Shown here in pieces: positions 1-40,824 of a stretch of DNA of 40,824 nucleotides (position 1 is its first letter; each line of letters starts with the position of its first letter). A program made the translations under genes and the position numbers. The stretch is from assembly GCA_026417375.1 (NCBI GenBank), contig JAOADJ010000046.1, forward strand, positions 1 through 40,824, given 5' to 3'. The stretch is from Melioribacteraceae bacterium (lineage in GTDB: Bacteria; Bacteroidota; Ignavibacteria; Ignavibacteriales; Melioribacteraceae). Below the pieces are notes generated by a model that worked only from the letters and a program-made list of their open reading frames with translations, ran no database searches and had not been told where the DNA came from.

Positions 1-44
1 GGCATGAAAAATATTTGTACATATTTTTGTAAAAATGAAATGCC

Positions 45-66
45 GTCTCAAATTTACTTTTGAGAC
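45..66. repeat. Small inverted repeat downstream of apt
   Basis: An 8-bp perfect stem (GTCTCAAA, with TTTGAGAC 6 bases later) lies in the 151-base gene-free end of the window. It lacks a convincing U-tract on either strand, so I call it an inverted repeat rather than a terminator. It shares the GTCTC/GAGAC core with the larger palindrome at 114-141, so the two may belong to one repeat family. I see no other copies in the window. Confidence 0.4.
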
Positions 67-113
67 CGCCTCTTTACATTTTTGATTTTAATTTTTCTTG
101 TAATTGTTTTATT

Positions 114-141
114 GTAGAGACGTTGCATGCAACGTCTCTAC
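114..141. repeat. 28-bp perfect palindrome, REP/MITE-like
   Basis: Positions 114-141 read identically on both strands (half-site GTAGAGACGTTGCA, no loop bases). It starts 10 bases beyond the apt stop codon, so it could form a strong hairpin at the 3' end of the dus-apt transcript. It is not followed by a clean U-tract, which argues against a classical intrinsic terminator. As I recall, similar GTAGAGACG...CGTCTCTAC palindromes are dispersed in many bacterial genomes as REP-type elements. Only one copy is in this window, so the repeat nature is inferred. Confidence 0.6.
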
Positions 142-151
142 GAATAATATT

Positions 152-667
152 TCATTCATACTTTATCAATGAAACTAAATCATAATTTTTTAATTTTTCA
201 ATACCATTTAAAAATTTCAACTCAATTATAAAACTTATTTGTACCACTTCCCCGCCTAACTGCTCAATTAATTTAACTGCCGCTTCCATTGTCCCGCCAG
301 TTGCAAGTAAATCATCATGAAGTAAAACTCTATCCCCTTTTTCAATTGCATCTTTGTGAATTTCAATTTTATCTGTTCCATATTCTAATTCATAAGTTGC
401 ATAAATTTTTTCTGCAGGTAATTTATTTGGTTTACGGATTGGAACAAATCCTGCATTTAATTTATTTGCTAAAGCTCCCCCAATAATAAATCCTCGTGAT
501 TCAATTCCGGCAACTTTTGTTATTTGTTTATCTTTTGAATGTTCATATAATAAATTTATTGTTTCTTTTAACCCTTCAGCATTTTTTAATAATGTAGTTA
601 TATCTTTAAAAATTATTCCTTCTTTTGGAAAATTTGGTACATCGCGAATTAATTTTTCTAAGTTCAT
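152..667 (-). CDS. apt: Adenine phosphoribosyltransferase
   Basis: Purine salvage enzyme that converts adenine and PRPP to AMP and pyrophosphate in the cytoplasm. The 171-aa length is normal for Apt. The N-terminus has the family's [17 protein letters not shown] signature, residues 56-60 (ESRGF) form the base-binding loop, and residues 114-126 ([13 protein letters not shown]) are the PRPP-binding motif with its two acidic residues. The ATG overlaps the stop of the upstream dus gene by 4 bases (ATGA), so the two are translationally coupled. It is the last gene of the MFS-dus-apt run; the palindrome at 114-141 follows it. Nothing is unusual in the protein. Confidence 0.95.
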
Positions 668-1662
668 TTTTTGCTCTCAAAAATTTGTAATTCATTTGTT
701 TTTAGTTTATCTAGATAGTCAAAAAGAATTTCTTCAATAGGATTATATTCAGATTGCTGATAAAGTTTGATTCTAACATCTTTAGAACCAGGTAACCCTT
801 TTAAATAACCTGCATAATATTTTCTGAATGTAATAATAGCACCACGTTCATCTTTTATTTCTAAGGAATATTTCAGATGGCGAATTATAGTTTCAATTCT
901 TTCTTCAGGTGAAACCGGATGATAATTTTTATTTTCCATTAAAAGTTTGGCTTCACGAAAAATCCATGGATGTTCAATTGCACCCCGGGCAATCATAACA
1001 GCATCTGCATTAGTTTCATTGAAAGCACGAATAACATCTTCAGCTTCAAAAACACTTCCATTCAAAGCAACCGGAATTCCGACTACTTCTTTTACTTTAT
1101 TTATCCAAGACCAATCTGCTTGACCGCTGTGTCCCTGAACTTTTGTTCTGCAGTGAAGAGTTAAAGCAGCAGCACCAGCATCTTCAATTCTTTTAGCAAC
1201 TTCTAAAATATTAATCGATTTTTCATCCCAACCTAATCTTGTTTTTACTGTAACAGGAACCGAGACAGCTTTAACAATACTTTCAACCATTGTTTGCATA
1301 TAACAAGGATCTTTTAGCAACCCAGCACCTGCACCACGACCTGCAATTTTTTTAACCCAACAGCCGGCGTTAATATCAATAATATCGGGATTTTTTTGTT
1401 CAACAATTTTTGCGGCTTCAATCATAGGTTCAAGATTTCCGCCATAGATTTGAATTCCAACTGGTCTTTCAAAATCTGTTATTTCTAATTTTTTTTCTGT
1501 TTTTTTATTTGAACGAATTAATCCATCTGAATTAACAAACTCTGTGTAAACTACATCTGCACCAAACTCTTTACAGATTTTTCTGAATGCTAAATCTGTT
1601 ACATCTTCCATTGGTGCAAGAAGTAAAGGTTTTTCTAATTCTATTTTACCAACTTTGAACAT
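664..1662 (-). CDS. dusB: tRNA-dihydrouridine synthase (DusB type)
   Basis: FMN-dependent TIM-barrel enzyme that reduces uridine to dihydrouridine in the tRNA D-loop. The start carries the family's [11 protein letters not shown] motif (residues 13-23), and residues 98-115 carry the catalytic-Cys region. Here the usual GCP reads GCW (C101, W102), so the Cys is kept while the following Pro is replaced; I recall this variant from related lineages, so it does not suggest inactivity. RGAGAGLL follows, typical of DusB. At 332 aa it is full length. The gene lies 8 bases beyond the MFS stop and overlaps apt by 4 bases. The DusB subgroup is assigned by resemblance only. Confidence 0.9.
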
Positions 1663-1670
1663 ATCTTAAA

Positions 1671-2837
1671 CTAATTTTCAATTAAATAAATTGCGAGAAA
1701 TATTGTTATGAAAGTAAAAAAAGCTCCGGTTAAAAAAGGAAACTGATAACCAAAAAAGTCGAAAGAAAATCCTCCCCACAATGGACCAAAAACACGGGCA
1801 AGTGCAGATATAGATTGATTAACACCTAAAATTGATCCTTGCAAATTTTGATCAGCTCTTTTAGAAATCATAGAAGGAATAATTGGTTGTAAAATACCGG
1901 TTCCAATTGCTAAAATCGATATAACAATTGCTAATCCTAAAAAATTTCCACCATAAGGAATAAAGCCTAAACCGATTACCATAAAAATTAATCCGGCAAC
2001 AACAATTTTTTTATCAGAAAATTTTTGAGAAATTTTTTTCATTAAAAAAGCCTGAACAAAAGCACCAATCAACCCGGTTAATCCAAATAGAATTCCATTT
2101 TGCTGATCGTTAAAATGATAAACTTTAAATGTTAACAATGCTAATGTTCCATAAATATTAGCTACAGAAAAGATTATGATGAAAAACAAAATAATCAATA
2201 TTCCAACAGATGGCGATGAAATTACTTTCTTAGTAAAATTAAAATCAAAGATTTTATAACTAAATTTTGAATCAACCTTCTTTTCAATTAAAGATTCAGG
2301 TAATTTTAATAAAGCAAATAAGAAAGCTATAAATGAAAAACCTGCTGCAGAAAATCCGATTACAGAATAACCATATTTAGAAAGGAATGCACCGATTAAA
2401 GGACCGAATACAAATCCCAATCCAAATGCAGCACCAATCAAGCCCATACCTTTTGCTCTTTCTTCTTTTGTAGTAATATCTGCAATATAAGCTTGAGCAA
2501 CACCAATATTACTTCCTCCAATACCAGCTATTAATCTTGAAAGAACAAGCAATAAAAATGAATTTGTAAATGCAAAAATCAGATATGAAATAATGGTCAT
2601 TAATTGAGTTGATAAAATTACTGGTCTTCTTCCAATTCGATCGGATAATCTTCCTAAGATTGGATTAAAAATAAATTGCATAAAAGAAAAAACCGCAACT
2701 GTAACACCAATTTCAAAATCAGTTGCCCCAACTTGTTTGCTTGCAAAAGTTGGTAAAATGGGAATTAAAATTCCAAACCCCATTAAATCTATAAAAATAG
2801 TAATAAATATTATTGTTAATGATGTTTTATTTTTCAT
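1671..2837 (-). CDS. MFS transporter, TetA/multidrug-efflux-like
   Basis: Inner-membrane transporter of the major facilitator superfamily, 388 aa, with about 12 hydrophobic helices. The first helix carries the DLMGFGILIPILP pattern common in the TetA/drug:H+ antiporter branch. Residues 62-71 (GRLSDRIGRR) are the MFS motif A loop between helices 2 and 3. Residues 105-112 (AGIGGSNI) fit the conserved glycine-rich segment of efflux members. It starts the MFS-dus-apt run. The substrate cannot be told from sequence, and the distance from the xylan genes plus the efflux-type motifs argue against a sugar importer. Confidence 0.8.
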   Translation of the reverse strand: MKNKTSLTIIFITIFIDLMGFGILIPILPTFASKQVGATDFEIGVTVAVFSFMQFIFNPILGRLSDRIGRRPVILSTQLMTIISYLIFAFTNSFLLLVLSRLIAGIGGSNIGVAQAYIADITTKEERAKGMGLIGAAFGLGFVFGPLIGAFLSKYGYSVIGFSAAGFSFIAFLFALLKLPESLIEKKVDSKFSYKIFDFNFTKKVISSPSVGILIILFFIIIFSVANIYGTLALLTFKVYHFNDQQNGILFGLTGLIGAFVQAFLMKKISQKFSDKKIVVAGLIFMVIGLGFIPYGGNFLGLAIVISILAIGTGILQPIIPSMISKRADQNLQGSILGVNQSISALARVFGPLWGGFSFDFFGYQFPFLTGAFFTFITIFLAIYLIEN

Positions 2838-2880
2838 TTGAATTTGTTTTTTGAATGCGAAAATAGTTAAAAATTTTATT

Positions 2881-3966
2881 CTAATTTATTTTAATATTTT
2901 TTAACTGTTGTTTTGTATCAGAATAAGCTTGCTTAATTTTTATTTTATCTTCATTATTCAGATATATCGGAAAGTTTGTTGTATCTGCTTTTAAAATTCT
3001 AAATTGAATTCTATTATTAATTTTTCCCTTAAAAACCCATGTTGGTTTTACATAAACATCTTTAATAAAAATTTTATTTGAATCATTTTTTTCTATTGTA
3101 AAATTTAAAATTGCACCTGCATCTGAATATCTCCATCTTTGATTAGATAAAAAATTCCCAAGTGAATAAGCAATTAATTTTCCATTTTCAAAAATAATTT
3201 CCTGAATTACATGAGGATGACTCGCAATAATAACTTCAACTCCATAATTAAAAATTTTATTTACTAATTCTTTTTGAAAAAAGTTTGCTTTTCTTTGATA
3301 TTCTTCACCAAAATGTAAATAAACAATAACATAATCACTTATGAGTTTTGCTCTTTCTATATCTTTACGAATTTTATTTGTGTCAATAATATTAATCATA
3401 AAATTCATTTTACTTGGTAAAATATTTCCATTTAATCCATAAGAATATGCAAGTAATGAAACTTTTAATTTATTTTTTTCGACAACTAAGATTGAATCAT
3501 TTTCATTTTAGTTAGTACCAATATTTTTTAGTCTGAGTTTGTTAATGTTATTTATTGTATTGATTAATCCCCTAGTTCCTTTGTCTAAAGAATGATTATT
3601 GCAAGTTATAAGAATATCAAAACCAGCATTTTTTATTGCATCTAAAAATTCAATTGGTGAATTAAAATTTGGATAACCAGAATAAATAAATTTATCACCG
3701 GCAATTACGGTTTCCAAATTTCCAATAGTAAAATCGGCTTTCGATAAATCATTTTTTATTTCATTGAAAATGGGATTAAAATCAAAACTATCATTTTGAA
3801 TTCGTGAGCTTTCATAAATTGGTGAATGACACATTAAATCGCCAACAAAAGAAAAAGAAATTTCTTTTATAACTTTTTCTTCTTTAACATTTTTTGGAGA
3901 ATTAAATTTTGAAATAAAGACAAAAAATAAAATAGCACTTAAAAAAACTATAAATAAATTTTTCAT
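2881..3966 (-). pseudogene. CapA/PGA-cap family phosphoesterase-like gene with an in-frame stop
   Basis: The two halves are one reading frame interrupted by a single TAA at 3508-3510. The upstream half (ATG at 3966) has a membrane anchor or signal segment, then FSFVGDLMCHSPI and the GNLETVI...CNNHSLDKG motifs of CapA (poly-gamma-glutamate capsule) proteins. The downstream half continues in the same frame with no frameshift: LLAYSYG, YLHFGEEY, ASHPHVIQ and YSLGNFLSNQ, also CapA hallmarks. Without the stop the protein would be about 361 aa, a normal CapA length. A TTG-started extension to 3993 is unlikely because it would lie inside the terminator of the preceding gene. Either a recent nonsense mutation, a sequencing error or, less likely, readthrough explains it. 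An internal ATG at 3408 could give a C-terminal fragment, but without the metal-binding N-terminal motifs. Confidence 0.8.
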
Positions 3967-3975
3967 ATTAACTTT

Positions 3976-4005
3976 AAAAAAAAGGTCGAGCAATCACTCG
4001 ACCTT
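3976..4005 (-). terminator. Rho-independent terminator of the histone-like gene
   Basis: On the minus strand a 9-bp perfect stem (AAGGTCGAG / CTCGACCTT, loop of 6) is followed directly by a run of eight T. It lies 21 bases beyond the stop of the 66-aa histone-like gene and just before the CapA-like start, so it separates those two units. Confidence 0.9.
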
Positions 4006-4026
4006 ATAAGAAAAATAAATTACGAA

Positions 4027-4227
4027 TTAATTTTCGCTTTTAGCTCCTTTACGAGAAGCTTTAACTGCCTGAATATCGTTTCTTAATTCTTGAGCTTTTT
4101 TCTTTAAATCACTCAAACCTTTTCTTAAACGTGTTCCTGCAGCTGACTGACCTTTTGTGTAGAATTTTTCTACATCTGGTTCAAGACTTTTAATGAAATC
4201 AATTAATGCTTGATATTTTTCGTGCAT
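4027..4227 (-). CDS. Histone H1-like protein, Hc1 family
   Basis: A 66-aa basic, Lys/Arg-rich helical protein with the motif TKGQSAAGTRLRKGLSDLK (residues 24-42), which matches the short Hc1-type histone H1-like proteins common in Bacteroidota. Family members bind DNA and are thought to help compact the nucleoid. The start has a very strong ribosome binding site (AGGAGG 6 bases upstream of ATG) and the gene has its own terminator at 3976-4005, which fits a highly expressed, independently transcribed small gene. It lies 26 bases from the upstream Fe-S oxidoreductase stop codon. The role is inferred from the family. Confidence 0.85.
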   Translation of the reverse strand: MHEKYQALIDFIKSLEPDVEKFYTKGQSAAGTRLRKGLSDLKKKAQELRNDIQAVKASRKGAKSEN

Positions 4228-4253
4228 TGTACCTCCTGTATTTTGTTAATGGA

Positions 4254-6248
4254 TTATTTTAAATTTTCTAAAACAATTTCAGCAATATCTTTTATTTGAA
4301 CTTGTTCAGATTTTTCTAATGATTTAACACCATCATTTAACATTGTCATACAAAATGGACAAGCTGAAGCAATAGTATTTGCTTTTGTATTAATTGCTTC
4401 TTCAGCTCTGTTAATATTTATTCTTGTTCCTTCAGTTTCTTCTAAAAACATTCTTCCACCACCAGCGCCACAGCAAAATCCTTTATCACGAGAACGCTCC
4501 ATTTCTATCAATTCTACATCTTTAATTGCAAGAAGAGATTTTCTTGGCTCATCAAAAATATCATTATATCTACCAAGATAACAAGAATCATGAAAAGTTA
4601 TTTTATTTTTTTCTTGATTTTCCCTAAGAAGTAATTTCCCTTCGCCAATCAATTTTGAAATTAATTCAGAATGATGAATAACTTCAAAATTACCACCAAA
4701 CTGTGGATATTCATTTTTTAATGAATTAAAACAATGCGGACAAGCAGTAACTATCTTCTTTACACCATAGTTATTCAACGTTTCAATATTTGATTGCATT
4801 AACATTTGAGCAAGATATTCATTTCCCAATCTTCTTGCAGTATCACCATTACATTGTTCTTCAATGCCTAAAATTCTAAAATCTATATTTGCTTTTTGCA
4901 TTAATGTTGCAAAAGCACGAGATACTTTCTGATAACGGGAATCGAATGAACCTGCACACCCAACCCAAAAAAGAAATTCACAGTTAGAATCTTCTGCCAT
5001 TGTTTTAATATTTAATCCTTCAGCCCAGTTTGCTCTATCCTGAGAATTAAATGCCCATGGAGTTCCATTTGTTTCTAAATTTTTAAATACCGCATTTAAT
5101 TCGTTTGGAAATTGAGATTCACTCAAAACTAAATTTCTTCTCATATCAACAATTGAATCAATATGTTCAATTGAAACAGGACATTCATAAACACAAGCCA
5201 TACAAGTTGTGCATGCCCAAAGCTCATCAGAAGTTATATAATTATGAACCAAAGTTTTATTGATAATTTCATTTGATTCGTTTTTATTATTAATAATTAA
5301 TGGAGCTTTTTCTTCAGTTCTGTATCTTATATTTCTGATAATTTCACGTGGAGAAAGTTTTTTACCTGTTAAATTTGCTGGACAACTAGCTGTGCATCTT
5401 CCACATTCTGTACAAGCATATCCATCAAACATTTGTTTCCAACTTAAATGCTCAACATCAGAAACTCCAAACTGAGAAATATTTTCATCTTCCAGATTTA
5501 ATTTTTTAAGTGAATATTTATCATTACCTATTTTTTTAAAGTAAACATTCGGTAAAGATGTAATTACATGAAAATGCTTTGAAAAGGGTAAAAAATTTAA
5601 GAAAGTAAGAATTGTTAGTATATGAACCCACCAGAAGAATTCATAAAATTTATAAGCAGAGTTTCCATTAATAAAAAATAAATGAGCTAAAAAATTTGAA
5701 ACAGGACGAACTTCAAATTCAGTTAATATAAAATCATTTTTTATGATATGTGCTGCACTCTGTCCTAACATCGAAACAACAACAATTAAAATCATTGTTA
5801 AAATAAATGCTGCATCAAATTTATGATCTTCAACATTTAATCTTTTTACTTTTTGGATAAATCTTCTGTAAAAAGCCAAAAGAACTGCAATTATTACAAA
5901 TAGACTGAAAATTTCCTGAACAAATGTAATTACTGAATAGAAACCACCTAAAAACTCTAAAGAAAATGAAGAATAAAAACCTTGCAAAATTGATTCAATT
6001 ACTGCAATTAAAAAAATTAAAAAGCCCCAAAAAATTGAAACATGAATAAACCCGGCAATTGGTTCTCTTAAAATTTTTGATTGGAAAATTCCAATCACAA
6101 ATACATTTTTCAATCTTTCTAAAGGTTTATCAAATCTATTATCAGGTAAACCTATTTTTAAGTAACTAAATTTTATTAAAAGATTTCTTATAAAAAAACC
6201 AATTGCAAATAAAAATATTGGAATAAAAATATAATTTTTAATTTCCAT
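4254..6248 (-). CDS. Membrane-bound Fe-S oxidoreductase, HdrD/GlpC/EtfD-like
   Basis: A 664-aa fusion. Residues 1-225 are a multi-helix membrane domain resembling the haem-b NarI/HdrE type. Two 4Fe-4S motifs follow (C279-x2-C-x2-C-x3-C289 with SCP, and C346-x2-C-x2-C-x3-C356 with ECP). Then come two CCG-type domains with cysteines in CNGDTARR...ACPHCFNSL and in SCYLGRYND...FCCGAGGGRMF...CPFCM, which in HdrB/D-type proteins bind a further cluster. Such proteins probably pass electrons between a soluble donor (in many bacteria an electron-transfer flavoprotein) and membrane quinone. No ETF genes are next to it, so the donor is unknown. Its ATG overlaps the upstream hydrolase stop by 1 base. Confidence 0.85.
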   Translation of the reverse strand: MEIKNYIFIPIFLFAIGFFIRNLLIKFSYLKIGLPDNRFDKPLERLKNVFVIGIFQSKILREPIAGFIHVSIFWGFLIFLIAVIESILQGFYSSFSLEFLGGFYSVITFVQEIFSLFVIIAVLLAFYRRFIQKVKRLNVEDHKFDAAFILTMILIVVVSMLGQSAAHIIKNDFILTEFEVRPVSNFLAHLFFINGNSAYKFYEFFWWVHILTILTFLNFLPFSKHFHVITSLPNVYFKKIGNDKYSLKKLNLEDENISQFGVSDVEHLSWKQMFDGYACTECGRCTASCPANLTGKKLSPREIIRNIRYRTEEKAPLIINNKNESNEIINKTLVHNYITSDELWACTTCMACVYECPVSIEHIDSIVDMRRNLVLSESQFPNELNAVFKNLETNGTPWAFNSQDRANWAEGLNIKTMAEDSNCEFLFWVGCAGSFDSRYQKVSRAFATLMQKANIDFRILGIEEQCNGDTARRLGNEYLAQMLMQSNIETLNNYGVKKIVTACPHCFNSLKNEYPQFGGNFEVIHHSELISKLIGEGKLLLRENQEKNKITFHDSCYLGRYNDIFDEPRKSLLAIKDVELIEMERSRDKGFCCGAGGGRMFLEETEGTRININRAEEAINTKANTIASACPFCMTMLNDGVKSLEKSEQVQIKDIAEIVLENLK

Positions 6249-7087
6249 TAGTTTACCTGTAAAGAATGAAAGAAAAATTTATAAGTTTTATCTAATAGTT
6301 TTTCAAATTTCGGATTTGTATTATGAAATGGATGAGTTACATGGAATGTATGCCCCGTGCCAATCATTTTATAAAATTCAGTTTTAGATTTATCAGACCA
6401 TTCATAAATTTCTTCAGCTTCTTTAATTGGAACAGCTAAATCCTGATCTCCATGCGCAATAAATAATGGCATTTTCAATTTTCTAACTGCATTTTCAATA
6501 TTTAATCTATCAGAATTATTTTCAATATCATTTAAAAGTTCGATGCCTAATTTCATCACTTGTTTGGTTCTCATATTCATAACTTCAAAAAAACCTTTTT
6601 TTCTCCATTCCTCTTTTTGTCTTTTACTATATCTATCAAGTTTTGAAACCGAAGCCCAAATTGCAATAGCAGAAATATCATTTCTGTTTGAGCAGGTTAA
6701 AATTGAAATTGCTCCACCACGACTATGACCACAAACACCAATTTTTGAATCTATCTTTAGATTTTCAAAAAAACCATTTCTTATAGAATCAATTAAATCA
6801 TTTAATTCTTCAATTTCGAGCGAAAATGTATTTTCTTGAAATTTTTCAAATTCTGTGAATTCAAGTGGATTATCACCAATTCCATTATGAGAGAAATTAA
6901 ATGTAATTGTATAAAATCCTTTATTTGCAAAATATTCGCCTATATATGGACCAAATCCCCAATCTTTAAAACCTTTGAACCCATGAACAAAAATTAAAGA
7001 TTTATCATAATTAACATTTTCAGCAAAAAAAACTGAAACTTGCAGAAAATTATTTTTTGAAGTTTTAAGTGAATAATTTTTTACCAT
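6248..7087 (-). CDS. Alpha/beta-hydrolase (serine esterase/peptidase family)
   Basis: A 279-aa cytoplasmic alpha/beta-hydrolase fold protein; I see no signal peptide. FVHGFKGFKDW (residues 33-43) supplies the oxyanion-hole HG motif, GHSRGG (120-125) the nucleophile elbow with S122, AHGDQDLAVP the acid D216, and GTGHTF the His at 246. The order and spacing of this triad are normal. It is first of a two-gene run with the Fe-S oxidoreductase, overlapping it by 1 base (TAATG). The substrate is unknown; the family includes esterases, acylaminoacyl-peptidase-like and dienelactone-hydrolase-like enzymes. Confidence 0.8.
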   Translation of the reverse strand: MVKNYSLKTSKNNFLQVSVFFAENVNYDKSLIFVHGFKGFKDWGFGPYIGEYFANKGFYTITFNFSHNGIGDNPLEFTEFEKFQENTFSLEIEELNDLIDSIRNGFFENLKIDSKIGVCGHSRGGAISILTCSNRNDISAIAIWASVSKLDRYSKRQKEEWRKKGFFEVMNMRTKQVMKLGIELLNDIENNSDRLNIENAVRKLKMPLFIAHGDQDLAVPIKEAEEIYEWSDKSKTEFYKMIGTGHTFHVTHPFHNTNPKFEKLLDKTYKFFFHSLQVN

Positions 7088-7213
7088 ACTATTTCAAATA
7101 TGAGGTTTTAAGAATGGAAAGTCAAGAAATTTGATAAAATTATGCGTTTTTTTATTTTTTCTCTAAACATATATTAGTTTCAGTTCGATTATAAACAAAA
7201 AATTATACTAATT

Positions 7214-7486
7214 ATGACAACTGAAGAAAAAGCAAAATGGTTTGACAGAGCTTTAAGATTTGCCCTTGATGGAAAAATCCAATTGGTTATGAAAACTTAT
7301 AAAAATGGAATTGCAAAATGGGCAATAATTGATACCGAAAAAAATTTGGTTTTAAATTCAAATTTAGAATGGGAACCTGAACCACCTTTAGCAAAAGACC
7401 GTGATGAATCTTTTCTTATCAGAACAAGATTTGATTTTGAAACAGCTGTTTCACAATATCAACAATATAAAATGTTCGCGCAATAA
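7214..7486 (+). CDS. Conserved-looking small protein of unknown function
   Basis: A 90-aa soluble protein that I do not recognise. It is moderately charged, has no signal peptide, membrane segment or cysteines, and looks like a small alpha/beta fold: a helical start (EEKAKWFDRALRFAL), two short strand-like segments (KIQLVMKTY, KWAIIDTEKNLVLNS) and a C-terminal helix rich in Gln/Tyr. Good codon use and its place as the only plus-strand ORF between the divergent hydrolase and the HisA-like gene support it being real. It lies 68 bases before the next gene. No function is proposed. Confidence 0.65.
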   Translation: MTTEEKAKWFDRALRFALDGKIQLVMKTYKNGIAKWAIIDTEKNLVLNSNLEWEPEPPLAKDRDESFLIRTRFDFETAVSQYQQYKMFAQ

Positions 7487-7554
7487 TTTATTTATATTCC
7501 TTTCGAAAAATCTTTTTACTATTTTTTGTTAAGAAAATTTCACTGAAAAATTCA

Positions 7555-8307
7555 ATGAACAAAATATTAATAATTCCTTCAATTGATATACAAGATCAAA
7601 AAACCGTAAGAGTAGTACAAGGAATTCCGGAACTAGGATGTGCAGAATACAAAAGCGATCCTGTTGAGATGGCAATGATTTGGAGAGCAGAAAATGCAAA
7701 ATGTCTTCATGTAGTTGATTTTAATGCTGCACACGAACATTCAAAAGTAAATTTTGAAATAATAAAACAAATTTGCGAAGCTGTAATTATTCCTGTTGAA
7801 CTTGGTGGAGGAATTAGAAATTATGAAGATGCTTGCGAAGCTTTTGAACTTGGAGTTGCTCGGGTTGTAATTGGTTCAATGGCTTTTGAAAACCCAAGAG
7901 AGTTTATAAAAATTTTAGATAAATTTACTCCTAATAGAGTTGTTTCTGCAATAGATGTCATTGACGGTGAAGTTGTTACAAGAGGAAGACAAATAAGAAC
8001 ACATTTACGTGCAATTCAATTTGCAAAGTTTTTAAAATCTTGCGGAGCTAAAAGAATTGTAGTAACAGATGTTACAAGAAACGGAATGATGACAGGTCCA
8101 AATATTGAGTTATCCAAAGAAATTGCTGAAACAGCCGAAACAAAAGTAACACATAGTGGTGGAATTGGTGGTTATCAAGACCTTATAAAATTACAATTAG
8201 AAGCCAGCGATTTTATTGATTCGGTTATTATTGGTCGGGCATTATATGAAAATAAATTCCCTTGCCAGAAAATCTGGCGTGTTGCTGAATCCGGAATTTT
8301 TTCATAA
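7555..8307 (+). CDS. hisA: HisA-family phosphoribosyl isomerase (TIM barrel)
   Basis: A 250-aa barrel with the HisA pattern: PSIDIQDQKTVRVVQG at the start, with the catalytic-base Asp on strand 1; LGGGIRN (phosphate-binding) on strand 3; VARVVIGSMAFENP; AIDVIDGEVVTRG with the second catalytic-type Asp; VTDVTRNGMMTGPN; SGGIGG; and VIIGRALYENKF at the second phosphate loop. HisA performs the Amadori rearrangement of ProFAR in histidine synthesis. It is divergent in places and stands outside any his operon, next to a stress protein and another isomerase-family gene. It could therefore be the cell's only HisA or a paralogue with another phosphoribosyl substrate. The gene symbol is tentative. Confidence 0.7.
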   Translation: MNKILIIPSIDIQDQKTVRVVQGIPELGCAEYKSDPVEMAMIWRAENAKCLHVVDFNAAHEHSKVNFEIIKQICEAVIIPVELGGGIRNYEDACEAFELGVARVVIGSMAFENPREFIKILDKFTPNRVVSAIDVIDGEVVTRGRQIRTHLRAIQFAKFLKSCGAKRIVVTDVTRNGMMTGPNIELSKEIAETAETKVTHSGGIGGYQDLIKLQLEASDFIDSVIIGRALYENKFPCQKIWRVAESGIFS

Positions 8308-8328
8308 TTAAAATTTAAGGAGGAAATT

Positions 8329-8790
8329 ATGATTAAAAAGATTTTAGTCCCTATCGATTTTTCTGATTATTCAAAAAACGCATTGAAATATGCCGCAGAC
8401 TTTGCAAAAAATTTTTCAGCAAAATTATTTTTGATTTATGTTGTAGAACCAATGATTTATCCCGCTGATTTTTCAATGGGTCAAATTGCAATTCCTTCTA
8501 CTGATATTGATATTCATAATCGTGCTGAAGAAGAATTGAAAAAATTAGCAGATGAAATTGATAAAGATTTACAAGTTGAAACAATTATTAAAACAGGCAA
8601 ACCCTTTGTTGAAATTAATGAAACTGCAAGAGAAAATGATATTGATTTAATAATTATTGCAACACATGGACACACAGGAGTAGAACATTTACTTTTTGGC
8701 TCAACAGCAGAAAAAGTAGTTAGAAAAGCTCCCTGCCCTGTTTTAACTTTACGTGAGCCAATTAAAGGTTTTGTATACAAAAATGAATAA
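8329..8790 (+). CDS. Universal stress protein (UspA family)
   Basis: A 153-aa single-domain Usp. It opens with KKILVPIDFSDYSKNALKYA (strand 1 and the conserved Asp) and ends with the ATP-binding signature THGHTGVEHLLFGSTAEKVV followed by CPVLTLR, the G-x2-G-x9-G-S/T pattern of nucleotide-binding Usps. Such proteins are induced under starvation or energy stress; the exact role is unknown. A strong AAGGAGG site lies upstream of the ATG. The gene follows the HisA-like gene by 21 bases and overlaps the next gene by 8, so the three are probably one transcript. Confidence 0.9.
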   Translation: MIKKILVPIDFSDYSKNALKYAADFAKNFSAKLFLIYVVEPMIYPADFSMGQIAIPSTDIDIHNRAEEELKKLADEIDKDLQVETIIKTGKPFVEINETARENDIDLIIIATHGHTGVEHLLFGSTAEKVVRKAPCPVLTLREPIKGFVYKNE

Positions 8791-9553
8791 AAAATTTTCA
8801 AAACTATTTAACGATAAAACTTCCGGAAGTTTTGAAATTTTATTTGAGCTTCATAATCACTTAAAAGTGCAAAGTTCTTTTTTAAAAATTTTTCCTCAAT
8901 TTATCGATAGTGTTTCGGAAAAATTTCCGACATTTGAAAACATTCAAAAATATCTGAATGAGTTAAAAAAATATTTAAAGAAAAATCAAGTTGAACTTTT
9001 CTTTAACAAATATGATGAACTGTTTTCAAATATTAATGAATTAATATTTATTAATGCTAAAGAACTAAATAATTATACTTCATTTCTTACAATCTCTAAT
9101 AGCAAAACACTTTTTGAATTTTTTGTTCGATTAAAAAAAATTAATAAGGAAATACAAATATCAATTTGTGAATCCCGTCCCAAATATGAAGGAAGAATAT
9201 TTGCAAAAAAATTATATGATGAAAAAATTAATGTTGAATTAATTACTGAAGCAATGATTTTTAATAAGTGTAAAGAAGTTGACTGTGGAATTATTGGTGC
9301 AGATACAATTTTAAATAATGGTAACGTGATTAATAAAATTGGTTCTTCAATAATTGCATTAAGTTGTAAAAATTTTAACAAACCATTTTACGTAATGGCA
9401 GATAAAACAAAAATAAAGCAAACTGAAAAATTCAAACAAAAAGAAATGCCTCCGGAAGAAATTTGGAGGCATTCATATAAAAAAATCAAAATCAAGAATT
9501 ATTATTTTGAAGAAATTCCAAAAAATTTAATAACAAAAATTATTACTGATTAG
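8783..9553 (+). CDS. eIF2B alpha/beta/delta-family protein (sugar-phosphate isomerase-like)
   Basis: About 256 aa. The C-terminal half carries the signature of the eIF2B/MtnA/ribose-1,5-bisphosphate isomerase superfamily: GIIGADTILNNGNVINKIGS, then ALSCKNFNKPFYVMADKTK. The CESRP motif (around residues 133-137), which in family isomerases includes the active-site Cys region, is present. The N-terminal half is the helical domain of the family. Bacterial members are isomerases of phosphoribosyl sugars or of unknown role, not translation factors. The ATG at 8783 is chosen over an upstream GTG at 8753 because the longer form would overlap the Usp gene by 38 bases. The stop overlaps the convergent TPR gene by 11 bases. 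Confidence 0.7.
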   Translation: MNKKFSKLFNDKTSGSFEILFELHNHLKVQSSFLKIFPQFIDSVSEKFPTFENIQKYLNELKKYLKKNQVELFFNKYDELFSNINELIFINAKELNNYTSFLTISNSKTLFEFFVRLKKINKEIQISICESRPKYEGRIFAKKLYDEKINVELITEAMIFNKCKEVDCGIIGADTILNNGNVINKIGSSIIALSCKNFNKPFYVMADKTKIKQTEKFKQKEMPPEEIWRHSYKKIKIKNYYFEEIPKNLITKIITD

Positions 9554-10163
9554 AACTTTCTAATTGCTTTACAGATTCTTTTGCAATATGTCCAACTTCG
9601 GTGTTTGGATATTTTTGAGCTAAATTTTTCCAAATGTTAATTGCTTGTCTCTTATCACCTTTCGCATTTAATATTGCTCCCAAATTATATGTAGCAATTA
9701 AATTATCTTTTTCAACGGCTAATGCTTTATTAGTATAATCTAATGCTTTATCAAATTCACCTTTATTAAAATGAATATAAGTTAATTGTAAAAACACATC
9801 AACTCTTTTAGGATCAATCTTTATTATTTTGGAATAATATTCAATAGCTTCATCTGGTTTATGAGCTAAAGTTAACATGTCTGCATATTCTCTAATTTTT
9901 AATGTATCGTTAGGATTTTTATCAACTTCAGCTTTTAGCTTATTCATTCTTTCAATAGCTTCTTTCATTACATTAGATGCTGAAGGAGTTTCTCCATTTC
10001 CCTGAGACTTTAATCCTTTATGAACATCATCATCAGGCATTTGATTATTTATGTTTGGATTATTTGCTAAATCAGATTTTTTAGCAGAATTAGAAAAAAT
10101 AATAACAGCAACAATAAAAACAACAAAAATAACTAGATAGATATAAAGAGGTTTTATTTTCAT
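9543..10163 (-). CDS. Membrane-anchored TPR protein
   Basis: A 206-aa protein with one N-terminal membrane helix (YIYLVIFVVFIVAVIIFS), a low-complexity Asn/Asp-rich linker, and about three tetratricopeptide repeats (for example KPDEAIEYYSKIIKIDPK, KGEFDKALDYTNKALAVEKD and KGDKRQAINIWKNLAQKYP). Anchored TPR domains are protein-interaction scaffolds, here facing the periplasm. The ATG at 10163 is preferred to the TTG at 10187 because a GGAG ribosome binding site sits just upstream of it and the hydrophobic segment then begins at once. It is divergent from the ECF sigma gene. The function is unknown. Confidence 0.75.
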   Translation of the reverse strand: MKIKPLYIYLVIFVVFIVAVIIFSNSAKKSDLANNPNINNQMPDDDVHKGLKSQGNGETPSASNVMKEAIERMNKLKAEVDKNPNDTLKIREYADMLTLAHKPDEAIEYYSKIIKIDPKRVDVFLQLTYIHFNKGEFDKALDYTNKALAVEKDNLIATYNLGAILNAKGDKRQAINIWKNLAQKYPNTEVGHIAKESVKQLESSNQ

Positions 10164-10279
10164 TTCTTCTCCATTTTTGAAAATCAATACTCAAAATTAA
10201 CTCATTAATTTAAATTAATAAAAACAAAGTGAACTAAAATTAAAAATAATACGTTTAATCTTATAAAAACTGAAAAGAC

Positions 10280-10939
10280 ATGAAAGCAGTAGAAATGATA
10301 AACTTTAATCAAGAAATGTACAATGAATTCGATTCAATAATAATTTCACATTCAGCTGCATTAAAAAGCTTTGCATTAAAAATGACAAATGACGAAGAAG
10401 ATGCAGAAGATTTAGTTCAAGATACTTTACTTAAAGCTTTCCGTTTTTTTGATAAATTTGAAAAAGGAACTAACGCAAAAGCATGGCTTTTCCAAATAAT
10501 GAAAAACACATTTATTAATAATTACCGAAAAAATACAAGAGAACCACACAAGGTTGATTACGAAGATGTTCAAAACTTTTACGAAACAGTTAAAGCTGAT
10601 GAGATAAAATCTCAGCATTTTGAAGGTGATGCATTTAGTAATATTTTGGACGATGAATTAACAAACGCCCTTTCAAAACTTCCGGATGACTTTAGAACAA
10701 TAGTTGTTTTAAGTGATATTGAAGGTTATACTTACGAAGAAATTGCTAATTTTATTGACTGCCCAATCGGGACGGTTAGATCAAGATTACACAGAGCCAG
10801 AAAAATGCTCTATTCACTTCTTTATGATTATGCCTATGAAAAAGGACTTGTTTCAAAAAGAAACAGAAATCGAACCAAATTAAAAATTAATATAACAAAT
10901 CAAAGAAAATCAGAAACTAAAGAACTGATTAAATTGTAA
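10280..10939 (+). CDS. ECF-type sigma-70 family RNA polymerase sigma factor
   Basis: A 219-aa two-domain sigma factor. Region 2 is residues 25-85 (DAEDLVQDTLLKAFRFFDKF, then AKAWLFQIMKNTFINNYRK), and region 4 is residues 135-185 (LPDDFRTIVVLSDIEGYTYEEIANF, then GTVRSRLHRARKML). Region 3 is absent, as in ECF sigmas. A basic C-terminal tail of about 35 residues follows. No anti-sigma factor gene adjoins it, so its control is unclear. It lies 223 bases upstream of rpoD in the same direction, with an AT-rich weak hairpin (10953-10973) that may end its transcript. Confidence 0.88.
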   Translation: MKAVEMINFNQEMYNEFDSIIISHSAALKSFALKMTNDEEDAEDLVQDTLLKAFRFFDKFEKGTNAKAWLFQIMKNTFINNYRKNTREPHKVDYEDVQNFYETVKADEIKSQHFEGDAFSNILDDELTNALSKLPDDFRTIVVLSDIEGYTYEEIANFIDCPIGTVRSRLHRARKMLYSLLYDYAYEKGLVSKRNRNRTKLKINITNQRKSETKELIKL

Positions 10940-10993
10940 AAAAAGAAAAATGCTAAAAATTAAAATTTTTTAGTGTTTTTTAACTTTTTTTAT

Positions 10994-11001
10994 TATATTT
11001 G
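10994..11001 (+). promoter_or_regulatory. rpoD: Candidate -7 box of the rpoD promoter
   Basis: TATATTTG exactly fits the Bacteroidota-type -7 consensus TAnnTTTG and lies about 160 bases upstream of the rpoD start. No perfect TTTG -33 box is visible at the usual distance; the nearest region is T-rich with AGTG. It is inferred from consensus only. Confidence 0.5.
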
Positions 11002-11030
11002 CATAGGTGATTAAATTTTTTAACAATATT

Positions 11031-11086
11031 AATACTGCGATTTTAATTCTCAAAAGAAGAGAAATTAAACATCCGCAGTATTTTTT
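11031..11086 (+). terminator. Terminator-like hairpin inside the rpoD leader
   Basis: A 9-bp perfect outer stem (AATACTGCG at 11031-11039 with CGCAGTATT at 11074-11082) encloses a second near-perfect stem (TTTAATTCTC with GAGAAATTAAA, one bulged A). It is followed by T at 11081-11086. This is a strong intrinsic-terminator shape. It lies downstream of the candidate rpoD -7 box and 77 bases before the TTG start, so it may be an attenuator or may end a short leader RNA. If the -7 box is not used, it may simply terminate the ECF sigma transcript. Confidence 0.65.
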
Positions 11087-11162
11087 ATGTCAAAATTTAA
11101 TAATTTAATAAAATAATCGATTATAAACTATGGAATAATAACAAGTTAGGAGAAATTAGGAA

Positions 11163-12023
11163 TTGAAGATCACAAAACAATTTACGAATCGTGAAAGCAA
11201 ATCGCTCGATCAATATTTGCAAGAAATAGGTAAAGTTGACCTTCTTACTCCCCAACAAGAAATTGAATTAGCAATAAGAATTAAAAAAGGGGATAAAAAA
11301 GCACTCGATACCTTAACAAAGGCAAATTTACGTTTTGTTGTTTCAGTTGCTAAACAATATCAAAATCAAGGATTACCACTTGGTGATTTAATAAATGAAG
11401 GTAATCTTGGCTTAATAAAAGCAGGATTAAGATTTGATGAAACACGCGGATTTAAATTTATTTCATATGCAGTTTGGTGGATTCGTCAGTCTATTATGCA
11501 AGCAATAGCAGAACAATCCAGAATGGTACGTTTACCATTAAACAGAGTTGGCGTTTTAAATAAAATGGGTAAAAAACTAAGCCAGCTTGAACAAGAATAT
11601 GAAAGAAAACCTAGTCCAGAAGAAATTGCCGAACAATTAGATATGGATGTTAATGATGTAACCTATGCAATGCAAATTGCTGGTCGTCATATTTCAATGG
11701 ATGCTCCATTTGCTCATAGTGATGATAATAACAATAGTTTACTCGATGTAATGGCAAACGAAGATCAACCTGCTCCCGATCATTCTCTAATGAAAGAATC
11801 TTTAAAAGCAGAAATCGAACGTTCATTATCTACCTTAACAGATAGAGAAGCTGAAGTTATCAGATTATATTTCGGACTTGGAAAAGAACACTCTTTAACA
11901 TTAGAAGAAATTGGTGAAAAACTAAATTTAACACGTGAAAGAGTAAGACAAATTAAAGAAAAAGCTTTAATAAGATTAAGACATTCGAACAGAAGTAAAA
12001 ATTTGAAAGCTTATTTGGGTTAA
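11163..12023 (+). CDS. rpoD: Primary sigma factor RpoD/SigA, short Bacteroidota type
   Basis: A 286-aa sigma-70 factor: region 1.2 ([20 protein letters not shown]), region 2 ([26 protein letters not shown] with [16 protein letters not shown]), region 3 ([12 protein letters not shown] through SMDAPF) and region 4 ([16 protein letters not shown] with [24 protein letters not shown]). It lacks the long region 1.1 of E. coli RpoD, as is normal for primary sigmas in this phylum. The start is TTG, supported by the conserved KITKQ(F)TNRES N-terminus, an AGGAG site 10 bases upstream, and no in-frame ATG before region 2. It would recognise the TAnnTTTG promoters. A strong terminator follows at 12046. 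Confidence 0.93.
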
Positions 12024-12045
12024 TTTATTATTATTTAACAATTTA

Positions 12046-12070
12046 AACCCCGCTATTTGCGGGGTTTTTT
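12046..12070. terminator. Bidirectional-looking rho-independent terminator
   Basis: AACCCCGC (12046-12053), TATTT loop, GCGGGGTT (12059-12066) then T to 12070. It is the most GC-rich hairpin seen in the window and serves rpoD. On the other strand the same stem is followed by AA/TTTAAATTG, so it could also end the convergent cupin transcript, whose stop is just inside at 12069. Confidence 0.92.
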
Positions 12071-12413
12071 ATTTAATAAAATCCTCACGGTAGGGCGAGA
12101 AAATATCAATCAACTCACTATCTTCTAATGCAAAAACACCATGTTCAACATTTGGTTCTATATAAAAGGAATCACCTTCCCTAAGAATTTTCTTTTCATT
12201 TGCTATAGTTACTTCAAATGCTCCCTTTGTAATGTAACTTACCTGTGAATGAATATGCTTATGAATATATCCAATTGCTCCCTTTTCAAAAATTACTTTT
12301 ACAAGCATTAACTCTTTATCAAAACCCAATATTTTTCTTTTTAATCCGTTACCTAAATTTTCTAATGAAATGTTTTCATCAAAAATAAAACCTGTTTGTT
12401 TTTTGTTTTCCAC
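12069..12413 (-). CDS. Single-domain cupin, KdgF-like
   Basis: A 114-aa beta-barrel cupin. The metal-binding motif is HKHIHSQVSYITKG (residues 50-63: two His, then Gln) with H90 in PNVEHGVFALED. The tail LIDIFSPYREDF matches the KdgF/YP_ family (pectin and alginate pathways), whose studied members help open the ring of unsaturated uronates. It starts at GTG with an AAGGAG site 8-9 bases upstream. It lies downstream of xylB-xylA but beyond their terminator (12429-12468), so it may have its own promoter or depend on readthrough. A role in uronate linearisation fits the neighbourhood but is not proven; many such cupins are uncharacterised. Confidence 0.75.
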   Translation of the reverse strand: MENKKQTGFIFDENISLENLGNGLKRKILGFDKELMLVKVIFEKGAIGYIHKHIHSQVSYITKGAFEVTIANEKKILREGDSFYIEPNVEHGVFALEDSELIDIFSPYREDFIK

Positions 12414-12428
12414 TAACGTTCTCCTTAT

Positions 12429-12468
12429 AAAAAAATTGGCTAAAATAAGTTATTTACTTTAGCCAATT
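12429..12468 (-). terminator. Rho-independent terminator of xylBA
   Basis: On the minus strand an 11-bp perfect stem (AATTGGCTAAA at 12434-12444 and TTTAGCCAATT at 12458-12468, loop of 13) is followed by a T-run (complement of 12429-12435). It lies 24 bases beyond the xylA stop. Confidence 0.85.
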
Positions 12469-12491
12469 TATTACACCAAATTATTAATAAA

Positions 12492-13820
12492 TTAAATATA
12501 CATATTTATTAATTGTTCATATTTTTCTTGTTTTCCGCTTATTTGTTTAGGTTCCCCATTTTGAACTGCAAGATTATATAAATCTTCTAAAGTTAATTTA
12601 CCTTCTTCAAATGCTTTACCATTATCAGAATTAAATGATGAATATCTTTCTTCCAACATTGTATTATAATTTGATTCGTTTAATATTTTTTCTGCTACAA
12701 TTAATGCACGGGCAAAAGTATCCATACCTGAAATATGAGAGATAAATAAATCTTCATGATCAGTTGAATTTCTTCTTACTTTGGCATCAAAATTAACTCC
12801 ACCTTTTCCAAAACCTCCTGCTTTTGCAATTACCAACATTGTTTCAACGAGTTCATAAATGTTAATTGGAAACTGATCTGTATCCCAGCCATTTTGATAA
12901 TCTCCTCTGTTAGCATCAATACTTCCGAATAAACCAGCATCAACCGCACATTGAATATCATGTTGAAATGTATGACCTGCTAAAGTTGCATGGTTTACTT
13001 CAATATTCAATTTAAAATCTTTTTCTAATCCATAATATCTTAAAAATCCAATAACAGTTTCAGCATCAAAATCATATTGATGTTTCATTGGTTCCATCGG
13101 TTTAGGTTCAATAAGAAATACACCATTAAAACCATTTTTTCTGCCATAATCTCTTGCTAAAGTTAAAAATTTAGCAAGATGTTCTTTTTCTTTTTTCATG
13201 TTTGTATTTAATAAGGACATATATCCTTCTCTACCACCCCAGAAAACATAATTTTCACCACCAAGTTTTATTGTAGCATCGATTGCTCTTTTTACTTGTG
13301 TTGCTGCATAAGAAACTACGTTGAAATCTGGATTTGTAGCTGCACCATTCATATAACGTGGATGAGAAAATAAGTTTGCTGTTCCCCATAATAATTTAAC
13401 TCCGGATTCTTTTTGTCTTTGCAATGCATATTCAACAATTAAATCCATTCTTTTATCTGTTTCAATTATTGAATCAGCTTCATCAACTAAATCAGTATCA
13501 TGAAAACAATAGAATGGAATTCCAAGTTTTGTAGCAAGTTCAAATGCGGCATCAACTTTGTTTTTAGCTTTTTGAATTGGATCGCTTGATTTATTCCATT
13601 CTAAATTTCGTGTTCCCGGACCAAAAGGATCGCCACCTGTTGAACACAATGAATGCCAATAGGCAATTGCAAACCGGAAATATTCTTTCATTGTTTTACC
13701 AAAAACAATTTTATTTTCGTCATACCAACGAAATGCAAGTGGATTTTTAGATTCCGGACCTTCATAAGGAATTTTTCCGATACCTTTAAAATATTCTTGT
13801 TCACCTTTAAAGTAATTCAT
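12492..13820 (-). CDS. xylA: Xylose isomerase (class II)
   Basis: Converts D-xylose to D-xylulose in the cytoplasm. The 442-aa length is that of class II xylose isomerases. FHDTDL (residues 106-111) has the catalytic His107 and Asp110, LIEPKPMEP has the metal-binding Glu, [10 protein letters not shown] and [19 protein letters not shown] carry the other metal ligands, and [17 protein letters not shown] is a strong family signature. The ATG lies 1 base after the xylB stop, so xylB-xylA form one transcript controlled from the intergenic region at 15310-15414. It supplies the sink for the xylose made by the GH genes on the far side of the window. Confidence 0.97.
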
Positions 13821-13821
13821 T

Positions 13822-15309
13822 TTAACCTCTATTTAATTGATTATTTAAAATTTCAAACCATTTGTTGTATGCTTCAATGTATTTATAATTTTTATCATCC
13901 GGAGATATAACTTCTAATTTTTTTAGATTTGTAAAAGCCTCTTCAATATTATTATATAAACCTGCTCCATATGCTGCACCCCTTGCAGCTCCATGAGCAC
14001 CATCAGTATCATACATTTCGATTGTTGCACCAGTTGTATTGGCTAAAGTCTCACGGAAAATTTTGCTTAGAAACATATTTGCTTTACCGGCTTTAATTTT
14101 TTCGATCTTAATTCCTAATTCTTGAATAATATCAAAACCATATTTGAATGAGAATGCAACTCCTTCGTGAGCAGCACGTATTATATTTTTAATTGTATGT
14201 CTGTTAAAATCTAAACCATGAATACTAGCATTAATTAATTTATTTTCTAACATTCTTTCGGCTCCATTACCGAAAGGTAAAATGAATAGATCATCAGAGC
14301 CAATTGGGGCCTGAATTGCAAGTTCATTCATTTCATTATATGATAAATTAGAAGCAAAACTTTTTCTTATCCAGGAATTCAAAATACCAGTTCCATTTAT
14401 GCAAAGCAGAACACCAAGTTTAATATTTTCATTTGAGTGATTTACATGAGCAAAAATGTTAATTCTATTTTTAGAATCATAATTTTTTTGATTAATAACA
14501 GCATATATAACACCGGAAGTACCAGCGGTTGCAGCAACTTCACCAGCATTTAAAACATTTAGTGATAAAGCATTATTTGGTTGATCGCCAGCTCTATAAC
14601 TAACTATTGCTTCTTTTGAAATACCAAGTTCTTCCGCAATTTTTGATTGTATTTTTCCTTGATTTGAAAATGTCGGTTTTATTTCGGGAAAATAATTTAA
14701 TGGAATTTCATAATAATCAATCACATCTTTTGAAATAGAGTTTTCTTTAAAGTTCCAAAATATACCTTCAGAAAGTCCCGAAATTGTTGTATTTATTTCA
14801 CCAGTTAATTTCATCGCAAGGAAATCACCTGGTAACATAAATTTATAAATAGAATTAAATTTTTCGGGTTCATTTAACTTAACCCAACGAAGTTTTGAAG
14901 CAGTAAAATTTGCTGGAGAGTTTAATGTTGTTGACAAACATTTTTCATTGCCAATTTCATTAAAAGCTTTGTTCCCTATTTCAACAGCTCTACTATCGCA
15001 CCAAATAATTGATGGACGAATTACAGATAAGTCTTTATTAACAATTACTAATCCATGCATTTGATATGAAATACCAATTGCTTTAATATTTTTTCCATCA
15101 ATATCATTTTTCGACAAAATTTTCTTTACAAGAATTTTAAAGTACTCATACCATTTATTCGGGTCTTGTTCAGCAAATCCGGCTTTTGTTGAAATTATTT
15201 CCATTTCCTGTTCAGGATAAAATTCACTAGCAATTATTTCTTTTTTTTCAACATCAAAAATTGCAGCTTTTATAGATGAACTGCCTAAATCAATTCCAAG
15301 TGTTAGCAT
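13822..15309 (-). CDS. xylB: Xylulokinase
   Basis: Phosphorylates D-xylulose to xylulose 5-phosphate with ATP. It is a 495-aa FGGY-family kinase: the N-terminal phosphate loop [16 protein letters not shown], the substrate region [10 protein letters not shown] with IIWCDSRA, the hinge segment [26 protein letters not shown] (described in parts), and the C-terminal ATP-site segment [15 protein letters not shown]. It is the first gene of the xylB-xylA pair and divergent from the Nudix-type regulator, with operator-like repeats between them. Length and motifs are normal. Confidence 0.95.
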
Positions 15310-15328
15310 ATTATTTTCTCATTTTATT

Positions 15329-15363
15329 AGTGTATAAATTACACTTTTTAATGTATATTTACA
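15329..15363. promoter_or_regulatory. Operator-like inverted repeats between xylB and the Nudix regulator
   Basis: Two half-overlapping dyads lie in the 105-base divergent intergenic region: AGTGTA-taaat-TACACT at 15329-15345 (6-bp arms, 5-base spacer) and TGTA-tatt-TACA at 15352-15363. Both share a TGTA...TACA core. They sit just upstream of the candidate -7 box of the regulator and within reach of xylB, so one bound protein could control both directions. The obvious candidate is the adjacent Nudix-type regulator. I saw no matching dyad upstream of the large GH operon. Confidence 0.55.
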
Positions 15364-15369
15364 ACAAAA

Positions 15370-15377
15370 TATTTTTG
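15370..15377 (+). promoter_or_regulatory. Candidate -7 box for the regulator-SDR-uxuA transcript
   Basis: TATTTTTG fits TAnnTTTG and lies 38 bases before the ATG of the Nudix-type regulator. The operator-like dyads lie directly upstream, overlapping the expected -33 region, which would allow repression by occlusion. It is inferred from consensus only. Confidence 0.45.
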
Positions 15378-15414
15378 TATTTTTACTTTATGAATGAAAT
15401 AAAGAGAGTTTAAT

Positions 15415-16104
15415 ATGTCACATAAGCTTAAAGAAGTATTAAAAAACATTTCAATTGATTGCGTAATTTTTGGATTTAATAATAATGAGTTGGAAGTTTT
15501 ATTAATTAAAAGAGCTGTTAATCCGTATAAAGATTATTGGGCTTTACCCGGTGGTTTTATTAAAAAAAATGAATTAGTCAAAGAAGCTGCCGATAGAATT
15601 CTTTTCGAAACTACTGGTATAAACAATATTTTTTTAGAAGAGTTTGAAATATTTGATTCTGTTGATCGTTTTCCTTTATGGCGTGTATTAACTTTAGGGC
15701 ATTATGCATTAATAAGTCCAAATCTTTATCATCTTTCAACTGGTTCTGACTCATTAGAAGTAAAGTGGTTTTCAATTAATGAACTTCCAGATTTACCTTT
15801 TGACCATTTACATATTATTAATACTGCATTGATGAAACTAAGAAATCGTGTAAGATATAAACCCATTGGATTTGAATTATTACCAGCTAAATTTACACTG
15901 CCACAACTACAAAAATTATATGAAGTTATTTTAGGGAAAGAATTAGATAAAAGAAATTTCAGGAAAAAAATTATGAAAATGAAGTTACTAAAGATGCTTA
16001 ATGAAAAAGATAAAAATAACATTAAAAGACCAGCATTGTTATATAAATTCGATAACAAAAATTATAATAGATTAAAAGAAAAAGGTTTTGTATTTGAAAT
16101 ATGA
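15415..16104 (+). CDS. NrtR-type transcriptional regulator (degenerate Nudix plus winged helix)
   Basis: A 229-aa protein with an N-terminal Nudix domain and a C-terminal winged-helix domain (about residues 150-229, starting FELLPAKFTLPQLQKLYEVILG). The Nudix box at 47-69 keeps G47, E53, R61, E65 and G68, but I62 and T66 replace two of the glutamates of REuxEE. It is therefore probably a ligand sensor and not a hydrolase. In Bacteroidota, members of this family (AraR/XylR-like) control arabinose or xylose genes by binding sugar metabolites. It is divergent from xylBA, and its stop overlaps the SDR start by 4 bases. Its likely targets are both transcripts from the shared intergenic region. Confidence 0.85.
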   Translation: MSHKLKEVLKNISIDCVIFGFNNNELEVLLIKRAVNPYKDYWALPGGFIKKNELVKEAADRILFETTGINNIFLEEFEIFDSVDRFPLWRVLTLGHYALISPNLYHLSTGSDSLEVKWFSINELPDLPFDHLHIINTALMKLRNRVRYKPIGFELLPAKFTLPQLQKLYEVILGKELDKRNFRKKIMKMKLLKMLNEKDKNNIKRPALLYKFDNKNYNRLKEKGFVFEI

Positions 16105-16940
16105 GTGAGATTAATATGGAAGATAGATATAAAATATTTAACATAGATGGTAAAACAATTATTCTAACAGGAGCTACAGGAGTAATTGGAAGTGAAGTTG
16201 CAAAATATCTTGCTACTTTTAATGTTAATTTAGTATTAGTTGGTCGAAACTTTGATAAATTGAAATCACTTAAAAAAGAAATATCAAATAAGAAATCAAA
16301 CATTGAAATTTTAAAATGTGATTTATTAAAAGAAAAATCTTTACAAAATGTAATAGAAAAAATTATTAAAAAATTTAATTCAATAAATGCTTTGATTAAT
16401 GCAGCTGGTGGGCATGTACCAGGTTCAGTTTTAAGTGAGAATCAAACAATATTTCAACTTGATTTTAAAAAATTTGATGAAACTATAAGACTTAATTTAG
16501 ATGGAACTGTTCTCCCTTCCATAATTTTTGGTGAAGAAATTTGTAAGAATAATAATGGTTCTATAATTACAATTTCCTCTATGGCGGCAACAAGAGCAAT
16601 TACTCGTGTAGTTGGTTATTCAATTGCAAAAGCTGGTATTGAAAATTTTACAAGATGGCTTGCAATGGACTTAGCTTTAAAATTTGGAAACGGAATAAGA
16701 GTAAATTCAATTGCACCGGGATTTTTGATAACTAATCAAAACAAAAATTTATTAATTGATAGATATGGAAATTTAACAGAACGTGGTGAAAAAATTATTT
16801 CAATGACTCCATTTAAAAGATTTGGAGAACCAAAAGAACTTTTAGGAGCTATTTTATTTTTGCTAAGTGATGCAAGCAGTTTTGTAAATGGTGCTGTAAT
16901 TCCAATTGATGGTGGTTTTAATATTTATAGTGGAGTATAA
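16101..16940 (+). CDS. SDR oxidoreductase, probable D-fructuronate reductase (mannonate-forming)
   Basis: A 279-aa classical short-chain dehydrogenase: the NAD(P)-binding TGATGVIG at 23-30, NAAGGHVPG at 100-108, and catalytic S160, Y173 and K177. The C-terminus ends in the usual DGGFNIYSG. The longer glycine-rich AAGG(H/N)xP segment is typical of the SDR-type fructuronate/mannonate oxidoreductases found beside uxuA (YjmF/UxuB-like). Operon position supports that role: it overlaps the regulator by 4 bases (ATGA), and uxuA begins at the base after its stop. The reaction would be fructuronate to mannonate. Whether it also accepts the 4-O-methyl form is unknown. Confidence 0.8.
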   Translation: MSEINMEDRYKIFNIDGKTIILTGATGVIGSEVAKYLATFNVNLVLVGRNFDKLKSLKKEISNKKSNIEILKCDLLKEKSLQNVIEKIIKKFNSINALINAAGGHVPGSVLSENQTIFQLDFKKFDETIRLNLDGTVLPSIIFGEEICKNNNGSIITISSMAATRAITRVVGYSIAKAGIENFTRWLAMDLALKFGNGIRVNSIAPGFLITNQNKNLLIDRYGNLTERGEKIISMTPFKRFGEPKELLGAILFLLSDASSFVNGAVIPIDGGFNIYSGV

Positions 16941-18134
16941 ATGGCATTAGAACAAACATGGCGTTGGTTTGGACCAAATGACCCAATTAAATTAGAAGAA
17001 ATAAAACAAACAGGTGTAAGTGGAATAGTTACTGCATTACATCATATTCCTGTTGGCGAAGTTTGGTCAATTGATGAAATTCAAAAAAGAAAATCACTTA
17101 TTGAAAATCATAATTTAAAATGGTCTGTAGTTGAAAGTTTACCAATTCATGAAGATATAAAAAAAAGAGAAAGTAACTTTTCTAAGTACATAGAGAATTA
17201 TAAAACATCACTAATAAATCTTTCTAAATGTGGTATTGATACTGTTTGTTATAATTTTATGCCAGTACTTGATTGGTCAAGAACAAACCTGCGAGTAATT
17301 TATTCTGATGGTTCAATTACCACAAAATTTGATAAACATGTATTTGCTGCTTTCGATTTATTTATTCTTAAAAGAAAAAATGCTGAAAAAGATTATTCAC
17401 AATCAGAGTTTAAAAAAGCAGAAGATTTCTTTTTATCACTAAATGAAAAAGATAAACAAGAATTAATTGATACAATTCTTTTAGGTTTACCCGGTTCCCT
17501 TCAAAAATATTCTTTAGAAGAATTTAAATCTGCAATTGAATCTTATGAAAATATTGATAAAAATATTTTAAGAAATAATTTAATTGAATTTCTAAAAGAA
17601 GTTATACCAGTAGCAGAAGAACATGGAATTTATTTAGTAATACATCCGGATGATCCTCCTTTTCAACTTTTAGGTTTACCCCGTGTTGCAGGAACTATAG
17701 ATGACTTTAATAAAATATTTAATTCAGTTGATTCTGAAAATAATGGATTAACTCTCTGCACTGGATCTTTAGGTTCATTCTATAAAAATGACTTAATTGA
17801 AATAACAAAAAATTTCATTCATAAAATTAATTTTATACATCTCAGAAATGTTACAAGAAATTCTGATTACAATTTCATGGAAGTAGATCATCTTGAAGGT
17901 GATGTTGATATTTATACTATCATGAAACTTTTATTACTTGAACAAAAAGATAGAATTAACAAAAACAAAAAAAATGTTAGATTACCATTTCGTCCTGACC
18001 ATGGCAGATTAATGTTACCAGATATGAATAGAGAAGGAATTTATCCCGGTTATTCTTTATTTGGAAGAATGCGTGCAATTTCAGAATTGAGAGGAATGGA
18101 ATTAGCTATAAGAAGAGAATTGAATTTAGAATAA
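16941..18134 (+). CDS. uxuA: Mannonate dehydratase
   Basis: Dehydrates D-mannonate to 2-keto-3-deoxy-D-gluconate. It is 397 aa with the UxuA start EQTWRWFGPNDP and VSGIVTALHHIPVGEVW. The metal ligands of the family line up as H235 (HPDDPP), C273 (TLCTGS), H300 (FIHLRN) and D353 (FRPDHGR). The ribosome binding site GGAG is inside the last codons of the SDR gene. It ends the regulator-SDR-uxuA transcript and converges on the methyltransferase operon with only 6 bases between the two stop codons and no hairpin there. The preceding step (uronate isomerase, UxaC) and the following ones (KDG kinase, aldolase) are not in the window. Confidence 0.95.
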   Translation: MALEQTWRWFGPNDPIKLEEIKQTGVSGIVTALHHIPVGEVWSIDEIQKRKSLIENHNLKWSVVESLPIHEDIKKRESNFSKYIENYKTSLINLSKCGIDTVCYNFMPVLDWSRTNLRVIYSDGSITTKFDKHVFAAFDLFILKRKNAEKDYSQSEFKKAEDFFLSLNEKDKQELIDTILLGLPGSLQKYSLEEFKSAIESYENIDKNILRNNLIEFLKEVIPVAEEHGIYLVIHPDDPPFQLLGLPRVAGTIDDFNKIFNSVDSENNGLTLCTGSLGSFYKNDLIEITKNFIHKINFIHLRNVTRNSDYNFMEVDHLEGDVDIYTIMKLLLLEQKDRINKNKKNVRLPFRPDHGRLMLPDMNREGIYPGYSLFGRMRAISELRGMELAIRRELNLE

Positions 18135-18140
18135 TTTTAA

Positions 18141-19166
18141 TTAATGAAAATTTTTCCAATTATAATTTTTTCCTACTTTCATAAATGTATCAATATTTTC
18201 TAAAGGTACATCAATTGGTAAATCGCAACCTGTACTTAAAATAAAGTTAGGATAATCTTTCATTACATTCAATAAAGTTTTTATTTCATATTCAACATCA
18301 TTTGGAGATCCATTTAATATTGCACCTGTCGGATTAACATTTCCAATCAATACAATATTTTGAGGAATATTTTTCGCAACTTTGCTTAAATCAATACCAA
18401 CATTTTTTGAATCCAGACTTAATGCTTCAACACCAGAATTGCACATTTCATAAATCAAATGGTTAGAGTTTCCACAAATATGATAAATTGTAGCAATGTT
18501 TTTGTTTTTACAAAACTCACTAATTTTTTTAACAAAGTTTGAAGAAAATAATTTAAACTCTTTTGGTCCAAGCATTACAGCAGATGGTTCTAAAATACAA
18601 ATTACATCAACTCCTGAAAGTATCTGAAGTTCAACATATTTTAAAATTACCTCGCAAGTGAATTCACAAATAGTAATTAATTCATCCTGAGCAATTAAAC
18701 TTTTTAAAGCTGCATTATCTGCACCTAAAATTAAACCTGCAAAAGTATATGGACCGATTACATAACCACCAATTACAACATAATCCGGTAAATTATTTTT
18801 CATTAATGAAATTGTTTTGGTATAAGATTGAATTCTGGAATCTGCTGTAATTTCAATTTGCTTTAGATTTTCTAATTCATCTAATTCAAATTTTTCTATT
18901 ATAACAGTTGCTGATTCATTTATTGGAAAAATTGTATTCCTTCCAATTGCATTTGCTTCAACAGATAAATCCATTAAAGGAAAAATAATATCGGGCTGAA
19001 ATCTGTTATATATATTTCTTATAACTTTAAAATGTTCAACATAATTTTGTTGTGCAATTTTAATTGTTGAATTAGATAATTTCACTCCCGGGAAACCTAC
19101 TAAAGGAGCAACTATTCTTTTCCCATTGTCAAAATATCTTTTTGTTAATTCAGAAATGTTAAGCAT
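18141..19166 (-). CDS. UroD/MtaA-family corrinoid methyltransferase B
   Basis: A 341-aa UroD-fold barrel of the MtaA/MtbA/CmuA methyltransferase branch and not a haem-synthesis decarboxylase. It has the zinc motif of that branch, H229-x-C231 (YHICGN) with C314 (LSTGCDLP). It also has the conserved GGYVIGPYTFAGLILG and ILEPSAVMLGP segments and VLIGNVNPTGAILNG. Family members move methyl groups between corrinoid proteins and thiols or between methylated substrates and corrinoids. It is the last gene of the operon, 6 bases after the second UroD-like gene. Proposed role: transfer of the methyl of 4-O-methylglucuronate (or a derivative) to the neighbouring corrinoid protein, or the reverse half-reaction to a thiol. 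The substrate is inferred from context only. Confidence 0.8.
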   Translation of the reverse strand: MLNISELTKRYFDNGKRIVAPLVGFPGVKLSNSTIKIAQQNYVEHFKVIRNIYNRFQPDIIFPLMDLSVEANAIGRNTIFPINESATVIIEKFELDELENLKQIEITADSRIQSYTKTISLMKNNLPDYVVIGGYVIGPYTFAGLILGADNAALKSLIAQDELITICEFTCEVILKYVELQILSGVDVICILEPSAVMLGPKEFKLFSSNFVKKISEFCKNKNIATIYHICGNSNHLIYEMCNSGVEALSLDSKNVGIDLSKVAKNIPQNIVLIGNVNPTGAILNGSPNDVEYEIKTLLNVMKDYPNFILSTGCDLPIDVPLENIDTFMKVGKNYNWKNFH

Positions 19167-19172
19167 AGTAGA

Positions 19173-20201
19173 TTAAATTTCATTTACAGCTTTCAAAAAA
19201 GCATTTATATTTTCTGTTGAAACACCCGGAGGCATTCCTCCCCCACATGAAAGAATTAATCTTGATTTATCATTTAAAGTTGAAATCAACTCTTTCGTTT
19301 TTAAATAAACATTTTCTGGTGTTTCAGAAGCTAATACATCTCTTGGTGGTAAGTTTCCTAAAAGGGTAATTTTGTTTTGTGTTAATTCTTTTAATTCATT
19401 TAAAGAAATATCATAACCCATGTTAAATAAATTTATTCCAATTTGGTTTAAATATGGTGCTGATACTTTGCAAGGTGCGTCGTTATGCAAGAATTTTATT
19501 TTGGGATTCAGATTATAAATTTCTTTAAAGTATGGTAATCCAAATTGTTTAAACTCTTCTTCACCCATAAAACCAATTATGTCATCAAGCATAAAAATTC
19601 CTTCAATAGAAGGAAATGTTTCAAATTGCAATTCATGCCAATTTTTTAAGAAAGAAGTTATTTTTTTAAGAAGTAATTCAGCTTTATCGGGATCAGTTAA
19701 AATAAGAGTTAAAAATTCTGTTGTTCCCATTAAATAACTAGCAATATTTAGTGGTCCTCTTGAAACAGAAAACTTAATTGAATGTCCGGCTTTTTCAATT
19801 TTGTTTTGATTTATTCTTAATCTGTTTAACATAAAAGGTAGCAAACCATCTGTCTTTGGATTAGGTTCAACTAAATTTTCAATATCATCAGAAGTATTAA
19901 TTATTTTATGAGCATGAGGAAATTCATTTCTTGGGAAAGTGCATCTTACTCCGAATGCAGATGGTTCAGTGCACATTCCATATTCTGACCAAAATCCGGG
20001 TAAAAAAATTGTATCTGAAAATTCATTAATTGCTTTCATGTTTGCATCAAACCATATTTCATCATTCGTGAAATAATCAATAATATCAACCCCATACCAA
20101 TTTGGTAACCAAGGACAATCAATTATAAAACCAGCAGGAATTTGTTTTTTAATTTCACCATTAATTATATCTAATAATGTTTTCCAATTTTGTTCTGTCA
20201 T
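19173..20201 (-). CDS. UroD-family corrinoid methyltransferase A
   Basis: A 342-aa UroD-fold protein, clearly diverged from its neighbour. Its C-terminal zinc region reads HNDAPC (H239, D241, C244) with C319 in LSCGGGMPPG, so H-x-C of the classical motif is changed to H-x-D-x2-C. An N-terminal segment rich in Trp, Asp and Tyr (DCPWLPNWYGVDIIDYFTND) and FLPGFWSEYGMCTEPSAFG could form a polar substrate pocket. Its ATG overlaps the activator stop by 4 bases. UroD-like proteins serve as substrate-specific methyltransferase I in several corrinoid demethylase systems, and this diverged copy is my better candidate for the sugar-ether-cleaving enzyme. That assignment is inference. Confidence 0.78.
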   Translation of the reverse strand: MTEQNWKTLLDIINGEIKKQIPAGFIIDCPWLPNWYGVDIIDYFTNDEIWFDANMKAINEFSDTIFLPGFWSEYGMCTEPSAFGVRCTFPRNEFPHAHKIINTSDDIENLVEPNPKTDGLLPFMLNRLRINQNKIEKAGHSIKFSVSRGPLNIASYLMGTTEFLTLILTDPDKAELLLKKITSFLKNWHELQFETFPSIEGIFMLDDIIGFMGEEEFKQFGLPYFKEIYNLNPKIKFLHNDAPCKVSAPYLNQIGINLFNMGYDISLNELKELTQNKITLLGNLPPRDVLASETPENVYLKTKELISTLNDKSRLILSCGGGMPPGVSTENINAFLKAVNEI

Positions 20202-20953
20202 TTTTCCCTCAATTGTTTTGATGATTTTCTTTTTAAAATTGTTCTATATGTACAATCTTTAATTTCACATTTATTGCAATTATATTCTCTAAATTTAACT
20301 TTCTCACCAATTCCAATAATTCCACTTATAGATTTAATTGGTTTCATCAGCGAAGATTTATTTAATTTAATTCCACAAAAATTTTTTGGTAGAAGTGAAA
20401 ACAATATTTTCTGTTCATCAACATTCCAACTACAATAGCCGGGACTAAATCTATTTGTAACTTTTTTGTTAACCTTTAAAAATTTTTTCTTTATATGTTC
20501 GTGCAAAACATTTGCAACAGTTTCAGTAGCTAATGATAAGATTGTATCATAAATGTATCCTTTAACAGCATCTCCTTTCTCAAATAATTCATTGATTTTT
20601 TTTTCAGCTCTTGTACCAATTGTCAAACAAAATAATATTACAAATTCAGATTTATAAATTTGTTTTGTTATAATTTTATGTAAATAAAAAAATTTATTGT
20701 TAATAAATATTCCGTTTGGTTCGTTATCATAATAAACAAAATCAAAAATTTTATAACCTGCTTTAATATTTAGTATTAATGGTAATTCATGAAGAATTGA
20801 ATTTATAATTTCAGAGAAGTGTTGAGGAATGTCTTTTTCATCATATCCTAACAAGGAATTAATTTCAGATTTATCAATTATTAAATCTTTGTAATTAATA
20901 TTTACCAAAAAAGTTTTTTTATCAATTTCAATTTCATCAAAAATATTTTTCAT
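20198..20953 (-). CDS. MetH-activation-domain-like corrinoid reactivator
   Basis: A 251-aa protein resembling the C-terminal activation (AdoMet-binding) domain of cobalamin-dependent methionine synthase. R168-F-S-P-G172-Y173 matches the MetH R-x-x-x-G-Y AdoMet motif, and LMKPIKSISGIIGIG matches the M-x-P-x2-S-x-SG segment. TETVANVLHEHI is the helix typical of the family. The C-terminus adds C226-x2-C229-x4-C234, possibly a metal or Fe-S site. Its likely job is reductive remethylation of the corrinoid protein after accidental oxidation to Co(II). The ATG at 20953 is preferred to a TTG at 20956; it overlaps the upstream stop by 1 base (TGATG). No RamA/RACo-type activator is present, so this is the only candidate here. 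Confidence 0.78.
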   Translation of the reverse strand: MKNIFDEIEIDKKTFLVNINYKDLIIDKSEINSLLGYDEKDIPQHFSEIINSILHELPLILNIKAGYKIFDFVYYDNEPNGIFINNKFFYLHKIITKQIYKSEFVILFCLTIGTRAEKKINELFEKGDAVKGYIYDTILSLATETVANVLHEHIKKKFLKVNKKVTNRFSPGYCSWNVDEQKILFSLLPKNFCGIKLNKSSLMKPIKSISGIIGIGEKVKFREYNCNKCEIKDCTYRTILKRKSSKQLREK

Positions 20954-21834
20954 CAATTTTTTATTACTCTTACTATAGCTTTAATATGATCCGGCGTAGT
21001 ACCACAACAACCGCCAATAATATTTGCACCTGCTTCAACTAATTTTGGAACAAAATTACCCATAATTTCCGGAGTATCAGGGTATTCTATAATATTATTG
21101 TTAAAGATTGGTAATCCTGCATTTGCATGAACAAGAATTGGAATTGTTGAATTATATTTTCTCAACTCTTTTACAATATCAATCATTAATTCAAATCCGA
21201 TTCCACAATTTGTACCAATAACATCTGCATTAACTTCCAATATTGCATCTATAACTTCTTTTGGTGAAACACCCATTATAGTTTTAAATTCATTATTAGC
21301 AACTTTATCAAAAGTAAAAGTACAAGCAACCTCTAAATTAGTTGCATCTTTTGCGGCTTTAACAGCAATTTTGGCTTCATTAATATCTGTCATAGTTTCT
21401 ATACAAATTGCATCAACTCCACCACTCATTAATGCTTTTGCCTGAAGAAAAAATCCATCATATAATTCGCTTTCGGTAATTTCATTCATAATCAACATTG
21501 CTCCGGTTGGGCCAATAGATCCTAAAACATAAATATTTTCTCCAGCGGCTTCCCGTGAAATTAACGCAGCTTGTTTATTTATTTCAAAAGCATTTTCACT
21601 TAAATCAAAATGTTTTAGTTTATATGGGCTACCACCGAAACTATTTGTTAAAATAATATCAGAGCCAGCATCAACGTAACTTTTTGCAATTGCAAAAACA
21701 TCTTCTTTGTGACTTATATTCCAATATTCCGGACATTCGCCTGCTTTCAATCCACGTTTCATTAAGAAAGTGCCCCAAGCACCATCAGAAACTAATACTT
21801 TACCTTTTTTAATTTCATTTAATAATGATTTCAT
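20953..21834 (-). CDS. Homocysteine S-methyltransferase (MetH N-terminal-domain type)
   Basis: A 293-aa barrel of the homocysteine-methyltransferase family. Zinc ligands are C210 (GTNCG) and C276-C277 (GGCCGTTPDHI). The N-terminus VSDGAWGTFLMKRGL and ILTNSFGGSPYKLKHF match MetH module 1 and BHMT. It would move the methyl group from methyl-corrinoid to homocysteine, giving methionine. The protein is a stand-alone module with no folate or corrinoid domain attached; the corrinoid protein is encoded 1 base upstream. It makes homocysteine the predicted methyl acceptor of this system, unlike tetrahydrofolate or coenzyme M in acetogen and methanogen systems. Confidence 0.9.
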   Translation of the reverse strand: MKSLLNEIKKGKVLVSDGAWGTFLMKRGLKAGECPEYWNISHKEDVFAIAKSYVDAGSDIILTNSFGGSPYKLKHFDLSENAFEINKQAALISREAAGENIYVLGSIGPTGAMLIMNEITESELYDGFFLQAKALMSGGVDAICIETMTDINEAKIAVKAAKDATNLEVACTFTFDKVANNEFKTIMGVSPKEVIDAILEVNADVIGTNCGIGFELMIDIVKELRKYNSTIPILVHANAGLPIFNNNIIEYPDTPEIMGNFVPKLVEAGANIIGGCCGTTPDHIKAIVRVIKN

Positions 21835-21835
21835 T

Positions 21836-22504
21836 TCATACCCAACTATTTAAATATTCTACTGCTCCCTGTGGATTTGGTGAATAACCATCTGCACCCA
21901 TTTGAATTGCGGCTTCCATTGTTAAAGGAGCTCCGCCAACTAATATTTTTATTTCCGGAAATTGTTTTTTTATTTCCTGAACTGTTTTATTCATATTTGC
22001 CATTGTAGTTGTAAGTAATGCGCTTAGTCCAACAAAACAACCGGGATTTTCTTTTATCTTACTTATAAATTTTTCTGTTTTGCAATCAACCCCAAGATCA
22101 ATTACTTCCCAACCATTTCCTTCAACTACCATTGATACTAAATTTTTTCCAATATCATGTAAATCACCAAGAACAGTTCCAATTATAAATTTTCCTTTTG
22201 ATTTGACGGTACCAGATTTAAAAAAAGGTTTTAAATGAATCATGACTGCATTCATTGCTTTTGCAGACATTAATAACTCTGGAACAAAAGCTTCACCTTT
22301 CCCAAATCTTTCACCAATAATTTTCATTCCATCGTTACATGCTTTAAGAATTAAATCGGGTGAAATATTATTTTCTAAAGCGATTTTTGTTAATTCATTT
22401 GTACCAATTTGCCCTATTAAATCTTTTGGAAATGGAGATTCTAAACTTACTTTTCCCCTAGCTACACAAGTTACTATATTTTCTATAAGCTCTTGATTAT
22501 TCAT
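21836..22504 (-). CDS. Corrinoid (B12-binding) methyl-carrier protein
   Basis: A 222-aa protein of the MtaC/MtbC/MtmC/MetH-B12 type. Residues 1-95 are the helical cap (four helices), followed by the Rossmann-like domain with D114-L-H116-D-I-G119 (the His that becomes the lower cobalt ligand), L160-SALLTTTMANM and ILVGGAPLT. The size is standard for free-standing corrinoid carriers. Its ATG begins at the base right after the GH43 stop (TAAATG), which joins it to the glycoside hydrolase genes. It would shuttle the methyl group from the UroD-type methyltransferase(s) to the homocysteine methyltransferase. It requires cobalamin; no B12 synthesis gene or cobalamin riboswitch is seen here. Confidence 0.92.
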   Translation of the reverse strand: MNNQELIENIVTCVARGKVSLESPFPKDLIGQIGTNELTKIALENNISPDLILKACNDGMKIIGERFGKGEAFVPELLMSAKAMNAVMIHLKPFFKSGTVKSKGKFIIGTVLGDLHDIGKNLVSMVVEGNGWEVIDLGVDCKTEKFISKIKENPGCFVGLSALLTTTMANMNKTVQEIKKQFPEIKILVGGAPLTMEAAIQMGADGYSPNPQGAVEYLNSWV

Positions 22505-24247
22505 TTATTTCACTAATTTGTTTTTACCTGTATAATTAACAAAATCATAATATGCTTTGTTTGTACTTTCTTTTCCTAAAGATGTTGAATATAAACCAAA
22601 CACAGTTCCAACAAATCCATAAACATTTCTTGGACTTAAATATGATGCATCAATTGAATCTTTGAATAATTTCCATTTTCCATTTTTATAACCGTAATAA
22701 AATGAATAATTTTTTCCATTAGCTTCTAACTTTAAAAATATTTTTGAATCAGATTCAATTTCTTTTTGTTCAATTAATTCCATATTAAAATTATTATGAT
22801 CTTTATTGGATTTATAAAGTTGAAGTAGATTTTTACCATTCTCTTTTGATTTACAGAAATAGTAAAAATATTCTTCCATTTGATAAGCAATAATTCCAGA
22901 TTTTTCATTTTCGGTATTTGCAACAAATTCCATTGATGTTGTAAATGAACAGTAATGATGTTGTTGTCTTCTTCCAATAAAGCTTGGATTTTTTTTACCC
23001 GAAACAGTTTCTGGTTTTAACTTAATTTCTAAAAAACCTTTTTTAGAATTTAATGAATACCATTTTTCTTTTGGTGTTTTAATAAACATAAAATAGTTGG
23101 GCAAAATTGTATCATTAAAATTTTCTTTAATTGTAAAATCACCATTAAAAGGAATTTTTGCTTTTCCTTTTACTTTTGTTGGCAAAGGATACTTAAACTG
23201 AACTTCTTCATTACCATAATTAATTATAGGCCAACCATCTTTCCAAGTAATTGGTGCTAAAAATGTTTCTCTACCAGTGTTGTAATTATTTTCAGCGAAA
23301 GGTTCGTGAGGTCTGCAGGCTAAAAAAACTGTCCACCAATCACCTTCTAAAGTCTGAACAAAATCTGCATGTCCGGTGCAGGTAACAGGATTTTTTCTAT
23401 CAATTGGTAAATGTCGTTGCGTTAGAATTGGATTTTTTTCGTATGGAATATAAGGACCATAAACATTATCACTTTTAAAAATAACTTGCGAATGATCTTC
23501 TGCCGTTCCTCCTTCAGCTGCTGTTAAATAATAAATTCCATTTATTTTGTAAATGTGTGGTCCTTCAATCCAAATTGGTTTTTTTGAAATATCTACACCA
23601 CCATTAATTAAAATTTTTTCTTCACTACTTACTTTTAAATTAACATAATCAAATTCTCTTATACGAATCGTTCTATGACCACTATAAAGAGGTTTATTAT
23701 CAGGAGCATCACTGTTATAAAGCAGATAAGATTTTCCATCATCATCAAAAAATAAAGATGGATCTATTCCATTAACCTCGGGTAACCAAATTGGATTCGA
23801 CCAGGGACCCTCAGGTTTATCTGCAACTACAACAAAATTTCCACCTGCATCAACTAATGTACAAGTGATGTAAAACTTTCCATTATAATATCTGATTGCT
23901 GGTGCAAAAATTCCACGAGTTAATCCAACACCTTCAAGATCAACCTGCTCAATTCTATCAAGAGCATGACCAATTAAATTCCAATTAACTAAATCTTTAC
24001 TTTGAAATATTGGAATGCATGGAAAATATCCGAATGTAGAATTAACTAAATAATAATTGTCATCAACACTACAAATACTTGGATCTGGATAAAATCCTGA
24101 CAGAATTGGATTTGTAAAATATTTTTTTTGTGCCTCGATATTAATATAAAGGGAGAGCAAAATAATAAGAGAAATTGTTAATAACTTATTTACTCTCCCT
24201 TTGGAGGACACTATGAAGGAGGAAATATTTTTTATTTTTCTTTGCAT
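22505..24247 (-). CDS. GH43 family beta-xylosidase/arabinofuranosidase
   Basis: A 580-aa secreted glycosidase. After an N-terminal basic stretch comes a hydrophobic signal (LLTISLIILLSLYINIEAQ), then a five-bladed GH43 domain with the catalytic Asp in FYPDPSIC, the pKa-modulating Asp in GIDPSLFFDDDG and the acid Glu in WIEGPHIYKI. A C-terminal beta-sandwich (about 370-575) is the GH43 C-terminal type. There is no sorting domain, so it is probably periplasmic. ATG 24247, 1 base after the GH115 stop, is chosen over TTG 24259. It probably removes xylose or arabinose from oligosaccharides; the exact bond cannot be told. Confidence 0.87.
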   Translation of the reverse strand: MQRKIKNISSFIVSSKGRVNKLLTISLIILLSLYINIEAQKKYFTNPILSGFYPDPSICSVDDNYYLVNSTFGYFPCIPIFQSKDLVNWNLIGHALDRIEQVDLEGVGLTRGIFAPAIRYYNGKFYITCTLVDAGGNFVVVADKPEGPWSNPIWLPEVNGIDPSLFFDDDGKSYLLYNSDAPDNKPLYSGHRTIRIREFDYVNLKVSSEEKILINGGVDISKKPIWIEGPHIYKINGIYYLTAAEGGTAEDHSQVIFKSDNVYGPYIPYEKNPILTQRHLPIDRKNPVTCTGHADFVQTLEGDWWTVFLACRPHEPFAENNYNTGRETFLAPITWKDGWPIINYGNEEVQFKYPLPTKVKGKAKIPFNGDFTIKENFNDTILPNYFMFIKTPKEKWYSLNSKKGFLEIKLKPETVSGKKNPSFIGRRQQHHYCSFTTSMEFVANTENEKSGIIAYQMEEYFYYFCKSKENGKNLLQLYKSNKDHNNFNMELIEQKEIESDSKIFLKLEANGKNYSFYYGYKNGKWKLFKDSIDASYLSPRNVYGFVGTVFGLYSTSLGKESTNKAYYDFVNYTGKNKLVK

Positions 24248-24248
24248 T

Positions 24249-27107
24249 TTATTTTCCAATATAAGTTGTTAATGGACCTAAGTATGATTCTTTTAAACCA
24301 CCACAATCAATAACAATTTTTTGGATAACCACACCGGGATTAATTGCAAATATTTTCAATTTATGAAATCCTACTGAACTGATATTATGCTCAGTTTTTT
24401 GGATATTAACATTATCAGCTACCCATTTATTCCAAATCGGATCCCGATTTAAATCCGGAGGATTTGGATTAGTTGAAATTGATACAACTTTAGGTTCTTC
24501 ATTATCAATTGAAATTGCATATTTAATTCCATCTTTGATATTGTTAAAATTTAATGTTGGAGATAAATATACATTTACTTTCACTTTCCCTGTTGTTTGG
24601 AAATATAATTCATATTCAACAAAAGGATTATCATTATTAATTGAATTATAATCTTTATTAACAGGAGTAAAATGAATTGAAGATGAAGTCCTTCCTAAAT
24701 TTGGAATAACTTTAACTTTATCATCAGAACTTACTGAAGAATATTTCTCTGCATCAATTGATATATAACCATTTGTTTCTACAAAAATATTTTTATGTGT
24801 TATATCATAATTTTTAATTGTCAGATTAATGAATACAACTTTTTCATCCGGACCATGAATTGAGAATCTGGATTTAGTAATTCCTTTGGGAGCTAAATTC
24901 CAATCAATGCTTACAAATATTTTTTCTTCTTTTTCTAAAATATTTTTTGGTGATGATAACTTAACAAAAGGATCTAAGTTTTTGATTTGATATTTAAATG
25001 GTTTTGTGCCACGGTTAAAAATTTCAATAAAGTATGTTTGTTTAAAATATGAATCGAATTGTTGCAGATTAATGTTATCATAATTTCCAAGATAAAAATT
25101 CTTATCCCCTTCAACAGAAATTCCCATTTCACTTCTGTTTGGATTTTTAATAAAATGTAAAATTGGTAAATAATTTGAGTCCGGTTGTTGCCAATATGTA
25201 TAACCGATATGAGTTTGCGACATCATATGATTCCACTTTTTATTATTCAAATTATGATAATCGTTTGATAGCTTTTTATCATAATTAAATAAATCTATAA
25301 CTTTATTAGCTAAACTATCTGTCAACACTCTTCCCTGAATTGCATACATTTTATTTTTTGCAGAGTTATAATAAAGCTCATTTAAGTTTGATGATGCTTC
25401 TGTTGGATAAAGTATTAATTGATAATATGCTGATTTATACTCATCTGACAACTTATTATAAATTGTTTTTGCTTTGTCTGTTAATATTTTAAAATCATTT
25501 ACAACTCTTTCAAACTCGTTATAATTTGTTAAGCTATAAGTATCCTGAGAAATTAATTCTGGTTTTCTTCTTGAATTATATTTTGTATATAATGAAAGAA
25601 TTTCAGCAATTTCATTTTTAAATTCTTCTGGAAATTGTTGTTTACACCATTCTTTATAATAATTTGAGATATTAGTTTCATTAAATTTTAGTGGATTCCA
25701 TGCCATTTCTAAAAAAAAGCTTATCGGAAATTCCATTGGTTTAATATCACCAACATTAACAATCCAAATTCTATCTGCACCATAATTGTAAGCTAAATTC
25801 ATTTGCTCCCATACTCTTTCAATTTGATTAGTATTTAACCATTTATAATTACGTGGTCCACCCACATAATCGAAATGATAATAAATTCCATAACCACCTT
25901 TTCTCGGTTTATCATTTAACTTTGGAAGTTTTCTTAAATTACCCCAATTATCATCACATAAAAGTAAAGTTACATCATCAGGAACTTTCATACCTTTATC
26001 ATAATATTCCTGAACTTCTTTATACAAAGCCCAAATCTGTGGAATTTGAGTTACATCTTTTTTTGTAACATCGGAAATAATTTTTCTCTGGTCATTAATA
26101 ATTTTTTCTAACAACTCAATATTTGCATCTTCAGACATTGCTTCATCACCATCACCTCTCATTCCTAATGTTATTATGCTTTCATAATTTTTCATCCTTT
26201 CAATTCCAAATTTCCAAAACTCTCTTAACACAGTTTCATTTTTTTCATAGTTCCATTCACCTTTGCCATATTTTGGCCATTCTTTCCAGGAACGCATCAT
26301 CGGTTCGTGATGAGATCTTCCCATAACTACACCATACATATCAGCCAATTCAGGATTTAGCGGATCATCATCATCAAAATTATTATTCCACATTGCTGGC
26401 CAGAGATAATTACCTTTTAACCTTAATATTAATTCAAAAACATTTTCATAAAATTTATGATTATAGCCACCAAATTTTTCATAAGTCCAATTTGTTAATG
26501 CAGGTGCTTCATCATTTATAAAAATGCCACGATATTTAACTAAAGGTTTATCAACTAAAAAAACATTTTCTTTAACAAAAATTTCTTTTTGTTTTTTTAT
26601 TGGAACATCTGCCCACCAATACCAGGGAGAAACACCTATTTGTTTAGAAATTTCATAAACACCATAGATTGTTCCTCTTTTATCACTTCCAACAATTACT
26701 AATGCTCTTTTAACATTTGGGAAAGGATTATTAATTAATTTTATTATGTAAGAATCAAATTGATTTTCAATTGATGATATATCAATTAATTTTCTTTTAA
26801 TTAAACTTTCAATTAATTCATTTCTGGAAGCTGTACCAATTAAAACAATATTTTTCTTATTAGGATTTTTAGTTGAGAAAGATTCAGGTTTTACATCTGT
26901 TACTTTAAGCATATCATTTTGTAAATCATTAATTACTTTGATTACACCTTTAAAATCATTTTCTGAATAAAAAATCGAAGTAGCTTTTGAATTCTCTACA
27001 AGTGGGAAAGCATTTTTTGATTTCTTAAATGAAATAATTTCATTATTAATATTATTTGCAGAAATAGTTGTAAATAATAAAGTTGTTATAATTAATATTT
27101 TTTTCAT
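24249..27107 (-). CDS. GH115 alpha-glucuronidase (xylan alpha-1,2-glucuronidase)
   Basis: A 952-aa enzyme with signal peptide. The N-terminal domain (KNIVLIGTASRNELI, GSDKRGTIYGVYEISKQIGVSPWYWWADVP) leads into the catalytic barrel (KYRGIFINDEAPALTNW, RLKGNYLWPAMWNNNFDDDDP, GRSHHEPMMRSWKEWPKYG, ITLGMRGDGDEAM). The C-terminal beta domain ends with GFHKLKIFAINPGVVIQKIVID. These are clear GH115 signatures and the length is normal for the family. GH115 enzymes remove (4-O-methyl-)glucuronic acid from internal or terminal xylose of xylan. This gene therefore supplies the methylated uronate on which the downstream methyltransferase genes are proposed to act. No GH67 is present. Confidence 0.93.
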   Translation of the reverse strand: MKKILIITTLLFTTISANNINNEIISFKKSKNAFPLVENSKATSIFYSENDFKGVIKVINDLQNDMLKVTDVKPESFSTKNPNKKNIVLIGTASRNELIESLIKRKLIDISSIENQFDSYIIKLINNPFPNVKRALVIVGSDKRGTIYGVYEISKQIGVSPWYWWADVPIKKQKEIFVKENVFLVDKPLVKYRGIFINDEAPALTNWTYEKFGGYNHKFYENVFELILRLKGNYLWPAMWNNNFDDDDPLNPELADMYGVVMGRSHHEPMMRSWKEWPKYGKGEWNYEKNETVLREFWKFGIERMKNYESIITLGMRGDGDEAMSEDANIELLEKIINDQRKIISDVTKKDVTQIPQIWALYKEVQEYYDKGMKVPDDVTLLLCDDNWGNLRKLPKLNDKPRKGGYGIYYHFDYVGGPRNYKWLNTNQIERVWEQMNLAYNYGADRIWIVNVGDIKPMEFPISFFLEMAWNPLKFNETNISNYYKEWCKQQFPEEFKNEIAEILSLYTKYNSRRKPELISQDTYSLTNYNEFERVVNDFKILTDKAKTIYNKLSDEYKSAYYQLILYPTEASSNLNELYYNSAKNKMYAIQGRVLTDSLANKVIDLFNYDKKLSNDYHNLNNKKWNHMMSQTHIGYTYWQQPDSNYLPILHFIKNPNRSEMGISVEGDKNFYLGNYDNINLQQFDSYFKQTYFIEIFNRGTKPFKYQIKNLDPFVKLSSPKNILEKEEKIFVSIDWNLAPKGITKSRFSIHGPDEKVVFINLTIKNYDITHKNIFVETNGYISIDAEKYSSVSSDDKVKVIPNLGRTSSSIHFTPVNKDYNSINNDNPFVEYELYFQTTGKVKVNVYLSPTLNFNNIKDGIKYAISIDNEEPKVVSISTNPNPPDLNRDPIWNKWVADNVNIQKTEHNISSVGFHKLKIFAINPGVVIQKIVIDCGGLKESYLGPLTTYIGK

Positions 27108-27116
27108 AGTAGTATT

Positions 27117-29057
27117 TTATTTGTTAAAATTATCAGTTCTAAAAGGAGAAGCTGGTAAACCTTCTTTGTTAATTAAATTTGCATTATATGGATTATCTGC
27201 CCAAGCATATCTTACAGCAATTGGTTTTTGAATTGAATCATTCCAAACAATAACTTTATTATTTTTTATTACAGCATCTGCCCACACAAAATTTTTGGAT
27301 TCATCACATATTGCAAATCCTTTCAATTCTTCATTATTTCTTGTTGTTAATCCTTTACCAATATGTTCAAATGAAATTTCAATTTTATTTCCTACTATCT
27401 TATAATTTTTATAAAGAGGACCTGAATAAACAATTTTTTTATTATAAGATTTTTTCAATGCGGCTAAAGCTAATCTTATTCCGACATCTTTTTTATTCAA
27501 AGGATGAATATCATTCCATTCTCCTATATCAATTGTTACAACCATTGCTGTATTTGGAACAGACAAAGTTTTTAATTGAGATTCCCGCAACATTGCCCAC
27601 CAGCTTTCAGAGGGATAATCTTTTGCTTCAAGAAAACTTGCTAGTTGAACAAATAAGAAAGGTAAATTTTTGTTATTAAACTTCTCTCTCCAATCATTAA
27701 TTAAAGCAGGAAACAATGTTTTATATTCTTCATATCTACTAACATTTGATTCACCTTGATACCAAATTACACCACGAATTTTATAATTAAGAAGTGGTGA
27801 TATCATTGCATTAAATAATCCAAGTGGTTTCCAACGAATAAATGTTTGTGAAGGTGAAGGTTCACTTTTTACACTTACTTTGTAATACCAATCTCCTTTC
27901 AAATCAATTTTATAATTATCATTAATAATAATTTCAAATGGTTTATCCGGGAAAAAACCACCTTCATTATTATTAGATGTTACTCTAACTACAAGAGTAT
28001 TATTTTGTTTTAATAATCCTTCAGAAATTTTATAAATTCTAGGAGGCCATGTATAACCTGTAGTTCCAACTAACACACCATTTATCCATGTTGAATCTGC
28101 ATCAACAATTCTACCTAAAAATAATTCGGCTTTACCAAAATTATTAGTATCAACTTCAAAATTTTTTCTAAACCAAATTACTCCTGAATGATTTTTTATT
28201 TCATTTTTTGAATATAAAGATGGTTGATAAATTTTTTTCCAATTTGAAAGATCGATTTCATCCGAATACCATTTAACTTGAGAAATAAAACCTGAATCTG
28301 ATTTACTTAATTGGTTCAACCATGAATTTATTTTATTTCTATCATTTGTTTCGATTTCTTTAATTAAAGAATCATCTCTGAATTTTATTGCTTCATTTAA
28401 ATGATTTGGAAACTTTTTTAAATTATCTTCACTTATCCATGCTTCAGCAGGTGAACCACCTAAACTTGCATGAATAATTCCAATTGGAACTTTTATTTTT
28501 TCAAATAATTCTTTTGCAAAGAAAAATGCAACCGCAGAAAAATTTTGAATATTTTCTTTATCAGCTTTTTTCCACTCACCATTTCTAAGATCAATTCTTG
28601 GTTCTTTAAAATCATATTCCTGTGGAACAGCAAACTGACGAATAGAATCATTAGAATAATTTTTTAATTCATCTTTATATTTAATCCAAACTCTTTTTAT
28701 TGGTAATTCCATGTTTGATTGTCCCGAAGCTAACCAAACATCACCAATGAGAATATCTTTTATAATAATTTCATTTTCTCCATTAATTTTCATTTCATAG
28801 GGACCACCACTTTTTAACTTTGGTAAAATCAAAAACCAGTTACCATCTTTATCTGCAATAGTTGAATAATTTTTATTAATAAAATTAATTTTGATTTTTT
28901 CATTTGGATTAGCCCAACCCCACAATTTTACTTTCGTATCTCTTTGCAGAATCATTCCATTACTAATAAGTTTTGGAAGTTTAACTTCTGCAAAAAGTGT
29001 ATAATATATTAGCAAAAAGAAAAATGTGTTTACTAAAAAAACTTTTTTGTTTTTCAT
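27117..29057 (-). CDS. SASA-family carbohydrate acetylesterase (sialate O-acetylesterase-like)
   Basis: A 646-aa secreted esterase. After the signal peptide an Ig-like N-terminal domain precedes the SGNH-type catalytic domain. The nucleophile Ser is in WLASGQSNMELP, the first SASA motif; GVIWYQGESN is the second; DIGEWNDIHPLNK carries the Asp-x-x-His acid/base pair. Between the catalytic halves is an inserted jelly-roll (about residues 240-390, with GVIWFRKNFEVD), the layout described for CE20-type esterases. In a xylan operon it most likely removes acetyl groups from xylosyl residues. ATG 29057 is chosen over 29087 because it directly precedes the signal peptide and avoids overlap with GH8. 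Confidence 0.85.
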   Translation of the reverse strand: MKNKKVFLVNTFFFLLIYYTLFAEVKLPKLISNGMILQRDTKVKLWGWANPNEKIKINFINKNYSTIADKDGNWFLILPKLKSGGPYEMKINGENEIIIKDILIGDVWLASGQSNMELPIKRVWIKYKDELKNYSNDSIRQFAVPQEYDFKEPRIDLRNGEWKKADKENIQNFSAVAFFFAKELFEKIKVPIGIIHASLGGSPAEAWISEDNLKKFPNHLNEAIKFRDDSLIKEIETNDRNKINSWLNQLSKSDSGFISQVKWYSDEIDLSNWKKIYQPSLYSKNEIKNHSGVIWFRKNFEVDTNNFGKAELFLGRIVDADSTWINGVLVGTTGYTWPPRIYKISEGLLKQNNTLVVRVTSNNNEGGFFPDKPFEIIINDNYKIDLKGDWYYKVSVKSEPSPSQTFIRWKPLGLFNAMISPLLNYKIRGVIWYQGESNVSRYEEYKTLFPALINDWREKFNNKNLPFLFVQLASFLEAKDYPSESWWAMLRESQLKTLSVPNTAMVVTIDIGEWNDIHPLNKKDVGIRLALAALKKSYNKKIVYSGPLYKNYKIVGNKIEISFEHIGKGLTTRNNEELKGFAICDESKNFVWADAVIKNNKVIVWNDSIQKPIAVRYAWADNPYNANLINKEGLPASPFRTDNFNK

Positions 29058-29058
29058 A

Positions 29059-30282
29059 TTAATTCCAATATATGTTAAAATTTCCACTTAATTGTAAAAG
29101 TGCTAACATATAAAGTACTCCGTCATAATAACGGTATTGACCACTTGGAATTTCAACTTCCCACAATTCATTTAAGAAATCTTTTTTAATATTCAGAGAT
29201 GAAGAAATAGCGGCAACAGCATTCATTGCAACTAATCCTGTATTGTGATCTTTATTTAAAGGTTTACCATCAAGTGTGTATAAACTGCTATATTTTTTTA
29301 TCCCTTGTGAATAAAAGAATTTAAGTAAGTTATCAGAAAATTTAATTGCCCATTCATCTTCCTGAAACCATCCATAATCAACTGCAACATTCATAGCAAC
29401 CCGCCATGCATCATACTGAAAATTATTTTGTGTTCCTCCCCAGATTGATAAAGGTGAACCATCAAATTTAGAATAATCGGGACTAAGACTAGTTAAAGGA
29501 TGGACTGCACGTTTTAAATATGCACGACTTGTATCAACAGCATCTTTCCAAAAAGAAGAATTTTCTTTATCGAACCAGGACCATACTTTATAAAAATGTG
29601 GGAGATGATAAGATGGATCAGTAAAATCATCAGCTTCTCCGGAAGGTACAAAAACAACTTTCTTTTCTTTTTTATTAAACATATTCGTAACAACTTTTCT
29701 GCTATCGGAATTTTCTACTTTATTTAACATAGCATGTAAAATTTTTCTGGCTTCGTTACTATAATTATAAATTCCCTCACCATCACCCCAACGTTTCGAA
29801 GCAAATATTAATGCTGTAACAAACCATTCTTCACCATCGGAAGCAGAATTTGAGTCAATCATTTCACCATTAGTTTTGCAATGCCACGCAAAATAATTTT
29901 CACGTTGCCCGGATTTATGTTGCATAAAAGTTTTTGCCCATTTCCATAGTCTATCAAATTCATCTTTTTTATTTAGCTGAAGAGCAATCATCATTCCATA
30001 AGACATTCCTTCTGTTCTTACATCTTTATGCAAAATATCTTCAATGTAAGCCATATCATTTCCAACAGTATAAAAAATTCTTTGACTTTCATTATCACCA
30101 TAAAACAATTGATTAAATGCATGTTTAATTTTTTCATTCACTTCATTTTCACTTTTTCCTAAAACATTAACAAACAGATTAGGTAATTTTTTATAATTAA
30201 CTTTTACTTGTTTTATACTATAAATACAAGAAATAAAAATTAAAGTTATTACTGACAAGATTAATATTTTTGTTTTCATCAT
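29059..30282 (-). CDS. GH8 reducing-end xylose-releasing exo-oligoxylanase (Rex type)
   Basis: A 407-aa GH8 (alpha/alpha)6-barrel enzyme. The N-terminus is a likely lipoprotein signal (LIFISC19), which would anchor it at a membrane. HKDVRTEGMSYGMMIALQL carries the general acid E91, and NSASDGEEWFVTALIFASKRWGDG is a signature of the Rex subgroup. Rex enzymes release xylose from the reducing end of short xylo-oligosaccharides. The stop of the upstream GH10 gene overlaps its start by 4 bases (ATGA); a second Met is available 3 bases later. It fits processing of GH10/GH30 products in the periplasm. Confidence 0.88.
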   Translation of the reverse strand: MMKTKILILSVITLIFISCIYSIKQVKVNYKKLPNLFVNVLGKSENEVNEKIKHAFNQLFYGDNESQRIFYTVGNDMAYIEDILHKDVRTEGMSYGMMIALQLNKKDEFDRLWKWAKTFMQHKSGQRENYFAWHCKTNGEMIDSNSASDGEEWFVTALIFASKRWGDGEGIYNYSNEARKILHAMLNKVENSDSRKVVTNMFNKKEKKVVFVPSGEADDFTDPSYHLPHFYKVWSWFDKENSSFWKDAVDTSRAYLKRAVHPLTSLSPDYSKFDGSPLSIWGGTQNNFQYDAWRVAMNVAVDYGWFQEDEWAIKFSDNLLKFFYSQGIKKYSSLYTLDGKPLNKDHNTGLVAMNAVAAISSSLNIKKDFLNELWEVEIPSGQYRYYDGVLYMLALLQLSGNFNIYWN

Positions 30283-31829
30283 TTTAATAAATGTAATTTT
30301 TTGGTTTGTTGATGTTTTTCTGTAATTAATCTATAGAAATAAATTCCCGAGGGTAAGTTTTCTGCATTAAAAATTATTCTATGGGTTCCGGCATTATAAA
30401 AATTATCAACCAGATTTTTAATTTTTTGACCCAATGAATTAAAAATTTCCAATTTAATTTTAGAAGAATATGGTATTTGAAATTCTATTGTGGTTGTTGG
30501 GTTAAAGGGATTTGGATAATTTTGTTTCAAATAGAATTCAAATGGAATATATTCATTTTCAACTGAGACATAATTTGAACCAGTCTGAAAACTTACAGCG
30601 TCGGAAAATTCTCCTTCGGCTTTATTATTTTTTGCACTAACCCTCCAATAATAAGTTGTATTTGCATTTAATATTTTCGATTGAAAAGTTGTATCAGTAA
30701 CTAATGTATCTATTACAAATGTTGATAAATTTCTTATATCAGAAACTTGAAGCCGATATGCTGTTGCTGTTTCAGAAGAATTCCATTTAAAGATTGGGTT
30801 ACGGATAACATTAGTCAAGGAAATCGGATAAATTAAATTTGGTCTAAAAGGAGCTAAAAGATAATTTCTCAACCATTGAAGAGCAGGACGTTCAGCATTT
30901 CTATCATTTAATAGATGTGCATCAGCACGCCAGGTTTGTCCATATAAATAGCCCCAGAGTGTAACACCAACAACACCAGGATGTTCATAAAGTGTCGGGA
31001 ATATAGTTTTATACTTTTGTAATTGAATCTGATCATCTGCACTGCTTAAATCAAATTCGGTGATATAAATCGGAATACCTGTTGCGTATAATTTATCGAG
31101 ATTACTTTTAAGAGTTGGAGTACCAGGACCATCAACCTCAAATCCATGTGCTTGAATTCCAATTCCATCAATTAATTTTTTTTCTTTTAAAATATTTACT
31201 ATTGTAATTAAACTATTTGTTGCAGAACTACTATTTATAATATTATAATCATTTAGTATAAGTTTAGTATGAGCAGGCCAATATTTTCTTGTTAGTTCAA
31301 AAGCCTTAACTACCCAGTCCCAGCCACTTGAGCCATTTCCACCTAATGCTTTAACTAAATTTGTTGCAGTACCAGTAAAAGCATGTAACGGTTCATTTAC
31401 AACATCAACCATTACTGTTTTAGGATAACGTTCTGCACAAGCTTTTATCCACGCTTCAATTCTTTGATATAAAGTTGCTGAATCCATATTAGCAACAAAA
31501 GAAGGCATTTGTTGTCCCCACACTAAAGTATGATGTTTAAACGGAATATTATTATTCACAGCAAAATTGTAGATTAAGTCTAAAGCTGTCCAGTTATAAT
31601 TACCGGGTGTATATTCTACACTTCCCCATTTGCTTGCATTTTCAGGTGTTACTTGATTCCAATATTTTAAAAAATTTGTCGGAATATTGTATGCGCTACC
31701 AATTATGTTACCAACAAATTTTTTCTTTTCACTTGCAAGTGGTTGTGCTACTATTACTATTTGAAATGAATTAATAATTAGTAGTACCAGTAAAACAATT
31801 TTGTAATTCCTAAATAGATTTGTTTTCAT
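30279..31829 (-). CDS. GH10 endo-beta-1,4-xylanase with T9SS sorting domain
   Basis: A 516-aa secreted enzyme. Signal peptide about 1-29, GH10 barrel about 35-335 with acid/base E146 (DVVNEPLHAF) and nucleophile E258 (PIYITEFDLS), and HTLVWGQQMPSF (active-site His and Trp). A fibronectin-III-like domain covers about 345-430 and a C-terminal T9SS sorting domain 437-516 (KQNYPNPFNPTTTIEF ... SGIYFYRLITE). It would be exported to the outer surface and cut the xylan backbone. The GH10 domain is slightly short (about 300 residues), as in compact members. Confidence 0.95.
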   Translation of the reverse strand: MKTNLFRNYKIVLLVLLIINSFQIVIVAQPLASEKKKFVGNIIGSAYNIPTNFLKYWNQVTPENASKWGSVEYTPGNYNWTALDLIYNFAVNNNIPFKHHTLVWGQQMPSFVANMDSATLYQRIEAWIKACAERYPKTVMVDVVNEPLHAFTGTATNLVKALGGNGSSGWDWVVKAFELTRKYWPAHTKLILNDYNIINSSSATNSLITIVNILKEKKLIDGIGIQAHGFEVDGPGTPTLKSNLDKLYATGIPIYITEFDLSSADDQIQLQKYKTIFPTLYEHPGVVGVTLWGYLYGQTWRADAHLLNDRNAERPALQWLRNYLLAPFRPNLIYPISLTNVIRNPIFKWNSSETATAYRLQVSDIRNLSTFVIDTLVTDTTFQSKILNANTTYYWRVSAKNNKAEGEFSDAVSFQTGSNYVSVENEYIPFEFYLKQNYPNPFNPTTTIEFQIPYSSKIKLEIFNSLGQKIKNLVDNFYNAGTHRIIFNAENLPSGIYFYRLITEKHQQTKKLHLLK

Positions 31830-31858
31830 AATTAACCTTTTATTAATAAAATTTTCTT

Positions 31859-33418
31859 TTAATTATACTTTGGAATAGCGGATACTCTAAACCAATCAAA
31901 ATCCACATATCCGCCTAATTTTTTAGTAGCATAATTAAATAAACAAAATTTATTCCCGGTGAAAACTGAAAGATTAAATTTCATTTTCATTTCATTTCCA
32001 AACTTTAAAAATTTATTACCATCATAGCTGTATTCAAAAAAGGCAGTACTGGTTTCGTAATCCGCATTAGCTCTTAAATATATTTCATTACAATTTATTT
32101 CTGTTGAATCTATTTGAATTCCATTGTTTATCATAATAACATATTTTTTATCAAAATATTTTTTAATTCCAATTAATGAATATGGATTTTGAAAAATTGC
32201 TATTCCTGAAATATCACCATCTAAAATATTTTCAAAATTCATTTTGGTAGTTGCAGAAGTAAAATGATTATTAGAATAGTATGCAAATATTCGTTGCGTT
32301 AATGTATTCAAAGCTTGTGGTAAAGCAGAAACTACTTTTGCAGTTTTAACTCTTAAAAATCCTTTATTCTCTCTGAGTGACCATTTTGTTGAATCCGGGT
32401 TATGATTCCAACCCCATTGCATTCCTAAATTAGTATCATCAAACTCATCTGAAGTTGGTAAAATTTTAACAGAATAATTTTTACCAACGTTTGGTTTCTT
32501 ATGTGTAACAACTCCTTTTCCATTTAAACCAACCATAGGCCAATTATCAATCCATTTAACAGGTTGCAAAGTCGGGAATCTACCAAAAGCACCTCCATCT
32601 TGGAAAAGAATTGACCACCATTCACCTTTTTGTGTTTCTACCAATGCACCTTGATGAATTCCGGTTCCTAAATTTCCATTATCACGAATTACTATTTTTT
32701 GTTCGTACGGACCATAAATATTTTTAGATCTTAATGCAACCTGAAAACCATCAGGTCCTCCATAGGTGCAATACAAAAAGTAATAATCATTTATTTTATA
32801 AACATGTGTTCCTTCAAGTCCGGGTCGAATATCACCAGAATAAACAAGAACATCATCTTTAATTGCTGAAAAGTTTGAATCAAGTTCAGTTATATAAATT
32901 TTATTGTAACCATGAGCCACGTATATTTTTCCATCATCATCAAAAAATAAACCAGGGTCATAAAATCCGCGTGGTAATTTTTTAACAACCCATTTTCCTT
33001 CTGCTTTTTCTGAAGTACATAAAAACCCACCTTCATCTAAAGTCATAAATAACAAATAAAATTTACCTTTATGATATTTTAAACTTGTTGCCCATTGTCC
33101 TTTTCCATAACGATTACAGCCATCAAGATTATAACATTTGTTAATATCAAATCTTTCTATTGCATTCGAACAGTATTCCCAATTAACTAAATCATAAGAT
33201 TTTAAAATTGTAACACCAGGAAAAATAAACATAGTAGTTGTAACCATATAAAAAGTCGAGTCAACTCTTATTACATCAGGATCAGGAAAATCTGAATATA
33301 AAATTGGATTAGTATAAGTTCCATCTCCATTATCGCTATAATATTTTTGTGAGTAGATATTAGCGCAAATAAAAAATAAAAATGATAATTGAACTATATT
33401 TATTCTTAATTTCTTCAT
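31859..33418 (-). CDS. GH43 family glycosidase
   Basis: A 519-aa secreted GH43 enzyme: signal peptide to about residue 23 (ANIYSQ), then the blade motifs DFPDPDVIRV (catalytic Asp), YDPGLFFDDDGKIYV and GLEGTHVYKI (acid Glu). The C-terminal beta-sandwich of GH43 enzymes runs from about 325. It has no sorting domain and is probably periplasmic. Overall layout resembles the 580-aa GH43 later in the operon, so the two may be paralogues with different specificity (beta-xylosidase or alpha-L-arabinofuranosidase). The gene lies 29 bases upstream of GH10. Confidence 0.87.
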   Translation of the reverse strand: MKKLRINIVQLSFLFFICANIYSQKYYSDNGDGTYTNPILYSDFPDPDVIRVDSTFYMVTTTMFIFPGVTILKSYDLVNWEYCSNAIERFDINKCYNLDGCNRYGKGQWATSLKYHKGKFYLLFMTLDEGGFLCTSEKAEGKWVVKKLPRGFYDPGLFFDDDGKIYVAHGYNKIYITELDSNFSAIKDDVLVYSGDIRPGLEGTHVYKINDYYFLYCTYGGPDGFQVALRSKNIYGPYEQKIVIRDNGNLGTGIHQGALVETQKGEWWSILFQDGGAFGRFPTLQPVKWIDNWPMVGLNGKGVVTHKKPNVGKNYSVKILPTSDEFDDTNLGMQWGWNHNPDSTKWSLRENKGFLRVKTAKVVSALPQALNTLTQRIFAYYSNNHFTSATTKMNFENILDGDISGIAIFQNPYSLIGIKKYFDKKYVIMINNGIQIDSTEINCNEIYLRANADYETSTAFFEYSYDGNKFLKFGNEMKMKFNLSVFTGNKFCLFNYATKKLGGYVDFDWFRVSAIPKYN

Positions 33419-33426
33419 TAAATTTT

Positions 33427-35784
33427 TTATTTAATTAATATCATTTTTTTTGTTTGTGAAAGTTCATTTACTTGTAATCTATAAAAGTAAACACCAGAAC
33501 TTAAGTTTAGTTTTTCAACTGATAGTTTAATATTGTAAGTACCCGGTTTTTGTTTTTCGTTTAGAAGTGTAGCAACTTCTTTTCCAAGTATATCATAAAT
33601 TTTTAGTGAAACATTCAAATAATCATTTGCCGAATTAATTTCATTTGTAGAATAATTACTTTGCAGTTTATTCAAATTTATATTTTGAAAATCAGAATTT
33701 GGAATTGTGTATTTTATATTTGTATCAGGTTTATATGAACTATAAGTTATTCCAAATGGATTAGGATAATTTTGTTCTAACTCAAATTTGCTTGGCAGAA
33801 AATTATATTCATCATTCGAGGTAAATGCTGATTTATCTAAAAAGTAAAATGTTTTTATAATAAATAACTTTTCTGCGTTTACCCCTTTGAACTTTAAATA
33901 AACATCATGATTCCCTGTAATCTTTTTTAATAAAACTGTTTTAAATAATTCAAATTTATCCCATGCACCTGTATTTTTAATTTCACATTCAGCAATTTTA
34001 GTTTTAGAATCAATCGAGTCTAAATAAACTTCAACAATTCCACCAGCATTTAAAGATGATGCAAGTATATAAAGCGAGTCAGGATTTTTTCGATATTCAT
34101 CATTTCCAAATTCAACTCCGGCATATAAAGCCCAATCATTATTATGAATATTATCAAGAATTTCACTAATATTTCTTATAGTTGAAGTTGTTGTTCCAAA
34201 TTGGTTTGCCGGTTTTTCTGCTAAAATTGGTGTGTATGCATCACGATAAATATAAAAATCAAATTCAGCTGTATTACCTAAAACGAATAATCCTTGTCTA
34301 TTCCCTGTCCATGAATTATAGTTAGGTTGATAACCATCTAAATCACTTACATTAATTTTTTCACCTACCTGAATCCAGTTAAGTCCATCAATACTATAAT
34401 AACCATAAGCTAAATGATTTACTCTAACTAACTTTAAATAAATAATATTTTGATTAACTAATGATTCATAAGAAGATAAACGATAGTTAAAAAGAACAAT
34501 TTTATTTCCATCATTATTTAATGTTAAACACAATTTTAAAAATAAATTTTGAGAGCCATTAATAACCCATAATCCAGCCTGGTCATTTATTGAAAGTGGT
34601 TCGAATGAAACTTTAGTTATTAATGAATAATGATGTTCAGCATCATTTTTAATTATTGTATTGTAACTTCTTCCTTTAGGAGATAAAGTAAGCCAACCTT
34701 TCTTTTTACTTAAAGACCATGTTGAAGTAGAAGTATAACCAAGGAAAGACCATTCGGGATTTAATTTATCTTTATCAAAATAATCTGAATGTGGTACCAT
34801 CCATGGTATTCCATTACTAGGTAATTTTGGTGCAGGTAAAGGTTCATTTACAGGATAATCGGCAGTTGGTTTTCCGTTTGCATCATAACGAACCTGATTT
34901 AACAAACCTTGCCTTCCTTGTCCATACCATTCATTATTACTTGCATTTCTCCAAAGTGGATGAATTACCCAATGAGTACTATCTTCTAAAGTTACAACAG
35001 CAGATGAATGATTTGGATTTTGAAAAAGTGCATTTATTTTTTTAGGGTCACCTTCGTTAAAAAAATCGCCAAGTAAAGTCCATGAATTTTTATCATCAGT
35101 TAATTTATCACTAACAAAAACTTTTTGACCACCTGCAACATTACGAGCAAATGAATAAAAATATTTACCTTTAAATTTCCACATGACCGGACCTTCTGCC
35201 CAACTATAAGGAAAATTTGGAGAAGGATTTATCCATCTTAAATCCAATATTTTTCCCGCAGGTTGCCCATCATTTCCAAGTTGAACAATCCAATTATTTT
35301 CCTGACCATTTTTTACTAGTAAGTACCAACTTCCATCATCATCAATAAAAATAGTATTATCGTAACCAAGACCGGGAACTTGTGATGGTGTTTTCATTTG
35401 TGTTGGTAATGTCCATTCTCCTTTAATATCATTTGCTGTTGTAAAATACATAGTATTATTACGTGAAAAAAAATGCCAATATTTATTATTGTAAAAAACA
35501 ACTTGTCCACCCCAACAACCACCAGCAGGTGCATCACCATAATTTGTCCATGCTGCACTAACTGGCTGTGCAACAACTTCCCAATGAACTAAATCTGTTG
35601 AATGATAAATTTTTGGAGTTGGATTGAATGATGAACCAGTGGTATAAAAATCTTTTCCAATTTTTGTTAAAGTACAATCAGGATGATCTCCGGGAATAAC
35701 CGGATTCATAAATGTTTTATAAGATTCAGACTGAGCTGTTATAATTATACTCATAAAGAAAAAAATTATAAAAGAGTATTTCAT
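33427..35784 (-). CDS. GH43-CBM6 arabinofuranosidase/xylosidase with T9SS sorting domain
   Basis: A 785-aa secreted modular enzyme: signal peptide, GH43 domain (PGDHPDCTL, YDNTIFIDDDG, SWAEGPVMWKF with acid Glu), beta-sandwich (about 330-520), CBM6-like xylan-binding module (about 535-660, with ALYAGVEFGND and the GNHDVYLKF end), and a C-terminal sorting domain (about 672-785). The sorting domain is unusual: between its first strand (EQNYPNPFG) and KIYDILGKEVATLLN lies an insert of roughly 35 residues rich in Asn and Ser. It is likely displayed on the cell surface, acting on decorated xylan. The precise specificity is unknown. Confidence 0.88.
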   Translation of the reverse strand: MKYSFIIFFFMSIIITAQSESYKTFMNPVIPGDHPDCTLTKIGKDFYTTGSSFNPTPKIYHSTDLVHWEVVAQPVSAAWTNYGDAPAGGCWGGQVVFYNNKYWHFFSRNNTMYFTTANDIKGEWTLPTQMKTPSQVPGLGYDNTIFIDDDGSWYLLVKNGQENNWIVQLGNDGQPAGKILDLRWINPSPNFPYSWAEGPVMWKFKGKYFYSFARNVAGGQKVFVSDKLTDDKNSWTLLGDFFNEGDPKKINALFQNPNHSSAVVTLEDSTHWVIHPLWRNASNNEWYGQGRQGLLNQVRYDANGKPTADYPVNEPLPAPKLPSNGIPWMVPHSDYFDKDKLNPEWSFLGYTSTSTWSLSKKKGWLTLSPKGRSYNTIIKNDAEHHYSLITKVSFEPLSINDQAGLWVINGSQNLFLKLCLTLNNDGNKIVLFNYRLSSYESLVNQNIIYLKLVRVNHLAYGYYSIDGLNWIQVGEKINVSDLDGYQPNYNSWTGNRQGLFVLGNTAEFDFYIYRDAYTPILAEKPANQFGTTTSTIRNISEILDNIHNNDWALYAGVEFGNDEYRKNPDSLYILASSLNAGGIVEVYLDSIDSKTKIAECEIKNTGAWDKFELFKTVLLKKITGNHDVYLKFKGVNAEKLFIIKTFYFLDKSAFTSNDEYNFLPSKFELEQNYPNPFGITYSSYKPDTNIKYTIPNSDFQNINLNKLQSNYSTNEINSANDYLNVSLKIYDILGKEVATLLNEKQKPGTYNIKLSVEKLNLSSGVYFYRLQVNELSQTKKMILIK

Positions 35785-35796
35785 TACTAATTAAAA

Positions 35797-37698
35797 TTAA
35801 TTTGATACAAAAGTTGTTATACTTGATGGTTCCATTGTATAAGTAAAAGTATTATTAACTACATTAACAGTAATTCCTTTTTGACAATTTTTTGATGAAG
35901 ATGTAGTATAAGTAGTAAAACTATTAACATTCGAATTTTGAATTTTAAAAGTATGCTCTTCAGAAACAGAATTTGTATTAACAGCAACTATAACAACCTT
36001 ATTAGTTAAAGGATCTTTATAAGCAGTAACATCAACACCATCGCCTATTAATGTCGGAGATATGTTTGTTTCAACTCTGTAAAATCCTGGTCGAATAAAT
36101 TTTGAAAACTGAGACATAACAAAACCTTTTTTAGTAACTTCACCTTTTTTAGGATAATTATCATTTGGATTTTGTGCTGCAACATTTCCGTCTCCAATTG
36201 GTCCATAATAACGAACAATATACCACCAAACATAAGCACTCATATCAGCTTTCATTACATCGGTAATGTTTGTTGCAAGTTTAATAGCCCATGACCAATT
36301 ATTAGCAGAGTTTTGTTCTCCGAATAAATATTCTGTCATCCACACTTCTTTTCCTTTGCTCAATGCCAATGGATAAGTTGCTAATCCTCCACCATAAATA
36401 TGTCCACAAACAATATCTGTATTTTCACAAGCAACAGAATCGTTTAGAATTGGGTCAGACATATTTCTTCTGAATTGAAAAGATTCAGGTGCCATTACAT
36501 AAGTATCTTTAATTAGATGTGCATAGTTTTTCATAAAATTAAACATTTCATTCGGTGTCCAACTTGTCCAATTGTCTGTTATATCTGGTTCATTTTGAAC
36601 TGATAATCCATAAATTTTTACACCGTTTCTTTTCATAAATGAAATAAATGCATTTAAATGAGCTGCATATTCTCCATATTTATCATATTTAACACGACTT
36701 ATGTTATTTACTTTTTCTGTTATATTGGTTGGTGCATACCAGGGTGAAGCTATAATTGTAGCTCCCATACTTTGAGCTTTTTTAACACTAGGTAAATATA
36801 AACCCCAGCGATTGCTATCAGCTTCAACCATAATTCTAAAAATTGAAAAACCTATTTCCCCTTCACCAAGTCCAAATGCCGATTGAATTTCAGAATCTGT
36901 CATATCAGGTCGCCATAATAAAACACTTGATGCTCCATATCCTCTGATTATCTGTTTTAACTTTACAAAATTTATTGTTGTAACTGGTGATATTTTATCA
37001 ACTGTATAATTAAGAACAGTGTCTTTTGTAATAGTAATGTTTTCAAATCGTTTTGGAATTATTGTTGGACTTGTTCTTGAGCCATTTTCAATTCTTACCT
37101 GATATGAACCTTTTAAAAGATTTTCATTAATTAACTGATTGAAATTACTAACTGAATAGTTTGGAATGCTTATATTAGAATTAAACCCGACTAACATTTT
37201 TTTGGTAATTGATTTATTATCAATTTGCATTTGATAAAAATACACTCCCGCCGAAAGTTTTTTACCACCTTCATTACGAGCATCCCAGATAATACCATGA
37301 ATACCTGGTGATTGATTTGAAAGATTAAATTTTTTTACTTCTCTACCTAAAATGTCATAAACTGTAATTTTTACATCAGCTTGTTTTTTTATTTTATATT
37401 TAATTGAAGTTGATGTACTAAATGGATTAGGATAATTCTGCTCCAATTCAAAATCAGTTGGAAGTGAATAATTGTTTTTAATAGAAGTTAATAAACTTAG
37501 TGTGTAATTTCCCGAAGCATCTGTTAAAGTTGCGTTTTTATATGTTGTGTCTTTTAAATCAACAAATGTTATAAGAGCACCAGAAATTGGTTGGTTGTTT
37601 GAAGTGGTTATTTTTCCTCTAACTATTACCTGGGAATTTAAATCATTAATTAATAAACCATAAAAAATGATGAATAAAATTTTTAATTTATTTCTCAT
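35797..37698 (-). CDS. GH30 glucuronoxylanase with an internal sorting-domain-like module
   Basis: A 633-aa secreted enzyme. After the signal (to about residue 23) comes a carboxypeptidase-regulatory-like domain (25-75), then a complete T9SS-sorting-like module at 83-170 (EQNYPNPFSTSTSIKY to GVYFYQMQIDNKSITKKML), a linker, and the GH30 barrel plus beta domain (about 240-633). Acid/base is E370 (SVQNEPD) and nucleophile E456 (VWMTEYLFG). W492-Y493-x2-R496-x-Y498 corresponds to the residues that bind the glucuronate side chain in GH30 subfamily 8 xylanases (XynA/XynC, from memory). It should thus cut xylan next to MeGlcA substituents. No sorting domain remains at its C-terminus, which is odd. 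Confidence 0.88.
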   Translation of the reverse strand: MRNKLKILFIIFYGLLINDLNSQVIVRGKITTSNNQPISGALITFVDLKDTTYKNATLTDASGNYTLSLLTSIKNNYSLPTDFELEQNYPNPFSTSTSIKYKIKKQADVKITVYDILGREVKKFNLSNQSPGIHGIIWDARNEGGKKLSAGVYFYQMQIDNKSITKKMLVGFNSNISIPNYSVSNFNQLINENLLKGSYQVRIENGSRTSPTIIPKRFENITITKDTVLNYTVDKISPVTTINFVKLKQIIRGYGASSVLLWRPDMTDSEIQSAFGLGEGEIGFSIFRIMVEADSNRWGLYLPSVKKAQSMGATIIASPWYAPTNITEKVNNISRVKYDKYGEYAAHLNAFISFMKRNGVKIYGLSVQNEPDITDNWTSWTPNEMFNFMKNYAHLIKDTYVMAPESFQFRRNMSDPILNDSVACENTDIVCGHIYGGGLATYPLALSKGKEVWMTEYLFGEQNSANNWSWAIKLATNITDVMKADMSAYVWWYIVRYYGPIGDGNVAAQNPNDNYPKKGEVTKKGFVMSQFSKFIRPGFYRVETNISPTLIGDGVDVTAYKDPLTNKVVIVAVNTNSVSEEHTFKIQNSNVNSFTTYTTSSSKNCQKGITVNVVNNTFTYTMEPSSITTFVSN

Positions 37699-37727
37699 AA
37701 TTAATATTAAAAAGTTTGTAATGAATT

Positions 37728-39359
37728 TTATTTATAAATATAAAATGATGCTTTTTGTATCGTAAACTTATTTCCTGTCAAATGTATATGTCTTCCTTGA
37801 TGTGTTTCATCACCATTAAGAACTCTGATAGTTTTCCATTTTCCATTATCAAAAATTCCCTCCTCATCGAATTTAATTCCTGCAATTGAACCATCATTTA
37901 CTGAAGGTTTTACTGTAATCACCATACCTGTTCCAACAAAATAAAATTCATTTGGATTAATCATAATAATCATTCCGCCAAATCTTGGTGTTTGTCCTTG
38001 TTGTTTACTTGCATAAGGCCACGAGTATTCATGTTTTACATTGAAAATGTAATTACCTAATTCTATTTCCATTGAATGATTTGCACTATCAAGTAAAACA
38101 CCTTTCATTTTATTTTTGCCAAAAGATTCTAAAATTATTGGTTTCATTTGATTTAATACATCATAAGCTTGTTGAAACTGGGTTAAAATTGGTTCTTCAG
38201 AATTTTCAACTGAGAAAGGACTGTATCCAAATGCATTATGTTGAGCAATTGCATAAAGTGCATTTGCGGCACCTTGAAATCTGTCAGCTTCCGGTATGAA
38301 AACAGGATTTCCTTCCCAATCATATTTAGCTAACCATTCAGTAAAGTTTTTGAAATAAATATCCATTGATAACATATCAATGTTTGGTGCTGCTGCATTC
38401 CAAATATTTCTTAAATGAGGTAATGGTCCTGCACTTGGATATTGACCAGGTTTATAACCTTTTCTTATTAATGCAGCATTTACATAAGTTGGAATCGGAT
38501 AAATTATTTTGCCAGCTTTAGCAACTTCATTTGTATATTTTGCAAAATACCAAGCCATAAATATTTCATCTGTATCTAAACCTTTACCAAATAATTCTTC
38601 CCATTTATAATTTTTATTTAAATCTTTGTTTTGAATTTTCTCTTTAATGTTTTCAGTTAACTTGTCAAAATTATTTTTAAGATAATTAATTAATTCTTGT
38701 GGAATAAAACTTTCAAATTTTTTATTTGCTTCTTCACAATAATCGCGGGCATCAGGCAACATTCCAATTTCATTTTCAACTTGCATCATAATTACTGTCT
38801 GTTCTTTTTCATCAATTTTTTTAATGAATTTCATTAATTCAGAATATGCTTTTACATCAGCATTAAGATTATTTTCATTAAAGGGAGTTAAAATTTCTTG
38901 TGAAATGCCTTCTTTCGATTTAGCACGAGGAAATCTTTCCTGATTAATTTTAATCCAACCTGGAACATAACAAGACATACTATTTTTCCAACTTCCAAAC
39001 CATAGAAAAACAATTTTAATATTATTCTTTCTTGCAGATTTTATTGCATAATCAACTAATGTAAAATCAAATTTATTTTCTTCAGGTTCAATTAATTCCC
39101 AATAAACAGGAATTAAAACAGTGTTTAAATTCATTTTTTTTAATTTTGGCCAAACTGAATCAAGGTAATCTTTTGTAGATGCATTTGAATTCCCTAACTC
39201 ACCACCTAATATTAAATATGGATTTTCATTTACAATTAAATGAAATGCATTTTCATACTTTACAATTTTTGGAATTGAATGATTTTTAACCTGAGCAAAG
39301 TTGATATTTACAACAAAAAAAATTAAAACAATTAGACTAAATATTTTGCTTTTATTCAT
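37728..39359 (-). CDS. GH35-like beta-galactosidase family enzyme (DUF5597 type)
   Basis: A 543-aa secreted enzyme with signal peptide (to about residue 22) and a TIM barrel: LIPVYWELIEPEENKFDF, MMQVENEIGM with acid/base E197, and VFIPEADR with the nucleophile Glu. A C-terminal beta domain (about 400-543, ending HIHLTGNKFTIQKASFYIY) matches the DUF5597 domain of short GH35 enzymes. Known relatives are beta-galactosidases from plant-polysaccharide clusters. Here it may remove galactose or a related sugar from xylan or xyloglucan decorations. It is first in the 14-gene operon, with an AGGTAAC-type ribosome site. No clear promoter is seen in 39360-39442. Confidence 0.83.
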   Translation of the reverse strand: MNKSKIFSLIVLIFFVVNINFAQVKNHSIPKIVKYENAFHLIVNENPYLILGGELGNSNASTKDYLDSVWPKLKKMNLNTVLIPVYWELIEPEENKFDFTLVDYAIKSARKNNIKIVFLWFGSWKNSMSCYVPGWIKINQERFPRAKSKEGISQEILTPFNENNLNADVKAYSELMKFIKKIDEKEQTVIMMQVENEIGMLPDARDYCEEANKKFESFIPQELINYLKNNFDKLTENIKEKIQNKDLNKNYKWEELFGKGLDTDEIFMAWYFAKYTNEVAKAGKIIYPIPTYVNAALIRKGYKPGQYPSAGPLPHLRNIWNAAAPNIDMLSMDIYFKNFTEWLAKYDWEGNPVFIPEADRFQGAANALYAIAQHNAFGYSPFSVENSEEPILTQFQQAYDVLNQMKPIILESFGKNKMKGVLLDSANHSMEIELGNYIFNVKHEYSWPYASKQQGQTPRFGGMIIMINPNEFYFVGTGMVITVKPSVNDGSIAGIKFDEEGIFDNGKWKTIRVLNGDETHQGRHIHLTGNKFTIQKASFYIYK

Positions 39360-39442
39360 TTAAGTTACCTAATTCAAAAAATCTAAATGATAATGCAGAA
39401 AAGCTATTTTTTTTTAATTGATTATTCACTAAGAAGATTTAT

Positions 39443-39485
39443 AAAAAGGAGATTGCTAACCAGTAATTAACCGATTAGCAATCTC
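39443..39485 (-). terminator. Rho-independent terminator of the modular surface protein
   Basis: On the minus strand an 11-bp perfect stem (GAGATTGCTAA / TTAGCAATCTC, at 39475-39485 and 39449-39459, loop of 15) is followed by CC and T5. It lies 10 bases beyond the stop of the 39496 gene and separates it from the glycoside hydrolase operon, which therefore probably starts from its own promoter in 39360-39442. Confidence 0.85.
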
Positions 39486-39495
39486 AAAAAATAAA

Positions 39496-40824
39496 TTATT
39501 TCATCAATACTAATTTCTTAACACTTGTAAATTCGCCAGCTTTGATAGAATAGAAATAAACTCCTGATGATAAATTAGAAGCATCAAAATTAACTTTATG
39601 ATAACCAGCTTCCATTTCTGAATTTACCAAACTAGCAACAGTTCCTCCAAGTATATCATAAACAATTAAATTAACATTGCTCTTCTTTGGCAATGCAAAT
39701 TCAATTGTAGTAGTTGGATTAAATGGATTTGGATAATTTTGACCTAAGCTAAATTCAGTTGGTATTGAGTTTATTTCTTGTTCAACAGAAGTTGGAATTG
39801 GTAATGTTATAGGATTACCCATATCAACTTTTACATCATAGAATTTTAATCCTTTTGTTGTTGAAGTTTTACCTAAAGCAAAAACAAGACTATTAAATTT
39901 ATCACTTGCTTTAACAGGATTTTTATCTATTACTTTAGTTGAAAACTGATATGACTTATTAGTATGAATTAAGTAATGTCTAATTTCTGTTGAACCATCT
40001 GCCTGTGGCATAATTGAGAAAGCAAAATCATAAATACCAGCTCTACCAACTGCATTTACAGGAAGTTGATATTCAGTTGAAATTGGATAATCATTTGGTC
40101 CGTAATTATAAATTGGTATACCATTTATAATGCCACCAATATTACCATATTTATTTTGACCAACCCAATATTGAGGATCTCTTCTACCAACAGGAGCAAA
40201 GAATAAATAACCTGAATAATTTAATTCAGAACCATCCCAGACATTATATGTATTAACTTTACCAGCATTAGTAGTATTAAATAAACCATAACGTAAGCTT
40301 CCCCAATCTTCAAAACCACCACCAACAAATTCAACTTTACCAGTTACAATTAAAGCTTTTTTAGTATTTGGAGCAACAGATTCACCGAAAGCACCTCTTA
40401 AAACAGTAAAATCGTAAGGAGCCTGTGAACCAGAAATAGTTACGTTACCAATTACATCTCCTGGAGTTAAAGCCCAACCACCTAATCTTTGACCAACAAA
40501 TCCCCATGCATCTACATAATATGCCTGCCATGGTGCTTCAGGAATTGTAAGCGGATCACCCATATCTACTTTTACATCATTTATATTTACTTGTTTTAGT
40601 GTTTCATCAACATCGTTGTTCATTCCAAAACAAATTCCATTGAACTTATCTGTTACCGGATTTTTATCTATTACAATTCCTGCGAACCAATAATCAGTTT
40701 GTTTACCTGCTGCAGCTTTCTTTACAAAATACCATCTTATTTCATTTGTCCCATCTTCTAATGGTCTTACTGATATTGCCCAATCATATACTCCTGCTGT
40801 TGCTACTGCTCTTGATGGTGCCTG
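39496..40824 (-). CDS. Secreted modular protein with tandem repeats and T9SS sorting domain (5' end outside window)
   Basis: The frame is open to the window edge, 67 codons beyond the first internal ATG (40623), so the true start lies outside. The visible 442 residues hold the end of one module, a whole second module and a sorting domain (about 80 residues: GQNYPNPFNPTTTIEF to VKKLVLMK). The modules repeat with a period of about 247 residues: V(I)DKNPV...DKFN...VKVDMG(D/N)P(L/I)T(I/L)P occurs twice, as does GRAGIYDFAFSI / ATAGVYDWAISV. They look like beta-sandwich domains. I do not recognise the family. It may be the tail of a large multi-domain glycoside hydrolase or of a surface binding protein. 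Confidence 0.8.
   Translation of the reverse strand, partial: QAPSRAVATAGVYDWAISVRPLEDGTNEIRWYFVKKAAAGKQTDYWFAGIVIDKNPVTDKFNGICFGMNNDVDETLKQVNINDVKVDMGDPLTIPEAPWQAYYVDAWGFVGQRLGGWALTPGDVIGNVTISGSQAPYDFTVLRGAFGESVAPNTKKALIVTGKVEFVGGGFEDWGSLRYGLFNTTNAGKVNTYNVWDGSELNYSGYLFFAPVGRRDPQYWVGQNKYGNIGGIINGIPIYNYGPNDYPISTEYQLPVNAVGRAGIYDFAFSIMPQADGSTEIRHYLIHTNKSYQFSTKVIDKNPVKASDKFNSLVFALGKTSTTKGLKFYDVKVDMGNPITLPIPTSVEQEINSIPTEFSLGQNYPNPFNPTTTIEFALPKKSNVNLIVYDILGGTVASLVNSEMEAGYHKVNFDASNLSSGVYFYSIKAGEFTSVKKLVLMK

Follow-up and report, generated by a model that had tools for sequence, protein, structure and literature searches.

A set of five genes (18141 to 22504, minus strand) in a 40,824-nucleotide stretch of DNA from a Melioribacteraceae bacterium, here called the window, is predicted to demethylate 4-O-methylglucuronate, either as such or after isomerisation or reduction, by way of a UroD-family protein (UroD2) and a corrinoid carrier, with homocysteine as the methyl acceptor and a second UroD-family protein (UroD1) as an accessory. 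We give this reading a probability of about 0.8, there being no activity, expression or substrate data. The genes, their families, the conservation of their motifs, their co-occurrence and their synteny were observed directly; the substrate, the direction of transfer, the acceptor and the order relative to UxaC and an SDR are inferred. 4-O-methylglucuronate is one of the main side groups of hardwood xylan; to our knowledge the bacterial fate of its methyl group has not been established.

The five reading frames are all open across their coordinates. In transcript order, and all on the minus strand, a GH115 alpha-glucuronidase with a signal-peptide-like N-terminus (24249..27107; PF15979, 6e-156) and a GH43 protein with GH43_C2 (22505..24259; PF04616, 3.1e-93) are followed by the corrinoid (cobamide-binding) carrier protein CorrP (21836..22504; B12-binding PF02310, 3e-25, and B12-binding_2 PF02607, 4.4e-14), a homocysteine S-methyltransferase module without a folate domain, HMT (20953..21834; PF02574 S-methyl_trans, 5e-67), a MetH-activation-like protein, MetHact (20198..20956; PF02965 Met_synt_B12, 8.7e-12), UroD2 (19173..20201; 342 aa, PF01208 URO-D, 2.5e-35) and UroD1 (18141..19166; PF01208 URO-D, 1.4e-50). 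The successive gaps are −11, 0, 1, −4, −4 and 6 bp; reading frames, Pfam matches and gaps thus agree with an earlier note on this DNA, which had described five contiguous genes behind GH115 and GH43 with tiny gaps or overlaps. The rest of the xylan operon, on the same strand, comprises a SASA-type carbohydrate esterase, GH8, GH10 and two GH43 genes by Pfam (27117..35784; gaps of −29 to 29 bp) and a glucuronoxylanase with a T9SS-type sorting domain (Por_Secre_tail; 35797..37698), which we take to belong to subfamily GH30_8 and which is nearest to glucuronoxylanases (XynC 3gtn, 1.7e-87; 4ckq, 1e-92).

At the other end of the set, an SDR with a predicted fructuronate reductase (UxuB) role (16101..16940; NCBIfam PRK08277 "D-mannonate oxidoreductase", 315.9 bits, cut-off 281) and the D-mannonate dehydratase UxuA (16941..18134; PF03786, 5.3e-120; TIGR00695, 484.7 bits, cut-off 199.55; both NCBIfam models above cut-off) lie on the plus strand. 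This pair ends 6 bp from the end of UroD1 and is convergent with the set, so the two are neighbors and SDR-uxuA lies outside the transcript of the set; they meet, as the earlier note said, without being fused. An NrtR/AraR-type NUDIX-winged-helix regulator heads the SDR-uxuA genes (15415..16104, plus strand; PF21906, 1.6e-28; PF19368, 1.2e-18), and a xylose isomerase XylA, above its NCBIfam cut-off, lies with an XylB-like kinase (319.2 bits, below the cut-off of 380.25) at 12492..15309 on the minus strand. Scans for Rfam families, tRNAs, promoters and terminators gave no useful result. The arrangement is more than chance, as the gene order is found again in other genera.

CorrP matches the structures 1y80 (6.7e-41) and 4jgi (3.2e-34), and its base-off motif DLHDIG (DxHxxG) is present in all 29 copies that pass the score and length filter. 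HMT matches the MetH chain 1q7m over residues 10-288 (9.6e-49), keeps GGCC in 27/27 copies passing the same kind of filter, and is predicted to be the methyl acceptor step giving methionine. The closest solved chain to MetHact is the 214-aa 1j6r, named methionine synthase (3.8e-8), and the protein is predicted to reactivate the corrinoid protein by reduction. A separate homocysteine module, a B12 module and an activation domain are therefore all present, and no Pfam match to a pterin- or folate-binding module was found among the five proteins. For GH115, structure matches include 4zmh (3.5e-282) and 4c90, "alpha-glucuronidase GH115" (2e-216), and it is predicted to release (4-O-methyl-)glucuronate.

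UroD2 is best read as a 4-O-methyl-uronate:corrinoid-protein methyltransferase (MT-I), its activity and substrate being inferred. With PF01208 and its fold matches it qualifies as an MT-I of the UroD superfamily: the AF2 model (mean pLDDT 92.3) has the MtaA-type methyltransferase 4ay7 as its top VIA-align row (Z 31.2), with UroDs tied within 1 Z. Solved MtoB, CdmB, OdmB and VdmB were not among the PDB sequence or fold matches listed. H239, N240 and D241 (HND) are invariant in 52/52 sequences, as are many charged residues across the alignment, and Gly321 aligns with the zinc Cys of UroD1, so that the thiol-type HxC...C zinc site is missing. UroD1 and UroD2 were rejected as true uroporphyrinogen decarboxylases, a separate gene of the genome (at C14) scoring 471 bits against PF01208.

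UroD1 has the fold and the zinc-type HxC...C motif of MtaA/Mlp-type methylcobamide:thiol methyltransferases, whereas UroD2 shares their fold only and differs in HND and in the Gly at the zinc Cys position. UroD1 matches the methylcobalamin:CoM methyltransferase 4ay7 at 2.5e-17; HxCGN is kept in 10/10 rows, and none of the 9 full-length rows lacks the second Cys. It falls below the curated cut-offs of TIGR01463 (111.8 against 235.4 bits), PRK06252 (129.8 against 244; these are MtaA/MtbA and MtaA/CmuA models), MtaA (110.4 against 400) and MtbA (112.2 against 600). An in-frame TGA in UroD1 of a relative (L069/G004) was considered as selenocysteine and rejected, since by eye the stop aligns with a Gly of the window protein and not with a Cys. 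In some UroD2 loci of relatives UroD1 is absent, broken or a remnant, and one genome (G029) carries UroD1 without GH115 or UroD2 and with no other xylan or demethylation reference gene within 10 kb. UroD1 was therefore rejected as the key enzyme and is read as an accessory, perhaps a thiol-directed methyltransferase. The five genes had been proposed as a unit; the set does recur, with UroD2 as its constant member and UroD1 dispensable.

A route can be proposed on these grounds. GH115 (elsewhere GH67) would free 4-O-methylglucuronate from glucuronoxylan, UroD2 would bind the methylated uronate and methylate the corrinoid protein in its Co(I) state, HMT would transfer the methyl to homocysteine to give methionine, and MetHact would rescue the carrier in the Co(II) state; UroD1 would perhaps hand surplus methyl to another thiol. 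Successive action of UxaC, the SDR and UxuA would then convert the freed uronate to 2-keto-3-deoxygluconate. By the established numbering of this pathway, the C4 hydroxyl of glucuronate is the C3 hydroxyl of fructuronate and mannonate, the group eliminated by UxuA; a methyl on this oxygen would thus block UxuA or make it expel methanol. One point counts against the proposal: by inference, the demand for methionine looks insufficient to absorb all the methyl that hardwood xylan supplies.

The distribution of UroD2 was compared with that of glucuronidases. Among 97 related genomes, close UroD2 orthologs (at least 67% identity) occur in the same 14 as GH115 (P = 3.6×10−17, Fisher test, without correction for kinship). 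In 12 of the 14, the 10 kb on either side of UroD2 include an alpha-glucuronidase; of 18 control stretches centered on other UroD-type genes from these genomes, none does. The controls came from 20 candidates, of which G012:C136:1-3000 (part of a UroD2 contig) and G029:C5 (not from a UroD2 genome) were excluded; five controls and five cases spanned less than 18.5 kb instead of 20 kb, as contigs end. UxaC is present in 14/15 UroD2 genomes. Exceptions exist: two genomes (G046, G065) have no carrier gene within 10 kb of UroD2, one (G437) has neither glucuronidase, yet its set faces UxuA, and in two members of the organism's own family (G025, G452) GH67 is present and UroD2 was not found. At E<=1e-60, UroD2 had no match in 46 GH115-bearing genomes of other classes; the methyl had been presented as a problem for every user of hardwood xylan, and the set at least is not universal.

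The wider survey covered 80 named UroD2 loci, read from 461 matching stretches, with 56-73% identity and in eleven phylum-level groups. GH115 or GH67 lies within 10 kb in 32 of them (six named groups and four unnamed bacteria), many contigs ending early; it is found elsewhere in the genome in 32 of the remaining 48, and nowhere in the other 16, which are MAG bins of completeness not given. Relatives of UroD2 stand beside GH115, GH67 or uxuA in six phylum-level groups. Sets that never neighbor glucuronidase genes had been named beforehand as a refuting outcome, and the opposite was seen; the co-occurrence survey proposed with it, in the 97 genomes and across phyla, came out in favor of corrinoid demethylation of 4-O-methylglucuronate, which is thereby strongly supported by comparison, the activity remaining inferred. 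A more distant form, with 34% identity to UroD2, occurs in the Gemmatirosa array SDR(PRK08277)-UxuA-UroD2'-CorrP-RACo-type activase-unknown-HMT, in which the SDR is the uxuB-like gene; its plasmid also carries a GH67 relative, and another plasmid has a partial GH115 match. Among plasmid records, a GH67 relative is found in 60, a GH115 relative in 28 and a UroD2 relative in only one. Gemmatirosa is aerobic, and the label "anaerobic" given earlier to the route may be too narrow.

As an alternative, UxuA or another lyase could expel methanol from methylated mannonate, to be consumed by the UroD proteins and carrier; the position of the methyl on the eliminated oxygen makes such release chemically possible, and UxuA adjoins the set here and elsewhere. 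This seems quite unlikely, as MtaB (PF12176), the known methanol:corrinoid methyltransferase, is missing from the source genome (an MtaB-type system was rejected on this ground) and from all but one of the 15 UroD2 genomes, and UroD2, we infer, has more invariant charged residues than methanol binding would seem to call for.

Lignin and xylan occur together, and demethylation of lignin-derived methoxyaromatics was weighed against the neighbors of the set, which are uronate and xylan genes; a Pfam scan of 30 window proteins showed no recognized aromatic-ring enzyme. The known systems (Odm/Vdm of Acetobacterium, Mtv of Moorella, Mto of Methermicoccus and Archaeoglobus) likewise have clustered genes for an MT-I, a separate corrinoid protein and an activation protein, and their OdmB, VdmB, MtvB and MtoB are UroD-superfamily members that act together with a corrinoid protein (PMC13222342, PMC8630106). 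They use a tetrahydrofolate/H4MPT MT-II and a RACE-type activase, whereas by Pfam the five genes lack an MtrH/pterin-type MT-II and a RACE/RamA-type activase and have the homocysteine S-methyltransferase and the Met_synt_B12 protein in their place, and their predicted substrate is a sugar uronate ether. The methoxyaromatic reading is very unlikely.

HMT, CorrP and MetHact resemble MetH modules, and split methionine synthases exist (PMC12478193). The MtgBCDE glycine betaine system of Ruegeria, from the same paper, has separate corrinoid and homocysteine (MtgE-like) modules and ties demethylation to methionine synthesis; it differs in that our set has no MtgB (PF06253 type) or pterin module and its donor enzyme is predicted to be of the UroD family. 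A split methionine synthase with an ordinary methyl donor, in this operon by chance, is highly improbable: the set has no folate-binding module, and the UroD2-GH115 link would be left unexplained. Substitution for methionine synthase was also rejected as the main role, the genome having a 1248-aa, MetH-sized frame elsewhere with a strong activation-domain match. Metabolism of methyl-S or methyl-Se ethers, proposed elsewhere for mlp gene clusters and here a mere passenger in xylan loci, is suggested by the HxC...C of UroD1 and is barely credible, since the constant member UroD2 lacks that motif, it is glucuronidases and uxuA that accompany the set, and the main text of the preprint PMC10418091 never mentions xylan, sugar or glucuron.

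The preferred reading remains demethylation of 4-O-methylglucuronate by UroD2 and its carrier. Cytochrome P450 demethylates 6-O-methylgalactose, likewise removing a sugar O-methyl during polysaccharide use, by an oxygen-dependent monooxygenase and with no corrinoid. We know of no earlier corrinoid demethylase for a sugar ether, and no report of corrinoid or anaerobic 4-O-methylglucuronate demethylation was among the matches listed in the open-access literature, most subscription papers being outside that scope. If true, this would be the first such enzyme known to us. Tentatively, and at slightly under even odds, UroD2 may represent a phylum-crossing family and a general 4-O-methyl-uronate route for anaerobic and some soil bacteria, in which methionine captures the methyl and UroD1 disposes of the excess by methylating a thiol, turning wood xylan into methylated sulfur compounds. 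What the set offers is a defined enzyme that can be assayed, together with a chemical rationale, since UxuA must expel the very oxygen that carries the methyl. As a marker gene it could report on glucuronoxylan utilization in anoxic sediments and soils, and it would explain how bacteria handle, without O2, the methyl groups that hardwood xylan carries.

The xylan operon of the window runs on the - strand from about 39359 to 18141, in the order GH35-like/DUF5597, GH30, two GH43, GH10, GH8, SASA-type esterase, GH115, GH43, corrinoid carrier protein (CorrP), homocysteine S-methyltransferase (HMT), MetH-activation-like protein (MetHact) and two UroD-family proteins (UroD2 and UroD1). Intergenic distances are -29 to 29 bp from GH35 to UroD1 and -4 to 6 bp within the last five genes. 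Three + strand genes point at the five-gene set: those for an NrtR/AraR-like regulator, a D-mannonate oxidoreductase-subfamily SDR and UxuA, the last of which ends 6 bp from the end of UroD1. The earlier note had described five contiguous demethylation genes that follow GH115 and GH43 and meet SDR-uxuA, and this gene order and spacing bear it out. Solved glucuronoxylanases are the nearest structures to the window GH30, and the window GH115 matches solved GH115 chains across almost its full length. The regulator, of the NUDIX-winged-helix type (15415-16104), has xylBA on one side and SDR-uxuA on the other, both of which it may control; a 69%-identical counterpart has the equivalent position in G004, one of the compared genomes.

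Across a sample of 97 genomes, that of the window included, GH115 (PF15979) was found in 14. UroD2 matches at E<=1e-20 occur in 15, 14 of them at >=67% identity and one (G028) at 27%, and the 14 orthologues lie in the identical 14 genomes that carry GH115 (P = 3.6e-17, Fisher's exact test, uncorrected for kinship), which represent three families and eight genera. GH115 or GH67 lies within 10 kb of UroD2 in 12 of these 14 genomes, compared with 0 of 18 stretches that surround other UroD-type genes in these genomes and served as controls (P = 4e-7), and UxuA does so at 6 of the 14 loci versus none of the 18. The nearby glucuronidase of G046 is GH67, its GH115 being about 20 kb off; the two genomes without one (G042, G002) have contigs of only 6.5 and 4.2 kb there. 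No carrier gene adjoins UroD2 in G046 and G065, and control stretches revealed CorrP- and MetHact-type genes elsewhere in both genomes, accompanied in G046 by an HMT-type gene. G028, which has no GH115, bears a different corrinoid set (G028:C19, L054:3114-13724) with CorrP at 52%, MetHact at 38% and HMT at 55% identity and several further UroD proteins (22-30%); it may act on a different methyl ether as a demethylase.

In a wider phylum sample of 395 genomes, UroD2 was detected in 11 (E<=1e-60), GH115 in 56, GH67 in 65, and either glucuronidase family in 74 (hand count). UroD2 is present in all 10 GH115 genomes of Ignavibacteria, the window's own class (G204, G275 and G301 have a distant form); in other classes, 46 genomes carry GH115 and none gave a match at E<=1e-60. 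Within the window's own family, two genomes (G025, G452) have only GH67 and lack UroD2. Such UroD2-less glucuronidase genomes indicate that the set represents one of several solutions and that xylan users do not generally require it. The only genome of the class with UroD2 and neither glucuronidase is G437, where the set even so faces UxuA across an intervening MFS transporter gene, a LacI-type gene being more distant; we infer that such an arrangement would suit a bacterium that scavenges methylated uronate in free form.

A scan of GTDB genomes yielded 461 stretches with UroD2 relatives, and 80 loci at 56-73% identity were kept, at least 11 of them from genomes also in the 97-genome set. They come from Ignavibacteria, KSB1, Calditrichota, Bacteroidota, Opitutales, Ratteibacteria, Fibrobacterota, Neomarinimicrobiota, Spirochaetota, WOR-3, Aminicenantes and others. 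Within 10 kb of UroD2, GH115 was found at 22 loci, GH67 (assigned by similarity to a single representative identified by Pfam) at 11, either at 32, a corrinoid partner (CorrP, HMT or MetHact) at 33 and UxuA at 10. These counts are lower bounds because many contigs end early. The 32 glucuronidase-adjoining loci belong to Ignavibacteria, Bacteroidota, KSB1, Calditrichota, Fibrobacterota, Neomarinimicrobiota and four other bacteria. The remaining 48 genomes have GH115 in 27, GH67 in 25 and at least one of the two in 32 (hand count), so that an alpha-glucuronidase is present in 64 of the 80 genomes and absent from 16. Phyla are intermixed in the UroD2 tree (21 label changes, against a minimum possible of 8), which may reflect transfer, paralogy or binning error. 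Two other neighbours were observed. Directly upstream of UroD2 in four Bacteroidota loci (L124, L126, L131, L134) is a gene for a protein family of about 810 aa with a signal-like N-terminus, possibly an unknown carbohydrate-active enzyme; the representative examined, L131, has no Pfam match. A GH88-like protein, identified by Pfam for one representative (L096), is encoded near UroD2, often by the next gene, at L081, L082, L084, L087, L089, L093, L096, L099 and L109.

The most informative locus belongs to a distant form. A plasmid of Gemmatirosa kalamazoonensis carries a UroD2 relative of 34% identity (UroD2') in an array ordered SDR, UxuA-family dehydratase, UroD2', CorrP, RACo-type corrinoid activase, 403-aa protein, HMT. 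The SDR scores 351.6 bits for the D-mannonate oxidoreductase subfamily (cut-off 281), the dehydratase is recognised by Pfam (1.7e-53) but scores below the NCBIfam cut-offs, the HMT shares 40% identity with the window HMT, and the 403-aa protein (L160:19011-20219) has no Pfam match. Demethylase and uronate genes are together in a 31-kb stretch where none of the window's xylan-gene families was recognised. The same plasmid has a GH67 relative elsewhere (51% identity, 94% of query), and a second plasmid gives a partial GH115 match (33%, 63% of query). Among plasmid records, GH67 relatives occur in 60, GH115 relatives in 28 and a UroD2 relative only in that of Gemmatirosa, which speaks against a wider rule. 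Members of this 34-35% subfamily in G204, G275 and G301, all with GH115 in the genome, keep the HND motif. CorrP and HMT stand beside the distant form in G204 and G301, with SDR and UxuA also near in G204; no CorrP, HMT, SDR or UxuA is nearby in G275.

The two UroD-family proteins differ in their motifs. Like MtaA, UroD1 carries HxCGN plus a second Cys, and its best PDB sequence match is methylcobalamin:CoM methyltransferase (2.5e-17). UroD2 conserves HND in 52/52, Cys244 in 48/52 and Cys319 in 50/52 sequences, and profile alignment places a Gly opposite the zinc Cys of UroD1. The predicted model of UroD2 is a UroD barrel (mean pLDDT 92.3) with MtaA-type 4ay7 as top structural match (Z 31.2, 326 aligned, 2.8 A), and true UroDs tie with it within 1 Z; the function cannot be read from the fold by itself. 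We infer that UroD2 is an ether-cleaving methyltransferase onto the corrinoid protein and UroD1 possibly a thiol-directed enzyme. UroD1 appears non-essential, as it has one in-frame TGA where Gly is expected in L069 (11056 onwards), frameshifts in L080 (12209-13004) and only a 55-residue match left in G078 (C74:66523-66687), with UroD2 intact in each case, which suggests UroD1 loss or assembly error. Among copies past the score and length filter, the base-off motif DLHDIG is kept in 29/29 CorrP and the GGCC pair in 27/27 homocysteine modules; MetHact resembles 1j6r, a short solved chain bearing the name methionine synthase.

What is C4 in glucuronate is C3 in fructuronate and mannonate, and it is the C3 hydroxyl that UxuA eliminates to give 2-keto-3-deoxygluconate (KDG). 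The oxygen lost in this step is therefore the one to which a 4-O-methyl group is attached. Of the 15 genomes with a UroD2 match, 14 have UxaC, that of the window among them. The methanol methyltransferase MtaB is absent from the window's genome and has a strong match in only one of the 15 (G046:C86:19913-21271). In the proposed route, GH115 would release the methylated uronate extracellularly for uptake, and UroD2 would then move the methyl to Co(I)-CorrP inside the cell, in an undetermined order relative to UxaC and SDR. HMT would make methionine from the methyl on CorrP, MetHact would reactivate the carrier, and the demethylated uronate would proceed to KDG. Since methionine alone seems a small sink for methyl, UroD1, with its thiol-type zinc motif, is retained as a candidate for a second outlet.

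Methoxyaromatics are the substrates of UroD-superfamily corrinoid O-demethylases (PMC8630106, PMC13222342), Ruegeria MtgBCDE couples demethylation to methionine synthesis (PMC12478193), mlp clusters are proposed to serve methyl-S/Se metabolism (PMC10418091), and the choline system of Eubacterium limosum offers a further comparison (PMC12155760). As far as the available portions of these papers go, the window set follows the same logic as these systems, with a different predicted substrate, acceptor and activase. No earlier description of the set was among the matches listed in a literature search. A further copy lies within a xylan cluster of G013 (one contig, 3,300,414 bases), taken to be Melioribacter roseus P3M-2, and the cluster is taken to be the published Mros2087-2093 (PMC3534657); "methyltransferase", "corrinoid" and "cobalamin" do not occur in the main text of that paper. 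If G013 is P3M-2, Melioribacter roseus would provide a cultured organism for testing.
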